From: Halorubrum rubrum
Lineage (GTDB): Archaea > Halobacteriota > Halobacteria > Halobacteriales > Haloferacaceae
Length of the DNA: 64,000 nt
Assembly (NCBI RefSeq): GCF_024494685.1
Contig: NZ_JANHDM010000012.1
Coordinates: 1 to 64,000 of the forward strand
Direction: 5' to 3'
The notes below the pieces were generated by a model that saw only the letters and a list, made by a program, of their open reading frames with translations, was not told the DNA's origin and made no database searches. A program made the translations under genes and the position numbers. Below, piece by piece: positions 1 through 64,000 of this stretch (its first letter is position 1; each line of letters opens with the position of its first letter).

Positions 1-30
1 CTTTTGAGCCAGCGACGCGGCTTGCTTAAC

Positions 31-72
31 GAAGCGGAAGAGGAGTTTGGACACATTCGGCTCTTCCGCTTC
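31..72. repeat. 12-bp inverted repeat beside the truncated end of the R-M gene
   Basis: GAAGCGGAAGAG (31-42) is followed after 18 nt by its exact reverse complement (61-72). Shorter similar blocks (GCGACGC near 12-18 and 88-94) extend the symmetry loosely. The hairpin lies about 45 nt beyond the premature stop of the leftward R-M gene. It could be a terminator, or the edge of an inserted element whose remainder is outside the window. Confidence 0.6.
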
Positions 73-116
73 GCTTCCGCCTTCAGAGCGACGCTATCCT
101 GCTGCCTTCTGCGGAT

Positions 117-2954
117 TCAACAGAGCACTTCTGAGAGAAAGACCCACGAGTCAGAGCCATAATCTTCACTAATTGTTCTATATGATAGGGCCTCTCCAGT
201 TGTCAAGTTACTCGGAACCGTCTCTGCGTAACCAAATTCTTCAGATTCTGATTTCCGAAGTATGAGAATACAGGTATAAACAGATGCCTGCTTCCATACC
301 TGATGGTGTTCAAATGAGACTATCTTGTGGATTGATTTCTCATCAGAAATATGACTTCGAAGACCCTCGCCAAAATCACCATTAAAGAACTTGTGTGGTT
401 CAATATACCCAAGTAACCCATCGTTTGCGAGAAGGTGGTATCCCTGTTCAGTAAAATTCACATAGATATCGAAATTCCCTGTGCTTGACTTGAATTTGGA
501 TCTCTGGTAATCCGCTAGTTCTGGTGAGTGTTCATTGATGGTTTGAATACGCATATACGGAGGATTCCCGACAACCGCATCAAATCCTGCCTCGCCCATC
601 TTCTCCCCCTCCGAATCAAAGAACACCTCGGGGAATTCCAGTTCCCAGTGAAAGAAGTCCTGCTCGTCGGCCGTCGCCTGTGCCGCCGTGAACCAGTCCT
701 CTCCGCGGATCTCCGCCCAGTCGTCTTCGTCCTCGATCGCGCCCGCCATCTGCTCGTAGGAGCCCTCGGGAACATCACAGCCGAACTCCTCGGCAGTGTG
801 GACGTTCGCGAGTTCGAAGAGTCGCGTGTACAGTGGATCTTCACGGATCTCTTCGTACAGCTCCTCCATCGATTTCACGCTGTCTAGCGAGTCGTTGTCG
901 TACGCCAAGAGATCCGACATCAGGTCCATTACGTGTTCGAGCGTGTCCTGCCGGACTCTCGCGAACGCCTGTGTCAGCGTGATCTGCCCGTCGTCGCCAT
1001 CTGGGCCGTCATCGCTCAGGACCTCCGTGATGTCGCTGCCGACGAGCGAGTTTCCGTCCTTCAGGTGGTGATCGAGGAAGGCGAGCGGCTGGTCCGCCGC
1101 GAGCGTCTCCAGCCACATCGAGAGCTTCGACAGTTCGACGGCCATCTCGTTGATGTCGACCCCGTAGATGACCTCCTTCGAGATCGTCCGGCGGATGTGC
1201 TGCTCGTCCAAGAATCCGGCCTGCTCGTCGAGTGCCCGCACTTCGTCCATCACCTGCTTCGAGAGGTAGCCGGTCGCCTTCGTGAGGAAGTGACCGGATC
1301 CCATCGCCGGATCGAGGATGCTCAGTTCCTGAACCCGCGTGAAAAACTCCGCGGCGTACTCCACCGTCTCGGGTTCGTACCCCTCCTCACGGAGGTTCTC
1401 GTGAATCTCGTCGAGCAGCGGGTCCACCGTTTCCTCGACGATGTACGTCACGACGTAGTCGGGCGTGTAGTACGCCCCCGTGGCCTTCCGTTCGCCCTCG
1501 TCGTTGACGACGTACAATCCACCCTCGTCGACCGTCTCGACCGCGTCGGCGACAGATACCTCGTCGCCCGACTTCCACACCTGCCCGCCGTCCTCGGCGA
1601 CCGCCGCGACCCCTTCCGGCCCCGCGATCCGGAACTCGTGTTCTAACAGTCCCTCGTAGATCGACCCGAGGTGCCGCGTGTCGAGGTCCGCGTAGTCCGC
1701 CGGCACGTGCTCGCCCGCCTCGTTCTCCGTGGTCGACAACCAGTAGATGACCTCGGCGATGTACGGGTCCTTCACCTCGTTCTCGGTCAGGAACGCGTGA
1801 TCGTCCCGACTGAACAGCCCTCCGTTGTACGGCGGGATGTCGAGGTCTTTCTCACCCTCATCGATCAGTTCGAAGAGTTCCGTGAGCCGGCCCCAAATCG
1901 ACGACGAGTACTGGCTGAACTCGCGCTCGAACGCCGCACCCGACTCGACGTCGAGCCCGTCGACCTCGTCGATGATCTCCTCACGTTTCGCTTCGAGGCT
2001 GAAGTACTCCTGATACTCGTCGCTGGCGGCCGGATCGTCGGGATCGATCAGCCCGCGAGACTCCGCATAGAGGACGAACATCAGCCGGTAGAGCAGCACG
2101 AGCGACTGCTCTTTCAGTTCGTTGGCGTCGAGACCGTCCTCGTCGTCGGGATCGATCTCGAGATCGTTCGACTCGACGAACCCCTTCCCGAGCACCCGCA
2201 ACGCTCGGAACACGTTGTCCTGGAGATCCTCGCCGAGTTCCTGTGCGGCCGTCTCCGACTCGGTCCACACGTCATCGAGGAAGGAACTGCCGGCCGTTTC
2301 GACGAAGGCCTCCGGACGGAAGAAGACGTAGAAGTACTTGAACGCCTCCAGATTCCCGCTTTCGAGGATCTCCGGGAGGTCGACCTCGTAGTAGGTCTGT
2401 GTCTCGTAGTCCTTCGTCCCGTAGAGCCGCCACTTCTTCCCGTCAGTGAGTACACCCCACCGCAAGTCGCCCGGCGTCCGTTCGAGGTAGTACTTGATCT
2501 GGTGGGAGGCGTCGCGATACGACCGCTGCTCAGAGAAGAACTGCTCGAAGTCGGCATCCCACTGCTTGGCTTCGAGGATCGACAACGCCCGCGAGAAGTG
2601 GCCTTCGGTGCCGCTGTCGAGCGCCTGCTTGGCGCTCTCCCGGCGTACGTCCGGGCTCTCGAAGAGTAGCCGGTCGACGTAGCCGCCGCCGTCCGGAAGC
2701 GTCACCTCCGAACTCGTGCCGTATCCGAGGGCGTCGAGAACCTCGGCGATCCACGTGTCGATCAGCTCGTCTTCCTTATACGACGGGAGCAACGACCCCT
2801 CTCGCTCCCAGAGGTCACGGATTTCCTCGAAGGCGGCCGCTGCTTCCTCGTCGCAGTCCCACGCGTCGAGATCGGCAACGCGCTCGTCGAGATAGTATCC
2901 CGAGAAGAGGTTCGAGTTCCGGTAGGGGCCACTCCCGAGCGTGGCTTGGCTCAT
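117..2954 (-). CDS. Type IIG-like (Eco57I-family) restriction-modification protein, C-terminally truncated
   Basis: Should be a combined nuclease and N6-adenine methyltransferase. The N-terminal part (about residues 90-140) has a PD-(D/E)xK-like pattern, with the D of YVDRLLFE and the ExK of LEAK. The methyltransferase follows, with motif X-like GAYYTPDYVV, motif I DPAMGSGHF (about 545-555) and catalytic motif IV NPPYMRI (about 795). The start at MSQATL fits a TATA-like ATTTAAT about 33 nt upstream; an in-frame ATG six codons earlier is less likely. The 945-aa product stops only about 150 aa after NPPY, where relatives of 1200-1400 aa carry the target-recognition domain. All three frames hit stops soon after, so the protein has probably lost sequence recognition. 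The last 600 nt are also AT-richer than the rest. Confidence 0.85.
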   Translation of the reverse strand: MSQATLGSGPYRNSNLFSGYYLDERVADLDAWDCDEEAAAAFEEIRDLWEREGSLLPSYKEDELIDTWIAEVLDALGYGTSSEVTLPDGGGYVDRLLFESPDVRRESAKQALDSGTEGHFSRALSILEAKQWDADFEQFFSEQRSYRDASHQIKYYLERTPGDLRWGVLTDGKKWRLYGTKDYETQTYYEVDLPEILESGNLEAFKYFYVFFRPEAFVETAGSSFLDDVWTESETAAQELGEDLQDNVFRALRVLGKGFVESNDLEIDPDDEDGLDANELKEQSLVLLYRLMFVLYAESRGLIDPDDPAASDEYQEYFSLEAKREEIIDEVDGLDVESGAAFEREFSQYSSSIWGRLTELFELIDEGEKDLDIPPYNGGLFSRDDHAFLTENEVKDPYIAEVIYWLSTTENEAGEHVPADYADLDTRHLGSIYEGLLEHEFRIAGPEGVAAVAEDGGQVWKSGDEVSVADAVETVDEGGLYVVNDEGERKATGAYYTPDYVVTYIVEETVDPLLDEIHENLREEGYEPETVEYAAEFFTRVQELSILDPAMGSGHFLTKATGYLSKQVMDEVRALDEQAGFLDEQHIRRTISKEVIYGVDINEMAVELSKLSMWLETLAADQPLAFLDHHLKDGNSLVGSDITEVLSDDGPDGDDGQITLTQAFARVRQDTLEHVMDLMSDLLAYDNDSLDSVKSMEELYEEIREDPLYTRLFELANVHTAEEFGCDVPEGSYEQMAGAIEDEDDWAEIRGEDWFTAAQATADEQDFFHWELEFPEVFFDSEGEKMGEAGFDAVVGNPPYMRIQTINEHSPELADYQRSKFKSSTGNFDIYVNFTEQGYHLLANDGLLGYIEPHKFFNGDFGEGLRSHISDEKSIHKIVSFEHHQVWKQASVYTCILILRKSESEEFGYAETVPSNLTTGEALSYRTISEDYGSDSWVFLSEVLC

Positions 2955-3058
2955 GTAATAACAAATCCACACGTCAGCGTGATTAAATAGATGACGGAGA
3001 AACTCACAGATTCTGAATTTTCGCGAGTAGATACCGAGTCGAAACTCTCAGACGGCGA

Positions 3059-3178
3059 CTAGAACTGATCCCGCGGTGCCGCTTCAGTCGCTACCCAGTG
3101 CGCGCCGATCAGGTCGGTCTCGACCTGCTCGCGCTTGTGCTGCTCGTCCGCCTCGTCGACGAGGACCCGGTACTCCAT
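3059..3178 (-). pseudogene. DUF5615 (PIN-like toxin) remnant, 39 aa
   Basis: A 39-codon ORF begins MEYRVLVDE, the usual opening of DUF5615 PIN-like RNases, whose first acidic residue sits in LVDE. Family members are about 110-130 aa; this one diverges after VDEADE and stops. It starts 4 nt after the stop of the DUF433 gene, the normal antitoxin-toxin order in haloarchaea. I read it as a toxin destroyed by internal deletion. The identification rests on nine residues plus context. Confidence 0.5.
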
Positions 3179-3182
3179 CCGG

Positions 3183-3479
3183 TTACGCACTGTCGTCGCC
3201 TTTCAGTTCCGACAGCGACACTGCGCCCGCGTCCCGCGCCGCAGCCTCGCGTTCCGCCCGCCGGCGCTCGACCGCCGCCATCTCGTCGGGATGGCTGTGG
3301 TAGTACTGGAGCGTACCGTACACGTCCGCCACGTCGAACTCGAGCTGGTCGGCCACCTCCTCGGCCGACTTCCCGGCCTCCTCGACGAGCCCCTGAATCC
3401 GCCGGACGGTCACGCGCCGCCCCTCGATATGCGGCTCGTCGTGAACCTCGGTCACGATCCGAACCGACGACTGTGCCAT
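3183..3479 (-). CDS. DUF433 antitoxin-like protein
   Basis: A 98-aa protein starting MAQSSVRIVTEVHDEPHIEG, the beta-hairpin plus HTH layout of DUF433. GRRVTVRRIQGLVEEAG is followed by SAEEVADQLEFDVADVY, the helix-turn-helix core. DUF433 proteins usually pair with DUF5615 PIN-like toxins, and a toxin fragment follows 4 nt downstream. TTTTATGC lies about 26 nt before the chosen ATG, fitting a leaderless transcript, so the longer upstream frame was rejected. The C terminus is a charged helix (ERRRAEREAA). If the toxin is dead, this is an orphan antitoxin. Confidence 0.75.
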   Translation of the reverse strand: MAQSSVRIVTEVHDEPHIEGRRVTVRRIQGLVEEAGKSAEEVADQLEFDVADVYGTLQYYHSHPDEMAAVERRRAEREAAARDAGAVSLSELKGDDSA

Positions 3480-3690
3480 ACCCGCGAGAACCACCTGAGG
3501 AGGCATAAAACATCGCTCCACCGTTCTTCGCTCGAGGCGTGGTTGTCGAACCTCCCGGAAGTCATCCCACCGCCGAACCACCGATCGAAGAATCAAAAAT
3601 CAAGTTTGTTGTCGTGTTTTCGAACGTGAATACACCGAATAAACACATTAACCCCGTATTTTCAAGTTCGGTCGTGACAACGTGTAGTCG

Positions 3691-3948
3691 ATGTCGAGCG
3701 AGATTCGAAAGTTGCGAGATCTCGGCAACGGAAGCGGCGGGGTCACCATCCCGCGCGACACGCTCCGAAGTTGGGGTCTCATCGATGACGACGACGAGTT
3801 GGTCGACGCCCACCTCCACATCCACGAAGCTGACGACGCCATCGAGGTCCGGCCCGTCGGTCCGATCCCCGGAGGTTCCGACGACGACTCCTCGAAGCCG
3901 AAGCGATCGACCGGCCGCTCGATTCCCGCCTCGAAAGCCGACCTGTAG
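3691..3948 (+). CDS. AbrB/SpoVT-like DNA-binding protein
   Basis: An 85-aa protein. Residues 1-50 look like a swapped-hairpin AbrB fold: IRKLRDLGNGSGGVTIPRDTL, then WGLIDDDDELVDAHLHI. The GGVTIPRDTLRSWG segment is the conserved core. The tail is polar and low-complexity (SDDDSSKPKRST). It is the only rightward gene in the accessory segment and converges on the truncated methyltransferase with a 39-nt gap. A TATTTT box lies about 35 nt upstream. A second AbrB-like protein is at 8190-8426. Such proteins are frequent in haloarchaeal viruses and plasmids, so it may control the element. Confidence 0.7.
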   Translation: MSSEIRKLRDLGNGSGGVTIPRDTLRSWGLIDDDDELVDAHLHIHEADDAIEVRPVGPIPGGSDDDSSKPKRSTGRSIPASKADL

Positions 3949-3987
3949 TTCCGCTCGTTTTCCCTCGTCGATCCGTTCGCTGACCGG

Positions 3988-4506
3988 TCACCCGAGCCGA
4001 CCTCGACGTCGAGTCTGTGGAACTCCGTAGTCAGCCGCGTTCAGGATCCGCCACTTTACTCGGAATCCGGCTTCTTGGAACGCCGCAGTAAGGCGGTCCA
4101 TGAAATTCTTGGAGATGTTCGTCATCCCTGTCACGTTCTCCATCGTAGTGACACGCGGTTGGAGCGCGTCGACCCAATCGATGAAATCGAACACCAACGA
4201 ATTCCGCGGATCGTCTCTCGAGCGCGTATCGTTGGCGGTTGAGAATCCCTTACACGGCGGGCTTCCATGAACGTAGACGGGTGAGCGGGCTTCTTCAGGA
4301 AGGATCGACGGGTCGACATCATTGAGATCGTGGCGAACGGTGTACCCCGGAAGGTTAGCCGCGTGAGTGTCGAGTGCGTCGGTGTTCTTGTCGACTGCGG
4401 CGACGAGGTCGAATCCGCCAGCGTCGATCCCACACGACGCCCCACCTGCTCCACAGAACAGGTCGATAGCAGTGAGACGACCGTCTTCGGGTCGATCACT
4501 CGCCAT
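3988..4506 (-). CDS. C5 cytosine DNA methyltransferase, N-terminal half only
   Basis: A 172-aa protein with C5-methyltransferase motifs in order: I (AIDLFCGAGG, about 12-21), IV with the catalytic Pro-Cys (GSPPCKGFS, about 80), VI (MENVTGM) and VIII (PQTRRR, about 165). It stops right after motif VIII. Full enzymes of 330-400 aa continue with the target-recognition domain and motifs IX-X, which helps form the AdoMet pocket. An AbrB-like gene converges 39 nt beyond the stop, so the missing half is not adjacent. It overlaps the upstream membrane-protein gene by 11 nt. Probably inactive alone unless a partner supplies the rest in trans. Confidence 0.85.
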   Translation of the reverse strand: MASDRPEDGRLTAIDLFCGAGGASCGIDAGGFDLVAAVDKNTDALDTHAANLPGYTVRHDLNDVDPSILPEEARSPVYVHGSPPCKGFSTANDTRSRDDPRNSLVFDFIDWVDALQPRVTTMENVTGMTNISKNFMDRLTAAFQEAGFRVKWRILNAADYGVPQTRRRGRLG

Positions 4507-4777
4507 CGTACACCTCCGGCTCGAGACGCTCTCGTGTGTCGCACAGTCGCTGCCAGACGGCCACTGCGATCTCTGCTCCTCGGAAAAGTCCGTACATCAA
4601 CCCTGCCGCTACGAGGTAGAACGTCGCGAGGAACGGATACACCACAAGTAGCGGCGTGAGCCGAACCCGGCCGTAGGCCGTCCGCTTCCGCCACTCGCTC
4701 CGCAAATGCGCGACATCGCAGCGTACGCCGTCCACGATCCCGAAGAACGCCTCCGGGAGTTCCTCACTCGTTGTCAT
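4496..4777 (-). CDS. Small membrane protein of the accessory element
   Basis: A 93-aa protein beginning MTTSEELPEAFFG. A hydrophobic stretch around residues 40-68 (LLVVYPFLATFYLVAAGLMYG) predicts one or two membrane segments. A charged tail follows (QRLCDTRERLEPE). The start overlaps the stop of the preceding gene by 14 nt and its stop overlaps the methyltransferase start by 11 nt, typical of translationally coupled viral operons. A longer frame to 5074 exists but lies inside the neighbouring gene. No family recognised. Confidence 0.6.
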   Translation of the reverse strand: MTTSEELPEAFFGIVDGVRCDVAHLRSEWRKRTAYGRVRLTPLLVVYPFLATFYLVAAGLMYGLFRGAEIAVAVWQRLCDTRERLEPEVYDGE

Positions 4778-5078
4778 CGGTCCCCTCCGTGGCGGCGATT
4801 CCAACACCGAACTGTTCCTGGAGGTAGGACTCCAACGGGAGCGTCCGACCCTCCCAGTAGTAGTAATGCGATTCACCGATAAATTCGGTCTCCTTGAGTC
4901 TCGACGGGTCCCTAGGGGCATCGGTCTCGATGTCGAACACTTCGATCGCCTTCGAGAAGCCTGCCGCGTAGGATTCTTCGAGACCCTCCCACACCTCGTC
5001 GGTCTTCCTCTCGTACGCTTCGAACCGATCGATCCCACCGTCGGACTGCTCGGTCTCGCCTCCGTGTTGCTCACTCAT
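4764..5078 (-). CDS. Unrecognised acidic protein
   Basis: A 104-aa acidic protein: a polar N terminus (MSEQHGGETEQSDGG), a predicted helix (FEAYERKTDEVWEGLEESY) and a conserved-looking aromatic patch ESHYYYWEGRTL. No known domain seen. Its ATG overlaps a TGA that ends the short CxxC reading frame upstream (5071-5172), so it sits in the same overlapping leftward operon. Confidence 0.6.
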   Translation of the reverse strand: MSEQHGGETEQSDGGIDRFEAYERKTDEVWEGLEESYAAGFSKAIEVFDIETDAPRDPSRLKETEFIGESHYYYWEGRTLPLESYLQEQFGVGIAATEGTDDNE

Positions 5079-5172
5079 AGGTCGCCAACACCTCGACGAT
5101 CTCCGAGTTCAGACTGTCCTCACAGTCATCGCACGTCGTAATGACACCGTCCGGATTCTCTACCTCAACTAG
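5071..5172 (-). pseudogene. In-frame continuation of the CxxC protein beyond a TGA
   Basis: Directly after the TGA at 5173-5175 the same frame stays open for 33 codons, including TTCDDCEDS, and ends in a TGA overlapping the next gene's ATG (4-nt overlap), as a real gene end would in this operon. There is no ATG, GTG or TTG start inside it. Most likely the original gene was about 117 aa and acquired a nonsense codon; readthrough cannot be excluded. Confidence 0.45.
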
Positions 5173-5424
5173 TCAAACCTCCCACGTTTGTTCTCCACAT
5201 CCATCACACGGTGGCTTCGACTGAGGTATTCCTCCGTCTGTGAGGAGTCTCTGCTGTTCGAAGTCAGGGAGTTCACCGTCGTTCTCTCGCCAGTAGGTGG
5301 CACAGGGACCACAGAGCGTCAGCGCGTGCCAACAGGACCACTTCCAGTTATCGCAGTCGGTAGTCCCGCACCCGTCGCAGCTAATCGTATGACCGGGTTC
5401 GTCTCCGGATCGATCACTCGGCAT
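5173..5424 (-). CDS. CxxC zinc-ribbon protein, possibly truncated by a stop codon
   Basis: An 83-aa protein from MPSDRSGDEPG with several metal-ligand pairs: CDGCGTTDC, CWHALTLCGPC and a C-terminal CDGCG. The spacing suggests one or two zinc ribbons of the kind common in haloarchaeal virus mini-proteins. The last CxxC pair sits 6 residues before the TGA. The frame continues after the TGA with another CxxC (TTCDDC), which would complete a four-cysteine ribbon. The chosen start overlaps the upstream gene's stop by 11 nt. Confidence 0.55.
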   Translation of the reverse strand: MPSDRSGDEPGHTISCDGCGTTDCDNWKWSCWHALTLCGPCATYWRENDGELPDFEQQRLLTDGGIPQSKPPCDGCGEQTWEV

Positions 5425-5596
5425 AGTGTTTCTCCCCCTCGGAGTCAACAGCGTAGATCGCCGTCGGGTCTCCCTCGCCCGGTACTGTTCGTTCGGCTTT
5501 TTTCAACGCAGCCTTGGGTGAGTCAGCCGTCACCGTCTCTGACCACACGGTTCCGAACGAATCCTCAAGCGACACAGAGAACCGCTTACTCGCCAT
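5414..5596 (-). CDS. Small protein, no family recognised
   Basis: A 60-aa protein beginning MASKRFSVSLEDSFGTVWSE and ending AIYAVDSEGEKHYAE. The beta-helix-beta pattern with ADSPKAALKKAERTV in the middle resembles short DUF-type adaptor folds, but I cannot name it. It overlaps both neighbours by 11 nt, which supports it being translated. Confidence 0.5.
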   Translation of the reverse strand: MASKRFSVSLEDSFGTVWSETVTADSPKAALKKAERTVPGEGDPTAIYAVDSEGEKHYAE

Positions 5597-5825
5597 GCGG
5601 GATCACCTCTGAGTCTTCGACGGCCGCTATCTCTGTGGAATCCTCCCGAGATCGGATCAGGTTAGCGTGACAGTTACCGCAGGTCACGCCGCGATAATCT
5701 TCTCTGCCGCCGAACCCATACCAAAGCGGAGTCCAGTCGCGGGCACCGCAGTTAGGACAGTCCGAGTCGGGGCACTCATTCCACTGATCGATCCCATCGG
5801 CGTCTCCATCAGACGAGGTCGGCAT
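5586..5825 (-). CDS. Zinc-ribbon mini-protein
   Basis: A 79-aa protein with one clear four-cysteine ribbon: CPNCGARDW, then TCGNCHANLI about 20 residues later. The flanks are acidic. No catalytic motif. It lies in the overlapping leftward operon (17-nt overlap upstream, 11-nt downstream). DNA, RNA or protein binding is possible. Confidence 0.6.
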   Translation of the reverse strand: MPTSSDGDADGIDQWNECPDSDCPNCGARDWTPLWYGFGGREDYRGVTCGNCHANLIRSREDSTEIAAVEDSEVIPHGE

Positions 5826-6279
5826 ATCCGAACACCTCCGCGTCGCGTTCTAAGTCGAGTCGCCCCGCATCCCGGAGATCGACGTAACATCCGTCGCACA
5901 TCAGCGGTATCTCTACGCGGTTCTCGACGCAGCACGGCCGAAGGTCTGGGTAGCGTTCCCGGCACAGGCCACACCGGACCTGCGGCTCGCGGTTGTAGAG
6001 CCGTTCAATAGCTCCGTCGACTTCCTCACCGCCGTCGGTACGGAGATCTCCGTCCTCCTGGTCGTCGAGAGCGAGCTGTACCTCGGCGGCCGCCTCGCTC
6101 AACTTATCGACAAACTCCTCGGAGGTGACCTCCACCGCTGCCATACTCTCTGACCCGTGGAACTCCACGATCGGGCCATCTGCGTCCGGGCCGGGATCCC
6201 GAATACCGATTCCCTCGAGTTCTCCGAGCCACTCTCCCGAGCGACGGAAGTCGGTGTTATCGTCGTTCTCACCCTTCAT
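5809..6279 (-). CDS. Element protein with C-terminal zinc knuckle
   Basis: A 156-aa protein starting MKGENDDNTDF. The first 100 residues are acidic with a helical segment (EEFVDKLSEAAAEVQLAL). Residues about 105-140 carry CGLCRERYPDLRPCC and CDGCYVDL, a plausible zinc site. An ATG three codons upstream exists, but the chosen one overlaps the upstream 56-aa gene through ATGAAGGGTGA, the usual coupling here. No family recognised. Confidence 0.55.
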   Translation of the reverse strand: MKGENDDNTDFRRSGEWLGELEGIGIRDPGPDADGPIVEFHGSESMAAVEVTSEEFVDKLSEAAAEVQLALDDQEDGDLRTDGGEEVDGAIERLYNREPQVRCGLCRERYPDLRPCCVENRVEIPLMCDGCYVDLRDAGRLDLERDAEVFGYADLV

Positions 6280-6439
6280 AGCCAGCATCCACCTCCTCGA
6301 TCCGATGGGCCGGGAACAGCATCGGCCCGAACGGTTCCGTCCCGCAGCGGACCCAGCCGCTCGAGAGGATCTTCACCTCCTCGTAGACGCTCGCGTAGCC
6401 CTCGTCGAAGTGGACCTTCACGTTCTCGTAGACCGTCAT
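6269..6439 (-). CDS. 56-aa protein of the element operon
   Basis: MTVYENVKVHFDEGYASVYE is followed by a segment containing GWVRCGTEPFGPMLFPAHRI and ends DAGYEG. The stop overlaps the next gene's ATG by 11 nt and the start sits 12 nt after the HNH gene's stop. That fit, and the absence of another ORF in the gap, support it. It looks like a one-domain beta protein. Function unknown. Confidence 0.55.
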   Translation of the reverse strand: MTVYENVKVHFDEGYASVYEEVKILSSGWVRCGTEPFGPMLFPAHRIEEVDAGYEG

Positions 6440-6451
6440 AGCTCACCTCTC

Positions 6452-6973
6452 TCAGACTTCGATCGGCTCTCCGCCGCACTCTCGTTTCGCACACTCCAGG
6501 CACCGCTCGCCGGCGAAGCCGGGCGATGTCGCGAGCAACTCCGCGACCTCGCCGCAGCCGTCGCAGACATCGTCGTCGTCGACGCCGGGCGCACGGCGCT
6601 CTCGCTGGCGTTTCTCGTCTTCGGCCCACGCTCGGACCTCCTTCTGCGTGATCGACGCGTGACGAGCGTGGTCGACCGGATCGAGGTTCTCTCCCCGGTT
6701 GTCCCACTTGACCCCGTTGCGGTGATGGACGTCCTTCTCCGCGAGATCGTCGAGGATCGACTCGATCGGCTCCTCGAGCGGGTAACACTCGACGACCGCG
6801 AGCAGTCGATGGTGTGCGACGTAGACATCTTCGCGTCGCTCTCCCGGCGTGTGCGGGCGGTATTCCGTGGAACGCCACCGCTCGTAGCCTGCTCCGCTCC
6901 CGTGGCCCGGCTTCGCGTGTTCGAACCGGGCGTACCGCTGTACGCGGTTCGAACCGTGATGATAGGTCGACAC
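6452..6973 (-). CDS. HNH endonuclease with C-terminal zinc ribbon
   Basis: A 173-aa protein. The central part (about residues 75-110) has the homing-type HNH pattern: DVHHRNGVKWDNRGENLDPV, where the His pair, Asn and NL are the conserved elements, followed by DHARHAS. The C terminus has CDGCG and CLECAKREC, a four-cysteine ribbon. Such stand-alone nucleases occur in tailed haloviruses and their relics, acting in DNA packaging, exclusion or homing. It sits 7 nt downstream of the PCNA gene on the same strand. Host-taxis or packaging roles cannot be told apart from sequence. Confidence 0.75.
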   Translation of the reverse strand: MSTYHHGSNRVQRYARFEHAKPGHGSGAGYERWRSTEYRPHTPGERREDVYVAHHRLLAVVECYPLEEPIESILDDLAEKDVHHRNGVKWDNRGENLDPVDHARHASITQKEVRAWAEDEKRQRERRAPGVDDDDVCDGCGEVAELLATSPGFAGERCLECAKRECGGEPIEV

Positions 6974-6980
6974 ACCGTCA

Positions 6981-7835
6981 TCACCTGTTCTGGATCCGCG
7001 GCGCGATCATCATCATCACGTGACCGAGCTCGTCCGCGAAGTCGTAGTAGATCTTCACGGGCATCTCCTCGGAGAACTCGACTCGAAGCTCCGTCCCGCT
7101 GTTCAGCGGCTTCAGGATTCCCGCGTACTTGCTGCCGCTCGTCGAGCCGCCGACCAAATAGGGAAGCGAGTACATCCCCTCTGCGTCCGCGTCGAACGTC
7201 GCGTTCGGCAGTTCGTCCGCTCCGAGAACCGTCTGGATCTCGTCGGTATCCCCGTGGCCGCGAACGACCAACGCTTCGTCGTCGACCATCGATTCGAACT
7301 TGACATGGTCGCTGACGAGTTCCGCGTTCTCCACCGCGTCAGTGAGCACACTCGCATCGACTGTGAACTCCACCGAGTGATCGATCTCCGGGATGTCGGG
7401 TTCGTCGCGGATCGTCTTCGGGTCGATCCCGGACATTTCGACTTCGACGTTGGTGTGTTCGATCTCGATCGACCGTGTCTCGGGACGGTAGGAGAGTGTC
7501 ACCGGGTCGTCCCCGCTCGAACCGCTGATGTAGTCGTCGAGCTTCTGAAGGTTCAACCCGATCGGGAACATCCCTTCGCCGACCGATTCGAACGCGCCGG
7601 ACTCGACCTCGACATCGACCATGCCGACGTTCGCGGGATCAACGGCCGCGACCGACAGCCCGTCGTAGCCGATCCGGAAGATCGCCTCGTCGACGATCGT
7701 CAGCAGTTGGTCGACCACCTGCTGGAGCACTTCCGCGCGGATAACGACGGTCAGGCTGTCCATCGCCTCCGTTTCCGTTCCTGCGGTCGCCGCGTCCCCG
7801 TCTCCAACCGCGTCTTCAGCGTCAGAGGCCGCCAT
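6981..7835 (-). CDS. pcn: PCNA-like DNA sliding clamp of the element
   Basis: A 284-aa clamp. After a 25-aa acidic extension comes a two-domain PCNA fold: VIRAEVLQQVVDQLLTIVDE, GLSVAAVDPANVGMVDVEV and a C-terminal LRVEFSEEMPVKIYYDFAD, then the usual last strand (HVMMMIAPRI). Host PCNA is about 247 aa without the extension. PCNA genes are known in tailed haloviruses, where the clamp serves the element's own replication. It may sequester host polymerase or nucleases. Genes on both sides belong to the leftward operon. Confidence 0.88.
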   Translation of the reverse strand: MAASDAEDAVGDGDAATAGTETEAMDSLTVVIRAEVLQQVVDQLLTIVDEAIFRIGYDGLSVAAVDPANVGMVDVEVESGAFESVGEGMFPIGLNLQKLDDYISGSSGDDPVTLSYRPETRSIEIEHTNVEVEMSGIDPKTIRDEPDIPEIDHSVEFTVDASVLTDAVENAELVSDHVKFESMVDDEALVVRGHGDTDEIQTVLGADELPNATFDADAEGMYSLPYLVGGSTSGSKYAGILKPLNSGTELRVEFSEEMPVKIYYDFADELGHVMMMIAPRIQNR

Positions 7836-8197
7836 CAGACACCACCTCCGAGGTCGTCGTCGGTCACGTCTTCGGCGTCGGTACTCTCGTCGATCTCGGT
7901 GGTGTTGTCACTCATGCTCGGTGTCTCCGCGAATAGCTCGGTCGTCTCCTCGATGCTCTCCGGCACCCCACGCAGCGTCTCTTCTAGTTCCTCGGCGGAG
8001 ATCCCCGTCGGAGCTTCCACGAGGATCGAGACATCGCCCTTCTCGACGCTCGCCAGCACTCGTTCTCCGACTACGTCGACGTCGAGGACCGCCGGATGTT
8101 CCGTGGCCGCTGTCGCCGGCGGCTCTCTCGCCGCCGTTCCGCCGTCCATTGCGACGGTTTCACCGTCCTGTTCTGCCGTGCGATGGTGATCAGTCAT
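7835..8197 (-). CDS. Acidic protein, unrecognised
   Basis: A 120-aa protein. Residues about 38-80 form a compact-looking beta-alpha unit (AVLDVDVVGERVLASVEKGD, then ISAEELEETL). The tail is Thr/Asp/Glu-rich (STDAEDVTDDDLGGGV). It overlaps the PCNA start by 1 nt and the AbrB-like stop by 8 nt. A longer in-frame start at 8290 was rejected because it runs through the AbrB-like gene. Confidence 0.5.
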   Translation of the reverse strand: MTDHHRTAEQDGETVAMDGGTAAREPPATAATEHPAVLDVDVVGERVLASVEKGDVSILVEAPTGISAEELEETLRGVPESIEETTELFAETPSMSDNTTEIDESTDAEDVTDDDLGGGV

Positions 8198-8426
8198 CGG
8201 CCACCTCCACCGAAAAGCCGCCCTCGCTGCCGGGCTTGTGGATCGTCGCCTTCGTCGACCCCTCTTCGGCCGTAAAAAGGAGGTCGTCACCGTGTTCGAG
8301 ATCCCACTCCATCGCCAGCGACCGCGGGATCGTCACGGTGAAACTCCCGTCCCCCTCCTGAATCCGCCGTCCTTCGGCCATGAACCGCGTGATCCCCTCC
8401 GCTTTGTAGCCGTTTGATTGGCTCAT
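8190..8426 (-). CDS. AbrB-like DNA-binding protein
   Basis: A 78-aa protein with the AbrB/SpoVT core: GDGSFTVTIPRSLAMEWDLE, then HGDDLLFTAEEGSTKATI. The SFTVTIPRSLA strand-turn is the recognisable signature. It may act with the 3691-3948 protein as an element regulator. It overlaps genes on both sides by a few nt. Confidence 0.7.
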   Translation of the reverse strand: MSQSNGYKAEGITRFMAEGRRIQEGDGSFTVTIPRSLAMEWDLEHGDDLLFTAEEGSTKATIHKPGSEGGFSVEVADD

Positions 8427-8935
8427 CGCTCCACCTCCGCACTCGCCAGCTCGTCGAGTCGTTCTCGCGTCTTCCCACCGTCCGCGACCGCCTCACCCGC
8501 GGTCTCCGTTTCCGGTTCGGCTGTCGTATCAGCACTGATCGACCCGTCTTGGAGCTTCCCGACCACGATCGAGACATGATGAACTCCCTGGTGGAGCGCG
8601 ATCACGTCTTCGCGCTTCAGCGGCTGAATCACCACCTTCCGCACCGCGTCCTTCTGGATGTTCAGATGGTTCGCGAGGATCGACTCCGCCGTTCCGAGTT
8701 CGATCCGACCACCGTGACCGGTCCACTCGACGAGCTTCCGGTGGCCTTCCTTCGCTTTCACCGGCAGCCCGCTTTCCTCGCGACCGGTGTCGGTGTCGTC
8801 GTCGCCGGCGTACGTCGTCGCGACTGCGTGACGAACCGCATCTGCCAGCGACCCGTGTTCCTCCTCGGCTTCCTCAAGCGACGCGAGCAGGTCCGTGTCG
8901 CGGATCGTCGCCTTCGCGACTCTCGACTCGCTCAT
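8423..8935 (-). CDS. Element protein with possible winged-helix segment
   Basis: A 170-aa protein starting MSESRVAKATIRD. The N terminus resembles a short ribbon-helix-helix strand followed by helices (TDLLASLEEAEEEHGSLADA). Residues about 85-140 alternate helix and strand (AESILANHLNIQKDAVRKVV), compatible with a winged helix. This is the first gene downstream of the operator-bearing gap at 8936-9203, so it may be the element's repressor or the head of its main operon. The GGTGGG just before the ATG could serve as a ribosome-binding site. The identification is weak. Confidence 0.5.
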   Translation of the reverse strand: MSESRVAKATIRDTDLLASLEEAEEEHGSLADAVRHAVATTYAGDDDTDTGREESGLPVKAKEGHRKLVEWTGHGGRIELGTAESILANHLNIQKDAVRKVVIQPLKREDVIALHQGVHHVSIVVGKLQDGSISADTTAEPETETAGEAVADGGKTRERLDELASAEVER

Positions 8936-9203
8936 CGGCCCACCCCCCAACGCCTGCGGGCGGACCCACGGCCGCATAATGCGCAGCGGCGCGCGCGCCG
9001 CATAAAGTCCGCGCGCCGTCGCACGGATGCGTCACGTAGGCAGCGATTTCGACACACCCCCGTACCCTCGTACGACTTTCTAAATCCGGGTCGAGAAGCC
9101 TCGAAGGACGGGATAACTGCCGAACCGGTGTCGTACGACGGGGTCGCGGAGTCGTACGACTCGTACACTCCAGTTGTTCCACGCGAAACAGTCGAAACGA
9201 GGG
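8936..9203. promoter_or_regulatory. Control region with TCGTACGA palindromes
   Basis: No convincing gene. The palindrome TCGTACGA occurs at 9068-9075, 9131-9138 and 9152-9159, with a half site (TCGTAC) at 9161-9166. The centres are 63 and 21 bp apart, both whole multiples of two helical turns, so all sites face the same side. A second pair, GCCGCATAA at 8971-8979 and 8997-9005 (26 bp apart), gives TTATGCGGC twice on the coding strand and may include the TATA elements of the 8935 gene. It looks like a cooperative operator in front of the main operon. Confidence 0.6.
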
Positions 9204-9656
9204 TCATCGGTCGACACCTCCGTCAGCCGCGACCGGCTGACTCGTCTCGGCTTCGACGCGATCGTGTTCGACATCGTCGACAGTGAGCCACCACGGAGGC
9301 GAGAGGTGCGTCCGACCGGTGTCGAGGTCGGTGACGCCGAGGTCGTCGCGGCTCCACCGCCACCAGAGCAGCGCGATGTGCGCGCACCAGCCGCGGAAGC
9401 GGTAGCCGTCGCAGTCGCATTCGGCGACGAGGTCACCCTCGTAGACCGCGAACAGCACGCGGTGTCGCGCGAGGCCGTCGTCCTCACGGCCGAGCAGCAC
9501 GTCGAACTCTGCCGGGTTCACCGGACCGACCGTCGACGGCGCGGCCTGTGCGCGCCGCCAGCTGGAGGACATGGTCCATCCATCCGGGAACTGGAGACGG
9601 TCGGGCTCGCCGAGACGGTTCGCGATCTGTTCGCGCTGCTCGTCGACTCCGGTCAT
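9204..9656 (-). CDS. SWIM zinc-finger domain protein
   Basis: A 150-aa protein. About residues 80-100 carry CDCDGYRFRGWCAHIALLWW, matching the SWIM pattern CxCx(n)CxH. Flanking strands (HRVLFAVYEGDLVAE) and the Trp-rich WWRWSRDD follow. SWIM domains bind DNA or proteins and are common in haloarchaeal mobile elements. The ATG overlaps the stop of the upstream zinc-ribbon gene by 4 nt, and its own stop marks the left edge of the operator region. Confidence 0.75.
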   Translation of the reverse strand: MTGVDEQREQIANRLGEPDRLQFPDGWTMSSSWRRAQAAPSTVGPVNPAEFDVLLGREDDGLARHRVLFAVYEGDLVAECDCDGYRFRGWCAHIALLWWRWSRDDLGVTDLDTGRTHLSPPWWLTVDDVEHDRVEAETSQPVAADGGVDR

Positions 9657-9844
9657 AGATCGATCCCCGGAACTCGTTCAGTGACGAGGCATCCCGTCAT
9701 CTCCTCGCGGTTCGGTCCGAAGTGGTAGGTTCCGGTTCGACGGCACGAGACACACCGATAAACTTCCCAGTGTTGCGGTCCACTGTCGGGGTCGCTCCCT
9801 TCTTCGATCTCGACGGAAGCGCCGCACTCACAACGGAGCGTCAC
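9653..9844 (-). CDS. Zinc-ribbon mini-protein at the head of the leftward gene run
   Basis: A 63-aa protein with GTG start: MTLRCECGASVEIEEG, then YRCVSCRRTGTYHFG, a clear CxC...CxxC ribbon. It is the first gene of the leftward run, next to the tRNA-Tyr end. A TATA-like CATAGTTGA lies about 25 nt upstream. Confidence 0.6.
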   Translation of the reverse strand: MTLRCECGASVEIEEGSDPDSGPQHWEVYRCVSCRRTGTYHFGPNREEMTGCLVTERVPGIDL

Positions 9845-10020
9845 GCGCTACACCCCCGTTCAACTATGGGAACCGCAGTACGGCGGGCGGGGGCGACGGG
9901 TTCCCCGTCCCAATCCACTTTCACCCCGACTATTTTCGTTCTCCGATGATCGGGGAAGGAAGTCTCTCCGGCCCGATTACGGGCATTTCCGGTACTGCTA
10001 CGATTCGGCGAGAAAGCTAG

Positions 10021-10094
10021 TCCGCCCTCCCCGAATTGAACGGGGGACAAGCCGATCTACAGTCGGCTGCTCTACCAGGCTGAGCTAAGGGCGG
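10021..10094 (-). tRNA. tRNA-Tyr (GTA)
   Basis: A 74-nt cloverleaf on the minus strand. The acceptor stem CCGCCCT pairs with AGGGCGG plus discriminator A, the D-arm contains TAGCTCAGCCTGGTAGAGCA, the anticodon loop CTGTAGA gives GTA, and the T-arm is CCCCCGTTCAATTCGGGG. No intron. Its 3' end faces the low-GC accessory segment, the usual geometry for archaeal tRNA-targeted integration. I found no second copy of the 3' end in the window. Confidence 0.95.
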
Positions 10095-10263
10095 TCACTG
10101 AATTCTACCCGTTGGATCCGACTTAAGGGTTCCCTTTCGGGGTCGATTCGTCGGGGTATCGCATGCCGGAACCGCCACGCCGAGGCCGCGCGTCGGAGAC
10201 GCCACCCCGACCACTCGACCGCGGCGCGCCGTCGTTAAGTCGGTCGGGGAGGGAGCGGTGTGT

Positions 10264-11166
10264 ATGAGCGACGACGGACCGGAGCGACAGGCCACCTTCG
10301 GGACCGACGGCAGCCTCGAGACCGACACCACGCCGGAGGCGACCGGCGAGAACGACTTCGGCGAGCGGAAGGCCGAAAACGAGACCGACGGCGGCTACAG
10401 CCGGTACGCCGTCTCCAGCCTCCTCCAGAAGGCGGTCCGGCGATCGGACGAGGAGGTCGCGGCGTGGGCCGCCTGGGAGCTCGCCCGCTCGGGCTACGCC
10501 TGGAACCTCTGGGACCGCCTGAACCTCTACGTCGTCGAGGACCTCCGCGCGGGGAGCGAGGTCGCACTGACCGTCGAGCGCTACGAGGCGCTCGCGACCG
10601 AACGCTGGGAACCCGACGGGTGGCGCGGCCGGCTGTGTGCGGTCCACGCCGCGCTCGCGACCGCTCGCGCGCGATCGACCCGCGAGGCGGCCAACGCCGA
10701 CGCCTACTTCTCGGCGGTCGCCGAGGAGCGGGCTAAGGCCCGCGAACGCGGCGAGGAGCCCGACCGCGACTTCCCCGCCGGCGACCTCGAGGCCGGCGGG
10801 CGGTTCGACGTCGCCCTCGACGGCCACACCGGCGAGGGGGCCGAACGCGACCGCGGAACGCGGTTCTTCAAGACCCGCGGCGCGCGCGTCGGCCCCGAGG
10901 GGGAAGACGAGAGGAGCGCCCGCTGGCAGCGGCTCGCGATGTCGCTCGACGACGACGTCGACTACTCGGCGGCCGAACTGGAACACGCCGTCGCGCCGGT
11001 GGACCCCGACGACCCGTGGACGGAGCCGGCGGAGATCGACGGCAGCGAGGACGACGAGAACGACGGGGATGGCGAGGACGGGAGCGGCGATATCGGCGAC
11101 GGCGACGACGCGTCGACCGACGGCGACGCGACCCCGGACGGGTCCCTGACCGACTTCTCGGGATGA
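10264..11166 (+). CDS. Orphan RarA/MgsA C-terminal-like domain protein
   Basis: A 300-aa acidic protein. Residues about 45-110 (SSLLQKAVRRSDEEVAAWAA, then WNLWDRLNLYVVEDL) resemble the helical clamp-loader-like C-terminal region of RarA/MgsA ATPases. The later DGHTGEGAERDRG resembles their conserved HTxxGxxRGRG stretch. The AAA+ ATPase part itself is absent. A GGGAGGGA ribosome-binding site lies just upstream. The last 60 residues are Asp/Glu/Gly low complexity. The similarity is by eye and modest. It precedes Lhr by 62 nt, so a replication-repair role is plausible. Confidence 0.45.
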   Translation: MSDDGPERQATFGTDGSLETDTTPEATGENDFGERKAENETDGGYSRYAVSSLLQKAVRRSDEEVAAWAAWELARSGYAWNLWDRLNLYVVEDLRAGSEVALTVERYEALATERWEPDGWRGRLCAVHAALATARARSTREAANADAYFSAVAEERAKARERGEEPDRDFPAGDLEAGGRFDVALDGHTGEGAERDRGTRFFKTRGARVGPEGEDERSARWQRLAMSLDDDVDYSAAELEHAVAPVDPDDPWTEPAEIDGSEDDENDGDGEDGSGDIGDGDDASTDGDATPDGSLTDFSG

Positions 11167-11228
11167 GGGACGGAGGGTTCGCCGGGGGCGACACAACCGC
11201 TTTGACGCCGCGTCCCCACGTGTGAGCC

Positions 11229-14087
11229 GTGACCGACAGCGCGGACGGGACGACCGGAGCCGCCGCCGAGGCGCGGGCGAGGCGGCTCCTCCGAGAGGTC
11301 GGGGCCGACCGCGACTGGCCCTTCGACCCCGAGACGGTCTCGATCGAGGACGCGGCCGTGCTCGAGCGCCTCTCGCCGGTCGTTCGTCGGTGGTGGGTCG
11401 AGACGTTCGGCGCGCACGTCGCGGAGAACGGCGGCCTCTTCACGCCGCCGCAGCGCGGGGCGATCCCGCACGTCGCGGCCGATCGCAACTGCCTCGTGGC
11501 CGCGCCGACGGGCAGCGGGAAGACGCTGGCGGCGTTCACCGCCGTCCTCGACGACCTCTTCGCGCGCGACCGCGCCGGCGACCTGGAGAACTCGGTGTAC
11601 TGCCTGTACGTCTCGCCGCTCAAGTCCCTCGCGAACGACATCGAGCGCAACCTCGAGACGCCCCTCGCCGAGCTGTCCGAGCGGATCGCGGCGAGCGACG
11701 ATCGCGACGCGCTCGACGACGGCCTCGGCGGCGCTGACGGCTGCGACGCCGCCACCGCCGCCGCCGACGGCGACCCGGACGTGCGTCAAGCGATCCGCCA
11801 CGGCGACACCGACGAGGCGGACCGGCGGGCGATGCTCGAGGAGACCCCCCACGTCCTCAACACCACGCCGGAGACGCTCGCGATCCTGCTCAACGCGCCG
11901 ACGTTCAGGGAGAAACTGCGGACAGTCGAGTACGTGATCGTCGACGAGATCCACTCGCTGGCGGCGAACAAGCGCGGCACGCACCTCTCGGTCTCGCTCG
12001 AACGCCTGGAGGAACTGGCGGACGACTCGCCGACGCGGATCGGTTGTTCGGCGACGGTGGACCCGCTGGAGGGGGTCGCGGAGTTCCTCGTCGGTCGCCA
12101 GCGCGTCGCGGGCGAGGTCGGCGACCCGAACGGGTTCGCGACCCGCGAGTACGCGGTCGTCGACGCGCGGTTCGGCCGGGAGTTCGACCTCGCGCTTCGG
12201 ACGCCGGCCGCGGACCTCGTCCACACGCCCCGGTCGGTCGTCACCGACCGGTTCTACGCGGACCTCCACGAACTGATCAAGGACCACGAGAACACCCTCG
12301 TGTTCACGAACTCCCGGTCGGGGGCCGAGCGCGTCCTCAAGGAGCTCAGAGGGCGGTTCGACTACGACGAGTCGACCTCCGGCTGTCACCACGGGAGCCT
12401 CGGGGAGTCCCGGCGGGTCCGCATCGAGGAGGGACTGAGATCCGGCGACCTCGACGTGGTCACGACCTCGACGAGCCTCGAGCTCGGCATCGACATGCCG
12501 CACCTCGATCTGGTCGTCCAGGTCGGGTCGCCGAAGTCGGTCGCCGCCCTCCTCCAGCGGGTCGGGCGGGCGGGCCACAGTCCCGGCGAGACCGTCGAGG
12601 GACGCGTGTTCGCGCTCGACCGCGACGAGCTGGTGGAGTGTGCGGCCACGGTCGCCCGCGCGGAGGCGGGATTCGTCGACCGAGTGACCGTCCCCGAGAA
12701 CGCCGCGGACGTCGCCGCCCAACACGTGTACGGAATGGCGATAAACCGGGTCCGTCCCGACCGGGAGGTGCGAGAAGTGCTCCGACGGGCGTGGCCGTAT
12801 CGGAACTTCGGGACGGAGCGTTACGAGTCGCTGATGCGGTACCTCACCGCCGACTACGAGGGGTTGACCGACCGAAACGTCTATCCGAAGGTGTGGCGGG
12901 ACGCGAACGACCCGCCCGGCGGCGACCACCACCGCGAGGCGTTCCCGGTCGGGGAGACGCTCGTCGGCAAGCGCGGGCGGCTCGCTCGGGTCATCTACAT
13001 GACCAACGTCGGGACCATCCCCGACTCGTTCAGCTGTGCGGTGTACACCCACGAGGACGAGCGGGTCGGCACCCTCGACGAGGCGTACCTCGACACGATC
13101 GCCCCCGGCGACGTGTTCGCGCTCGGCGGCGAGCGGTTCGCCTTCCGCTACCGTCGCGGCTCGAAGGTGTACGTCGAGCGGACCGAGGAGCGGGCGACGG
13201 TCCCAACCTGGTACGCCGAGCGACTGCCGCTCTCGGCCGACCTCGCCCGCGAGGTGCTCGCGTTTCAGGGGGAGCTGCTCGACCGGTTGGAGGAGGGCGG
13301 CCCGCCGGCGGTCCGCGCGTGGCTCCGCGAGCTCCCGATCGACGGGAACGCGGTCCGCGCGATCGCCCGTACGTACGACGAGCAGGTGCGGTACGCCGGC
13401 GTCGAGAGCGTTCCGACGCCCTCGCGAATCGTCGTCGAGGAGGAGCTCGACAGGGAGGCGTACAAGCGGCGATTCTACGTCCACGCGCCCTACGGCCGCC
13501 GGTTCAACGGCGGCCTCTCGCGGCTGGTCGCCGCCGAGTGCTCGCGACGGATCGACGCCGAGGTCGTCCGCGCGGTCGACGACGACGGCTTCAGCCTCGC
13601 CGTCCCGCTGAACCGCAAGGTCGACGTGGCGGGCGTCCTCCGGGGGATCGACCCCGCTTCCGTCCGCGGGGACCTCCGGGACGCGCTCGAGGGTACCGAC
13701 GCGTTGAAACGGACCTTCCGGATCGTCGCCGGCCGGGCGCTCATGGTGTTGAAACGCTACAAGGGCCGCGAGCGGACGGCCGCCCAACAGCAGCTGTCCG
13801 CGGAGATGCTGCTCCCGTTCGCGGCCGACCTCGAGGGGTTCGCCGTGCTGGAGGAGACCTACCGCGAACTCGTTGAGGACCGACTCGACGCGGCGGGGAT
13901 CCGCGACGTCCTCGGGGGGATCGAGAGCGGCGCGATCCGGGTCGTTCACCACACGACGGAGTCGCCGACGCCGCTGTCGTTCGGCCTCGCGACGCTCGTC
14001 GACTCCGACGCGGTCATCGCGGACGACGAGGCGAGCGCGCTTCGGGAGTACCACGCCAGCGTGATGGCGGCGATCGGAGAGGAGTGA
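11229..14087 (+). CDS. lhr: Lhr-family superfamily 2 helicase
   Basis: A 952-aa ATP-dependent helicase. Motif I is APTGSGKT (about 92-99), motif II DEIH (about 238), motif III SAT (about 274). Motifs IV-VI follow, with STSLELGIDMPHLDLVV and LLQRVGRAGHSPGE (about 440-450). A winged-helix and Lhr-specific C-terminal region make up the rest. The length matches archaeal Lhr, a 3'-5' translocase linked to replication-coupled repair. The start is GTG, with a TATA-like CTTTGA about 30 nt upstream. The neighbours suggest a genome-maintenance group. Confidence 0.93.
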   Translation: MTDSADGTTGAAAEARARRLLREVGADRDWPFDPETVSIEDAAVLERLSPVVRRWWVETFGAHVAENGGLFTPPQRGAIPHVAADRNCLVAAPTGSGKTLAAFTAVLDDLFARDRAGDLENSVYCLYVSPLKSLANDIERNLETPLAELSERIAASDDRDALDDGLGGADGCDAATAAADGDPDVRQAIRHGDTDEADRRAMLEETPHVLNTTPETLAILLNAPTFREKLRTVEYVIVDEIHSLAANKRGTHLSVSLERLEELADDSPTRIGCSATVDPLEGVAEFLVGRQRVAGEVGDPNGFATREYAVVDARFGREFDLALRTPAADLVHTPRSVVTDRFYADLHELIKDHENTLVFTNSRSGAERVLKELRGRFDYDESTSGCHHGSLGESRRVRIEEGLRSGDLDVVTTSTSLELGIDMPHLDLVVQVGSPKSVAALLQRVGRAGHSPGETVEGRVFALDRDELVECAATVARAEAGFVDRVTVPENAADVAAQHVYGMAINRVRPDREVREVLRRAWPYRNFGTERYESLMRYLTADYEGLTDRNVYPKVWRDANDPPGGDHHREAFPVGETLVGKRGRLARVIYMTNVGTIPDSFSCAVYTHEDERVGTLDEAYLDTIAPGDVFALGGERFAFRYRRGSKVYVERTEERATVPTWYAERLPLSADLAREVLAFQGELLDRLEEGGPPAVRAWLRELPIDGNAVRAIARTYDEQVRYAGVESVPTPSRIVVEEELDREAYKRRFYVHAPYGRRFNGGLSRLVAAECSRRIDAEVVRAVDDDGFSLAVPLNRKVDVAGVLRGIDPASVRGDLRDALEGTDALKRTFRIVAGRALMVLKRYKGRERTAAQQQLSAEMLLPFAADLEGFAVLEETYRELVEDRLDAAGIRDVLGGIESGAIRVVHHTTESPTPLSFGLATLVDSDAVIADDEASALREYHASVMAAIGEE

Positions 14088-14108
14088 CAGACGGGAGGGT
14101 CCACACCG

Positions 14109-14297
14109 TCACCCGAGTCCGACGACGGTCGGGGGCACCTCCGGAAGGCTCTCGAGGACGGAGACGGCGTAGTGGAGCAGCACGACGAGGACGACGATCG
14201 ACAGCAGGACGAGGAGGACGGTGATCACGCGGTCGTCGGTGCGGATGGTCGCTCGGGCGTCCATCCCGATCGATCGGCCGCGATCACGTCTGCGCAT
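14109..14297 (-). CDS. Small single-pass membrane protein
   Basis: A 62-aa protein. A basic start (MRRRDRGRSIGMDARATI) is followed by one hydrophobic span (residues about 23-45: VITVLLVLLSIVVLVVLLHY) and a short tail. TTTTTATC lies about 26 nt before the ATG, which fixes the start as leaderless. It converges on lhr with a 21-nt gap. Function unknown. Confidence 0.6.
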   Translation of the reverse strand: MRRRDRGRSIGMDARATIRTDDRVITVLLVLLSIVVLVVLLHYAVSVLESLPEVPPTVVGLG

Positions 14298-14372
14298 CGG
14301 TGGATGTAGGCGACAGCGAAGATAAAAACGTCGTGGTGGGTCCCGCGGAGCCGCCGGCGACGAGGTTAGGGA

Positions 14373-14426
14373 CGTGAGACGCGGTGGGGGCGTGAGACGC
14401 GGTGGGAGCGTGAGACGCGGTGTCGC
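14373..14426. repeat. 18-bp tandem repeat, three copies
   Basis: Three units starting CGTGAGACGCGGTG (14373, 14391, 14409). The first two differ at one base, and the third diverges after 14 bases. It lies in the 247-nt gap between the small membrane protein and the hypothetical gene at 14545. No ORF or promoter is apparent in it. Confidence 0.8.
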
Positions 14427-14544
14427 CCGTCGGCTGGGGCTTTGCGTCGCACGGGAGGTCCCGTTCACACACGAACGACGCCGAGTGAAGCGTCCGATCG
14501 GCCCCTCGACGAACGCCGTCGACTCGACGCGTTCCCGTCCGTGC

Positions 14545-15069
14545 TCACTCCCCGTCCAGTTCGGCCACGATCCGCTCGCGGATCGGGGCCACGTCGACCG
14601 GCGCCCACGTCTCGACGTCGTAGGTCACGTCCGCGAGGACCTCCAGCCGCTCCGCGTCGTCGTCGGCTATCGCGGCCACGGCGTCGGTCGAGAGGCGATC
14701 GAGGACCGCCGCGGAGAGCGCCTCGCGGTCGACCGCTCGCTCCGGCACGTCGAGGATGTGCGGGAGGTCCCCGGCGTCCGCCGGCAGCGACGGGAACGCG
14801 GCGGGACCGACCGCGAGCGGGTCGGCGGCCTCCCCGACTCCGTTCCCGTCAGTCGAGAGCGCCTCCCGCGGCGCGGGGACCAGCGCGTACTCCGCGACCG
14901 CGACGTCGATCGCGTCGGCGATCGCGTCGGCGTCGACCTCGGACCGCCGTTTGAACGCGAGCTCCGAGACCGCCCGCGAGAGCTCCTCGCGGGTGAGCCA
15001 CTCGAAGAGGTCGACCACGCCGGCGAGGTCGTCCCGGGCGGCGACGCTCGGTCCGACTTCCCCGCTCAC
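14545..15069 (-). CDS. Conserved haloarchaeal hypothetical protein
   Basis: A 174-aa, mostly helical acidic protein: DDLAGVVDLFEWLTREELSR at the front and DVETWAPVDVAPIRERIVAEL at the end. The pattern looks like the short helical haloarchaeal DUFs that accompany glycosyltransferases, but I cannot name the family with confidence. It overlaps the upstream glycosyltransferase stop by 4 nt, so the two are translationally coupled. Confidence 0.6.
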   Translation of the reverse strand: MSGEVGPSVAARDDLAGVVDLFEWLTREELSRAVSELAFKRRSEVDADAIADAIDVAVAEYALVPAPREALSTDGNGVGEAADPLAVGPAAFPSLPADAGDLPHILDVPERAVDREALSAAVLDRLSTDAVAAIADDDAERLEVLADVTYDVETWAPVDVAPIRERIVAELDGE

Positions 15070-16253
15070 CGGTCGCCACCTCCGGTCGGAGAGCGGTCAC
15101 GGGGGACGGACGTCTCGGGGTCCGGCTCCGGAGTCGCGCGCGAGGTCGACCCCGACCCCGATCCCGCGACCGCCTCCAGGTCCGCGGCGGCCGCCTCGGC
15201 GACGGCCGCGGGCGAGAGGGGACCGTCCGCCCACGCGGGAAGCCGGGTGTCCGAACCGGGTTCGGCGACGGCCTCGGCGTACGTCCTCACCTGCTCGCGT
15301 TCGTCGGCGCGGTCGTACTCGAGCCCGTTGAAGGCGGCGTCGGTGGCGTACCGGCGGATCAGCTCCTCCGCGGCCTCACGGTACCGTTCGGTCAGCGTGT
15401 CGTACGCGACGTCGACGCCGGCGTCGTCGACGGCGCGGAGCGTCGACGCGCCGACCGCCCGACTCATGTCGGCGAGGCCGGTCGGCCCGTCGACGGAGCG
15501 GTGGTCGTGTTCGTACCGGCCGAGGTCGACCTGGGCGCTCCCCGCGAAGCCGGCGTGTTCGAACGCCTCCCCGAGCGTGCCGACCTCGAGGCCCCAGCCG
15601 CGCTGGATCCGGAGCGTCGAGACGAGGTCGGCCGTCGCCGCGAACTCGCCGGCGAGCGCGTAGCGGAACGATTCGAGGTACGAAAGCACGTCCGCGTCGT
15701 GGGCGTCCGCGAGCGCGCGGACGAGCGGCCGGAAGAAGAGCCGGAACAGCCGTCCGTACAGCGCGCCGTCCTCGACCCGTGCGTAGTACCCCTTCGCGAA
15801 CTCGTGGCCGTTGGCGATCGGGAACAACAGGCGGTTGACGAACGCCGGCGAGTACGTCGTCGTGTCGGCGTCGTGGACGACGACGAACTCCTCCCGCAGC
15901 GCCCGGCCGAGCGCGAGCCACACGTCCCGTCCCTTGCCGCGGTCGCCGTCGAGGTCGTGGTCGGCGAGCAGGTCGGCGAGCCGCGGCCCGTCACACCACA
16001 GCGTCTCCACGTCGAGATCGAACCCGTCGAGCCAGGCCGCGAACGGCCCCGCCCGGTCCGGCGTGGCGCGCAGGGGAACGATGACCCGCGCAGGGTCGAC
16101 GCGCTCGAGGGCGGCGAGCACTCGCTCGGCCGCGAGCGTCCCGTACTCGCGTTCCGTCATCGGCACCACGACGGCCGCGCGCCCGGTCGGCGCGTCCGGG
16201 CGGTGGTCCGTCAGCGCGTGGAGCGTGGTCACGCGCTCCTGTACGTACTCCAT
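15066..16253 (-). CDS. GT81-like glycosyltransferase (glucosyl-3-phosphoglycerate synthase type)
   Basis: A 395-aa protein starting MEYVQERVTTLHAL. VVVPMTEREYGTL opens a GT-A Rossmann fold. VVHDADTTTY (about residue 135) holds the DxD metal/nucleotide-sugar site. NRLLFPIANG, FAKGYYARV and GWGLEVG follow, as in the glucosyl/mannosyl-3-phosphoglycerate synthase group. It would transfer a sugar from a nucleotide donor, possibly making a compatible solute or glycolipid precursor. A TATTTA box lies about 30 nt before the ATG. The last 40 residues are low-complexity. The acceptor is not deducible. Confidence 0.75.
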   Translation of the reverse strand: MEYVQERVTTLHALTDHRPDAPTGRAAVVVPMTEREYGTLAAERVLAALERVDPARVIVPLRATPDRAGPFAAWLDGFDLDVETLWCDGPRLADLLADHDLDGDRGKGRDVWLALGRALREEFVVVHDADTTTYSPAFVNRLLFPIANGHEFAKGYYARVEDGALYGRLFRLFFRPLVRALADAHDADVLSYLESFRYALAGEFAATADLVSTLRIQRGWGLEVGTLGEAFEHAGFAGSAQVDLGRYEHDHRSVDGPTGLADMSRAVGASTLRAVDDAGVDVAYDTLTERYREAAEELIRRYATDAAFNGLEYDRADEREQVRTYAEAVAEPGSDTRLPAWADGPLSPAAVAEAAAADLEAVAGSGSGSTSRATPEPDPETSVPRDRSPTGGGDR

Positions 16254-16359
16254 TACCCGATCGAAGGGGCACGAGCCCCTAAATACGCACGATACCCCGG
16301 ATCCGCGTCGGGACACTCGGATCGACGACCGTGACGCGTTCCTCCGATGAGAGGCCGAC

Positions 16360-17532
16360 TCAGGCGTTGGCGGCCCCGCCGGGAACCCTCCCGAACGCGT
16401 TCAAGACGGCGTAGACGGCCACGAGGACGGCCATCCCGGCGGCGGAGGCGAGGAAGACGGCGTCGTAGCTCGCGCCGGCCTCGATCGCCTCGCCGACGAC
16501 CCACGAGCCGGCGGCCTGCGTTGTCATCATGCCGGCGGAGTAGACGGCGTACGCCGACGCCCGCGACTCGTCGGGCAGCGAGCCGAGCAGGTACGTGTCG
16601 CCGGCGGGAAACAGCATGTGGACGGAGAAGCCGACGAGCACGCTGGCGAGGACGACCGCGACGAGCCCCGACGCGAGGACCGCGAACACGACGCTGACGA
16701 GGAAGGCGGTCACGATCCCGAGGATGTACGGGAGGTTTGGGATCCGGTCCGCGATCTCGCCGGAGACGAGGAAGGCGGGGACGCCGGCCGCGAAGATCAC
16801 GGTGAGCAGGTTGCGGGCGGTCGCCGGCGGGAGCCCCTTGTCGATCATGTACAGCTCGTAGAAGTTGAACAGCCCCTGCCAGACGAAGGCGGTCGCCCCG
16901 ATGAGCACGACGCCCGCGAGGATGAGCTTCCACTCCGAGCGCGCGCCGCCGAAGAAGTCCGTGTCGCTTCGGCCCGCGTCCGGGAGGTCGGTCCGACGGG
17001 CCAAGGCGACGACGAGGACGGTCGTGAGCGCGGCCGCGACCGCGAGCCCGTAGAACGCGTACCGCCAGTCGTACCACAGCGTGACGGTGACGACCGGTGC
17101 GGCGATGACGGCCGACAGCTGGCTCGCCATCCCGTGGATCCCCATGACGCGGCCGACGCGGTCGGGGAACAGCTCCGCGATGAACGGGTTGGCGGCGACG
17201 AAGTAGACGCCGGAGGCGCTCCCGACGACGAACGCGGCGAGCATCAGCGAGGGGACGCCGGGCGCGAGCGCGACGCCGAGCGCGCCGATCGTGAGCATCG
17301 CACCGGAGACGACCACGACGCGAACGCGGGAGGTGCGGGTGAGCACCCAGCCGGTCGGGATCCGCGGCGAGGCGGAGCCGAGCCACGCCAGCGTGACGAC
17401 GAGGCCGGCCGTTCCCTCGCGGATCGTGAACTCGTCGATGAACTCGCCGACGAGCGGCGCGAACACCACCCGCGCGAAGTTCGCGAGGAAGACCATCGCA
17501 CACAGCGAGCCGAACAGCCGGTTCCGAGACAC
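16360..17532 (-). CDS. MFS transporter
   Basis: A 390-aa protein with about 12 hydrophobic segments. The loop between TM2 and TM3 (SASPRIPTGWVLTRTSR) and the TM4-5 region (NPFIAELFPDRVGRVMGIHG) fit the MFS signature. It closely resembles the carrier at 54260-55432 in order of motifs (FVWQGLFNFYELY versus FVWQGVFNFYVTY), so the two are paralogs. Substrate unknown. ATG start, with no operon partner on either side. Confidence 0.85.
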   Translation of the reverse strand: MSRNRLFGSLCAMVFLANFARVVFAPLVGEFIDEFTIREGTAGLVVTLAWLGSASPRIPTGWVLTRTSRVRVVVVSGAMLTIGALGVALAPGVPSLMLAAFVVGSASGVYFVAANPFIAELFPDRVGRVMGIHGMASQLSAVIAAPVVTVTLWYDWRYAFYGLAVAAALTTVLVVALARRTDLPDAGRSDTDFFGGARSEWKLILAGVVLIGATAFVWQGLFNFYELYMIDKGLPPATARNLLTVIFAAGVPAFLVSGEIADRIPNLPYILGIVTAFLVSVVFAVLASGLVAVVLASVLVGFSVHMLFPAGDTYLLGSLPDESRASAYAVYSAGMMTTQAAGSWVVGEAIEAGASYDAVFLASAAGMAVLVAVYAVLNAFGRVPGGAANA

Positions 17533-17762
17533 GGTGGCCGTTTCCGGCCGCCGGGTACAAGCGTTGCGGAACCGGCCGCTCGCTCCCGATCAGGTCGCCG
17601 GTCCGGCCGCGGTTCGCGCGGGATCCGTGACGCGGTTTCGGCCCCGGTCACGCCCGCGAACCGCACCGCGAAGTCGCCGCCGCCGTCGAGACCTCTCGGT
17701 CGTCTGACGCCCGTCGTCCGACGTGCGGGGTTTTTATACCCACCGGCGCCGAACGTCGGCAC

Positions 17763-17933
17763 ATGAAATCCACGCGCAAGGCGCTACGGGACGGTGACCT
17801 GTTCAAGGACACCTACGAGCGGCTCAACTGCGCGGCGTGCGAGAAGGTGCTCAAAAAGCAGAACGACCCCGACGAGGTGTTCTCGGTCCGCATCTGTCCG
17901 GAGTGCGGTTCCGAGTTCAAGGAACTCCGGTAG
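17763..17933 (+). CDS. HVO_0758-type zinc-finger mini-protein
   Basis: A 56-aa protein: MKSTRKALRDGDLFKDTYER, a CAAC pair, NDPDEVFSVRICPECG and the end FKELR. The KNDPDEV...CP(D/E)CG...KELR pattern and length match the haloarchaeal HVO_0758 family as I recall it. TTTTTATA lies about 27 nt upstream, giving a leaderless start. It probably binds zinc; role unknown. Confidence 0.85.
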   Translation: MKSTRKALRDGDLFKDTYERLNCAACEKVLKKQNDPDEVFSVRICPECGSEFKELR

Positions 17934-17987
17934 TCGTCGCCGGTCGCCGCGATCGGCCCGCCGGTTTCCGTGCTCCCTTCTCGTCGC

Positions 17988-19094
17988 CTACTCGAAGACC
18001 GCGTCGAACGCCGACGCGCCGAGCGGGTCGAACGTCCCCGCGGCGACGTTCTCTCGCAGGTGATCGGGGTCCGTCGTCCCGACGAGAGCGCAGGTCACGC
18101 CCGGCGCGCTTCGCGCGAAGTTGAGCGCGCGCTGGGCCGGCGTGTCGCCCGAGAGCCGCGCGTCGACGCCCGCCGGGATCGACCCGTCCGCCGCCAGGTC
18201 TCCCTGTCCGAGGCTCGCGCTCGTGACGACCGAGAGCCCGGCCTCGTGGGCGAACTCGAGCGTCGAGATCGGCTCGCCGTGCGGGTCGTCGGGTGGACGC
18301 TGGTTCGCCCGCGTGAAGGCGTCTGCCATGTGGACGGTGAAGGGGAGCTGTATCGCCGCCAACCCGTGGTCGTCGTCGGGACCGACCGCCTCGCCGGCCG
18401 CGTTCGCGCGGGCGAGGACCTCGCGCAGCGAGAGGTACCGCTCGGCTTCCTCGGGGACCCGGAACGCGTCCCACGTCGCGACCCCGTACGCCCCGAGATC
18501 GCCCGCGAGCCGCCGGCGTTCGAGCGTCTCGAAGGCGGCCTCCAGCGCGTCGTACACCGCCTCCCGCGACCGCGCTTCGAGCTGCGTCTCCGGGTTGTGG
18601 ACGTAGTAACAGTCGACTGTCTCGAGGCCGAGCCGGTCGAGCGAGCGGTCGAGCGACCACTCCAAGTACCCCGGCGCGAGCGAGTGCGCGCCCGCGAGGT
18701 CGGCCGGGTCGACGACCCCCGGATCGACGAACCGCTCCCGGAGGTACGCGGCCGGGTCGTCGGGGCGCTCGCCGTCGAAGGGGAGGAACCCGCCCTTCGT
18801 CGCCACCACGACCGCCTCGCGGTCGACGTCGGCGTCTCGGAGCGCCTCGCCGACGATCCGCTCCGATCGCCCGCACCGGTAGTTGGCGGCGGTGTCGACG
18901 TGGTTGGTCCCCGACTCGATCCCGAGCCGGAGCGTCTCCCGGAGGGCGTCGTCGACGGCGGGTGTCGGCTCGCCGAGGTACGTCCCCAGCCCGACGCTCG
19001 CGGCGACGCCCGGTCCGAACCGCCTGAAGTAGGTCCGCCCGAAGGCGTCGCCGAACGCGTCGCGGTAGCCCCAGAGGGCGTCTCGGGTAGCCAT
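17988..19094 (-). CDS. Aldo/keto reductase
   Basis: A 368-aa AKR with the catalytic tetrad in place: Asp and Tyr in HVDTAANYRCGRSE, Lys in VVVATKGGF and His in CYYVHNPE. The C-terminal NADP-binding stretch is GVTCALVGTTDPDHLRENV. It is longer than typical (about 320 aa) because of an N-terminal extension and an insert around PDDPAAYLRERFVDPG. A TTTTATGC box precedes the ATG. Substrate unknown. Confidence 0.88.
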   Translation of the reverse strand: MATRDALWGYRDAFGDAFGRTYFRRFGPGVAASVGLGTYLGEPTPAVDDALRETLRLGIESGTNHVDTAANYRCGRSERIVGEALRDADVDREAVVVATKGGFLPFDGERPDDPAAYLRERFVDPGVVDPADLAGAHSLAPGYLEWSLDRSLDRLGLETVDCYYVHNPETQLEARSREAVYDALEAAFETLERRRLAGDLGAYGVATWDAFRVPEEAERYLSLREVLARANAAGEAVGPDDDHGLAAIQLPFTVHMADAFTRANQRPPDDPHGEPISTLEFAHEAGLSVVTSASLGQGDLAADGSIPAGVDARLSGDTPAQRALNFARSAPGVTCALVGTTDPDHLRENVAAGTFDPLGASAFDAVFE

Positions 19095-19264
19095 GGCCGC
19101 CTCGATCGACGGGCGTGACGCATAAAACGTGCGCGACCGGCCGGTCGACGCCCCCGACGACCATCAACGAAGCGACGTGACATCGAGAACGACGCTTCGA
19201 ACGTCTGACGCCCGTACGACGCCGTCAAAACGGTTTTACGTCCTCCCGGAGTCGTGACAGGACG

Positions 19265-20098
19265 ATGGCGTCACTCACCGACCACTTGGCCGAGCTCGTC
19301 GAGGACGCCGACGCGGTGCTCCTCTTCTCTCCGACCGCCTCGTTTCACGACCGATTCGTCGCCGACGAGACGGGCGATCGGAGCGAGGAGCGGGCGGAGA
19401 TCGTCGTCGTCGCGCCCGCCAACGACGTCGACGCGGATCCGTTCGTCGAGCTGCCGATCCCCTTCCGCGACGTGCGCGACCGGATCCGCTTCGGGGTCGA
19501 GGGGGCGATGGAGGCCGACCTCGTGACCGAGGGCGACGAGGTCGTCTGCGTCGTCTCCGTCTTCGAGGGCGAGTCCGACGCGGTGATACGCGTCACCGTC
19601 GACGAGACCGTCCACACCGGCATCTACGACCTCTTCGTCGAGTCCCGTGCCGATCCGAGCGTCATCCGCGACGTCCTCGAGGTCGCCATCGAGCTCGGGA
19701 AGAAGGGACAGAAGGGGAAACCCGTCGGCGCGCTGTTCGTCGTCGGCGACGCGGGCAAGGTGATGAACAAGTCCCGGTCGCTCTCGTACAACCCCTTCGA
19801 GAAGTCGCACGTCCACGTCGGCGACCCCATCGTGAACGTCATGCTCAAGGAGTTCTCTCGGCTCGACGGCGCGTTCGTTATCTCCGACTCGGGGAAGATC
19901 GTCTCGGCGTACCGTTACCTCGAACCCGCCGCCGAGGGGGTCGACATCCCGAAGGGGCTCGGGGCCCGCCACATGGCCGGCGGCGCGATCACTCAGGACA
20001 CGAACGCGACCGCGATCGTCCTCTCCGAGTCCGACGGCCTCGTCCGGGCGTTCAAGGGCGGACGGCTCGTCTTGGAGATCGATCCGGAGGAGTACTGA
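19265..20098 (+). CDS. dacZ: Diadenylate cyclase DacZ (c-di-AMP synthase)
   Basis: A 277-aa protein condensing two ATP into c-di-AMP. The C-terminal DAC domain (about 115-265) has GALFVVGDAGKVMNKSRSLS, the DGA motif in LDGAFVISDSGK (about 200) and the RHxxG-type motif GLGARHMAGGA (about 232), with IVLSESDG after it. The N-terminal 110 residues match the archaeal DacZ arrangement. The stop codon overlaps the ATG of an MscS-like channel gene, implying co-translation. In Haloferax c-di-AMP is essential and tied to osmoregulation (established knowledge); the pairing here fits that. Confidence 0.93.
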   Translation: MASLTDHLAELVEDADAVLLFSPTASFHDRFVADETGDRSEERAEIVVVAPANDVDADPFVELPIPFRDVRDRIRFGVEGAMEADLVTEGDEVVCVVSVFEGESDAVIRVTVDETVHTGIYDLFVESRADPSVIRDVLEVAIELGKKGQKGKPVGALFVVGDAGKVMNKSRSLSYNPFEKSHVHVGDPIVNVMLKEFSRLDGAFVISDSGKIVSAYRYLEPAAEGVDIPKGLGARHMAGGAITQDTNATAIVLSESDGLVRAFKGGRLVLEIDPEEY

Positions 20099-20916
20099 TG
20101 ACGTCGGAGGCTCTCACGTTCGCCGTTCCGGCGGCCCCCGCACAGCGCGCCGACGAGCTGTTGGCCGCGGTCCCCGACCGGGTGTGGCTCGCGCTGTTCG
20201 TGCTCGCGATCGGGCTCACGCTGGCGTTCCTCGTCGGCGTGATCAACCGCCGGCTGTTGATCCGGGCGGGCGTCCCGGAGGCGATAGAGGGAACGACCTT
20301 CGAGCGCACCGCCCGCGAGTTCGACACCTCGACGGTCCGGATCGTGGCGAAGCTGTCGACGTACTTCGTCGTCGCCGTCACCGTCCTCGTCGCGCTCACG
20401 GTCGCGGAGGTGCGCTACGTCGACCTCTTCTGGTCGGACGTGGCCGCGTTCGTCCCGCGGCTGTTCGTCGCCGTCCTCGTACTGATCGTCGGGGTCGTCC
20501 TCGGCGACAAGGCCGAACTGCTCGTCTCCGAGCGGCTCCGGGGGGTCAAGCTCCCGGAAGTGGGGGTGCTCCCGACCCTCGTGAAGTACAGCGTCGTCTA
20601 CGTCGCCGCGCTGATCGCGCTCGGGCAGGTCGGCGTCCAGACGATCGCGCTCGTCGTGTTGCTCGCGGCGTACTCGTTCGCCGTCGTCCTGTTGACCGCG
20701 CTGGCGACGAAGGACCTCCTCGCGGCGGGCGCGGCCGGCGTCTTCCTGCTCCTCCGACAGCCGTACGGGATCGGCGACGAGGTGCGCGTCGCCGGCCAAC
20801 GCGGGATCGTCCAGGAGGTCGACCTCTTCGTGACCCACGTCGAGACCGACGACGGCGAGCACGTCCTCCCGAACCACGCGGTCTTCCGCGACGGGATCGT
20901 GTTGATCCGGGAGTGA
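20098..20916 (+). CDS. Small MscS-family mechanosensitive channel
   Basis: A 272-aa protein with five or so hydrophobic segments. Then comes the pore-like helix (LLTALATKDLLAAGAAGVFLLL) and the MscS beta domain RQPYGIGDEVRVAGQRGIVQ, HVETDDGEHVLPNHAVF. It ends right after the beta domain and lacks the C-terminal alpha/beta vestibule of bacterial MscS. It shares its ATG with the dacZ stop (TGATG). It may sense or relieve osmotic stress under c-di-AMP control; that link is inference from the overlap. Confidence 0.85.
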   Translation: MTSEALTFAVPAAPAQRADELLAAVPDRVWLALFVLAIGLTLAFLVGVINRRLLIRAGVPEAIEGTTFERTAREFDTSTVRIVAKLSTYFVVAVTVLVALTVAEVRYVDLFWSDVAAFVPRLFVAVLVLIVGVVLGDKAELLVSERLRGVKLPEVGVLPTLVKYSVVYVAALIALGQVGVQTIALVVLLAAYSFAVVLLTALATKDLLAAGAAGVFLLLRQPYGIGDEVRVAGQRGIVQEVDLFVTHVETDDGEHVLPNHAVFRDGIVLIRE

Positions 20917-20949
20917 GTCCCTTCTTTCGCGGAGCGTCGAGGAGAACGT

Positions 20950-21207
20950 ATGAGCGCCGACGCCGCGGCCGGCGGCCGCGAGGCGCTCGACCTGTCCGTG
21001 ACGGTCGACAACAAGGCCGCCCGGCACGTGTATCACGCGCACGGTTTCGAGACCGTCGAGCGCGACGGCGACATCCACATGGCGCTCTCGCTCGCGGACC
21101 CGATCGCGACCGAGGTCGCTGGCCGCCGGTCGTCCGCGACGGACCGACCGACCCTCCGAGCGACGGCGCCCGGCACGACACTCCGCTTCCCCGACCACAA
21201 CGGTTAG
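20950..21207 (+). pseudogene. GNAT acetyltransferase C-terminal remnant
   Basis: An 85-aa frame in which residues 13-45 read LDLSVTVDNKAARHVYHAHG followed by FETVERDGDIHMAL. This is the last GNAT strand-helix with the DNxxA...Y...GF signature. The acetyl-CoA-binding half (RxxGxG/A) is missing upstream, and the tail after MAL is unlike GNAT. It is best read as the surviving end of a deleted acetyltransferase between the channel and helicase genes. Confidence 0.6.
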
Positions 21208-21235
21208 GCCCGCCCGTCCCCTCCCGTCGGTAACC

Positions 21236-23698
21236 GTGGGGGACGCCATCGAGTGGCTGCGGAGTCGGCCCTACTACGATGGACAGATCGCCGAGCACCG
21301 CCGGCTACCCGCCCGCGAGCCCGAGTACCGGGACGTCGGCCTCGAGCCGCGGCTCGCGGACGCGCTCGCGGACCGGGGCGTCGACCGGCTCTATCGCCAC
21401 CAGGCCGAGGCGATCGAGGCCGTCCGCGACGGCGACGACGTCGTCCTCGCGACCGAGACCGCGAGCGGGAAGTCGCTCGCGTACGCCGTCCCCGCCTTCG
21501 AGGCCGCAATGGAGGGCGGGGGGCGGACACTGTACGTCGGCCCGCAGAACGCGCTGATCGCCGACCAGGAGGAGTCCCTCTCGGATCTCGCGCGCGGGCT
21601 CGGCTTCGGTAGCCGGGTCTCCGTCGCGTCGTACACCGGGCGGCTCTCGCGGGCGGAAAAACGGGACGTGCGCGACGCTCGGCCGACCGTCCTCCTGTCG
21701 AACCCCGACATGCTCCACTACGCGCTGCTCCCGTACGCGGGTCGGCTCTGGGAGTGGTTCTTCTCGTCGCTCGAACACGTCGTGATCGACGAGGTCCACA
21801 GCTACCGCGGCGTCTTCGGGACGGGGGTCGCGCTCGCGATGCGCCGGCTCGCGCGCACCTGCGAGCGGTTCGGGGCGGACCCGACGTTCGTCTGCTGTTC
21901 GGCGACGATCGGCAACCCCGTCGAACACGCCGCGACGGTCACGGGCCGCGACCCGGACGGGATCGCGCTCGTCGACGAGGACGCCTCCGGCCGGGGGCCG
22001 CGCGACTGGGTGTTGTGGAACCCGCCGGAGTACGACGACGACTGGGCGGAGCGCGGAAGCGGTCGCCGCAAGTCGAGCCACACGGAGAGCAAGCGGCTGT
22101 TCGTCGACCTCGTCGCCAGCGGCCGGCAGACGCTGGCGTTCACCCGCGCCCGACAGACCGCGGAGCAGTACGCGACCGACAGCGCGAGCGACCTCCGCGA
22201 GCGCGGCGAACGCGACCTCGCGGCGAGGGTCGGCGCGTACCAGGCTACCCTGACGGACGACCGCCGCCGCGAGATCGAGGCCGACCTCCACGCCGGCGAC
22301 CTCCGGGGCGTCTGGTCGACGAACGCGCTCGAGCTCGGCGTGGACGTGGGCGGGCTCGACGCCGTGGTCCTCGACGGCTACCCCGGAACCCGGATGTCCG
22401 CCCACCAGCGGGCCGGTCGCGCCGGACGGGGCTCGGACCCCGCGCTCGTCGTGATGGTCGGCGGCGAGGACCAGCTTGACCAGTACCTGATGACCCACCC
22501 CGAGGACTTCTTTCGGGCCCCGCCGGAGGACGCGATCTGCGACCCCGAGAACGACCGGCTCCTCCCCAGACACGTGGCGTGTGCCGCCGACGAAAGCTGG
22601 CTCGCGCCGGCCGACGAGGCGCACTTCGGCGGGTCGTTTCCTGGGGTGGTCGCCGACCTCACGGCGGCGGGGACGCTGGCCCGCCGCGAGATCGCGGACG
22701 GGATGCGCTGGACGTACGCGGGCTCGGAGAGCCCCCAGCACGCGATGAGCCTCCGGACCGCCGAGGAGCGAGAGGTCGAACTGGTCGACGCCGCCGACGG
22801 CGACTCGATCGCCACGCTCGGCTTCGCCGACGCGCTCCGGGACGCCCATCCGGGAGCGATATATCACCAGCAGGGACGCACCTACGAGGTCGTCGACCTC
22901 GATCTCGACCGGAACGTCGCGGAGCTTCGGTCGTCGTGGGCGGACTACTACACCCAACCGCTCACCGAGAAGTCGCTCGCCGTCGAGGAGGACCTCGCGG
23001 AGCGCACGCTGTCCGCGCGCTCCGACGTGCCGGTCCGCTTCGCCGACGTGACCGTCACCGAGCGGGTCACCGGGTTCGTCCGCAAGGACGCGGCGACCGG
23101 CGAGTCGCTCGGCGAGTCCGCGCTCGACCTGCCCGAGACGACGCTCCGGACGCGAGCGCTGTACTTCCCGGTTCCCGATGATCTGGAGTCGGAGATGCGG
23201 ACGATCGGGGCGGCCGGCGGACGCGACGGGGGGACCGACGGTGAGAGCGACGACGCGGCGCCGAGCGCCGACGGCGACGCCGACGCGGCCCCCGGCGGCG
23301 AGCACGCGTTCAACGGCGGGATCCACGCGGCCGAACACGGGATCATCTCGCTGTTCCCGTTCCACCTGCTGTGTGACCGCGGCGACGTCGGCGGGATATC
23401 GACCCCGTACCACCCTCACACCGAGGCGCCGGCGGTGTTCGTCTACGACGGCTATCCCGGCGGCGTCGGGCTCACCCGCCGCGGACACGCCCGGATCGAG
23501 GAGCTGATGGAGCGGACCGCCCGGCTGATCGACGGCTGTGACTGTGCGGACGGCTGTCCCTCCTGCGTCCAGTCGCCACACTGCGGAAACGCCAACGAGC
23601 CGCTCGCGAAGGCCCCGGCGGTTCGCTTACTGGAGTCGCTGACGGGTGCGAGGGAGGTCGACGAGGCGGACGCGAGCGAGACCGAACCGGCGGAGTGA
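21236..23698 (+). CDS. MrfA/Hrq1-type DEAD/H helicase with DUF1998
   Basis: An 820-aa superfamily 2 helicase with GTG start. Motif I is ETASGKS (about 74-80), II DEVH (about 184), III SAT, and VI HQRAGRAGRG (about 389). The C-terminal DUF1998 region ends in CDCADGCPSCVQSPHCG (about 768-784), the four-cysteine metal site of MrfA, with GYPGGVGLTRRG before it. MrfA is a 3'-5' helicase used in mitomycin-type damage repair in Bacillus (family knowledge). A polar insert lies around residues 660-690. Confidence 0.9.
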   Translation: MGDAIEWLRSRPYYDGQIAEHRRLPAREPEYRDVGLEPRLADALADRGVDRLYRHQAEAIEAVRDGDDVVLATETASGKSLAYAVPAFEAAMEGGGRTLYVGPQNALIADQEESLSDLARGLGFGSRVSVASYTGRLSRAEKRDVRDARPTVLLSNPDMLHYALLPYAGRLWEWFFSSLEHVVIDEVHSYRGVFGTGVALAMRRLARTCERFGADPTFVCCSATIGNPVEHAATVTGRDPDGIALVDEDASGRGPRDWVLWNPPEYDDDWAERGSGRRKSSHTESKRLFVDLVASGRQTLAFTRARQTAEQYATDSASDLRERGERDLAARVGAYQATLTDDRRREIEADLHAGDLRGVWSTNALELGVDVGGLDAVVLDGYPGTRMSAHQRAGRAGRGSDPALVVMVGGEDQLDQYLMTHPEDFFRAPPEDAICDPENDRLLPRHVACAADESWLAPADEAHFGGSFPGVVADLTAAGTLARREIADGMRWTYAGSESPQHAMSLRTAEEREVELVDAADGDSIATLGFADALRDAHPGAIYHQQGRTYEVVDLDLDRNVAELRSSWADYYTQPLTEKSLAVEEDLAERTLSARSDVPVRFADVTVTERVTGFVRKDAATGESLGESALDLPETTLRTRALYFPVPDDLESEMRTIGAAGGRDGGTDGESDDAAPSADGDADAAPGGEHAFNGGIHAAEHGIISLFPFHLLCDRGDVGGISTPYHPHTEAPAVFVYDGYPGGVGLTRRGHARIEELMERTARLIDGCDCADGCPSCVQSPHCGNANEPLAKAPAVRLLESLTGAREVDEADASETEPAE

Positions 23699-23777
23699 GG
23701 CGCGGAGCGGTCGCCGGTCGCTTCGATCCGTCTCGGCGACGCACGCTTTTGTGCCTCCGGGTGGAGGTGGACACACC

Positions 23778-24569
23778 ATGGACCTGGACCTCGACGGCGA
23801 CGCGGCGCTGGTGACGGCATCGAGCAGCGGTCTGGGGAGGGCCTCGGCGAAGGCGCTCGCCCGCGAGGGGACGGACGTGCTCGTCAACGGCCGCGATCCC
23901 GAGCGGCTGGAGCGGGCGGTGAGGGAGATCGAGTCGGTCGCGACGGGCGACGTCGTCGGCGAAACGGCCGACATCACCGAGCGGGAGGAGGTCGAGGGAC
24001 TCGTCTCGCGGGCCGTCGACGAGTTCGGTCGCCTCGACCACCTCGTCACGAGCGCGGGCGGGCCGCCGCCGTTTCGACCCCTGGAGGCCGACGACGAGGA
24101 GTGGTACCGCACGTACGACCTGCTGGTGATGAGCGTCGTCCGGACGGTCCGGGCGGCGACCCCGCATCTCCGCGCGGACGGCGGCGGCACGATCGTGAAC
24201 ATCGCCTCCAGAACGGTGAAGGAGGCCGCGCCGAGCAACGTCCTCTCGACTTCCGTCCGCATGGGTGTCGTCGGCCTCGAGAAGACGCTCTCGACGGAGC
24301 TGGCACCGGACGTGCGGGCGAACGCCGTCCTCCCTGGATCACACGAGACGCCGCGGATCGAGGAGCTGATCGAGTACGCCGTCGAGCGCGGCGAACTCGA
24401 GAGCTACGAGGCCGGCGTCGAGGCGCGGACCGGGGACGTTCCGCTCGGTCGCCTAGGCGATCCGACGGAACTCGGCGACCTCGTGGCGTACCTCTCCTCA
24501 CCCCGGTCGGGCTTCGTCAACGGTCAGGCCGTGACGATCGACGGCGGTGCGGGTTCCTCGACGCTGTAG
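23778..24569 (+). CDS. Atypical short-chain dehydrogenase/reductase
   Basis: A 263-aa Rossmann protein. The cofactor motif is degenerate (TASSSGLGRASAKA rather than TGxxxGIG). The NNAG position reads TSAGGPPPF and the catalytic Ser region is NIASRTVKE. Where YxxxK should be, it has LSTSVRMGVVGLEKTLS, so the Tyr and Lys are replaced. I recall a BKR-like SDR subgroup with exactly this departure from the tetrad. Start chosen at MDLDLDGD; the longer upstream frame overlaps the helicase end. Confidence 0.8.
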   Translation: MDLDLDGDAALVTASSSGLGRASAKALAREGTDVLVNGRDPERLERAVREIESVATGDVVGETADITEREEVEGLVSRAVDEFGRLDHLVTSAGGPPPFRPLEADDEEWYRTYDLLVMSVVRTVRAATPHLRADGGGTIVNIASRTVKEAAPSNVLSTSVRMGVVGLEKTLSTELAPDVRANAVLPGSHETPRIEELIEYAVERGELESYEAGVEARTGDVPLGRLGDPTELGDLVAYLSSPRSGFVNGQAVTIDGGAGSSTL

Positions 24570-24592
24570 GACCGATCGGCGGTGCGTGTCGA

Positions 24593-25507
24593 TCACGCCT
24601 CGGCGGCGGCGCGTTCGAGCGCCGCGGGGTCGACGTCGGCCTCGAAGAGCCGCGCGCCGCAGGCCTCACACGTCGCCGCGAGCACGTCGTACGTCCGGCA
24701 GCAGGACTCTACGACCGTCGTATCGAGCGTCACCGCTCCGTCACACGTCGGACACGTCTCCACGAACAGCCGGAGGCTCCCGAGCAGTTCGCTCCGCCGG
24801 GCGGTCGAGAGTTCCTCCCAGCCGTCCCACCGGTCGTCGATCACCGCCGCGGCGGCGAGGTCGGCGAGGAACGCCTGTCGGGACTCCCAGCGACCCGCGG
24901 GCTCGTCCTCGATGGACGCGACGTAGGCGTGGCCGTGGTCCGTCAGGGCGACCGACGCCGCGTCGAGATCCGTCTCCGCGTCGAACTCCAGGAACCCCGC
25001 CAGCGCGGCCTCGTCCTCGTTGGCGTCGGCGAGCCTCCGAGCCTCCCGCCGCCACGCGTCGTGGAACCGCTCCTCGAGGACGAAGTCGTCGATCGTGGGG
25101 TCCTCGAGGAGGACGCCGGCCTCGACGAGGGCGGTCGCGGGGTCGAACGGTCCCGCGCCCGCCGAATCGTCGACGCCATCCGCGGGCGTCCCGTTCGCGA
25201 CGCCGCCCCGCTCCGGGCCCTTGTCGAACCAGGCGAGCACGCGGTCGGGGAGGTAGCGCTTCGTCAGCGTCGGCGTTCCGGGAACGAGGTAGCCGCGGAC
25301 CCCGATCGTCGCGACCGCGACGGCGAGGACGGCGACCGCCCAGCCGACCGAGACGGTCGCGACGGCGAGCGCGAGGCCCGCGGCGATGACGAGGTTCACG
25401 ATCGTACACGGGAGACAGCGGTTCGATCCGGTGTAACGCGGGTCCCGAAGCCAGGCCGGAAGGCGAGATAACGCGTCCATGTCCGGAGGGAGGCGACGAC
25501 GGAACAT
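24593..25507 (-). CDS. Conserved membrane protein with C-terminal zinc ribbon
   Basis: A 304-aa protein. A short N-terminal cytosolic stretch with CLPC (about 33-36), two hydrophobic segments (VNLVIAAGLALAVATVSVGW and a following one) and a large acidic helical region come first. Near the C terminus CPTCDG and TCEACGARLFE form a four-cysteine site. An alternative ATG at 25480 (MDALSRL) is possible. It resembles haloarchaeal hypothetical membrane proteins; no function known to me. Confidence 0.65.
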   Translation of the reverse strand: MFRRRLPPDMDALSRLPAWLRDPRYTGSNRCLPCTIVNLVIAAGLALAVATVSVGWAVAVLAVAVATIGVRGYLVPGTPTLTKRYLPDRVLAWFDKGPERGGVANGTPADGVDDSAGAGPFDPATALVEAGVLLEDPTIDDFVLEERFHDAWRREARRLADANEDEAALAGFLEFDAETDLDAASVALTDHGHAYVASIEDEPAGRWESRQAFLADLAAAAVIDDRWDGWEELSTARRSELLGSLRLFVETCPTCDGAVTLDTTVVESCCRTYDVLAATCEACGARLFEADVDPAALERAAAEA

Positions 25508-25717
25508 AGGTATGACACCCCTACCGACGCGGATCCGTCCATCTACGATCTCGCAGGTCGTCCTCGAACGGTTCCCGAGGGGCTCTCGGAGACCGACGCC
25601 GTCAGCGAGGTTCGTCGATCGGATCGCGACTAATCAGTGATTGATCGCCGATCGATCGGAGATTCACGACGATCTGGCCGGATTCGAGCGCGGAAAAATC
25701 GCGGTCGCGGAAGCGAC

Positions 25718-26251
25718 TCACCCGAAGAGCGCGTTGAGGTACACCCACCGGTCGGTCCACAGCTGGTAGCCGAGCGAGACCGCGAACGCGGCCAGGAAGA
25801 CGCTGACCCAGAGCACGGGGTCGAGCGCCGAGATCACCGGGACGCCGATCAGCGCGGCGAGGACGACGAAAAGCGAGAGCGTGCCGAGCAGGCTGTAGTA
25901 CTCGCTCCAGGTGATCCCGTACGGCGTGACGACCTCCATGTACACGTCGACGGAGCGGGCGTCCTCGGCGAGCCGGATCGTCTTCCGATCCGACTCGTAC
26001 TCGACGATCCCGCGTCTGTCGAGCTTCGGCAGGTGCGTCTGGTGGAGCGAGTTGTAGACGCTGTTGCGGACGTTCTTCGGCGGGGGTGACTCGCCGGTCT
26101 CGTGTTCGGCGATGGTCTCCGCGAGCTCCCGAAGGGTGGTCGTTCCGACGGTCTCCTGGAGATGCTTGATCGTTCGACACCTGCGTTCGTTGCGCAGCAG
26201 GTCGTGGATCTCCGTTTCGGGGAGCCCCCCGTATCGATCGGTTATCGCCAT
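25718..26251 (-). CDS. Membrane-anchored HTH regulator (DUF7344-like), copy 1
   Basis: A 177-aa protein. The winged-helix part (about 10-90) reads EIHDLLRNERRCRTIKHLQE, then SVYNSLHQTHLPKLDRRGIV, with EYESDRKTIRLAE as the wing. Two hydrophobic segments follow ITWSEYYSLLGTLS. It starts MAITDRYGG; a longer frame begins 45 nt upstream. It faces away from the exported-protein genes across a 502-nt gap. Three paralogs lie at 32155, 32738 and 33720, sharing NERR, QTHLP and the WSxYY/WxxYYLGLS motif before the first membrane span. Confidence 0.8.
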   Translation of the reverse strand: MAITDRYGGLPETEIHDLLRNERRCRTIKHLQETVGTTTLRELAETIAEHETGESPPPKNVRNSVYNSLHQTHLPKLDRRGIVEYESDRKTIRLAEDARSVDVYMEVVTPYGITWSEYYSLLGTLSLFVVLAALIGVPVISALDPVLWVSVFLAAFAVSLGYQLWTDRWVYLNALFG

Positions 26252-26753
26252 GTGTCGTGATCCGACCCGTGTCTGAGTCGGGTCACCGATACACACACGA
26301 CCCCCCCACGTAAGTACGCGTTACCTACGGCGAGCCGCCCCCCGGCAGGGTCACCATGATAAACGACTGGCAACGCACGTCGGGTTAGCTCGGGGCCATG
26401 CGGCCACGGTCCCGATCTACCCCTCCCGTCGTCCGGTCCACGACCGGGACGTAACCATCCGTTAGGAGCGCACATTGCGAGCAGTGCGTGCGTACTCGGA
26501 ACGGATCTTCGAGGGGATTCCGTCGCCGTCGGCGATCGTTGCCGATCGATCTCGATCCCTCGATCCGGCCGAACCGGTCGGTCGGATCGGTGGCTCAAAC
26601 GGGCGCTTTACTCTGAGAAACGACACGTTGATGGCCAGAATACGACGTTTCAGGGTCCAACGGCGGCGTTTCATCAGAAATGGTGTGATTGGCTAAGGGG
26701 GTGGGTGTCGTGGCCATCTACCACGCCCGGCGAGCGAGTCGGGGTCGATCCAC
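26252..26753. promoter_or_regulatory. Divergent intergenic region before the exported-protein trio
   Basis: 502 nt without a convincing gene; frames here are short and arginine-rich. It must hold promoters for the leftward HTH gene and for the first exported protein. GACGTTTCAGG and GGCGTTTCATC form a near repeat about 26650-26675. GTCGTGG and CCACGCC around 26706-26728 can pair into a hairpin over CCATCTA. No 44-bp repeat of the kind before the second and third genes is present. Confidence 0.5.
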
Positions 26754-28202
26754 ATGCCAGACGAGAAACTCGAACTGTCACGGCGGAACGCACTGATCGG
26801 GCTCGGAACCGTGGGGGCCGCCTCCGCGGGAGCCGGGCTTGGAACGAGCGCGTACTTCAGCGACGAGGAGAGCTTCGAGGACAACACGCTGGAAGCCGGC
26901 GAGCTCGACCTGTTCGTCGACTACTGGACGGACGCGAACTCGGAGGCGATCGACGGGGGGACGACCGGAAGCGACCAGAACGACGGCGACGTATCGATGG
27001 AGTACGTCCTCAACGACCTCAAGCCCGGCGACTCGGGCAAGCTGGTGTTCTGTCCGAAGATCGTCGACAACCCGACCTGGCTGTGGGCGGGGAGTAGCGG
27101 CTTCACCCAGTACGAGAACGGCCTGACCGAGCCCGAGGAGGACGTCGACGACACGGGCGGCGACCGCGGCGCGGGCAACGGCGAACTCGCGGACAACGTC
27201 CACGTGACGGTCGCGTACTGTGAGCCGACGGAGGACGAACCCGAAGGCCCGGACGACTTCGACACGGTTCGCGAACTCGACAACCCCGAGGACTACACGC
27301 TCGCTGACCTCCTCGTCGAACTCCAGACCGGATATCTGTTGGACGGGTTGGTGGAGGACGACGACGAGTGGGTGCCGACGGACGACGGCGCGTATCCGGC
27401 CAGTCCCGACTCGGACACCCAGACGGGACCGTGTCTCTGTATCGACTGGAACGTGCCGACCGCCGTCGGCAACGTGATCCAGTCCGACTCGGTCGAGTTC
27501 GACATCGGGTTCACGGCCCAACAGTCCCGGCACAACGGCGACCCGGACAGCCCGTTCGTCGATGCGGTCCTGACGAGCGATGCGACCGGCGGAATTCGGG
27601 CGACCGACAGCTGGATCACGGCGTCCGTCAGCGCGGGTCCGACCACCGTCGTCAGGATCGATCTGGACGGTGACGTCTACGGCGGCGGCGATTCAGGCGA
27701 GGGCGAGTGGCCCAGCAACGAGGACGTCTACTTCATGGAGGCGAACATCGACGTCGACAACGACGGGATCGACGAGGCGGCCAACGACGACGACTTCCGG
27801 GTCGGATACGCCGCGGAGAACTCCGGCGCGAGGGCCGGAGCGATCTCGAACAGCTCCTCGGGAGCCAGCGGCGACGGCGGGTACATCCGCCGAAACACCG
27901 GGGGTTCGAGTAGCGGTGATTCGGCGGCCCGAACCGACGTGGCCGAAGAGGACGTCCCCGGCTTCTCCGCCTACGAGAGCAGCGATCAGCTGTCGTACAC
28001 GTTGGTGATCGACTGGTCCGCCGTCGCCGGCGACGGCGATTCGCCCACGGCCGATCTGTCGAGCGCACCTACGGAGATCCAGATCAACGAGGTCTTCGGC
28101 GGTGACGGGGGCGAGGGCGTCGGCGCCACGCCGAACAGCTCCAACGACGGTCGCGGTGACGTTGATACCACCACCGACGGCTCGGGAACGCTTCAGATCT
28201 AA
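26754..28202 (+). CDS. SipW-type exported protein with unique C-terminal domain
   Basis: A 482-aa acidic secreted protein. The N terminus has a twin Arg (LSRRNALIGLG), a small-residue core and TSAYFSDEESFEDNTLEAGE, the SipW/TasA/camelysin signature. The framework continues with DLKPGDSGKLVFCPK, ELADNVHVTVAYC, and NVIQSDSVEFDIGFTAQQSR (about 240-258). Unlike its two neighbours it has no vWA insert. Instead it has about 200 further residues with a beta-rich stretch (VVRIDLDGDVYGGGD, LSYTLVIDWSAV) and Ser/Gly linkers. It is probably a fibre or surface subunit; no SipW peptidase gene is nearby. Confidence 0.8.
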   Translation: MPDEKLELSRRNALIGLGTVGAASAGAGLGTSAYFSDEESFEDNTLEAGELDLFVDYWTDANSEAIDGGTTGSDQNDGDVSMEYVLNDLKPGDSGKLVFCPKIVDNPTWLWAGSSGFTQYENGLTEPEEDVDDTGGDRGAGNGELADNVHVTVAYCEPTEDEPEGPDDFDTVRELDNPEDYTLADLLVELQTGYLLDGLVEDDDEWVPTDDGAYPASPDSDTQTGPCLCIDWNVPTAVGNVIQSDSVEFDIGFTAQQSRHNGDPDSPFVDAVLTSDATGGIRATDSWITASVSAGPTTVVRIDLDGDVYGGGDSGEGEWPSNEDVYFMEANIDVDNDGIDEAANDDDFRVGYAAENSGARAGAISNSSSGASGDGGYIRRNTGGSSSGDSAARTDVAEEDVPGFSAYESSDQLSYTLVIDWSAVAGDGDSPTADLSSAPTEIQINEVFGGDGGEGVGATPNSSNDGRGDVDTTTDGSGTLQI

Positions 28203-28227
28203 GACGGCACAGCCGCGGAACCACCAA

Positions 28228-28271
28228 CCCACACGGTGTACGGCGGTTCGACTCCGCCGGTGGGTTTCCCC
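28228..28271 (+). repeat. 44-bp intergenic repeat, copy 1 (tRNA-minihelix-like)
   Basis: Identical to 29855-29898. GGCGG-TTCGACT-CCGCC is a 5-bp stem with a 7-nt loop matching the tRNA T-loop consensus TTCRANY. ACCCAC on the 5' side pairs with GTGGGT on the 3' side, like an acceptor stem, with about 8 nt between. It ends 18 nt before the ATG of the second exported protein. RNA-level control or a processing site is possible. Confidence 0.75.
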
Positions 28272-28284
28272 CTCGGGGGGTGAA
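28267..28284 (+). promoter_or_regulatory. Hairpin over the ribosome-binding region, gene 2
   Basis: CCCC-CTCG-GGGG folds directly after the 44-bp repeat. The GGGGGGTGA part is one base from the SD consensus GGAGGTGA and sits 6-7 nt before the ATG at 28290. Folding would hide it. The third gene has the same stem with loop CGAG. Confidence 0.55.
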
Positions 28285-28289
28285 CGCAA

Positions 28290-29798
28290 ATGAGCGACAA
28301 CAACGGATTCAAGATATCGCGGCGGAAGGCGCTCGCCGGGCTCGGCGGCATCGGCGTCGCGAGCGCGGGCGCCGGACTCGGCACGAGCGCCTACTTCAGC
28401 GACGAGGAATCGTTCGAGGGCAACTCGCTCACGGCGGGCGAGCTCGACCTCAAACTGGACTACAAGGCGACGTACGCCGGCGGTCCGGGGCGACTAGACG
28501 AGATCGACGGCTGGTACAGCGACGACGGCCCCGGCGAGCCGTTCGACGTCGAGGAGATCGAGGACGGGACCTACCTGATCGGCGAGGTGCCGAACGAGAC
28601 GGACGACATGTGGGCGGATGAAGTCCAGGACACCGACCTCTGCGCGCCGGATCTGGGTCTCGTCAACGGCGACGAGATCCCGGTCTTCGTCCTCGACGAC
28701 GTCAAGCCCGGCGACTCCGGCGAGGTCACCGTCAGCCTCCACGTCTGTGACAACGACGCGTGGATGTACATGAACGGGGCGCTGACGGCGAACGACGAGA
28801 ACACCGTCACGGAGCCGGAGGCGGACTCGGGTGAGGAGGACAACGACGAGACCAGCGATCCGATCGACGGCGAGGGCGAGCTCGCGGACGCGATCGAGAC
28901 CACGCTCTGGTACGACGAGAACTGTAACAACGTGCTCGACGGGGGCGAGGACGACACCACCTCGGTCCCTTCGTGTGTCCAACTCGTCCTCGACACGTCA
29001 GGATCGATCGGCGGTGACATCGACACGGTTGAGGACGCGGCTAACGACCTCGCGAACGACATCCTCGACGCCAACGACGACAACGCGGTGGGTGCGACGA
29101 CGTTCGCCGACGACGCCGACGTGGTGAACAGCGTCACCGAAGACTGGTCGGACCTCAGCGATTTGCCCGCGACCGGTTCGACGGGCATGAGCGACGGGAT
29201 CTCCGAGGCTGGAGACGACCTCGAGGACTGTCCCGATGACCACGACCGCATCATGGTCATCTTCACCGACGGCGCTCCCGACAGCCAGTCGGCGGCCGAG
29301 GATGCTGCGGACGCACTCCCCGGCGACATCGAACTCTACGCGATCGGCGTTGCGGGGGCGAACAAGGAGTTCCTGGAGGACCTCACCGGCGATGAGGACA
29401 ACGTCTTCGTCGTCGCCGACGACACGACCGCGGAGGAGGCTATCGAGCAGGTGTTCGCCCAGGTCGGGCAGACGATCACCGGCGGCGAGGAGGTCATCGA
29501 GGAAGGCTCCCTCGCCGACGTGATGGACGCCCTCGAGGACGGGATCGCCCTCGACGGGAATCGCTCCAGTGAGGACCGCGAGCCCTTCGCGGGCGCGATG
29601 ACCCACTGTCTCGGCTTCGAGTGGGAGGTTCCCACGGACGTCGGCAACGAGATCCAGACCGACTCGGTCGCGTTCGACCTCGGGTTCTACGCGCTCCAGA
29701 GCCGGCACAACGACGACCCGCCGGCGGAGCCGTTCAACGGGACCTACCAGGACGACAACGGGCTCCCGTCCAACGGGACCGCGAACGCGTCCGACTGA
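28290..29798 (+). CDS. SipW-type exported protein with nested vWA domain, copy 1
   Basis: A 502-aa acidic protein. The N terminus is ISRRKALAGLGGIGVASAGA with TSAYFSDEESFEGNSLTAGE. DDVKPGDSGEVTVSLHVCDN and TTLWYDENCNNVLDGGE follow. A vWA domain (about 230-395) is then inserted, with MIDAS residues DTSGS (235-239), a Thr in TGSTGMSDG and the Asp of FTDGAPD. The host framework resumes at SLADVMDALEDGI and ends with CLGFEWEVPTDVGNEIQTDS, VAFDLGFYALQSR. The metal site suggests ligand binding or adhesion outside the cell. The tandem neighbours are paralogs. Confidence 0.85.
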   Translation: MSDNNGFKISRRKALAGLGGIGVASAGAGLGTSAYFSDEESFEGNSLTAGELDLKLDYKATYAGGPGRLDEIDGWYSDDGPGEPFDVEEIEDGTYLIGEVPNETDDMWADEVQDTDLCAPDLGLVNGDEIPVFVLDDVKPGDSGEVTVSLHVCDNDAWMYMNGALTANDENTVTEPEADSGEEDNDETSDPIDGEGELADAIETTLWYDENCNNVLDGGEDDTTSVPSCVQLVLDTSGSIGGDIDTVEDAANDLANDILDANDDNAVGATTFADDADVVNSVTEDWSDLSDLPATGSTGMSDGISEAGDDLEDCPDDHDRIMVIFTDGAPDSQSAAEDAADALPGDIELYAIGVAGANKEFLEDLTGDEDNVFVVADDTTAEEAIEQVFAQVGQTITGGEEVIEEGSLADVMDALEDGIALDGNRSSEDREPFAGAMTHCLGFEWEVPTDVGNEIQTDSVAFDLGFYALQSRHNDDPPAEPFNGTYQDDNGLPSNGTANASD

Positions 29799-29854
29799 AC
29801 CGTCCACGAGAGTTCGGGTCTCCGGGTCCGCCGGAGCCCGAAACCCGGCCACGA

Positions 29855-29898
29855 CCCACACGGTGTACGGCGGTTCGACTCCGCCGGTGGGTTTCCCC
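29855..29898 (+). repeat. 44-bp intergenic repeat, copy 2 (tRNA-minihelix-like)
   Basis: Base-for-base identical to the copy at 28228-28271, although the flanking DNA differs. It ends 18 nt before the ATG of the third exported protein. The identity between two non-coding copies suggests selection or recent duplication. Confidence 0.75.
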
Positions 29899-29908
29899 CG
29901 AGGGGGAT
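29894..29908 (+). promoter_or_regulatory. Hairpin over the ribosome-binding region, gene 3
   Basis: CCCC-CGAG-GGGG, the same stem as before gene 2 with the loop exactly reverse-complemented. GGGGGATGAGG just beyond could be the ribosome-binding site for the ATG at 29917. Confidence 0.5.
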
Positions 29909-29916
29909 GAGGACAC

Positions 29917-31680
29917 ATGAGCAACCACGACACATTCGAACTCTCGCGGCGGAAGGCGCTCGCGAGCCTCGGCGCGGTCGGCATCGCGAGCGCGGGAGCC
30001 GGGCTGGGAACGAGCGCCTACTTCAGCGACGAGGAATCGTTCGAGGGCAACGCGCTGACCGCGGGAGAGCTGGACCTGAAGGTCGACTGGGAGGAACACT
30101 ACTGGGACGACTTCGACGTCGGCGTCGACGTCGATCACGTCGATAGCGCCGAGGAGGTCGGCGACGACCAGGTCGGGCTTCCCGATCCGGAGAACCCGAT
30201 GATCGCCGTGAGCGAGGAGGACCTGGAGACGTTCATGGACGGGACCGCGATCGAGGCGTTCCCCGACCCGAACGACGACGGGGTCCAGGAGATGAGCCTC
30301 GAGGAGCAGGAGTTCTCCTACCAGCCGTGCGAGCACGGCGCGGACATGGCCGAACACCTCGATCCGACGAACGGTTACCGTAGCGACACCGACGACACGA
30401 TGGGTTCCGACGGGACTCCGCTCCCGCTCGTCAACCTCGACGACGTCAAACCGGGGGACTTCGGCGAACTCACCCTGAGTCTTCACCTCTGTGACAATCC
30501 GGGGTACGTCTGGCTCCAGGCGGCGGACGTGAACGAGAGCGGCGGGGCGAATCCGGAACCCGAACGGGAGGCGGAAGGCGACGACGAAAACGACCCCGAC
30601 CTGGCGGAGAACGTCCGGACCGCCTGGTGGTACGACCCGAACGGCAACAACGTCATCGACACGTCGATCGGCGAGGTCGACGTGATGATCGCGGTCGACA
30701 CGTCGGGGTCGCTCGGTCAGAGCGAGGTTGACGACCTGACCAGCGAGGCGAACGACCTCGCGAACGACCTCGACGCGACCGGGAACGCCCGAGTCGGCGG
30801 ACTCTCGTTCGGGAACGGCGCGGTCGACGACTTCACCGCGCTGGCCGACGGGCCCGTCCAGTTCTCCGGGCTCTCCGCGGGCGGAAACACGCCGATGCCC
30901 GCGGCGCTCGACGTCGCGGCCGAGGAGCTGTCCGTCAACGGGCGATCGAACGCGGAGACGTTCATCGTGATGTTCACCGACGGCGGGCCGAACTACCCGA
31001 ACGCCGGGTACGACGAGTTCCCGATCGACGGCGGGTACACCCCTGGCGATTACACCGAAGGCGATCCGAGCAACGCCGTCGTCGAGGACGCGGAACTCTG
31101 TGAGACCGCAGCGGTCGCGGACGCGGTCCGGGCCGATCACCGGATCCTGGCGGTCGGCATCAACGACGCCGGGTCGATCACCGGCAACTCGGACGCGAAC
31201 GTCTGTGCGGACGGACCCGCCGTGGCGACGCTCAAAGCGTACCTCCGGGACCACATCGCGGGCGACGACGCCGACTACTACAGCGCCGCCGCCGTCGACG
31301 ACATCGGGACGATCCGCAACGACATCCTCGAGAACGTCGCGATGACCGAGGAGGTGTTCCATCGAGGAACGCTCGCTGACGACCTCGAGGCCCTGGCCGA
31401 CGGAAACGGGATCCCCCTCGACGGAGATCGCTCGACCGAGTTCGACGAACTCGCCGACGATCCGGACGACGAGAACCGCGAGTGTTTCGATCCGGGCGTC
31501 ACGAGTTTCGTCGGGTTCGCGTGGTGGCTCCCCCGTGAGGTCGGCAACGAGGTTCAGGGTGATACCGTGAGCTTCGATCTGGGATTCTACGCCGAACAGT
31601 GTCGGCACAACGACGGGAGCGGCCAGACGATGAACGGGTCCGAGTCGAACACCGATTCCGGAACTACGGGGGCACCGTAA
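29917..31680 (+). CDS. SipW-type exported protein with nested vWA domain, copy 2
   Basis: A 587-aa acidic protein. LSRRKALASLGAVGIASAGA and TSAYFSDEESFEGNALTAGE open it. An insert of about 90 residues (DDFDVGVDVDHVD to GSDGTPLPL) precedes DDVKPGDFGELTLSLHLCDN. After WWYDPNGNNVIDTSIGE the vWA domain (about 255-475) carries DTSGS (261-265), GGNTPMPAAL and FTDGGPNYP, a complete MIDAS. The framework returns at GTLADDLEALADGNGI and ends FVGFAWWLPREVGNEVQGD, VSFDLGFYAEQCR. A Cys pair (AELCETA, ANVCADG) inside vWA might form a disulfide. Same family as the preceding gene, with larger loops. Confidence 0.85.
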   Translation: MSNHDTFELSRRKALASLGAVGIASAGAGLGTSAYFSDEESFEGNALTAGELDLKVDWEEHYWDDFDVGVDVDHVDSAEEVGDDQVGLPDPENPMIAVSEEDLETFMDGTAIEAFPDPNDDGVQEMSLEEQEFSYQPCEHGADMAEHLDPTNGYRSDTDDTMGSDGTPLPLVNLDDVKPGDFGELTLSLHLCDNPGYVWLQAADVNESGGANPEPEREAEGDDENDPDLAENVRTAWWYDPNGNNVIDTSIGEVDVMIAVDTSGSLGQSEVDDLTSEANDLANDLDATGNARVGGLSFGNGAVDDFTALADGPVQFSGLSAGGNTPMPAALDVAAEELSVNGRSNAETFIVMFTDGGPNYPNAGYDEFPIDGGYTPGDYTEGDPSNAVVEDAELCETAAVADAVRADHRILAVGINDAGSITGNSDANVCADGPAVATLKAYLRDHIAGDDADYYSAAAVDDIGTIRNDILENVAMTEEVFHRGTLADDLEALADGNGIPLDGDRSTEFDELADDPDDENRECFDPGVTSFVGFAWWLPREVGNEVQGDTVSFDLGFYAEQCRHNDGSGQTMNGSESNTDSGTTGAP

Positions 31681-31792
31681 CACAACCGCGGATCACACGG
31701 ACGTGTACATTCGAGGACCGACGTCGAACGCAAGCCGATCGCCGTCAACGGTGAACTCATCCATTGACGACGTGAATACCGACGGGCCGGCT

Positions 31793-31832
31793 CTCGATCG
31801 ATCCGCGGGGCCAGCCCTCGATCGATCCGCGG
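31793..31832. repeat. 16-bp direct repeat
   Basis: CTCGATCGATCCGCGG occurs at 31793-31808 and again at 31817-31832, a 24-bp period. It lies in the gap after the exported trio; the core CGATCG is palindromic. A regulatory site is possible; nothing else identifies it. Confidence 0.6.
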
Positions 31833-31938
31833 AACGGATTCGCTCGGACGCGGTGGGACACGGCCCGTCCGCGAGACCGGTACGGTCCGTCTCGACTGAC
31901 CCGCGGAACGGCGGTAACGTCGGAAATAAAACCGAGCG

Positions 31939-32109
31939 ATGAAATCGAACGACCAACCGGACGATCCGCGGCGTCCCAGGATCGGTCGTATTCGCCTCGA
32001 TAGCGGCCGAACCGGCGGCTATCGCCTCCTGACGAAACGGAACGTGCTCCGGCTTTTGGTTCTGCTTTTGATCCTGATCCCGGTCGTCGATTACCTTCTG
32101 AACCTGTGA
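31939..32109 (+). CDS. 56-aa single-pass membrane protein
   Basis: Begins MKSNDQPDDPRRPRIGRIRL, a basic cytosolic face, then a hydrophobic span LRLLVLLLILIPVVDYLLNL ending at the stop. AATAAAA lies 12 nt before the ATG. It sits between the exported trio and the HTH pair and points the same way as the trio, 258 nt after it. It might be a small membrane partner; function is unknown. Confidence 0.45.
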   Translation: MKSNDQPDDPRRPRIGRIRLDSGRTGGYRLLTKRNVLRLLVLLLILIPVVDYLLNL

Positions 32110-32154
32110 GTTCCGGAGTCGGACGCTCGAGCCGGTTTCCTCCGGCGAGCGCGA

Positions 32155-32727
32155 TCACTCCTCGTCGAGGCCGGCACCCAGGCGGTTCCGGTTCGTCTCC
32201 CGGACGCAAGCCGCGGACGAAGTCAGGAACGCGAGGATGATGAACCCCAGGAGGGCGGCCACGGGAAGCGAGCCGAACGGCGGGACCCCGAGTGCCTTCA
32301 ACCCGAGGAGGGCGGCGCCGACGAGCGAGAGGCCGAGGAAATAGTAGCTCCAGGGGATACGGCTCTCGGGGACGGGTTCAAGGTAGAACTCCACGCGGCG
32401 GGCCCTGCTCGTGAGATCGACGCGGCCCGTTTCGGGGTCGTAGCGGATCACGTCGCGCTCCTCCAGCATGGGGAGGTGCGTCTGCGTCAGTCCGGAGTAG
32501 ACGCGCTTTCGCTGCCTCGCGGTGAGTTCGTCGGAGGAGACGCCGTTCTCGCGTGCGGCCACGTACTCGACGAGGTCGTCGAACGCGACCGGACGATCGG
32601 CGTGCGCCTTCAAGAACCGGAGCACGTGTCGTCGTCGCTCGTTGCGGAGGATCTCGAAGACCGTTTCGCGGGGGATCGTCTCCTCCGCGACCGCGGCTCG
32701 AACCGTTTCTTCGAGCGGTGAACGCAT
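32155..32727 (-). CDS. Membrane-anchored HTH regulator (DUF7344-like), copy 2
   Basis: A 190-aa protein. The winged helix (about 20-105) includes EILRNERRRHVLRFLKAHAD, RKRVYSGLTQTHLPMLEERD and IRYDPETGRVDLT. Two membrane spans follow IPWSYYFLGLSLVG. It lies 10 nt downstream of copy 3 on the same strand, so the two are probably one transcript. Confidence 0.8.
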   Translation of the reverse strand: MRSPLEETVRAAVAEETIPRETVFEILRNERRRHVLRFLKAHADRPVAFDDLVEYVAARENGVSSDELTARQRKRVYSGLTQTHLPMLEERDVIRYDPETGRVDLTSRARRVEFYLEPVPESRIPWSYYFLGLSLVGAALLGLKALGVPPFGSLPVAALLGFIILAFLTSSAACVRETNRNRLGAGLDEE

Positions 32728-32737
32728 CGCCGATCAC

Positions 32738-33334
32738 TCAGGTCCGCCCGGAGGGGCGTCGGTGAAGAGCGTTTCGGCGGGTTCGGTACGTGTGAACGCT
32801 CGACGAGACGAGAAACGCCGCGACGATGATTTCCGCGGTCGATAAGGAGACGACGCCGAAGGTCGTTCCGACGAACACGGCTCCGAGAAAGAGCAGGACC
32901 GCGACGAGCGAGAGGCCGAGGTAGTACCGCGCCCAAGGGATCTCGTTTTCGGGGACGTAATCGAGGTAGAGCTGGACATCGGCCATGCCGTCGGTCGGCC
33001 GGAGCTCTCCGCGCCGACCGTCGTACTCGATCACGCCGGTCTCGTCGAGCTTCGGGAGGTGCGTCTGCCGAAGCGCCGTGTACACCCGCTTCCGTTCGGC
33101 GTACTCGACGTCGCCGACCCGCTTGTCGTTCTCCCAGGCGGCGATCGTCTCGACCATGTCACCGAGATGGAACTGCTCCTCCGAACGCTCTCTGAGGTAC
33201 CGGAGCACGTACCGCCGCCGCTCGTTACAGAGGACGTCGAAGATCTCGTCGTGAGTCGGGCCCTCCGATCCGGCCGAACCGGCGTCTGAGGGGGCCATCT
33301 CGTCGGTCGTCGTGAGCTCGGTGTGTCCCCCCAT
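32738..33334 (-). CDS. Membrane-anchored HTH regulator (DUF7344-like), copy 3
   Basis: A 198-aa protein. After about 30 polar residues comes EIFDVLCNERRRYVLRYLRE, RKRVYTALRQTHLPKLDETG and VIEYDGRRGELRPTD, then two spans after IPWARYYLGLSLVAV. The start at MGGHTEL fits an AATTTTTG box about 33 nt upstream; the longer frame to 33382 starts inside that promoter. First gene of the leftward pair. Confidence 0.8.
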   Translation of the reverse strand: MGGHTELTTTDEMAPSDAGSAGSEGPTHDEIFDVLCNERRRYVLRYLRERSEEQFHLGDMVETIAAWENDKRVGDVEYAERKRVYTALRQTHLPKLDETGVIEYDGRRGELRPTDGMADVQLYLDYVPENEIPWARYYLGLSLVAVLLFLGAVFVGTTFGVVSLSTAEIIVAAFLVSSSVHTYRTRRNALHRRPSGRT

Positions 33335-33719
33335 CAGGACGGGGACTACAGAAGGGGAGCACAAAAATTTAATTAATTTCACATTATCTGGGGAACAAAT
33401 CGAGAGACCGAACGCCGATCGACCCGTTCTCCTCGCCTAACTATAAGAAAAAAGAAGTATAGAAACTGTTAATGTGTGACGAGGTATCTAACAGTGTGAC
33501 GATACCACGGCGGCCGCGAGCGCTCGCGCTCGGCCGCCGGGTCACGGAGGCAGAAACTCCTCGAAGGGGGCTGCCGTCCCCGGAAACAACTACCTCGCGC
33601 GGAAGCAGTCGCCGTTCGCGAGCGATCGGTCGTACAGTTCTCGGAGGCCGTGTAGCCTTCGAACTGCGACCGACCCGGTCCGATCGGAACCGACGGACGA
33701 ACAGGAGACGAGACCCAAA
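33335..33719. promoter_or_regulatory. AT-rich divergent promoter region
   Basis: 385 nt between two divergent HTH genes. It contains AATTTAATTAATTTCACATTAT around 33367-33390 in two AT blocks and CTATAAGAAAAAAGAAG near 33440-33456, much AT-richer than the surroundings. GTGTGACGA occurs at 33473-33481 and 33494-33502, 21 bp apart, a possible operator pair. No gene is supported. Confidence 0.5.
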
Positions 33720-34355
33720 ATGGATCAGATATCATCGGAACGAGACGACGTACTGGACGGCGATCCAGGCGAGCCGGCGGATCCCGTGGCGGCCGAGAAC
33801 GACGTTGTGGCGGACGACCGGGATGCAGCGGACGACGGAGGAGGTGAGTCGGATCACATTCCGACGGACGAGGTGTTCGCGCTGTTGAGCAATGGACGGC
33901 GCAGGCACGTGCTTCGGTTCCTCCGACGAAACGGCGGGGAGATCAAGCTCCGCGAACTGGCGACGGTCATCGCCGCCGAGGAGAACGGGGTCGAGCCGGT
34001 CGAGGTGACCTACACACAACGGAAGCGGCTCTACACGTCGCTGTACCAGTCACACCTGCCGCGGATGGAACGCAGCGGCGTGATCGAGTACGATCGGAAC
34101 TCGGGACTGGTGACGCTCGCCGCGGCGGCGGGCGACTTCGACGCGTACCTGGAGGTCGTCGGCGAGAACGAGTTCACCTGGTCGGAGTTCTACCTGGGAT
34201 TGACGGGGCTCTTCGCCGTGGTCACCCTCGCGTACGCCACCGGAACGCCCCCCTTCGCCACGCTCGGTCCGGCCGCCGTGATGACCGCGATGACGGTCCT
34301 GCTTCTCGTCGCCGCGGTCGCACACGTCCGGTACACCCGTGGTCGGCAACTCTGA
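33720..34355 (+). CDS. Membrane-anchored HTH regulator (DUF7344-like), copy 4
   Basis: A 211-aa protein. An acidic N-terminal 55 residues precede the winged helix: EVFALLSNGRRRHVLRFLRR, RKRLYTSLYQSHLPRMERSG and VIEYDRNSGLVTL. After ENEFTWSEFYLGLTGLFAVV come two membrane spans and a short basic tail. It is divergent from copies 2-3. The NERR motif reads NGRR here and QTHLP reads QSHLP, so it is the most diverged copy. Confidence 0.78.
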   Translation: MDQISSERDDVLDGDPGEPADPVAAENDVVADDRDAADDGGGESDHIPTDEVFALLSNGRRRHVLRFLRRNGGEIKLRELATVIAAEENGVEPVEVTYTQRKRLYTSLYQSHLPRMERSGVIEYDRNSGLVTLAAAAGDFDAYLEVVGENEFTWSEFYLGLTGLFAVVTLAYATGTPPFATLGPAAVMTAMTVLLLVAAVAHVRYTRGRQL

Positions 34356-34427
34356 GCGGCGGAAGACGACACGGGTTCGACGGTGACGCGACGGTGGTTT
34401 CACGGTCCCGGCCGCCGTGGGATCGCC

Positions 34428-35894
34428 ATGGACCTGTTCTGGCACCGACGGGACCTCCGGATCGCCGACAACGTCGGACTCGCCGCCGCGGCCGACCGTG
34501 GCGCGGTCGCGCCCGTCTTCGTCTTCGATCCGGACGTGCTCTCGCACGCGAGCGACGTCCGCGTGCGACGCTTGCTCGACGGGCTAACCGCGCTTCGCGA
34601 CGCCTACCGCGACCGCGGAAGCGACCTGCTCGTCGCCCGCGGCGACCCGACCACGGTCCTCCCGGCGGTCGCCGACGACCTCGACGCCGAGCGCGTGGTC
34701 TGGAACCGGGACTACTCGGGGCTGGCCCGCGAGCGCGACGCGGCGGTACGACGCGCGCTCGCGGAGGACGGGATCGCCCGCGACGCCCACCACGACAGGG
34801 TGTTACACGAACCCGACGCGATCCGGACGAACGCGGGCGACCCCTACTCCGTCTACTCCTACTACCGGAAGAAGTGGCGGGATCGCGAGAAGGACGCGCC
34901 GGCACCGACGCCCGAGAGGACGGATCTGGTCGACGAGGGAGAACTCGTGGAGGGAGCCGTCGGCGACGGAGACGACGTAAGCGTCGCCGTCGGCGACCTC
35001 CCGACGCCCGCCGACCTGGGGTTCGCGGAGCCCGACGCCGCGGTCGGCCCCGCCGGGACCGAGGCGGCTCGAGGGCGGCTCTCGGCGTTCCTCGCGGACG
35101 ACGTGTTCACCTACGCGGACGACCGCGACTACCCCGCTCACGAGGGAACCTCCCGGCTCTCGACGTTCCTGAAGTACGGCGAGATCGGTATCCGGGAGGT
35201 GTACGCCGCCACGGAGGAGGCGATGGCGACCGCGGCGGACCGTCCCGAGGAGGACGCCGAGGAGGGCGTAGCGGAGTTCCAGGCGCAGCTCGCGTGGGGG
35301 GAGTTCTACGCGCAGGTGCTGTTTCACAACCCCTCGGTGGTAACGGAGAACTACAAGCAGTACGAGGCGGCGATCGGCTGGCGCGACGACCCCGAAGAGA
35401 TCGCCGCGTGGAAGCGCGGCGAGACGGGGTATCCGATCGTCGACGCGGGGATGCGCCAGCTCCGCGAGGAGGCGTACATGCACAACCGCGTTCGCATGAT
35501 CGTCGCCTCCTTCCTGACGAAGGACCTGCTGGCCGACTGGCGGCACGGCTACGACCACTTCCGTGAGACGCTGGCCGACCACGACACCGCCAACGACAAC
35601 GGCGGGTGGCAGTGGGCGGCCTCGACCGGGACCGACGCCCAGCCGTACTTCCGGATCTTCAACCCGATGACGCAGGGCGAACGCTACGACCCCGACGCCG
35701 AGTACGTCTCCGAACACGTCCCGGAACTCCGGGGGCTCGACCCCGAGGTCGTCCACGGCTGGCACGAGCTCTCCCCGACCCAGCGCGCGAACGCCGCGCC
35801 CGACTACCCGGACCCGATCGTCGACCACTCCGCGCGCCGCGAGGAGGCGCTCGCGATGTACGAGCGCGCCCGCGGCGAGGACCCGAACGAGTAG
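34428..35894 (+). CDS. phr: Deoxyribodipyrimidine photolyase
   Basis: A 488-aa flavoprotein that repairs cyclobutane pyrimidine dimers with light. The N-terminal alpha/beta domain starts MDLFWHRRDLRIADNVGL. The C-terminal helical FAD domain has EGTSRLSTFLKYGEIG, YPIVDAGMRQLREEAYMHNR and NDNGGWQWAASTGTDAQPYF, the FAD-cradling signature. The insert around residues 170-215 is acidic. The ATG 45 nt inside the longer frame was chosen because WHRRDLR sits at the usual distance. Light repair fits a salt-pond organism. Confidence 0.93.
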   Translation: MDLFWHRRDLRIADNVGLAAAADRGAVAPVFVFDPDVLSHASDVRVRRLLDGLTALRDAYRDRGSDLLVARGDPTTVLPAVADDLDAERVVWNRDYSGLARERDAAVRRALAEDGIARDAHHDRVLHEPDAIRTNAGDPYSVYSYYRKKWRDREKDAPAPTPERTDLVDEGELVEGAVGDGDDVSVAVGDLPTPADLGFAEPDAAVGPAGTEAARGRLSAFLADDVFTYADDRDYPAHEGTSRLSTFLKYGEIGIREVYAATEEAMATAADRPEEDAEEGVAEFQAQLAWGEFYAQVLFHNPSVVTENYKQYEAAIGWRDDPEEIAAWKRGETGYPIVDAGMRQLREEAYMHNRVRMIVASFLTKDLLADWRHGYDHFRETLADHDTANDNGGWQWAASTGTDAQPYFRIFNPMTQGERYDPDAEYVSEHVPELRGLDPEVVHGWHELSPTQRANAAPDYPDPIVDHSARREEALAMYERARGEDPNE

Positions 35895-36653
35895 AACCGG
35901 CGAAACGCCGGCGAACGGGATCGGAGACCCCGTTGAGAGCCTTCGGAGGATACGTTCGTCACCCCCTGCGATCAGTACAGGCGACGGAGTGAGCTCGCCC
36001 GAGCGGTCGGCGCGCCCGGAAGCGGGCCGGAGGCCCGCGACCGGCCCGCGAGGGACGCCGCGAGCGCTGAAAGCGCGAGCGGCGAGGCTGGGGAGGCGTG
36101 AGGTGCGGGTGCGTTCCCGCGAGTGGAACGAGCGGGAGCATGGAAGTCGCAGCCCGCGCAGCGAACGAAGTGAGCGCAGGACCGTCTTCCGGTGGTGCGG
36201 TCGGGTGGAACTCAACGGGGCAGTCGCGAGGACGAAGCTCGGCGACGTAAGCACTGGAAGGAACGAACGGAGTGAGTGACTGAAGCGCGCAACGAGTCGC
36301 GCGAGTCCTCGCGACTGGGGCTTTGGAGGCGTTCTCCGCAGTCGGTTGTTTCACCGCGTACAGCCGAGCGACTCGGGCTTTGGAGATGTTCATCATCCCA
36401 ATACCGATCCCGTTCTCATCACCCCGATCTCTACTGAAACACCCGTCCAATAAGCACTCGAATTCTACCGGCAAATTCGGGGATCCGTCGACGAAACGGT
36501 CTCCGGTGAACGGTTCCATTTCAGTTGTCAACATTTCGGACGGGCGACCGATTTCACCGTGGTGAACTCGACGAACCCCGAGTTTTAGGTCGTACGAAAA
36601 GTGTTTACATGTTGATAAGATATAAGTAGGTGCGGGTCGTATATCGAGTCGTT
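35895..36653. other. Gene-free repeat-rich stretch and dpsA promoter
   Basis: About 760 nt with no credible gene; frames here are arginine/serine-rich shadows. 35985-36310 is dense in short near-palindromes such as GAACGAACGGAGTGAGTGAC and GCGAACGAAGTGAGCGC. GACT(G/C)GGGCTTTGGAG occurs at 36313 and 36370 (57 bp apart), each followed within 2 nt by GTTC. Similar phrases recur between genes in Halorubrum as I remember it. The last 60 nt are AT-rich and hold GATATAAGT about 35 nt before the dpsA ATG. Confidence 0.55.
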
Positions 36654-37199
36654 ATGAGCACGCAGAAGGAAACGCGACAGCGCGCGGGCACCGTCGAGGA
36701 GAACGCCCTCAGATTCGAGACCGAGAAGGCCGAGCAGATAATCGAGGCGTTGAACTCCGATCTCGCGGACGCGTACGTACTCTACCACCAGCTTCACAAG
36801 CACCACTGGAACGTCGAGGGCGCGGAGTTCCTCGACGTCCACGTCTTCTTACAGGAGGTGTACGAGGACGTCGAGGCGGCCGCCGACGAACTGGCCGAGC
36901 GGCTCCAGGCCCTCGGCGGCGTCCCGCACGCCAGCATGACGACGCTCGCGGAGAACGCCACCGTGGAGCCGGAGGACGAGGACGTCTACGACGTTCGCAC
37001 CTCCCTCGCCAACGACCTCGAGATGATGGGCGACATGATCGAGAGTTACCGGCAGCACATCGAACTCGCCGACGGGCTCGGCGACTACGCCACGGGCGAG
37101 ATACTCCGCGAACAGTTGGAGACCATCGAGGAACACGCCCACCACATCGAACACTATCTCGAGGACGACACCCTCGTCACCGACTCCGCGACGCACTAA
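36654..37199 (+). CDS. dpsA: DNA-protecting ferritin-like protein DpsA
   Basis: A 181-aa Dps/ferritin. The ferroxidase ligands sit in LYHQLHKHHWNVEGAEFLDV (about 43-62) and EVYEDVEAAADELAER, the classic HxxHWxxxG...DxxAE pattern. It oxidises Fe(II) with peroxide and stores iron, protecting DNA. The start at MSTQKETRQ fits a TATA element GATATAAG about 35 nt upstream. It is monocistronic. It lies 800 nt from a DtxR regulator, but its own promoter shows no TTTAGG operator. Confidence 0.92.
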   Translation: MSTQKETRQRAGTVEENALRFETEKAEQIIEALNSDLADAYVLYHQLHKHHWNVEGAEFLDVHVFLQEVYEDVEAAADELAERLQALGGVPHASMTTLAENATVEPEDEDVYDVRTSLANDLEMMGDMIESYRQHIELADGLGDYATGEILREQLETIEEHAHHIEHYLEDDTLVTDSATH

Positions 37200-37303
37200 C
37201 ACGACCGTCGGCTCCGGGACCGGAACCGCTCATCGAACGTTCGAACCGGACCGAACCCCTCGATCCGGACCGATACGCTCGGACCGAACCGGACCGGAAA
37301 CTC

Positions 37304-37735
37304 TCACCTGACGTCCGGGGCGACGTCGTCGGTTCGGCCGGGCAGCTCCACTTCTATCTCCAAGCTCGGCTCGCCGGTTCCCTCGAAGTCGATCTCGAGT
37401 TCGACGGGTTCGCCGAACGCGAAGGGCAACTCCCACTCGTCGGTCGCGAGCCGAAGCTCGTCGCCGTCTTGGAGCTTCTCGCCCAACTCGACCAGGAACG
37501 CCCCCGCCTCGCTCGCGTCGAGCCGGTACTCGCGCTCGAAGTTCCGACCCGAACGGATGAGCGTCGGATCCGACGCCGTCTCCGAGGACGGATCGTCTCC
37601 CTCGTCGAGGTCCGATTCGGACGAGCCGCCGGGTTCGCTCGCGGAGGGGTCGTCGACCGCGGGCGAGTCGTCGGTCGCGGACGAGTCGTCGCCGTCGAGG
37701 GCGTCGACTTCGGAGGCGTCGTCGTGATCGGTCAT
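37304..37735 (-). CDS. Amphi-Trp domain protein
   Basis: A 143-aa protein. The first 60 residues are Asp/Ser-rich linker. Residues about 62-140 match the amphi-Trp domain: SGRNFEREYRLDASEAGAFL, LQDGDELRLATDEWELPFAF and LEIEVELPG. The usual final Trp is replaced (LPGRT). Such proteins are small, soluble and of unknown role. Its ATG overlaps the stop of the 59-aa CxxC gene by 4 nt, so it belongs to the operon carrying the perfect metal-regulator operator. Confidence 0.75.
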   Translation of the reverse strand: MTDHDDASEVDALDGDDSSATDDSPAVDDPSASEPGGSSESDLDEGDDPSSETASDPTLIRSGRNFEREYRLDASEAGAFLVELGEKLQDGDELRLATDEWELPFAFGEPVELEIDFEGTGEPSLEIEVELPGRTDDVAPDVR

Positions 37736-37911
37736 CGGGGTACGTCGACGGGGTCATCCATCGCGATCCACCCGTCCGTGTTGTCGGATTCGATGAAGAC
37801 CGAGCGCCCAGGACATCCCTCACAGACGGTCACCTCGGGCTTCCGGGCCGATTCGGGCTCACGATCGGATCCGTGGCGGGGCTCGCTGTGGGACCGCGCT
37901 CCTGTTGGCAT
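37732..37911 (-). CDS. 59-aa CxxC protein under a DtxR-type operator
   Basis: Starts MPTGARSHSEPRHGSDREPE; the core is VTVCEGCPGRSVFIESDNTD and it ends WIAMDDPVDVPR. A single CxxC and a short beta unit are visible; no family recognised. The 16-bp perfect palindrome TTTAGGTATACCTAAA lies 8 nt before its ATG, so binding there would block transcription start. It may be a small metal or redox protein; that is inference from the operator. Confidence 0.6.
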   Translation of the reverse strand: MPTGARSHSEPRHGSDREPESARKPEVTVCEGCPGRSVFIESDNTDGWIAMDDPVDVPR

Positions 37912-37919
37912 CGACTCTC

Positions 37920-37935
37920 TTTAGGTATACCTAAA
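37920..37935. promoter_or_regulatory. DtxR/SirR-type operator, site 1
   Basis: TTTAGGTATACCTAAA, a perfect 16-bp palindrome of the DtxR/MntR type used by haloarchaeal iron regulators. It lies 8 nt upstream of the 37911 start, and the DtxR-family gene is the next one to the right. Confidence 0.8.
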
Positions 37936-37995
37936 ACAAAAATGATCCGGTCGCGGGCGGCGCTCCCCGTCGTCTCGAACGAGGGCCCGCTCGGT

Positions 37996-38409
37996 TCACT
38001 CCCGCGACGACGGGAGGGTCGGCACGTTGGAGGGAACGTTCGCGTCGCGGTCGCCGCCGTCGACGAGGAGGGTGACGAGCCGGTCGGCGACGTCGGGACT
38101 CAACAGGCCGGCCATCTCCATGGCCTCGCGCTCGTGTGCGTCGAGGTCGAGGACGTCCCGGAAGAACCACGAGAGCGCGACGTACGTCTCGTGGAGATCG
38201 CTCGCGTGCTCGCGGCCGGCGTCGGTCAGCGTCGCGCCTCGATACGGCTCGCGATCGACGAGGCCGTCCGCCTCGAGTCGCTGGAGCATCTCCGTCGCCG
38301 CGGCCGGGGAGCGGTCGACCAGCTCCGCGACGCGTCCGGGGGACACCGGCGGCGACGACCGATGCTCCGCGATGTACAACGCGAGGAGGTACCGCGCGGT
38401 CCGCGTCAC
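37996..38409 (-). CDS. DtxR/SirR-family metal-dependent regulator
   Basis: A 137-aa protein from a GTG start preceded by GGGGGCGG. Winged helix: RYLLALYIAEHRSSPPVSPG, RVAELVDRSPAAATEMLQRL, EADGLVDREPYRGATLT. Dimerisation and metal-binding helices follow (EHASDLHETYVALSWFF, AHEREAMEMAG with the His and Glu ligands). It has no C-terminal SH3-like domain, as usual for short archaeal members. It represses metal genes when Fe or Mn is bound (family knowledge). Two operators at 38488 and 38524 suggest autoregulation. Confidence 0.85.
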   Translation of the reverse strand: MTRTARYLLALYIAEHRSSPPVSPGRVAELVDRSPAAATEMLQRLEADGLVDREPYRGATLTDAGREHASDLHETYVALSWFFRDVLDLDAHEREAMEMAGLLSPDVADRLVTLLVDGGDRDANVPSNVPTLPSSRE

Positions 38410-38487
38410 GGCCGCCCGCCCCCTCGCGAGCGCCGGATCGGGCGATCCGCGTCGATCGCGAGCGGCGTCGGATCCCTCGGCACACGA

Positions 38488-38539
38488 TTTAGGGCAACCT
38501 AAACACACAAAACGGTTCCGGTTTTTAGGCCTGCCAAAA
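38488..38539. promoter_or_regulatory. DtxR/SirR-type operators, sites 2 and 3
   Basis: TTTAGGGCAACCTAAA at 38488-38503 and TTTAGGCCTGCCAAAA at 38524-38539; centres 36 bp apart. Both keep TTTAGG-N4-CC with minor changes. They lie about 80-130 nt before the regulator's GTG and about 100 nt from the divergent methyltransferase start, so they could serve either gene. Confidence 0.7.
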
Positions 38540-38637
38540 CCGATCGGTCCCGTCTCGCGACTCGAGGTCGTCGTCGCTCGTACCGCGGTACCGAGCCTCA
38601 ACGGGGGTTTTTGCCGGGTCGCGTCGTGTCACCCGCC

Positions 38638-39432
38638 ATGGGCGACGCCGACCCCGGTTCGGATCCCGACGCCGACGTCCCGCCCGCCGACACCTCATCG
38701 GCCGACTCCCCGGCCGCTCCCGACGCCTTCGGCCGGGCGATCCGGGACCACCACCGCGGCGAGCGGACCGAACCCCTCCTCCACTCGGACGGCGCGGAGA
38801 CCGTCGAACACCCCATCGAGTCGTTCTACTTCACGCCGTTCGACCCCGCGGTGGGGACGAACGCGTGGCTCGAGTCCCACCTCCAGGGGCCGCTGCTCGA
38901 CGTCGGGGCCGGAACCGGCCGGCACGCGCTCTACTTCCAGGAGCGGTTCGAGACCGTCGCGATCGAGCCGAGTCCGGCGCTCGTGGAGACGATGCGCGAA
39001 CGCGGCGTCGCGGACGCCCGCGAGGGGAGCATGTTCGGTCTCGGGGACGACTTCGAGCGCGACCGGTTCGGCTCCGCGCTGTTGAATGGGACCCACATCG
39101 GGCTCGTCGGGTCGATGCGGGGACTCTCCGCGTTCCTCGCCGACCTCGCGTTCGTCGTCCGGCCCGACGGGACCGCCGTCGTCGACTGTTACGACCCGGA
39201 CCACCCGGCCACGAGCGAGCTGATCGGGTATCGGGAGGACCCAACGCCCGGCCTCGCTCACCGCGTGATGTTCTTCGAGTACGAGGACGAGTGCGACCCC
39301 GTCCTCCAGCTCCGGTTGTTCACCCCCGGCCGGTTGCGGGAGGCCGCCGTCGGGACCGGCTGGAAGGTCGTCGACGTCGTCCGCGGCGAGGACGGCTACC
39401 ACTACCGCGCGGCGCTCGCCAAACGACGGTAG
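38638..39432 (+). CDS. Class I SAM-dependent methyltransferase
   Basis: A 264-aa protein. After a 30-residue low-complexity start, the Rossmann motif I reads LLDVGAGTGRHALYF (about 85-100). VAIEPSPALVETM ends with the acidic residue of motif II, and LNGTHIGLVGSMRGL and VVRPDGTAVVDCYDP follow. Substrate unknown. It is divergent from the DtxR gene. Confidence 0.82.
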   Translation: MGDADPGSDPDADVPPADTSSADSPAAPDAFGRAIRDHHRGERTEPLLHSDGAETVEHPIESFYFTPFDPAVGTNAWLESHLQGPLLDVGAGTGRHALYFQERFETVAIEPSPALVETMRERGVADAREGSMFGLGDDFERDRFGSALLNGTHIGLVGSMRGLSAFLADLAFVVRPDGTAVVDCYDPDHPATSELIGYREDPTPGLAHRVMFFEYEDECDPVLQLRLFTPGRLREAAVGTGWKVVDVVRGEDGYHYRAALAKRR

Positions 39433-39454
39433 TCGGGCCGCCCCCCTTGAATCC

Positions 39455-40663
39455 CTAGTAGTCGACGTACGCGAGCGCGAACGCCACGACGACGGCGCTC
39501 ACTGCCGCGATGCCGAGGAAGCCCTCGTCGAAGTAGCCGCGGTCGGCGACCGCCCCGAAGGCGACGGGGCTCAACGCCCCGACCATGATGTACACCGTGC
39601 GCAGCGCGCCGAGCTTGCTCCCCCGCGAGCCGTCCGGGAGCCGGTCGGTCAGGTTGGAGATGACGACCGTCTCGTAGCCGAGGATGGCGCTCGCGAGCAC
39701 CGTGAGCGCGACGAACGACGGGAGCCCGCTCGCGAACGGAAGCGCGGCGAGCGTCAGGGCGGTTATCCCCATCATGACCGCCAGGGGAGACCGGACGCCG
39801 ACGCGGTCGTACGCCCGCCCCGCGACCGGCTTGATCAGGCTCCCGAGCGCGAAGAAGAAGCCGAACAGGACGGTCGCGGTCGTCGAGGAGAACCCCTTCA
39901 CGTCGATCAGGTACGTCGGGTAGAAGCCGATGAACGCCTGGACGACCGTCGCCCACAACACGAGCAGGACCATCGAGTGACGGACGACCGGCCGCCGGAA
40001 CAGCGGCGCGAGGTCGTCGACCGAGAACGCCTCGCGGACCGGGACGGTGTCGGAGGCGTCGGACGGGACCGTGAACCACAGTGCGACCGCCGCGACGACG
40101 AAGAAGGGGATCACGACGCCGAAGCCGTACTGCCAGGCGACCGCGCCCGCGAGCGCGCCCGCCGCCGGCGGCATCACCGCGTTTCCCACGTCGCCCGCGG
40201 CCATCGTCACCCCGGTCGCCGTGCCGAGCCGGTCCGGGTAGATGTCCTTGAGGACGGTGAAGCGGGAGACCCCGTACGTCGCCGTCCCGAGCCCGAACAG
40301 CGCGGTCCCGACGAACAGCACCGGCGGCGACTCGGCGACCACGACGAGCGCGAGCATCGCGGCCGCGAGAAGCGAGCTGGCGACGAGCAGCGTCCGCTCG
40401 CCCGCCCAGTCGGCGAGCATCCCGCCGGGGAGTTGGCCGACCCCGTAGGCGACCCACAGCACGGTCAACAGCAGTCCCGCCGTCGTGAGCGTGAGACCGT
40501 ACGCCGACCGGATCGAGGGGAGGAGCGCCGGGTAGATCATCCGGGTGCTGATCGAGAGGAACCAGCCGAACGCGACCGCCGCGAGCGCCTTCCCGCGGTC
40601 GTCGCCCTGGAGGTCCGCGATCACCCGTCTCGGTACGGAAACGTAGCGTGCGAGGGACACCAC
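39455..40663 (-). CDS. MFS transporter (NarK/OFA-like layout)
   Basis: A carrier of about 402 aa with 12 predicted spans: GWFLSISTRMIYPALLPSIR in TM1, VLWVAYGVGQLPGGMLADWA with the GGxxAD loop, and GATGVTMAAGDVGNAVMPP-like TM5 region. GTG at 40663 or 40660 is preferred over the ATG at 40741, which would add an unlikely basic leader. The second half starts at RRPVVRHSMVLLVL. Substrate unknown. Confidence 0.82.
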   Translation of the reverse strand: MVSLARYVSVPRRVIADLQGDDRGKALAAVAFGWFLSISTRMIYPALLPSIRSAYGLTLTTAGLLLTVLWVAYGVGQLPGGMLADWAGERTLLVASSLLAAAMLALVVVAESPPVLFVGTALFGLGTATYGVSRFTVLKDIYPDRLGTATGVTMAAGDVGNAVMPPAAGALAGAVAWQYGFGVVIPFFVVAAVALWFTVPSDASDTVPVREAFSVDDLAPLFRRPVVRHSMVLLVLWATVVQAFIGFYPTYLIDVKGFSSTTATVLFGFFFALGSLIKPVAGRAYDRVGVRSPLAVMMGITALTLAALPFASGLPSFVALTVLASAILGYETVVISNLTDRLPDGSRGSKLGALRTVYIMVGALSPVAFGAVADRGYFDEGFLGIAAVSAVVVAFALAYVDY

Positions 40664-40787
40664 TACCCGATACACCGCGGTTCGGGGTTTCAATCTTCCA
40701 CTCCCTGAAAGGATCGCCGGGGATCGTGGCCGACCGTCCATCGACGACCCGCGGAATCGGACCGATCCCGCACTGTCGACCGACCGC

Positions 40788-42071
40788 TCACCACGTCGTC
40801 AGCGCGGCCCGGCCGTGGTCGCGGGCCAGGAGCGCGAGGAACGCGAGGACGCCCGTGATCGCGAACGCGCCGCCGACGAGGAACACCGAGGCCATGCTCA
40901 CCTCGACCATCAGCCACCCGGCGACCAGCGGCCCCGCGACCGAGCCGGGCCGCCAGACGAGTTCACGGATGCCGAAGCTCGAGGCGACGCCGCCCTCGTC
41001 GGTCCCCTCGTCCGCGAAGAGCGCCATGCTCGCGGGCTCGCGGAAGGAGTCGGTCACGCCGAGCAGCCCCGAGAAGGCGACGAGCGGGAGGTACGCCGGC
41101 GGGAGCGGGCCGAGGAACGGGAGCGTCACGTCGGCCCCGAGAGCGGTCCCGACCGCGGGCGCGAGGGGAATACACACCGCGACCAGCCCGTAGGCTCCGC
41201 CGCCGGCGAAGACGAAGAGCGACCGGCCGTAGCCGTCGGAGAGCCTGCCGGTGAACAGCTGGCCGACCATGTTCGTCGCCTTCTCCATCGTGACGGTGAC
41301 CGCGACCGCGGTCGCGCCGACGGCGAGGCCGCCGGAGGCCATCGCGGTCCCGGCGTAGATCGGCACCCACGTCCGGACCATCGTCACGGCGAAGGCGTAC
41401 TGCGCGCGGAACGCCGTGATCGAGACGATCTTCCGGTTGAGCGCCAGGTCGGCGAACGGAAATCCCTCGGCGCGCGTCGGGTCGGGGTCGAGGACGCCCC
41501 AGACGACGACCCACGCGAGGACGATCAACACGGTGATGACGGTGAAGATGGGGCCGAAGCCGACGGCGTCGTAGATCACGCCCGCCGACAGCGACCCGAC
41601 GATGGAGGCCGAAAACGAGGCCGCGTTCGCCTTGCCGATCTTGTCGGCGCGGGTTCCCGTCTCGGCGATCTGACCGACGAGCGAGAGCGTCATCAGCGAC
41701 GCGCCGGTCACCGCGACCCCCTGGAGCCCGCGGATCAGGACGAACGACGCGGAGGAGTCGACGACCGGGAACAGCGCGTATACGGCCGCGCCGACCGCGA
41801 GGACGACGAGGAGCACGCGCCGCTTGTCGAACCGGTCGCCAGCCCACGCGAGCGGCACCACCGCGACCGTCTGCGCCAGCGTGAAGCCGGTGGTGTACAT
41901 CCCGATGACGAACCCCGCCGAGACGGTCACGCCGAGCACGGTCGTCGCCTGCGGGTCCAGCGTGTTGATGTACGTCGGGAGAAGCGTCAGCAGCGTGATG
42001 AAGCCGAACCCTTCCGCGAACCGCGTGAGGTAGAGCGCCCAGAACTGTGACCGGCTGTCGGCGTTGCTCAC
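40788..42071 (-). CDS. MFS transporter
   Basis: A 427-aa protein with 12 spans. TM1 holds FWALYLTRFAEGFGFITLLT; the TM2-3 loop has the MFS motif (LAWAGDRFDKRRVLLVVLA); TM4-5 has RGLQGVAVTGASLMTLSLVG. After TM6 a loop (LDPDPTRAEG) leads into the second half. It resembles sugar or drug efflux carriers; substrate not deducible. The upstream gene is divergent. Confidence 0.85.
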   Translation of the reverse strand: MSNADSRSQFWALYLTRFAEGFGFITLLTLLPTYINTLDPQATTVLGVTVSAGFVIGMYTTGFTLAQTVAVVPLAWAGDRFDKRRVLLVVLAVGAAVYALFPVVDSSASFVLIRGLQGVAVTGASLMTLSLVGQIAETGTRADKIGKANAASFSASIVGSLSAGVIYDAVGFGPIFTVITVLIVLAWVVVWGVLDPDPTRAEGFPFADLALNRKIVSITAFRAQYAFAVTMVRTWVPIYAGTAMASGGLAVGATAVAVTVTMEKATNMVGQLFTGRLSDGYGRSLFVFAGGGAYGLVAVCIPLAPAVGTALGADVTLPFLGPLPPAYLPLVAFSGLLGVTDSFREPASMALFADEGTDEGGVASSFGIRELVWRPGSVAGPLVAGWLMVEVSMASVFLVGGAFAITGVLAFLALLARDHGRAALTTW

Positions 42072-42159
42072 ACCGGTACGCCGCTTACGGCTTCAAAAGG
42101 GGTTACGATCCGGGCGGGACGTGCCGAGACTTTTGTCTGCGGCGTCCCTCGGGTCGGAC

Positions 42160-42273
42160 ATGGGCGACCCAGCCTGCGACCGCCGGTTCTGTCCGGAGTG
42201 CGACCTCGCGGTCTCGCGCGAGGACGACGCCTGTCCCGACTGTGGCGCGCCGATCGACGCCGACGCCGCCTGA
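42160..42273 (+). CDS. 37-aa zinc-ribbon protein
   Basis: MGDPACDRRFCPECDLAVSR continues to CPDCGAPIDADAA. The CPEC...CPDC spacing (about 12 residues) is a minimal zinc ribbon. CTTTTGT lies about 30 nt upstream. Tiny proteins of this kind are common in haloarchaea; it might regulate or bind nucleic acid. Confidence 0.6.
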   Translation: MGDPACDRRFCPECDLAVSREDDACPDCGAPIDADAA

Positions 42274-42309
42274 TCGACGCCGCTCGGGGAGCGGGCCGCG
42301 GTCGCCGGA

Positions 42310-43074
42310 TCAGAACGTGTCGGTGAACTTGTCGCGCCGGAAGAGGTCGATCTCCTGGGCCGTCGACCCCGGTCGCGTCGCCGCGAACGCGACCGCCTCG
42401 GCGACCTCCTCGGGTTCGGTGACGCTGCCGGGCTCGAACCGCTCCTCGAACGGCTCGCCCTCCTCGCTGCCGAACTCGGTGCGGACCTCCGAGGGGTTGA
42501 TCACGGAGACGGCCACGTCGTCGTCGCCGACCTGCGCGGCGACGCTGTGGGCGAACCCGCGCACCCACCACTTGCTCGCGGCGTACACCGGGTTGAACGG
42601 GCGCGGGAACTTCCCGGCGAAGCTGCCGACGACGACGAGCGTCCCCGCGGACTCCCGCAGGTGCGGGAGGGCCTCGCGGGTGAGAAAGAAGGTCCCGTCG
42701 ACGTTGGTCTCCTGCATCGCGAAGTACTCCGCGTCGGTCATCGTCTCCACGTCGCCGCCACGGCCCAGCCCCGCGTTGGCGACGACCACGTCGAGCCCGC
42801 CGAGCCGGTCGACGGTCGTCTCGACCGCCGCCGTCGAGGTCTCCGGCTCGCGAACGTCGCCGTCGACGACGGTCGCCTCGACGCCGTACTCCGTTTCGAC
42901 CGACTCGGCGATCGTCTCGAGCCGCTCGCGTCGCCGCGCCAAAAGCGCGAGGTCCGCGCCGCGGGCGGCGAGCGCGTGGGCGGTCGCCTCGCCGATCCCG
43001 GCGCTCGCGCCCGTGATCAGTGCCGTGGCGTCAGTCAGCGTCGCGTCGTCCAGTCCTGTGTCGTGTTCCGTCAT
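42310..43074 (-). CDS. Short-chain dehydrogenase/reductase
   Basis: A 254-aa classical SDR. TGASAGIGEATAHAL binds the cofactor, VVDGDVRE and VANAGLG follow, and the catalytic Ser is in VVGSFAGKF and YxxxK in VYAASKWWV. It starts MTEHDTGLDD; longer frames run upstream past a TATA-like GGTTATG. Substrate unknown. It is divergent from the Lrp/AsnC gene. Confidence 0.87.
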   Translation of the reverse strand: MTEHDTGLDDATLTDATALITGASAGIGEATAHALAARGADLALLARRRERLETIAESVETEYGVEATVVDGDVREPETSTAAVETTVDRLGGLDVVVANAGLGRGGDVETMTDAEYFAMQETNVDGTFFLTREALPHLRESAGTLVVVGSFAGKFPRPFNPVYAASKWWVRGFAHSVAAQVGDDDVAVSVINPSEVRTEFGSEEGEPFEERFEPGSVTEPEEVAEAVAFAATRPGSTAQEIDLFRRDKFTDTF

Positions 43075-43243
43075 GAGTACGCGTCTCGGATCGGGCGGTG
43101 GAAACATAACCGTGGGTGTGGCCGCCGCGGGTCGCACCCGTCGGGCGTCGTGGGGCGAGCGCGGCGAGCCTCGTCGCGCCCGCGGTCGCGGGGACGCTTG
43201 CGTGCGCCGCCATATTCAAACCGCCACCCGCCGACGTGTCGGT

Positions 43244-43732
43244 ATGGACGCCGAGCGCGAGGTACTCGACGTGTTGGCGCGGAACGCTCGCGAGGACATC
43301 GAGGACATCGCGGCCCAGACGGGCCTCGACGCGGAGGCGGTGGAGGCGGCCATCGCGTCGCTGGAGTCGGACGGCGTGGTCCGTGGCTACCAGGCCGTCG
43401 TCGACTGGGACCGCACGGCGGACGGGAAGATCCGCGCGATCGTCGAGATCAACGTGGAACTCGACCGCGAGACCGGCTACGAGCAGGTCGCGGACCGGAT
43501 CGCGAAGTTCCCCGCGGTCGACGCCCTCCACCTCGTCTCCGGCGACTACGACTTCGCCGTCGAGGTGCTCGGCGGCTCGATGGACGACGTCTCGCGGTTC
43601 ATCTCCGAGCAGGTCGCGCCGATGCCGGAGGTCACCCAGACGGTCACCCACTACATCATGGAGACGTACAAGGACGGCGGGGTCCGCTTCGCCGACGGCG
43701 ACGACGACGACCGGCTCTCCGTCTCGCCATGA
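43244..43732 (+). CDS. Lrp/AsnC-family regulator
   Basis: A 162-aa protein. The N-terminal HTH is EVLDVLARNAREDIEDIAAQ, VEAAIASLESDGVVRGY. The C-terminal RAM effector domain (about 65-145) has IRAIVEINVELDR and ALHLVSGDYDFAVEVLGGSM. TATTCAAA lies about 25 nt before the ATG. The stop overlaps the ATG of a class I aminotransferase by 4 nt, so it probably controls amino-acid metabolism including its own operon. Feast/famine regulators sense amino acids (family knowledge). Confidence 0.9.
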   Translation: MDAEREVLDVLARNAREDIEDIAAQTGLDAEAVEAAIASLESDGVVRGYQAVVDWDRTADGKIRAIVEINVELDRETGYEQVADRIAKFPAVDALHLVSGDYDFAVEVLGGSMDDVSRFISEQVAPMPEVTQTVTHYIMETYKDGGVRFADGDDDDRLSVSP

Positions 43733-44871
43733 GGACGGCCGAACGCGCCCGCGAGCTCCCCGAGTCGGGAATCCGGAAGTTCTTCGAGCTGGCTGAGGCG
43801 CGCGACGACGTCATCTCGCTCGGCGTCGGCGAGCCCGACTTCTCCGCGCCGTGGGCCGCGCGCAACGCCGCGATCGGCGGGCTCGAGCGCGGGCAGACCT
43901 CCTACACCGCCAACCGCGGCACCGCGGAGCTCCGCGAGGCGATCGCGGCCCACCACGAGCGATACGACCAGCCGTACGACCCCGGCGAGGAGGTCCTCGT
44001 CACGACGGGCGCGAGCGAGGCGGTCGATCTGTCCTTCCGCACGCTCGTCGACCCCGGCGACGTCGTGGCGATCCACGAGCCGTCCTACATCTCGTACGCG
44101 CCGGGCGTCGACCTCGCCGGCGGCGAGCCGCTGTCGGTCCCGACGCGCGCCGCGGACGACTTCGCGCTCACCCCCGAGCGGCTGGAGGCGGCCGGGGCGG
44201 CGGAGGCCGACCTCCTCGTGCTCTGTTACCCGAACAACCCCACCGGCGCGACGATGACCGACGCGGAACTCGCCGAGGTGGCGGCGTTCTGTCGCGATCA
44301 CGACCTGCGGGTCGTCGCCGACGAGATCTACTCGGCGCTCACCTACGGCGGCGATCACGCCTCGATCGCCACCCAGCCGGGGATGCGCGAGCGCACCGTC
44401 GTCGTCAACGGCTTCTCGAAGGCGTACGCGATGACGGGGCTCCGATTGGGGTACGCGCTCGGTCCCGCCGACGTCATCGACGCGATGAACCGGATCCACC
44501 AGTACACCATGCTCTCCGCGCCGACGACCGCCCAGATCGCCGCCCTGGAGGCGCTCCGGAGCTGCGACGACGAGGTGACGGAGATGGTCGAGGAGTACAA
44601 CCGCCGCCGGCGACTCGTCGTCTCCCGGTTCAACGCGATGGGACTCGACACGTTCGAGCCCGGCGGGGCGTTCTACGCGTTCCCGGAGTGTGGCGGCGAC
44701 GACGAGGCGTTCGCCGAGGCGCTACTGGAGGCCGAGGGCGTCGCGGTGGTCCCCGGCTCCGTCTTCGGCGCGGGCGGCGAGGGCTACCTCCGGGTGTCGT
44801 ACGCGACCTCGATGCGCGAACTGAAGGAGGCCACGGACCGGATCGCGCGGTTCCTCGAACGGCGGGAGTGA
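43729..44871 (+). CDS. PLP-dependent class I/II aminotransferase
   Basis: A 380-aa fold-type I aminotransferase. VISLGVGEPDFSAPW opens it, VLVTTGASEAVDLSF sits near the PLP phosphate, CYPNNPTGATM holds the conserved Asn, ADEIYSALTY the Asp and Tyr, and NGFSKAYAMTGLRLGY the PLP Lys (about residue 228). YLRVSYATSM carries the carboxylate-binding Arg. Likely aspartate/aromatic type; specificity uncertain. Cotranscribed with the Lrp/AsnC gene. Confidence 0.92.
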   Translation: MRTAERARELPESGIRKFFELAEARDDVISLGVGEPDFSAPWAARNAAIGGLERGQTSYTANRGTAELREAIAAHHERYDQPYDPGEEVLVTTGASEAVDLSFRTLVDPGDVVAIHEPSYISYAPGVDLAGGEPLSVPTRAADDFALTPERLEAAGAAEADLLVLCYPNNPTGATMTDAELAEVAAFCRDHDLRVVADEIYSALTYGGDHASIATQPGMRERTVVVNGFSKAYAMTGLRLGYALGPADVIDAMNRIHQYTMLSAPTTAQIAALEALRSCDDEVTEMVEEYNRRRRLVVSRFNAMGLDTFEPGGAFYAFPECGGDDEAFAEALLEAEGVAVVPGSVFGAGGEGYLRVSYATSMRELKEATDRIARFLERRE

Positions 44872-44989
44872 CGGCGACGTCGGGTTCGGTCGGTCCCGTC
44901 CGCGTCGGCGGCTCCGGCCTCGTCGTCCGACGAGGAACGCGCGTTTCCGACTGGCGTGGGCTTTTCACCCGGCGGTGAAACGTGTGGGT

Positions 44990-45790
44990 ATGCCGCCGAT
45001 CGACCTCGGACTCGGGCTCGGCACGTCCGGTCTCGACGACCCCGCGGAGTGTACGGAGAGCGTGGTGACCGCCCTCGAGGCCGGCTACCGCCACGTCGAC
45101 ACCGCACAGATGTACGACAACGAGGCCGCGGTCGGCGAGGGGCTCGCCGAGGCGGCCGTCGACCGCGACGAAGTCGTGGTCGCCACCAAGATACACCCGA
45201 CGAACCTCGCGCCCGAGGACGCCCGCGAGACGGCCTACGAGAGTCTCGACCGACTGGGGCTCGACCGCGTCGACCTGCTGTACGTCCACTGGCCCACGAA
45301 GGCGTACGACCCAGAGAGAACGCTGCCGGCCTTCGACGAACTCCGCGCGGAGGGCGTCACCGACCACGTCGCCGTCTCCAACTTCACGCCCGACCTGCTC
45401 CGGGAGGCGAGAGCGATCCTCGAGTCGCCGATCGCGGCCCACCAGGTGGAGTGTCACCCGCGCTTCCAACAGCCCGAACTCCGGGAGCTGGCCGCCGAGT
45501 TCGACCACCACCTGGTGGGCTACTCGCCGCTCGCCAGGGGCGACCTGCTCGACGACCCGACGCTCGCGGCGGTGGCGGAGCGACACGGGACCTCGACGGC
45601 CGTCGTCGCGCTCGCGTGGGCGCTCGCCCGCGACGTGGTGCCCATCCCGAAATCGACCGGCGACCACGTGACGGAGAACCTCGCGGCGCTGGAGCTCGAC
45701 CTCTCCGCCGACGACCTCGCGGCGATCGACGGGCTGGCCGGCGGCGAGCGGAGGATCGACCCCGACGACGCGGCGTGGAACCGGACGTAG
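44990..45790 (+). CDS. Aldo/keto reductase (prostaglandin F synthase-like)
   Basis: A 266-aa AKR. The tetrad is Asp/Tyr in HVDTAQMYDNEAAVGEG, Lys in VVVATKIHP and His in LLYVHWPTKAYD. VVPIPKSTGDHVTENL is the NADP phosphate site. The ATG at MPPIDLG sits about 27 nt after CTTTTCA, favouring it over the GTG at 44975. Related to the 17988 enzyme only at the fold level. It reduces small aldehydes or 2,5-diketo-gluconate-like substrates. Confidence 0.9.
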   Translation: MPPIDLGLGLGTSGLDDPAECTESVVTALEAGYRHVDTAQMYDNEAAVGEGLAEAAVDRDEVVVATKIHPTNLAPEDARETAYESLDRLGLDRVDLLYVHWPTKAYDPERTLPAFDELRAEGVTDHVAVSNFTPDLLREARAILESPIAAHQVECHPRFQQPELRELAAEFDHHLVGYSPLARGDLLDDPTLAAVAERHGTSTAVVALAWALARDVVPIPKSTGDHVTENLAALELDLSADDLAAIDGLAGGERRIDPDDAAWNRT

Positions 45791-45823
45791 CGCGGGGACC
45801 GGTCGCGGAGGGTCCGCGAGGAG

Positions 45824-46900
45824 TCAGACCGCCGCGAGCCGCGCGTCGAGTTCCGCGTCGATGCGCTCGACGAGATCGTCCATCGGCTCGTCGAGATACG
45901 TCACCCACTGGTCGAGAAAGCCCGAGCGGCCGAGGACCCGAACGACCCGATAGATCGGTCGACGCGTCGCGAAGCCCTCCGGAAGCCCGCCGGCGCGGTC
46001 GCAGTATCCCTCGTACACCGCCTCGCCGAACCGGTCCGGGCCCTCGTAGTCGAAGCCGTTACAGAGCTGGTCTCGTGCGCGGACCAGGTCGCGGGCGGGG
46101 TCGCCGACGTGGGCGAGCTCCCAGTCCAGAAAGCCCACGCGAGGATCCCCTCCGTTCCCGTCCCCGGCCCTCTCCGCCGCGAGGAACGCGTTCGGCGGCG
46201 CGACATCGCCGTGGAGCAGCGCCGCGGGCGCGCGATCGAGGCGCTCCCGGTTCGACTCGACGCAGTCGATGACGGCGTCGAAGTGGCGGGCGAGCCGGTC
46301 GGTCGTGCCGATCTCGCGGGTACGCTCGATCGTCGAGCGCAGCGTGTCGGTCCAGGAGGCGGCCGCGATCTCGAGGCCGGGAGCGTCGGGATCGCCGGCA
46401 CGGTCGCTCGCGACCGGGTCACCGTCGCGGCCGCCCGCGGCCTCGCGTTTCGCCTCCCCGATCCCGACGGTCTCGCCGCGGCCGACGATCTCCCCGTGGC
46501 TCGCGAACCGAACCGCGTGGAGCGTCGCGAGCGCCCCGCCGACCCGCCGCAGCAGCGCTTCCCGTCGATCGGCGTCGGCCCCCTCGAGGACGGCGTGGAG
46601 GTCGCGGCCCGAGGCGGGCGCGGTCGCGAGGTAGGGACGTTCCGCGTCGGGATCGGCGGCGACGACCGCCGGAACGGGGACCGGGCGTCGCGCGGAGACG
46701 TACTCCAGGACCGCCCGTTCGCGGGCGATCCGGCTCCCGTTCGCGTCGAGCGCGACCTTGAGGTACGCGCGGCCGCCGTCGGCGAAGTCGACGCCGACGG
46801 TCTCGTTGCCGCCGTTCCAGGAGGGACCGACGTCGACGAGCCCCTCGACCGGTCGGTCCGGGAAGGCGTCGGCGAGCGCCGTCTCCAGGGACGGGTCCAT
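45824..46900 (-). CDS. Aminoglycoside phosphotransferase-family kinase
   Basis: A 358-aa APH-fold protein. YLKVALDANGSRIARERAVL has the ATP Lys, LLHGDVAPPNAFLA the catalytic HxDxxxxN-like segment, and GFLDWELAHVGDPARDL the metal-binding Asp motif. A 30-residue insert (REAAGGRDGDPVASDRAG) interrupts the middle. Probably phosphorylates a small molecule such as a sugar, amine or macrolide; not necessarily resistance. Confidence 0.85.
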   Translation of the reverse strand: MDPSLETALADAFPDRPVEGLVDVGPSWNGGNETVGVDFADGGRAYLKVALDANGSRIARERAVLEYVSARRPVPVPAVVAADPDAERPYLATAPASGRDLHAVLEGADADRREALLRRVGGALATLHAVRFASHGEIVGRGETVGIGEAKREAAGGRDGDPVASDRAGDPDAPGLEIAAASWTDTLRSTIERTREIGTTDRLARHFDAVIDCVESNRERLDRAPAALLHGDVAPPNAFLAAERAGDGNGGDPRVGFLDWELAHVGDPARDLVRARDQLCNGFDYEGPDRFGEAVYEGYCDRAGGLPEGFATRRPIYRVVRVLGRSGFLDQWVTYLDEPMDDLVERIDAELDARLAAV

Positions 46901-47026
46901 GTCCACGCTGGCCGGCGGGAGAGAAAAAGCGTTCCGTCCGGATCCGGGACACGAAGCCGACCGTCGCGCTCCCGCCGCTCCGGATCGACCGACAACGTCA
47001 TACGCGTCGCACGAGTCTCGCGTTCG

Positions 47027-49186
47027 ATGACTGGCTCGGGCGACGGGCGTCGCGTGACCTTCGAGACTGCGGAGCGGACGCTGTACGTCCGCGACGCGCT
47101 CGAGGGCGAACGGCTCGCGCTCCGATTCGACCGGGAGCCGGACCCGCGGCCCGCGCTCGTCGACCTCTTCGCCCTCCCCGTCGACCGGGCGGTGAGCCTC
47201 GAGGCGGCGTGGCTGTCGATCCCGAAGTACGCGACGGTGAGCGTCCGCGAGTCGGGCGGAGAGTTCATCGCCGAGCTCACCGACGACCTCACGCTCCCGT
47301 GCGGCTCCTACTGTTTCGACGTCGTCGGGGTGACGAAGGCGTTCGTCCGCGCGGTCGACGTCGAGGTCTCGGCGACCGGGATGGCCGGCGGCGGGGCCGT
47401 CGAGGTCGCGTTCGACCGGCCGACGACCGTGACCGTCGGCGGCCGGTCGCTTCACACCCGCCCGGAGGCGACGATGACGGTTCCGGACGACCCGGCGGCG
47501 CTCGCGGCGGCGGTGTCGGCGCTCGGCTCGTCGATCGCCGAGGCGTCGCCGGAGCGGTCCTGGCCGACGCTCCGCGGGTACCCGCCGCGGATCGCGCGGG
47601 GAGACGAACTCGATATCCCCGCGTCCCTCGAGACGCCCGACGCCGGCGTCGAGATCGGGGTTCCGGCGACGTACGCGGACGTCTACCGGGTCGCGCCGCT
47701 CGCGTACTACCTCGGCGCGACCGTCGTCGCCGGCGCGGATCCGGCGGTTCGGCTCGACACGGGGTACGCCGAGCCGCTGCCGAACGAGGGGACCGCGCTC
47801 GAGCGCCGCGTCTCGGAGCTCCTCGGGACGACGCTGTTCCTGGACTCGCTCTCGCGGACCGAGGGGTACGTCCCCTCGGAACGATACGAGTACGAGCGGG
47901 TCGGCGGGGAGCTCCCCTTCTACCCGCCGAACCTGGCAGACCGCTCGATGAGCGATCGGCTGATGGAGTACCTCGAGGTCGACTTCGAGACCGTCGAGCC
48001 GTGCCTCCCCGACCGGGCGACGACCGCGGTCCTCCGGCCGGGCCCCGCGGGGATGGAACTCCTCGGGCACCTCGCACACCTGCTCGCGCCGATCCGGGTT
48101 CGGGGATCACCGACGGCGAGCGTCCGCGACCGCACGGGGTCCCGCGCTCGCGCTGGCTCTCGCGATCGGGGCGAGTCGGCCGGGTCGGACCCGCCGATCG
48201 CCGCCGCGATGGCGTCGGACCTCCCGGTCCCGAGCGGGACGCCGAGCCCGGACGACGCGCCGTTGCCCTCCGGTGCCGCCGCCCTGAGCGTCGCCGCGTA
48301 CGAGAACGGGCTGACCCGGTCCCGGCCCACGAGGGGCGACTTCCGGGCGACGTTCCTCGCGGACTCGGACGAGCGGGCTCGGGCGTTCGAGCGCGCCATG
48401 ACGGAGCCGCCCGACGGCGTCGACGCGTGGGAGATTCTCGTCCGCCCGACCCGCGAGAAGGCTCGCGACCTGCTCGCCGGCCCCGGCGTCGGGCTGTGTC
48501 TGTGTTCGCTCCCGGCCGACGGGAGCCGGATCGCCTGTTCGGACGGCGTCCTGGATGTGGCCGATCTCGAACGCGTCCCGACGACGACCGTGTTCGAGCG
48601 CGCGGGGCGCGTCGCGCCCGCGGCGTCGGCCGTGACGGCCGGAGCGCTCGGGGCGATCGCCGTCGACGGCGTGCTCGGTTCCGAGCGGCTCCGGACGCTC
48701 GTCGGACTGCTCGCGAGCGCGACGCCGTTCGCGGCGAGCGTCGCGCTCGCGCGGGTTCGCGAGGTCGCGGACGTCCGCCTCGCCGGCGATCCGTCGGCCA
48801 TCGCGGTCACGCCGGAGCAGGGGGGCACACAGGGGCTGGTTCGGGTGCGCTCGCTCTCCGAGACGGAACACGCCGTCGCGTGGCGATCGCTGCCGTCCGT
48901 CGAGGCGAGACCCGGTACCGAGTACCATCCGCTCTTCGAGTGGGCGGACACCCTCCCGGAACTCGTCGGGACGGAACGCGAGGGTCCGCGTCCGCTGTCG
49001 ACCGCCGAGGTCCTCGATCTGGTCCCCGAGCCCGACAGCGTCGTCGACCTCAACGGCGCGATCGTCTTCGAGCGCGACGGGGCCACCGAGGCCGACGTGC
49101 GACGGTCCGCCCGCCTGGCGCTCGCGGAGCGATCGAGGTCGTCCGGGGACGGGATCTCCGCCCGGTTCGACGGGGAGCGGCGGTGA
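47027..49186 (+). CDS. Large conserved protein, unrecognised
   Basis: A 719-aa soluble protein starting MTGSGDGRRVTFETAERTLY. The first 170 residues are beta-rich (SIPKYATVSVRESGGEF, then TLPCGSYCFDVVGVTK). A middle region has PATYADVYRVAPLAYYLGAT and TTLFLDSLSRTEGYV. An Ala/Asp-rich linker separates it from a C-terminal alpha/beta part that includes SATPFAASVALARV. I know of similar haloarchaeal hypothetical proteins but cannot assign a function. A small DUF7557-like gene follows 88 nt downstream on the same strand. Confidence 0.6.
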   Translation: MTGSGDGRRVTFETAERTLYVRDALEGERLALRFDREPDPRPALVDLFALPVDRAVSLEAAWLSIPKYATVSVRESGGEFIAELTDDLTLPCGSYCFDVVGVTKAFVRAVDVEVSATGMAGGGAVEVAFDRPTTVTVGGRSLHTRPEATMTVPDDPAALAAAVSALGSSIAEASPERSWPTLRGYPPRIARGDELDIPASLETPDAGVEIGVPATYADVYRVAPLAYYLGATVVAGADPAVRLDTGYAEPLPNEGTALERRVSELLGTTLFLDSLSRTEGYVPSERYEYERVGGELPFYPPNLADRSMSDRLMEYLEVDFETVEPCLPDRATTAVLRPGPAGMELLGHLAHLLAPIRVRGSPTASVRDRTGSRARAGSRDRGESAGSDPPIAAAMASDLPVPSGTPSPDDAPLPSGAAALSVAAYENGLTRSRPTRGDFRATFLADSDERARAFERAMTEPPDGVDAWEILVRPTREKARDLLAGPGVGLCLCSLPADGSRIACSDGVLDVADLERVPTTTVFERAGRVAPAASAVTAGALGAIAVDGVLGSERLRTLVGLLASATPFAASVALARVREVADVRLAGDPSAIAVTPEQGGTQGLVRVRSLSETEHAVAWRSLPSVEARPGTEYHPLFEWADTLPELVGTEREGPRPLSTAEVLDLVPEPDSVVDLNGAIVFERDGATEADVRRSARLALAERSRSSGDGISARFDGERR

Positions 49187-49274
49187 ACGCGGAGGCGAAC
49201 CGTCCGGCGGTCGTGCTCCCGCCGTCCGCGAACCCGACCGTGCGCTTTTGAACCCCGGCGACGAAGCGGCGACC

Positions 49275-49424
49275 ATGCCGCAGATCCACCTCGACGAGTC
49301 GACCGTCGAACGGCTCGACGCGCTCCGGCGGGACGACGAGGAGTACGACGAGATCGTGACCGAACTCATCAACATCTACGAGGCCGAGGAGCTGACGCTG
49401 TTCCACGGCGGGGACGTGGAGTAG
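49275..49424 (+). CDS. DUF7557-like mini-protein
   Basis: A 49-aa protein: MPQIHLDESTVERLDALRRD, YDEIVTELINIYEAEELTLF, end HGGDVE. The pattern (I.LDE.TVERLDALR..DE.YDEIV.ELI.IYE) resembles a ribbon-helix-helix antitoxin-like family common in haloarchaea. CTTTTGAA lies about 30 nt before the ATG. No toxin partner is adjacent. Confidence 0.65.
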   Translation: MPQIHLDESTVERLDALRRDDEEYDEIVTELINIYEAEELTLFHGGDVE

Positions 49425-49575
49425 CGGGACCCCGTCGAACGGGCATGCCGGGTTCGATCGTCCCCGACGCCCCGACCATCCCCGCCGAGTCCGCCATCTC
49501 CGCCGAATCGACCGTCCCCGACGCCTCGACCGTCGAACGCGCGGTTTAACCGTCCAGACCCACGATCCGATCGAC

Positions 49576-50616
49576 ATGAGCGGGTCCACGGAGGGCGACC
49601 TCACCAAGACGGGGATGTCGCTGAAACACGACCGAGAGTGGGACTACGAACTCGACCGGATCGTCGAGGCCATCGAGGAGCGGGACGCGAGCAAGGTCGG
49701 CCTCCAGTTCCCGGAGGGGCTCAAGCGCCGCGGTCCGCAGGTCGCCGACGACCTCCGCGAGGTCGCGCCCGACGACGTGACGTTCATGCTGTCGGGCCAG
49801 CCGTGTTACGGGGCCTGCGACCTCGACACCTACCTGATGCGCCGGACGGACGTCTTCGTCCACTTCGGCCACACACCGATGAAGGAGTCGGACAGCATCG
49901 TCTACGTGCCGCTGTTCTCCAACGTCGACCCGTTCCCGATCATGGAGGAGTCGCTCGCGGAGCTCCCGGACCCCGAGGAGGACCCCGACGTGGGGCTCGT
50001 GACGACGGCCCAGCACATGAACCGCTTCGAGGAGATGACCGACTGGCTCGAGGAGCGCGGCTACGAGGTCCACACCCGCCGGGGGGACGACCGGCTCACC
50101 AAGGAGGGGCAGGTCTTGGGGTGTAACTACGCCTCCGCGGACATCCCCGCGGACCAGGTGTTGTACGTCGGCGGCGGGAAGTTCCACCCGGTCGGGCTCG
50201 CGATGGAACACCCCGAGAAGACCGTCGTCATCGCCGACCCCGTCAACAACGCCGTCTCGATCGCCGAACACGACCAGTTCCTCAAGCAGCGCTACGCATC
50301 GGTCCACAAGGCGATGGACGCCGAGAAGTGGGGCGTCATCTTCTGTACGAAGATCGGCCAGGGCCGCTGGGAGACGGCACAGGAGATCGTCGAGAACAAC
50401 GAGAACGCCTACCTGATCACGATGGACGAGGTGACCCCCGACCGCCTCCGCAACTTCGACATGGACGCGTTCGTCAACACGGGCTGTCCCCGGATCACGA
50501 CAGACGACGGCCCCCGCTTCCACAAGCCCATGTTGACGCCCGGCGAGTACGAGGCCGCGATCGGCGAGCGACCCCTCGACCAGATCGAGTTCGACACGTT
50601 CCACGACACCTGGTAG
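49576..50616 (+). CDS. dph2: Diphthamide synthase Dph2 (archaeal)
   Basis: A 346-aa radical-SAM-like 4Fe-4S enzyme. It transfers a 3-amino-3-carboxypropyl group from SAM to a His of elongation factor 2, the first diphthamide step. The three cluster cysteines are in SGQPCYGACDLD (about residue 76), VLGCNYASAD (about 181) and NTGCPRITTD (about 304). The length fits the archaeal homodimeric Dph2. Monocistronic. Confidence 0.93.
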   Translation: MSGSTEGDLTKTGMSLKHDREWDYELDRIVEAIEERDASKVGLQFPEGLKRRGPQVADDLREVAPDDVTFMLSGQPCYGACDLDTYLMRRTDVFVHFGHTPMKESDSIVYVPLFSNVDPFPIMEESLAELPDPEEDPDVGLVTTAQHMNRFEEMTDWLEERGYEVHTRRGDDRLTKEGQVLGCNYASADIPADQVLYVGGGKFHPVGLAMEHPEKTVVIADPVNNAVSIAEHDQFLKQRYASVHKAMDAEKWGVIFCTKIGQGRWETAQEIVENNENAYLITMDEVTPDRLRNFDMDAFVNTGCPRITTDDGPRFHKPMLTPGEYEAAIGERPLDQIEFDTFHDTW

Positions 50617-50632
50617 GCGGCCGATCCGACCG

Positions 50633-50791
50633 TCACTCGAACTCCGGCGGATCGTGGTCCTCGTCGAGGAAGTAGCTGTCCGCGTCGGGGTCGAAGTACA
50701 CCTGGAGCGCCCGTATCGACCCGACGAACGCGGCGAACGCGGCCACGCCGAACCCGACGACGCCGTAGAGGAGGACGAACGCGAGCGACAT
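50633..50791 (-). CDS. Small single-pass membrane protein
   Basis: A 52-aa protein from MSLAFVLLYGVVGFGVAAFA, one membrane helix, then FDPDADSYFLDEDHDPPEFE. A GATAATTGG box about 30 nt upstream favours this start over the longer frame to 50842. The acidic C-terminal tail would face the cytosol or outside; function unknown. It converges on dph2. Confidence 0.55.
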   Translation of the reverse strand: MSLAFVLLYGVVGFGVAAFAAFVGSIRALQVYFDPDADSYFLDEDHDPPEFE

Positions 50792-50838
50792 CGGGTGGAG
50801 TTCTCGACCGATCCAATTATCATTTCCGGCGCTGACGG

Positions 50839-51330
50839 TCACGGACCCGCGCTCGTCTCCGCGGCCGCCTCGACGTAGTCGACCGCGGCGCCCGGCGAGT
50901 CGACCGCCTCGACGCCCGCCACGTCATGCGTGTCCAGCCCGGCGACCGCCCGGCCGTGCGCGAGCGCGAGTCCGATCTCGGACAGGGTGCCGGGACCGCC
51001 GTTCACCGCGATCGCGGCGTCGCCGTTCATCACCACGAGCGCGTTGCGGGCATGGCCCAACCCGGTCGCGATGGGGGTCGTGACGTGCGGGTTCGCGTCC
51101 GCCCGCCTGTCGGTCGGGAGGATCCCGATGGTCTCGACGGCCGTCCCGCCGCCGCGGTCGCCTCCCGTGCTTCCCGCCCGTCGGGCACCTCGACAGACCG
51201 CCTCCATCACGCCGCCGAGCCCGCCGCAGACGACCGCGTGGCCGCGGTCGGCGAGCTCCGTCCCCAGCTCCTCCGCGACCGCGGCCGTGTCGGGCGGGAC
51301 CGAACTCCCGCCGATGACGCTGACGCGCAT
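50839..51330 (-). CDS. LOG-like Rossmann protein (TIGR00725 family)
   Basis: A 163-aa protein. MRVSVIGGSSVPPD opens, CGGLGGVMEAVCRGARRAG carries the GGxGGxM/RGA motif and NGGPGTLSEIGLALAHGR the GGxGTLxE motif. These are the hallmarks of lysine-decarboxylase-like/MoCo-carrier-like proteins; DprA-associated TIGR00725 members are similar in length. It probably binds a nucleotide; the reaction is unknown. Confidence 0.8.
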   Translation of the reverse strand: MRVSVIGGSSVPPDTAAVAEELGTELADRGHAVVCGGLGGVMEAVCRGARRAGSTGGDRGGGTAVETIGILPTDRRADANPHVTTPIATGLGHARNALVVMNGDAAIAVNGGPGTLSEIGLALAHGRAVAGLDTHDVAGVEAVDSPGAAVDYVEAAAETSAGP

Positions 51331-51449
51331 GTCCGAACTCCCCTGGGGAGGCACAAAAACCGGCGGGTTCACCGGCGCGCCCCGATCGGCGTCGGTCGCG
51401 TCGCGCCGGTCCGATCGGCGGCGGATCGTCGATCAGCCCTGCGACGCGG

Positions 51450-51866
51450 CTACGAGTCGATTTCCCTGATCTCGACGTCGTGGACGCCGTCGCGGAGCGT
51501 CGCCCGTTCGACCTCGCGAAGCTCCTCTGCGGTCGCGTCGACCGTCGCGAAGTGGTTGCCGGCGAGTTCGCCCGCGGGACTCTTGAAGCAGGTCGATCCA
51601 CAGGGGAGGAGTATCTCCTGTTCGTTCCGATACCCAGGGTACAACAGGAGGTCGCCACGCGACGGATAGACCGTGTGGTTCTCTCGCGGGATCTCCGGGA
51701 GGTCGATCTCGTCGATGTTGATCCAGGTGGCGATCCCGCTCCAGCGAACGTGCATGAGCTCGGACTCCAGCGGCAGGAACTCGCGGACTGCCGCGACCGA
51801 CTCGGGCGCTCGGTCCTCGTGGAGTTCGGCCGTGAACGTGGTTTCGTCGATGTCGATTGCTATCAT
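51450..51866 (-). CDS. DUF3830 cyclophilin-like protein
   Basis: A 138-aa protein matching DUF3830: FTAELHEDRAPESVAAVREF, MHVRWSGIATWINI, NHTVYPSRGDLLLYPGYRNE and LLPCGSTCFKSPAGELAGNH. The cyclophilin-like barrel is often encoded beside hydantoin/ureide or dipeptide hydrolases. Here an M20 amidohydrolase lies upstream on the same strand, separated by 99 nt carrying a tandem repeat. Confidence 0.82.
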   Translation of the reverse strand: MIAIDIDETTFTAELHEDRAPESVAAVREFLPLESELMHVRWSGIATWINIDEIDLPEIPRENHTVYPSRGDLLLYPGYRNEQEILLPCGSTCFKSPAGELAGNHFATVDATAEELREVERATLRDGVHDVEIREIDS

Positions 51867-51897
51867 GAGTAGAGTTCGTGCCGTGTGTGCCGTCGGC

Positions 51898-51958
51898 GTC
51901 GGCGATTGTAACCGTGTCGTCGGCGATTGTAACCGTGTCGTCGGCGATCGTACCGTCG
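51898..51958. repeat. 21-bp tandem repeat, about 2.6 copies
   Basis: The unit beginning GTCGGCGATTGTAACC and ending GTGTC runs 51898-51918 and 51919-51939 identically. A diverged partial copy (GTCGGCGATCGTACCGTC) follows. It fills most of the gap between the M20 amidohydrolase and the DUF3830 gene. The period of exactly two helical turns suggests a protein-binding array, though slippage could equally make it. Confidence 0.75.
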
Positions 51959-51965
51959 CCGTCGG

Positions 51966-53267
51966 TCACGAGCCGTCGCCGTCGGTGGTGCTGTCGTCGC
52001 CGTTGGTGCCGGTCGTCGCGAGCCGCGCGAGCGACTCCGCGAGGACGGTCGCCGCGGCGGTACAGTCGCCCCAGTCGGCCCGCTCCTTCGGCGAGTGGGA
52101 GTGGCCGCCCTCGGACGCGACGAAGAGCAACGCCGCGTCGGTCACGTCGGCGACCCGCATCGTGTCGTGGCCGGCACCCGAGTGGACGGCCAGCGGTTCG
52201 ACGCCGGCGCGGCGCGCGGCCGCCTCGACGACCGCACGACACCGGTCGGAGAGGGGGGTCGGCGGCACGTCGTACGGACGCTCGAGCGACGTGGAGACGC
52301 CGCGATCGGCCTCGACCGACTCCAGGACGCGCCGCACCGCGTCCAGCTGGCGGCGGATCTCCGAGCGATCCACGGAGCGGAGGTCGAGGCGAAGCGACGC
52401 CGATCCCGGAACGACGTTCACCGCGTTCGGGTCGACGTCGAGCTCGCCGACCGTCCCGACCGCGGTCCCGCTCCCCGTCGCGGCCGTTTCCGAGGCACAC
52501 TCCTCCGTTGCGAGGACGACGTCGCTCGCCGCCGCGAGCGCGTCCGTCCGCTCCGCCATGCTCGTCGTCCCGGCGTGGTCGGCCTCGCCCTCGATCGTCA
52601 CGTGGCAGCGGACGGTGCCGGTGATGTCGGTCACGACGCCGAGCGGGACGCCCGCCTCCGCGAGTCGATCGGTCTGTTCGATGTGGAGCTCCAGCCAGGC
52701 GTCCCACTCGCTTGCGTCGAGCCGACCGGTGCCGCGGTAGCCGATCCGATCGAGCGCCTCTTCGAGCGTCGCGTCGCCGTCCGACAGCGCCAGCGTCTCG
52801 TCGACGCGACACTCGCCTGTGGCCACGGAGGACCCGAGGACGCCGTCGGCGAAGCGGGTCCCCTCCTCGCCGGTGAAACAGACGACGTCCATCGGACGGG
52901 CGGGGGAGACGTCCGCGTCGCGGACCGCACGAACCGCCTCCAGCGCGGCGTAGACGCCGAGCGGGCCGTCAAAGATGCCGCCGCGAGGCACGGAATCCAG
53001 GTGGCTACCGGCGGCGACCGGGGCCGCCGCGGGGTCCGCGGTCGGCGGCGTCCAGCGCCCGGCGACGTTGCCCACGGCGTCGATGCGGACGTCGAGGCCG
53101 GCTTCGTCGAGCCGATCGACGAGGTAGTCCCTGGCTCGCGCGTTCGCGGCGTCGGCCGGGAGGGCGGTCCGTCCCCGGCCGTCGTCCGCGTCAACGGCCC
53201 CGAACCCTGCGGTCCGTTCGAGGTGCGTTCGAAGACGCTCGCCGTCGACCCGGACACGAGACGTCAC
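51966..53267 (-). CDS. M20-family amidohydrolase (allantoate/N-carbamoyl-amino-acid type)
   Basis: A 433-aa Zn hydrolase. Metal ligands: GSHLDSVPRGGIFDGPLGV (His and Asp), FTGEEGTRF (Glu pair), LELHIEQ (His) and a C-terminal GGHSHSPKE (His). The dimerisation domain is in the middle (TGTVRCHVTIEGEADHAGTT). This layout matches N-carbamoyl-L-amino acid or allantoate amidohydrolases. The C terminus is Asp/Thr-rich (TGTNGDDSTTDGDGS). The DUF3830 neighbour supports ureide or amide breakdown. Confidence 0.88.
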   Translation of the reverse strand: MTSRVRVDGERLRTHLERTAGFGAVDADDGRGRTALPADAANARARDYLVDRLDEAGLDVRIDAVGNVAGRWTPPTADPAAAPVAAGSHLDSVPRGGIFDGPLGVYAALEAVRAVRDADVSPARPMDVVCFTGEEGTRFADGVLGSSVATGECRVDETLALSDGDATLEEALDRIGYRGTGRLDASEWDAWLELHIEQTDRLAEAGVPLGVVTDITGTVRCHVTIEGEADHAGTTSMAERTDALAAASDVVLATEECASETAATGSGTAVGTVGELDVDPNAVNVVPGSASLRLDLRSVDRSEIRRQLDAVRRVLESVEADRGVSTSLERPYDVPPTPLSDRCRAVVEAAARRAGVEPLAVHSGAGHDTMRVADVTDAALLFVASEGGHSHSPKERADWGDCTAAATVLAESLARLATTGTNGDDSTTDGDGS

Positions 53268-53539
53268 GCGATCACCCGACGGGAAGCGACCGGGTGCGAT
53301 CGATCCGTCGACGGATCGTCGAGACCGGGACGCGACGGTGGGATGGGAAGATTCACGCTGTCACCGAGGCCAGTATTTCGGCACGCACTGAAAAGAATGC
53401 CGACCATCCGCCTCCGAACGCCCCGTCAGCGGTGGTGCCGACCGGCCGGATCTCGACCCGCTTCGCCGGTCGACGCGGGATCGAACGGAACCCGTTGCCG
53501 AGGTGAAACGCTTTTATCCGTCGGGCGAGGACGGACATT

Positions 53540-54199
53540 ATGAGATACGATACCGTCGTCTTCGACAACGACGGTGTTCTCGTCGGCCGTACGCGCTTCG
53601 ACGTGCTCCGGGAGGCGACCCGGGACGCGTTCGAGGATTGCGGCGTCGACGACCCCGAACCCGACGACGTAGAGCGGATGACGATCGGCGCGACCCCCGG
53701 CAGCGTGGGGACCGTCTGTCAGACCTACGACCTCGATCCGGGGTCGTTCTGGCGGACGCGCGACGACGTGGTCTCGAGGGCCCAACAACGGGAGGCGCGC
53801 GCGGGCCGGAAGACCCCTTACGACGACCTCCACACCCTCGAGGACCTCGACGTGAAGATGGGGATCGTCTCCTCGAACCAGCAGGCGACCGTCGACTTCC
53901 TCGTCGACCACTTCGACGGCTTCGAGGAGTTCGGCGCGGCCTACGGACGCGAACCCACGATCCACAGCCTCCAGCTCCGGAAGCCGAACCCGCACTACCT
54001 CGAGCAGGCGCTCGGCGATCTCGACGCCGACTCGGCGCTCTTCGTCGGTGACAACGAGTCCGACGTGAAGGCCGCGGAGAACGCGGGCGTCGACTCCGCG
54101 TTCATCCGCCGCCCCCACCGCCGCGACTGGGATCTCAACGTCTGGCCCACCTGGGAGATCGAGACGCTGGACGACCTCTTCGACGTCTGTGGGGTGTGA
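53540..54199 (+). CDS. HAD-superfamily phosphatase-like hydrolase
   Basis: A 219-aa protein. Motif I is VVFDNDGVLVG (the nucleophile Asp then DGV), the helical cap is in residues 20-85, motif II is VSSN, the Lys is in LRKPNPHYL, and motif III is LFVGDNESDVKAAENAG. This is the phosphoglycolate-phosphatase-like subgroup. CTTTTATC about 25 nt upstream gives a leaderless ATG. Substrate unknown. Confidence 0.88.
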   Translation: MRYDTVVFDNDGVLVGRTRFDVLREATRDAFEDCGVDDPEPDDVERMTIGATPGSVGTVCQTYDLDPGSFWRTRDDVVSRAQQREARAGRKTPYDDLHTLEDLDVKMGIVSSNQQATVDFLVDHFDGFEEFGAAYGREPTIHSLQLRKPNPHYLEQALGDLDADSALFVGDNESDVKAAENAGVDSAFIRRPHRRDWDLNVWPTWEIETLDDLFDVCGV

Positions 54200-54259
54200 C
54201 GGCCGGGAGGGTTCGCGTTCGGCCGTAACCGGCTCCCGAACCCCCCGACCTCGGCCGAC

Positions 54260-55432
54260 ATGACCCGGCGAGCCTTCGGCACGCTCTGCGGACTCGTCTT
54301 CCTCATCAATCTCGGACGCGTCGCGTTCGCGCCGCTCGTCCCGACGATCGGCTCGGAGTTCGGCGCGAGCCCCGCGGTCGTCGGCTCCGTCACGACGCTG
54401 GTGTGGCTGGGATCCGCGCTCCCGCGGATCCCGGTCGGCTACCTCCTCACGCGGGTCCCGCGACACTACGTTGTCCTCGGGTCGGGGATCTGGCTCGCGG
54501 GAGCCGCGACGTTCACCGGCAGCGCCGGATCGATCGCGGCGCTCCGGATCGGCGCGCTCTCCATCGGGCTCGCCTCCGGCGCGTACTTCGTCGCCGCGGT
54601 ACCGCTCGTCGCCGAACTGTTCCCGAGCGGACGCGGGCGCGCCATCGGGATCCACGGGGCGGCGAGCCAGCTCGCGGCCGTCGTCGCCCCCGGCGTCGTG
54701 GTCGGCATCCTCGTCGTCGCCGGCTGGGAGGACGTCTTCCGGCTGCTCGCCGTCGCCGCGCTCGCGGTGACCGCGGCCCTCCTCGTCGTTCTCCGCCGAC
54801 ACCCCCTTCCGGAGAGCGCGGGCGCGGACCGGGACTTCCGGTCGGTGCTCGGTCACTGGCGGATCATCGTCCTCGTGATCGTGATCGTCGCGACGCCGGG
54901 GTTCGTCTGGCAGGGCGTGTTCAACTTCTACGTCACGTACCTGACCGGCACGAAGGGAGTCTCCGGCGCGTTCGCGAACACGCTCCTCACGGTCGTGTTC
55001 GCCGCCGGCCTGCCGGGGTTCTGGTACGGCGGCCGGCTCGCCGACCGGCTCCCGCAGATACCGTACCTGCTCGGGATCCTGGTCGCCTTCGCGACCGCGC
55101 TCGGCGTCCTCGTGGCCGCCCAGTCGGCCGCCGCGCTCGTCGTCGCCACCGCCCTGATCGGATTCGTGATCCACACGACGTTCCCCGCGGCCGACACGTT
55201 CCTCCTCGACTCCCTGCCGGCGGACGTCCGCGCCAGCGCGTACGCCGTCTTCAGCGGAACCGCCCTGCTCGTCGAGTCGACCGGCAGCGGCGTGTTCGGC
55301 CTCGCGGCCGAGCGGGTCGGCTTCGACGCCGCGTTCGCCGCCGGCGCGGCCGGCGTCCTCGCGCTCGCGACCGTCCTCGCCGTGCTCCACGCCGGACGCG
55401 GGCTCCCGGACGGCCCCGGAGCCGTCGAGTGA
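54260..55432 (+). CDS. MFS transporter (paralog of 16360)
   Basis: A 390-aa protein with 12 spans, the same length as the carrier at 16360-17532 and aligned without obvious gaps: GSALPRIPVGYLLTRVPRHY versus ASPRIPTGWVLTRTSR, and HTTFPAADTFLLDSLPADVR versus HMLFPAGDTYLLGSLPDESR. Substrate unknown. It follows a HAD hydrolase gene on the same strand. Confidence 0.85.
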   Translation: MTRRAFGTLCGLVFLINLGRVAFAPLVPTIGSEFGASPAVVGSVTTLVWLGSALPRIPVGYLLTRVPRHYVVLGSGIWLAGAATFTGSAGSIAALRIGALSIGLASGAYFVAAVPLVAELFPSGRGRAIGIHGAASQLAAVVAPGVVVGILVVAGWEDVFRLLAVAALAVTAALLVVLRRHPLPESAGADRDFRSVLGHWRIIVLVIVIVATPGFVWQGVFNFYVTYLTGTKGVSGAFANTLLTVVFAAGLPGFWYGGRLADRLPQIPYLLGILVAFATALGVLVAAQSAAALVVATALIGFVIHTTFPAADTFLLDSLPADVRASAYAVFSGTALLVESTGSGVFGLAAERVGFDAAFAAGAAGVLALATVLAVLHAGRGLPDGPGAVE

Positions 55433-55492
55433 GATCGGTCCGGCGGCCGCGGCTCTGAAGCTTTAACCCGGATGGGGCGTAACCTCGGCGTA

Positions 55493-57856
55493 GTGACCGA
55501 CGATCCGCGGTGGGCCGACGTGTTCGGCCACGAGGAACCGTACCCCGAGCAGGCGGACGGCATCGACGCCGCGATCGACGCCGCCGCCGACGGCGGCTTC
55601 CTCGCGCTCGAGGGCGCGTGCGGGACCGGCAAGACGATGCTGGCGTTGACGGCCGGGATCGACCGCGTCCGCGATCCCGACTCCGACTTCGAGCGCGTGT
55701 TCGTGCTCACCAGCGTCAAACAGCAGCTCCGCCAGTTCGAGACCGACCTCGAAACGATCAACGCGAACCTCCCGAACGGGTACGACCCCGTCTCCGGGCT
55801 GACGCTCGTCGGCAAGGCGGACGTCTGTCCGTACGCCCGCGAGAATCGCGGCGGGATCGACCGCGAGAACGTCTACGAGCGCTGCGAGGGGCTCCGCGAA
55901 CGCACCCGGAACCTCGTCGGCGAGGGCGGCGAGACGACCGCCGGCTCCCTCGCGAGCGAGGCGCGGAGCCAGCAGGTCGGGCTGCTGGACTCCGGAGCCG
56001 CGAGCGGCTCCGACGCCGGCTCGACCGACGGCGGAGCCGCCGCGGACTACCTGACCGTCGACGGCGAGCCGACGCCGTACCCGCCCGACACCGAGACGTT
56101 CGCCGAGACGGAGTTCTGTCCGTTCTACGCGGGCTTTCTCGACGACGTCCCCGACGACGGCGACCCGATGGAGGCGGTCCCGTTCGACGCCACCGAACTC
56201 GGCCACGTCGACGCCGAGGAGCTCGTCCGGCTCTCGGCGGGCCACGGATCGTGTCCCCACTCGGTGATGGGCGCGCTCGTGCCGGAAGTCGAGGTCGTCA
56301 TCGGCAACTACTACCACGCGTTCGACCCGACCACGACCGCGACGTTCACGGGCGCGCTGATCGACGATTCGACGTTCCTCGTCTGCGACGAGGCGCACAT
56401 GCTCGAGCCGCGCGTGCGCGACCTCGTCAGCGACGCGGTTGCCGACGCGAGCCTCCGAGACGCGGTCTCGGAGATCACTCGCGTCGTCCAGCCGCTCTCG
56501 TTCGAGCAGGGGGGCGCGGAGTCGGAGGACGCCGACCTCGTTCGCGGGGAACTCGAGGAGAGCGACGTGACGGTCGAGGAACTGGAGGCCGTACGGGAGT
56601 TCTACGCGGATCTCCGCGGGGAGATCGACCGTCGGGTCACCGCCCGCCTCGACCGCGATCGTCCCGACTGGCGGGCGTCGATGCGCGAACTCGAGGACGA
56701 CGAGATCCCGTTGCGTGACCCCGAGGATCCCGGCGAGGACGCGATCACGGCGTGGGCGAACGAGGCCGGGCATCGCGACCGCGTCTGGTCGCGCGCTCCC
56801 GCCGTCGGCGCGACCGTCAAGCGCGTCCTCGACTCGCTGTCCGCGGAGGACAAACGACGGGCCGCCCCCGGCGTCGGCCGCACCCTCAACGCGTGGTACC
56901 GCGAGGGCCACACCGACTTCTTCCGAGCCGTCGACCTCGAACGCACCCACGACGAGACGGAGCCGCCGGACTCCTGGCGGCGCGCGTACAACGCGAGCCT
57001 CGCGCTGTACAACTGCCTCCCGAGCGGGCCGATCGGCGAGCGCCTCGGGGAGTTCGGCGGCGGCGTCGTGATGAGCGCGACGCTCGAGCCGATGGACGTG
57101 TTCCGGGAGGTGACTGGGCTCGACCACCTCGCCGATCGGGGCCGGCCGGTCGTCGAACGGACGTACGGGCTCTCGTTTCCCCCCGAGAACCGCGCGAGCT
57201 TCGCGGTCGACGCGCCGAAGTTCACCCACGCCAACCGCGGCGCGCCGGGCGAGCGGACCGACGCCCGGCTCGCCCATCTCGACGCCGCCGTCACCGTCGC
57301 GCGCCGCGACGGAAACGTGTTGGTCGGCGCGCCGAACTACGCCGAGGCGGCGTGGTTCGCCGACGAGCTCGACGCCCGTCTCGAGAAGCCGGTGCTGCTC
57401 GACGAGTCCTCGGACGACCGCGAGACCGAGTCGCTCAAGGACGCCTTCTTCGCGGGGGCGGGGAAGGTGCTGGTCACCAGTCTCCGAGGAACGCTCACGG
57501 AGGGGGTCGACTATCGCGGCGACCGGCTCGCCGCGGCGATCGTCTGTGGCGTCCCCATCATCAACACCGCCCGGCCGCGAACGCGGGCGGTGATCGCGGC
57601 GTACGACAGACGCTTCGAGTCGGGCTTCGAGACCGCGCTCACGGTCCCAGCCGTCCGGAAGGCAAGACAGGCGATCGGCCGAGTCATCCGCGGCCCCGAC
57701 GAGCGCGGCGTTCGCGTCCTGCTCGACGCGCGGTACGCTCGGGAGTCCTGGAACGGCGTCCGCGAGTACCTCCCGAAACACGAACGCGAGGAGTTCCAGC
57801 CGGTCAGTACGGACATGCTCTCGCTCGCGCTCGACGGGTTCGAAACGGGCGAATAG
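55493..57856 (+). CDS. XPD/DinG-family Fe-S DNA helicase
   Basis: A 787-aa superfamily 2 5'-3' helicase. Motif I is GACGTGKT (about 40-47). The four Fe-S cysteines lie in DVCPYARE (about 111), ERCEGLRE (about 130), EFCPFYAG (about 207) and GSCPHSVM (about 254), with motif II DEAH (about 299). The C-terminal motifs include TEGVDYRGDRL and RQAIGRVIRGPDERG. The GTG at 55493 fits a CTTTAA box about 30 nt upstream; an ATG seven codons earlier is too close to that box. A polar insert around residues 150-190 splits the cluster region. Role: nucleotide excision or recombination repair. Confidence 0.9.
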   Translation: MTDDPRWADVFGHEEPYPEQADGIDAAIDAAADGGFLALEGACGTGKTMLALTAGIDRVRDPDSDFERVFVLTSVKQQLRQFETDLETINANLPNGYDPVSGLTLVGKADVCPYARENRGGIDRENVYERCEGLRERTRNLVGEGGETTAGSLASEARSQQVGLLDSGAASGSDAGSTDGGAAADYLTVDGEPTPYPPDTETFAETEFCPFYAGFLDDVPDDGDPMEAVPFDATELGHVDAEELVRLSAGHGSCPHSVMGALVPEVEVVIGNYYHAFDPTTTATFTGALIDDSTFLVCDEAHMLEPRVRDLVSDAVADASLRDAVSEITRVVQPLSFEQGGAESEDADLVRGELEESDVTVEELEAVREFYADLRGEIDRRVTARLDRDRPDWRASMRELEDDEIPLRDPEDPGEDAITAWANEAGHRDRVWSRAPAVGATVKRVLDSLSAEDKRRAAPGVGRTLNAWYREGHTDFFRAVDLERTHDETEPPDSWRRAYNASLALYNCLPSGPIGERLGEFGGGVVMSATLEPMDVFREVTGLDHLADRGRPVVERTYGLSFPPENRASFAVDAPKFTHANRGAPGERTDARLAHLDAAVTVARRDGNVLVGAPNYAEAAWFADELDARLEKPVLLDESSDDRETESLKDAFFAGAGKVLVTSLRGTLTEGVDYRGDRLAAAIVCGVPIINTARPRTRAVIAAYDRRFESGFETALTVPAVRKARQAIGRVIRGPDERGVRVLLDARYARESWNGVREYLPKHEREEFQPVSTDMLSLALDGFETGE

Positions 57857-57917
57857 GATGAGAGTACCGATCCGATAACGGGCGCTTAACTAATCCCTCG
57901 GACGCCGGAAAGCGTGT

Positions 57918-58070
57918 ATGGCTCCACAGAAGCGTTCCCGACTGTACCACGCCGTCTGCCGCGAGTGCTCCGTCGAGCGCGTCTTCGACTCCGCGGACGC
58001 GGCCGACGCGTTCGTGACTCGCCACGTCGAGGAGACCGAACACACGGCGCTCGCCGAGCGCGTCGACTGA
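57918..58070 (+). CDS. 50-aa zinc-finger-like protein
   Basis: MAPQKRSRLYHAVCRECSVE, then RVFDSADAADAFVTRHVEET with EHTALAERVD at the end. CxxC followed by HVEETEH could bind zinc (C2H2). Short haloarchaeal proteins of this kind are common. It converges on aIF2 beta. Confidence 0.65.
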   Translation: MAPQKRSRLYHAVCRECSVERVFDSADAADAFVTRHVEETEHTALAERVD

Positions 58071-58137
58071 AATCCCCGGAGGAGGTCGGAGTTGACGAGC
58101 GAGATCGGTTGCGAGCGACGTGAGCGGGGCGAGACGG

Positions 58138-58749
58138 TCAATTCTCCCGGCGGGCGAACGCGAGGTTGCCCGAGACGTTCTTGATGTACGCCCGGACGGT
58201 GTCGCCCTCCTGTGCGCCGGGGACGAAGATGGTGTACTCGCCGCGCTCGGCGACGCCGTCGCCCTTACGGCCCGTGCCGACGATCTCCAGCTCGTAGGTG
58301 TTACCCTCCTCGATGGCCTCCTCTTGACGCTTCGCGTTCGACGTCGTCTGTTTCGCGACCGGCCGGAACGCCCCACAGGCCTCACACCGAAGCATGGGCG
58401 TTCGGTTCTCCGTCTCCAGCCGGGTGTCGGGCAGGCCACACTCGGAGCAGGTGACGAACGATTCGATGTACGAGTCGATCGCTGCCTGGAAGTCGCGCTC
58501 GCGGAAGTTCCCGCTGTAGCGTGCGCGGCCGTCCTCGTACTGGCCGGCCGTCCCGAGTTCCTGTTGGATCTTTGAGTGGACGTGCTCGGGATCGCGGCTC
58601 AACGCGTCAGCGATGGCCGAGAGGTTCGTTAGTCGGGTGAACGCGCCGTCCTTCTGCGTCTCGGGGTCGGGGACCGACAGCCGTTCGTCGGACCCGTCGA
58701 AGTCCGGGACCGCGTCCATCGCGCGGTCGAGGCTCGATTCGTATTCCAT
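58138..58749 (-). CDS. Translation initiation factor aIF2 subunit beta with TRAM domain
   Basis: A 203-aa protein. The aIF2 beta core covers residues 1-135: LTNLSAIADALSRDPEHVHS, YSGNFRERDFQAAIDSYIES, and a zinc ribbon CSECGLPDTR...CEACGAFRP. A C-terminal TRAM domain (about 142-203) reads GNTYELEIVGTGRKGDGVAE, YTIFVPGAQEGDTVRAYI. The TRAM fusion is typical of haloarchaea. The initiator tRNA gene lies 93 nt upstream on the same strand. Confidence 0.92.
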   Translation of the reverse strand: MEYESSLDRAMDAVPDFDGSDERLSVPDPETQKDGAFTRLTNLSAIADALSRDPEHVHSKIQQELGTAGQYEDGRARYSGNFRERDFQAAIDSYIESFVTCSECGLPDTRLETENRTPMLRCEACGAFRPVAKQTTSNAKRQEEAIEEGNTYELEIVGTGRKGDGVAERGEYTIFVPGAQEGDTVRAYIKNVSGNLAFARREN

Positions 58750-58842
58750 ACGCGAACGGTGGGCTGGGCGACGGAAATCGCTTCCGGGTTGGATTCGGAA
58801 CGAGTCGCCCGACCGGCTCGGGGTCGGAACGTCGGAGAGAAG

Positions 58843-58917
58843 TAGCGGGAGGTAGATTTGAACTACCGATCTCCGGGTTATGAGCCCGGCGGAATCTCCT
58901 GGCTATCCCATCCCGCT
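58843..58917 (-). tRNA. Initiator tRNA-Met (CAT)
   Basis: A 75-nt cloverleaf: acceptor AGCGGGA/TCCCGCT plus A, D-arm GGGATAGCCAGGAGATTCC, three G-C pairs beside the anticodon loop (GGGCTCATAACCC) and T-arm GGTAGTTCAAATCTACC. The GGG/CCC anticodon stem and the A-T first pair mark an initiator. No CCA is encoded. Confidence 0.95.
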
Positions 58918-59030
58918 ATCGTGATCAAACCGCGGTGAACTGTTAAGGGTTCTGATCCCGTCGCCCGTGTGCGGTTCGCTCCCGTACGGTTTATAAGCGA
59001 ACGGGCGGTCCCGCGGCGCGACCGGCGACC

Positions 59031-60119
59031 CTACTCCTCGCCGAGCAGGCTGTCGACGAGCGCCTCCGGATCGAACCGCGCCAGGTCGTCGTACCCCTGG
59101 CCGGTCCCCAGGAAGAGGATCGGCTTGCCGGTGACGTACGCGACGGAGATCGCCGCGCCGCCGGAGGAGTCGGCGTCCGCCTTCGTCAACACCGCCCCGT
59201 CGATCTCGGCGGCCTCGTTGAACTCCTTCGCGCGGTTGACCGCGTCCTGTCCCGCGACCGCCTCGTCGACGAACAGCGTCATGTCGGGGTCGACGACGCG
59301 ATCGATCTTCTCCAGTTGCGCCATCAGGTCGTCGCTCGTGTGGAGCCGACCCGCGGTGTCGCCGAGGACGACGTCGACGTCGTTCGCCGCGGCGTACTCG
59401 ACGCCGTCGTAGATGACGGCCGCCGGGTCGCCGCCCTGGTCGTGAGAGATCAGGTCGCGATCGAGCCGATCGGCGTGCTCTGCGATCTGTTCGTTCGCGC
59501 CCGCACGGTAGGTGTCACCGTTCGCCAGTACCGACGAGTAGCCGCGGTCCGCGAGCCACTCGGAGAGCTTGGCGATCGTCGTCGTCTTCCCGACGCCGTT
59601 GACGCCGGTGAAGACGATCGTCAGCGGCTTCTCCGCCTCGGCGATCCGCTCCTCGAAGTCGAACTGGCCGACCGCGATGACGTCCAGGAGCGCGTCGTGA
59701 AGCGCCCGCTCGACCAGCTCGCCGGTCGTCTCGACCTGCTTTCGTGATTCGCCGAGCATCGTCTCGCGAACCGTCTCGAGGATCTGTTCTGCGACGCTCA
59801 TCTCCACGTCGCTCTCTAACAGCGCCATCTCGAGGTCCCAGAGCGGCTCCTCTAAGTCCTCCTCCTCGATGATGATCCGGCCGGTCGCGAACGCCTTCGC
59901 GCGCTGGAAGGTGCTCGGGTCCGCCGAGCCGTCCGTCTCCTCGTCCGGCGAAGCGGCGTCCACGGGGGAGTCGGCGTCCGCGGGCTCGGCGGTCCCGGCG
60001 GCGGATCCGGACGCGGACTCCTCGTCCGCGTCTTCGCTCTCGGAGGCCTCATCGGCGTCCGTGGACGCCTCTACGTCCTCACGGAAACTGCTCAGCTTGT
60101 CCTTCAGTCCGTCGAACAC
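59031..60119 (-). CDS. ftsY: Signal recognition particle receptor FtsY
   Basis: A 362-aa GTPase that docks SRP-ribosome complexes at the membrane. Residues 15-75 are an acidic A-domain (EASTDADEASESEDADEESA). N domain follows, then the G domain with GVNGVGKTTTIAKLSEW (about 168), DTYRAGANEQ, GDTAGRLHTSDDLM (about 248), LTKADADSSGG (about 309) and FLGTGQGYDDL. Cotranscribed with prefoldin alpha and L18Ae upstream. Confidence 0.95.
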   Translation of the reverse strand: MFDGLKDKLSSFREDVEASTDADEASESEDADEESASGSAAGTAEPADADSPVDAASPDEETDGSADPSTFQRAKAFATGRIIIEEEDLEEPLWDLEMALLESDVEMSVAEQILETVRETMLGESRKQVETTGELVERALHDALLDVIAVGQFDFEERIAEAEKPLTIVFTGVNGVGKTTTIAKLSEWLADRGYSSVLANGDTYRAGANEQIAEHADRLDRDLISHDQGGDPAAVIYDGVEYAAANDVDVVLGDTAGRLHTSDDLMAQLEKIDRVVDPDMTLFVDEAVAGQDAVNRAKEFNEAAEIDGAVLTKADADSSGGAAISVAYVTGKPILFLGTGQGYDDLARFDPEALVDSLLGEE

Positions 60120-60130
60120 GGTCCGTTACC

Positions 60131-60586
60131 TCACTCGTCGTCGGCCTGCTGTTGCATCTGCTGCATCTGCTGTTGTTGCATCTGCTGTTGCATCTGCTGG
60201 GCCTGCTGTTCGAGCTCCTGGCTCTCGTCTTCCAACTCGTCGATCTCCGCTTCGGTCTCCGCGATGCGGTCGTCGAGCGCCTCCTGCTTGCGGCGGAGCA
60301 CGTCGATGGCGTCGTCCTGCTCCTGCTCGGCCGAGTAGTTGCCGCCGAGCGACACGACGATCTCGTCGATGTCCTGGACCGCCGCGCGGACGTACGCGCC
60401 GCCGCCGAGCGGCACCTGAACCGTCGCGCCGGTCTCGAGCGTCTCGATCGCCTCGACGGCCTCGTCGATGTCGCCCTTCTCCTGTCGGTACCCCTCGACT
60501 TCGGTCTCGAGCGCCTCGATCTCCTCGTCGAGCGCCTGCAGCTCCTGGGAGAGCTGCTGGAGCTGCTGTTGTCCGCCGCCCATCAT
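60131..60586 (-). CDS. pfdA: Prefoldin subunit alpha
   Basis: A 151-aa coiled-coil chaperone subunit. The N-terminal coil (LQQLSQELQALDEEIEALET), two beta hairpins (ATVQVPLGGGAYVRAAVQ, EIVVSLGGNYSAE) and a second coil follow. The C terminus is an unusual Gln/Met run (QQMQQQMQQQQMQQMQQQ), longer than in most family members. Its ATG overlaps the L18Ae stop by 4 nt. Confidence 0.93.
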   Translation of the reverse strand: MMGGGQQQLQQLSQELQALDEEIEALETEVEGYRQEKGDIDEAVEAIETLETGATVQVPLGGGAYVRAAVQDIDEIVVSLGGNYSAEQEQDDAIDVLRRKQEALDDRIAETEAEIDELEDESQELEQQAQQMQQQMQQQQMQQMQQQADDE

Positions 60587-60759
60587 GCCGCGGACACCTC
60601 CTCGATCTCGATCTGGGTGCGCTTCCGGTTGTGCTGGCTCCCCACCTGCGTGTAGATGCGCTCGCGTGCGAGGTCCTCGTTCTCCGCCTCGACGTCCTTG
60701 CTGAACGGCTGGAAGCCGTCTCTACTCTGGAACCGTCCGCTCACGGTGTAAGTACTCAT
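60583..60759 (-). CDS. rpl18a: Ribosomal protein L18Ae (LX)
   Basis: A 58-aa protein: MSTYTVSGRFQSRDGFQPFS, ARERIYTQVGSQHNRKRTQI, ending EIEEVSAA. Matches archaeal L18Ae/LX in length and the KRTQIEIEEV end. Cotranscribed with pfdA and ftsY, a conserved archaeal arrangement. Confidence 0.92.
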   Translation of the reverse strand: MSTYTVSGRFQSRDGFQPFSKDVEAENEDLARERIYTQVGSQHNRKRTQIEIEEVSAA

Positions 60760-60864
60760 GTACGCTCATCCGGCAGGGACAGGGAAGTATCTTCCTAAAA
60801 ACGGACGACGAGACGGAACCGGAAGAAGCGGCGAAAACGGGAGCGAGAGCAGTTCAACCCGCGA

Positions 60865-61530
60865 TCAGTCGATGAATCCGAGCGTCTCCTCGATGCGTCC
60901 CAGCTCGGGGCCGGTCGTGTCCTCGCCGACGACGTAGCCGTCGTCGCTCGCGACGAGCCCGGAGCCGACGAGCGGCGCGCCGTAGTTTACCGTCCCGAGA
61001 TCCGCCCGGACGTCGAGGGCCTCCTCGACGGCCTGAAGCTCGGACTCGCGGGACTTCGGGTGACAGAGTACGCCCGTGTCGTTCGCGACCGCCGCGGTGC
61101 CGACGGTCCGAACGTCCCCCAGGTCGCCACGTTCGACCGGGACGGAGAGGGTCTCTTTGATCGTCGTGATCGCCTCGCGCGGCAGGTCCGGGTGGACGTA
61201 CGCGCCGTAGTCGTTGGCCAACACGACGTTGCCTGCGGCGTTGATCCGGCCGGGCAACTCGTTCACCTCGCTGTCGGCGGCCTCGGCGATCCGCTCTCTC
61301 TCCCGGTCGGTCGCGCGCTCGGAGACGAGCAGGCCGTTCTCGTTGCCGACCGCCAGCGACCCGACGGTGTTCGAGCCGCCGACGGTCGTCGGGAGCACGT
61401 CCGCGCCGAGCTCCGCGCCGAGGTCCGCGGCGAGGTCGTCGTCGACGTCCGGCCTGACCAGGAGGAGGTCGTCGACGACGCGGGCGAAGACCCCCACGTA
61501 CGACGAGCCGGTGAAGGTCGCCCGTAACAC
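60865..61530 (-). CDS. eif6: Translation initiation factor aIF6
   Basis: A 221-aa pentein-fold anti-association factor. GTG start; five repeats with [60 protein letters not shown] and [18 protein letters not shown]. It binds the large subunit. It lies 1 nt from the L31e stop in the L39e-L31e-aIF6 order conserved across archaea. Confidence 0.94.
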
Positions 61531-61531
61531 G

Positions 61532-61810
61532 TTACTCGGCGTGCTCGGCTTCGACGACCGGCTCGCCGTCCTCGACGAACCGGGCCGCGCGGACGCGGAG
61601 CTTGCTCGGCGGGTTCTGCCGACCGTTCGCCCAGACGGCCTCGTTGACCGAGGCGTCGAGGATCACGTCCTCCCCGTCGACCGAGAAGTGCTTCGCGAGG
61701 TGCTCGCGGACGATCTTCACGGCGTAGTCGGCGCGCTGCTGGACGGGCTTCTCCTTGGCGTCGCGGAGCGGGACGGTGACGACACGCTCCTCGAAATCAC
61801 TCGTGCTCAT
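61532..61810 (-). CDS. rpl31e: Ribosomal protein L31e
   Basis: A 92-aa protein: [52 protein letters not shown]. Typical L31e size and motifs. Sandwiched between L39e and aIF6. Confidence 0.95.
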
Positions 61811-61963
61811 TTACTCGTCGAGGTCGTTCCGACGCCAGTTGCGCCGCTTGGGGTTTCGCGTGACGTTCATGTCGGTCTTCATCATGACCCACGCGGGGAC
61901 GCGGGTGTTCTGGCGCTCGGCCTTCGCCAGACGCTTCTTTTTGGCCTTCGATTTGTCTCCCAT
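61811..61963 (-). CDS. rpl39e: Ribosomal protein L39e
   Basis: A 50-aa basic protein: [49 protein letters not shown]. The WRRNDL end is the L39e hallmark. First gene of the ribosomal trio. It adjoins L31e with no gap. Confidence 0.95.
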
Positions 61964-62091
61964 AGTGGCCCACACTTCCGCCGGACCGCATAAAACCCCT
62001 TCCATACGATCCCGACGAGCGAGCCGTCACGACGGGAGTTCGGCCGGACGTCACGACGGCGGTTCGGTCGCTCGCCAGGGTCGGCTCCCCG

Positions 62092-63231
62092 TCACCACTC
62101 GCGTGCCGCGAGCGTCGCGTAGAGGTCCCGGCACCGGTCGAGCACGTCGATAGAGACGCTCTCCGTCTCCGTGTGCGCCTCGCCGGGCTCCGAGGGGCCA
62201 CAGACGAGACACTCCGTGCCGGCCTCCGACAGCCATCCCGCATCGGTGGCGTGCGGTTTGGTGACGTGTTCGGGGCGACCGAGCCCGCGGGCCTCGTGGA
62301 CCTCGCGCGCGGCCGACAGCGCGGCGTCGGCGAACGCGTCGTCGCCACAGCCCATCGGCGGGAGGTCCTGGTCGACGGTCCACTCGACGCCGGAAACCGC
62401 CTCCGTGCGCGCCAGGTCCGCCCGCTCGCCGGGGACGGTTCGTTCGTCGATCGTCACCTCACACCGGTCGGGGATCACGTTCCAGGTGTCGCCGCCGTGG
62501 AAGCCCGTGACGACGACCGACCCGGTCACGTCCTCGCCGAACACCGTCGCCTTCGGGGCGTCGAGCCCCCGGACGACGTCGACGGCGTCGCAGGCGCGGT
62601 AGACCGCGTTCTCTCCCGCCTCGGGCTCGGAGGCGTGTGCCGCGTCGCCCGACGCGACGAGCGTCGACGCCCGCCGGCCCTTGTGGGCGACGACGACGTC
62701 GGTCACGCCCGGCTTCGAGTAGTTCGTCGACCCCTCCGCGACGAGCGCGTGGTCGGGAACGAACCCCTCGTCTATCGCGTGGCGTGCCCCCTCGCCGCCG
62801 GTCTCCTCGCCGACGAGGGAGGCGACCGCGAGCTCTCGACCCGCCGGCGGCGTCGCGTCCCGGAACGCGAGCAGGCAGGCGGCGACCGCGCCCTTCATGT
62901 CCGCCGTCCCGCGGCCGTGGATCCGGCCGTCGCGGCGCTCGACGACGTACTCGCCGTCCGTCCCCTCGCCCGCCGTCTGCCGCTCCGCCGGCGGGACCAC
63001 GTCGTGGTGGCCGACGAGCGCGAACGTCCCCGCGTCGGGGTCGGTGCCGATCCCAGGCTTGCCGTTTCCTCCCGCCCGCTTGTACGCGATCACGTTGCCG
63101 ACCGCGTCGCGCTCGACGTCGGCGTCGGTCTCCGCCCGGAGCCACTCCTCGATGGCGTCGCCGGCTGCGGTCTCGTCCTCGTGGGAGGGGATCGAGACCA
63201 GCCGTTCGGTCAGGTCCGCGAGTTCGCTCAT
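62092..63231 (-). CDS. M20-family ArgE/DapE-type peptidase
   Basis: A 379-aa Zn amidohydrolase. Ligands: VGHHDVVPP, HGRGTADMKGAVAA (Asp), VGEETGGEGA (Glu pair), DHALVAEGSTN and a C-terminal CLVCGPSEPGEAHTETE (His). The dimerisation domain holds VAHKGRRASTLVASGDAAHA. Either acetylornithine deacetylase or succinyl-diaminopimelate desuccinylase activity is possible; the context does not decide. Confidence 0.85.
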   Translation of the reverse strand: MSELADLTERLVSIPSHEDETAAGDAIEEWLRAETDADVERDAVGNVIAYKRAGGNGKPGIGTDPDAGTFALVGHHDVVPPAERQTAGEGTDGEYVVERRDGRIHGRGTADMKGAVAACLLAFRDATPPAGRELAVASLVGEETGGEGARHAIDEGFVPDHALVAEGSTNYSKPGVTDVVVAHKGRRASTLVASGDAAHASEPEAGENAVYRACDAVDVVRGLDAPKATVFGEDVTGSVVVTGFHGGDTWNVIPDRCEVTIDERTVPGERADLARTEAVSGVEWTVDQDLPPMGCGDDAFADAALSAAREVHEARGLGRPEHVTKPHATDAGWLSEAGTECLVCGPSEPGEAHTETESVSIDVLDRCRDLYATLAAREW

Positions 63232-63315
63232 ACACCCGAGTCTGCGGACGGACACATAAATGCGCGCGGAACGGGTCGGTCGACGGGCGTCACGTCGTGA
63301 GTCGGGTGGCGACCG

Positions 63316-63600
63316 TCACGTCGTGAACAGTTCGGTCCCGTCCGGGACCGCGAACAGCCCCAGCCGGACGCCGGCGTCGAGCCACCCGTAGCCGTACGAG
63401 TAGGACGCGAGCGCGTTGACGGGGTCGCCGTTCGCGCGGAAGTGGCGGCCGTCCTCCAGGTACGACTCCGCCATCTCGGCGACGTCGGCGGCGGCGTCGC
63501 CGAGCGGGGTGTCCGCCGGAGGCCGCGGCTCCGCGGCATCGAGCGCGTCGGCGAGCATCCGCTCGTACCGGTCCGTCTTCTCCGCGAGGTCGGCGGTCAT
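63316..63600 (-). CDS. DUF357 protein
   Basis: A 94-aa helical protein: TDRYERMLADALDAAEPRPP, AEMAESYLEDGRHFRANGDP, VNALASYSYGYGWLDAGVRL. The YLxDGxxF...NALASxSYGxGWLDAG signature is DUF357, a small archaeal family. The ATG at MTADLAEK was chosen; upstream codons in frame are arginine-rich and uncharacteristic. Confidence 0.85.
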   Translation of the reverse strand: MTADLAEKTDRYERMLADALDAAEPRPPADTPLGDAAADVAEMAESYLEDGRHFRANGDPVNALASYSYGYGWLDAGVRLGLFAVPDGTELFTT

Positions 63601-63868
63601 ACCGTCCCCTTCTCGGGGACGGCCAAAAGTCGATCCCACTCGCGTCACCCTTGCGCCGTCCTCGTTTCCGTCCAGACGCCGGTCCTGCCTGTCCGTGATG
63701 ATCCGAGTGAATGACGGGTCCCTTATGGCTCGGACGGCGAGGGGATCCCGGTCGACGTGCCTCTGACGACACACCGACCGTATCTTTTGAGCGTGCTCGG
63801 CTCCGTCCGCTCACCGTCGTACCGGACCGACACGGGACTATAGGACCCTCCGGCGTGTAGTCGGCGAC

Positions 63869-64000
63869 ATGACCGACTGGCCGCGCCGCGCGGAGCGCTG
63901 GTTCCTGTTGCGCGCGAACCGACTCCTCGTCGCCGGCACGTTGACCGCCGCGGTGTTCGTCGCGTTCGTGGTCGCCGTCTCCGTGCTCCCGCCGCCGTTC
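63869..64000 (+). CDS. Membrane protein, 5' end only
   Basis: The first 44 codons of a gene running off the window: MTDWPRRAERWFLLRANRLL, then a hydrophobic span (VAGTLTAAVFVAFVVAVSVL) and PPPF. Family unknown from this much sequence. Confidence 0.6.
   Translation, partial: MTDWPRRAERWFLLRANRLLVAGTLTAAVFVAFVVAVSVLPPPF

Follow-up and report, generated by a model that had tools for sequence, protein, structure and literature searches.

Gene layout of the window cluster

Within the window, by which we mean the whole 64,000-nucleotide stretch of Halorubrum rubrum DNA analyzed here, three tandem genes encode proteins that are acidic and of exported type as judged from their sequences, and these are surrounded by four genes for winged-helix proteins with membrane spans and by a 56-aa membrane protein (Table 1). 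The initial annotation had described this trio at the same positions, and the blocks it had noticed in all three proteins, AYFSDEESF, the KPGD.G strand and GN..Q.D...D.GF, are confirmed and hardly vary among 23 relatives. Its LHxCDN wording holds for genes 2 and 3, but gene 1 has PKIVDN instead. We regard the 56-aa open reading frame, also picked out there, as a real gene because it is conserved beside the same genes elsewhere. The first part of the window (positions 1-10094) resembles an integrated element: its G+C content drops from ~71% to 57-65%, it contains numerous short ORFs on the minus strand as well as an ORF similar to cytosine methyltransferases, and it extends to a tRNA-Tyr gene (10020-10094).

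Table 1 Features of the window cluster (positions in the window)
Feature	Position	Strand	Description
Divergent DUF7344 gene	25718..26296	-	winged helix + two membrane spans; position kept in 43/49 clusters
Divergent promoter region	26297..26753	.	sequence shared by window, L015, L023, partly L029; C24-type motif absent
Gene 1	26754..28202	+	482 aa; Tat/SipW-type signal, TasA-like core (residues ~36-266), slot empty, variable C-terminal domain
Gene 2	28290..29798	+	502 aa; Tat/SipW-type signal, TasA-like core split by nested vWA domain
vWA domain of gene 2	28965..29486	+	residues ~226-399; MIDAS DTSGS...T298...D327
Gene 3	29917..31680	+	587 aa; Tat/SipW-type signal, TasA-like core split by nested vWA domain
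Gene 3 slot: vWA domain and linkers	30673..31350 (approximate)	+	
56-aa membrane protein	31939..32109	+	single span; kept beside same genes in 3 other loci
DUF7344 gene	32155..32727	-	
DUF7344 gene	32738..33382	-	
DUF7344 gene	33720..34355	+	

The exported proteins have a TasA-type core

The predicted structure of the gene 1 product is weak as a whole (mean pLDDT 45) and better in its core (about 70 for residues about 50-260), and its top structural match is the TasA fibre (8aur; Z 9.2, 3.6 Å, 156 residues), followed by the TasA monomers 5of2 and 5of1 (Z 8.7), with the next unrelated chain at Z 6.2. For an approach by profile, we built a profile from 43 insertion-free cores and compared it with TasA, using a query sequence identical to the 8aur chain. 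The profile aligned over the full length of mature TasA (hhalign E 2.9e-6, probability 76%), and hmmsearch gave 8.2e-5, while the best of 2000 shuffles reached 0.08. The alignment pairs the KPGD strand and the C-terminal block of the two families, NKYQGNSIKLQFSFEATQ in TasA with NEIQTDSVAFDLGFYALQ in the window family, and the near-invariant N-terminal block AYFSD.E.F..N...AG..DL aligns with the donor-strand region of TasA. By model and profile, then, the three exported proteins share a TasA-type jelly-roll core, with the structural part of this evidence coming from a gene 1 model of low mean confidence. No family match was found for the C-terminal domain of gene 1; its paralogue in a second cluster of the same genome (on contig C24, described below) carries a choice-of-anchor W domain.

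The core has one insertion slot that mostly holds a vWA domain

Genes 2 and 3 match the Pfam VWA family above its cut-off (47.3 and 31.4 bits, respectively) and gene 1 has no match above it. In both proteins, the domain is nested between the WYD..N strand and the LAD helix with all MIDAS residues present, while gene 1 has a short loop at the same site and a C-terminal extension, exactly as the initial annotation had read them; in none of the window proteins is the vWA domain a separate C-terminal tail. Two distant relatives do have this other arrangement, being TasA-like proteins with the vWA domain at the C-terminus instead of in the slot (L043:7572-9332 and L054:7378-9288). The MIDAS residues D235, S237, S239, T298 and D327 (gene 2 numbering) are invariant in 16 relatives. 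The gene 2 vWA domain is modeled with confidence (pLDDT ~90, Z 22.8) and resembles integrin-type and pilus-tip vWA domains, among them that of the type V pilus tip protein Mfa5 (Z 21.8).

To display where inserts fall, we counted those of 60 aa or more in 133 non-redundant relatives: 28/133 have one before the KPGD strand, 73/133 have one between the WYD strand and the next helix, and a single insert lies elsewhere. The WYD-strand/helix site, which we call the slot, corresponds to the TasA loop TVGKEGGNGYPKN. Their concentration at a single model position is in part an effect of the alignment procedure, but the sequences on either side of the inserts, as aligned among the relatives, agree with a common site. 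This single slot is filled by a vWA domain in 58 of the 73 proteins (at least 54 of these domains have all three MIDAS motifs in a simple text test) and by other sequences in 15. A candidate propeller-like domain in the slot of L014:11507 has sub-threshold Pfam matches only. Over 1653 pairs, the mean identity is 33% in the slot and 48% in the framework, so the slot changes faster. Two pairs depart from each other in a telling way: gene 2 and its L029 counterpart are 91% identical in the framework and 51% in the slot, whereas the proteins of L033 and L059 are 43% and 64% identical, respectively. From these sequence identities, the slot seems to have been diversified and sometimes exchanged between proteins.

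Export signals and a second cluster in the same genome

The SipW-type N-termini that the initial annotation had assigned are recognized by TIGR04088 (28.5, 29.9 and 29.7 bits for genes 1-3; cut-off 19), but they are of Tat type (SRR.AL.GLG), unlike the Sec-type signals of Bacillus, and a Tat-like twin-arginine motif is present in 133/133 relatives. By hydropathy, the window exported proteins have neither a membrane span nor a C-terminal anchor. N-glycosylation sequons occur at 8.2 per 100 aa in the C-terminal tails as compared with 0.63 in the bodies.

The genome has eight SipW-type signals, all within two clusters, of which the second (locus L013, on contig C24) is a complete copy of the arrangement: as in the window, a protein without an insertion is followed by two with a vWA domain. 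In addition, it contains two shorter relatives, an acidic SipW-signal protein and a signal peptidase, which scores above the cut-off for archaeal signal peptidase I and at 117.6 bits, under the cut-off of 190, for SipW. One type of short relative (L013:14109-14900 and its counterparts) has the TasA C-terminal block and lacks the AYFSDEESF donor-strand motif; it is found in most peptidase-bearing clusters and could be a cap or initiator subunit.

A SipW-like signal peptidase is present in 40/49 clusters but absent from that of the window. In the closest orthologous cluster (L015, Halobellus captivus), the peptidase gene lies between the exported genes and the block of the 56-aa and DUF7344 genes, and because the peptidase is kept there within the same layout, the window cluster would most simply have lost it. 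The peptidase-less layout is also seen in Halorubrum cibi (L023) and G009 (L029), and each of the three genomes with such a cluster has a second cluster that includes the peptidase.

DUF7344 genes and the divergent promoter

All four proteins that the initial annotation had described as HTH proteins with two membrane spans match DUF7344 (PF24035; E 5e-26 to 2e-29, 91-102 bits; gathering score 27.8), a family without a described function; our literature search found no paper naming DUF7344 and none on haloarchaeal TasA. We located 49 clusters across many genera by their exported proteins and not by DUF7344. In 43 of them, the first exported gene has a divergent DUF7344 gene no more than 1.5 kb upstream, where 0.13 would be expected from the density of DUF7344 genes in 33 genomes; because the clusters share ancestry, this count should not be read as a probability. 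The co-occurrence in other haloarchaea on which the initial annotation had staked its reading is thus observed. In this genome, 11 DUF7344 genes score above the cut-off and five of them are at the two clusters, and two more adjoin exported proteins resembling the solved 'Pilin' 9p0a. The latter loci (L066, G000:C23:20000-39900, and L067, G000:C1:130000-142357) combine DUF7344 with exported GTGAF-type proteins like that pilin and with DUF1102, and L066 also has an archaeal-type signal peptidase. Elsewhere, a divergent DUF7344 pair lies amid glycosyltransferase and sugar-nucleotide genes (L065:9201-10577, G000:C25:148-150 kb). Haloferax volcanii likewise has both SipW-type signals and DUF7344. 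The linked DUF7344 proteins are probably locus-specific regulators, and the family could regulate haloarchaeal filaments more generally.

The proteins consist of an N-terminal winged helix followed by two adjacent C-terminal membrane spans and have no evident outside domain. Because this build leaves no room for one, there is no structural basis for the self-sensing, or reporting of surface state, that the initial annotation had attributed to them, and this part of its proposal finds no support. Sensing inside the membrane or via a partner such as the 56-aa protein is possible.

In the divergent regions of C24 type, the dyad TCGAAC-N5-GTTCGA occurs in 9/41 at ≤1 mismatch (0.1 expected), and CGTAACTA occurs in 13/41 (0.35 expected), at a fixed distance from GTTYG. 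The composite GTTYG-N17-CGTAACTA is found exactly once in each of 11/14 genomes, always at the cluster, and its reversed control has zero occurrences in the 14 genomes; because this set includes the genomes in which the motif was discovered, the search adds only the absence of the motif elsewhere in each genome. The window has no copy of the C24-type motif even with up to 2 mismatches allowed, and its intergenic region matches the dyad with 3 mismatches at best, about what chance would give. Other blocks in that region are shared with L015 and L023. The ~60-100 bases directly before gene 1 (26640-26753) are near-identical across genera in these loci, and this is not conservation of a reading frame, since the window copy is shorter by one base ahead of the ATG; the stretch is a possible leader or promoter element.

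Discussion

The window cluster is probably a modular adhesive-fibre system, given the TasA fold of its exported proteins, the vWA domains in one loop and the regulator genes in a conserved place. More specifically, we put at about 60% the probability that it encodes TasA-type filament subunits that are assembled by donor-strand exchange, carry swappable vWA adhesins and are under DUF7344 control. The subunits would be exported via Tat and cleaved near the TSA/YFSD junction by a signal peptidase of SipW/archaeal type; having no enzyme of its own, the window cluster would depend on processing in trans by the enzyme encoded in the genome's other cluster. Once released, the N-terminal strand (YFSDEESF...) would fill the groove of a neighboring TasA-like core, and this donor-strand exchange would build or cap a fibre, with the Asn-rich tails presumably N-glycosylated. 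In genes 2 and 3, the MIDAS-bearing vWA domain on the core loop may bind a ligand on a surface, in the matrix or on a partner cell in a metal-dependent manner, and gene 1 would display its C-terminal domain in place of the vWA domain. The membrane-bound DUF7344 proteins are predicted to bind the divergent promoter through their winged helices and to switch the operon. The weak gene 1 model, the predicted Tat export of folded subunits (TasA is exported by Sec), and the missing signal peptidase and C24-type promoter motif of the window cluster all count against the fibre reading. The cluster also contains no obvious candidate for a small major pilin, and subunits of 480-590 aa with a bulky insert might serve only at the tip or the side. 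All in all, the surface-fibre proposal of the initial annotation gains from the TasA fold, the SipW-like peptidase of the sister clusters, the nesting in one loop and the DUF7344 synteny, and it loses its self-sensing component.

The proteins could instead be monomeric adhesins, secreted or bound to the S-layer, in which the TasA fold is a scaffold that does not polymerize. They are large and very acidic, no C-terminal anchor or membrane span holds them, and vWA domains are common in non-polymeric adhesins, with LapA as an example (PMC7616799). However, a monomer would hardly account for a near-invariant block that matches the donor-strand region of TasA, nor for operons that encode several paralogous subunits along with a SipW-like peptidase of their own, and we consider it unlikely, at roughly one chance in a handful. 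A further reading takes the Pfam name Peptidase_M73 of camelysin (PF12389) at its word and makes the proteins secreted proteases. Some relatives do exceed the gathering cut-off of 22.5 bits (up to 27.6), but the window proteins stay below it (15.5-18.7 bits), and the matches are confined to the signal and the first strand. With HExxH absent from all three window proteins and the fibre protein TasA as the nearest solved structure, we rejected this highly improbable reading.

The DUF7344 proteins, for their part, could be structural or assembly proteins of the membrane that happen to contain a winged helix, and not regulators of the fibre genes. Their two membrane spans would suit such a role, and promoter binding is only predicted. 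Nevertheless, they are placed divergently across a conserved, cluster-specific promoter motif, and the two further genes of the family in this genome adjoin other exported pilin-like genes, which makes a structural role quite improbable in our judgment. Returning to the reading of a regulated, donor-strand-assembled filament, we would extend it only speculatively: the loop of a TasA-like subunit might serve haloarchaea as a cargo slot for recognition domains, vWA among them, that are exchanged and diversified, with each cluster under its own membrane-bound DUF7344 protein. Uses of the slot domains such as partner recognition, attachment or escape from viruses are a similarly tentative thought.

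Profile matches are found in 116/145 sampled genomes of the class, some of them resting on one part of the protein only. TasA-like donor-strand fibres were previously known from Bacillus and a hyperthermophilic archaeon, and the clusters described here would make them a widespread haloarchaeal system with a tractable genetic layout, exemplify the display of adhesins on a fibre loop and give the uncharacterized DUF7344 regulators a first functional context, together with a candidate binding site.

Comparison with known systems

The archaeal bundling pilus (AbpA) of Pyrobaculum calidifontis is described as a TasA-related donor-strand filament (PMC9674648, PMC9715654), and the descriptions on which our comparison draws mention no grafted domains; AbpA was not among the structural matches listed for the gene 1 model, which excludes nothing. 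The solved 'Pilin' 9p0a has a similar twin-arginine start, but its similarity to the window proteins is confined to the signal region (E 0.0082). With the tip adhesins Mfa5 of type V pili and SpaC of sortase pili, the likeness, by structural or profile match, is in the MIDAS-bearing vWA part only: their fibre frameworks are unrelated, and no sortase signal or lipobox was seen in the window proteins.

The closest counterpart is the tapA-sipW-tasA system of Bacillus subtilis (PMC9674648), which has the same jelly-roll core, SipW-type signal, KPGD strand and multi-gene operon. The C-terminal block of TasA, N..Q..S....F.F.A.Q, has its counterpart in the window family, and a dedicated SipW-like peptidase is common to the TasA system and the sister clusters, though not to the window cluster. 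Unlike TasA, the haloarchaeal proteins have Tat-type signals and N-glycosylation sequons in their tails; their clusters have 2-6 paralogous large subunits, and DUF7344 takes the place of SinR. The vWA and other domains, finally, sit in a loop that in TasA is simply TVGKEGGNGYPKN.
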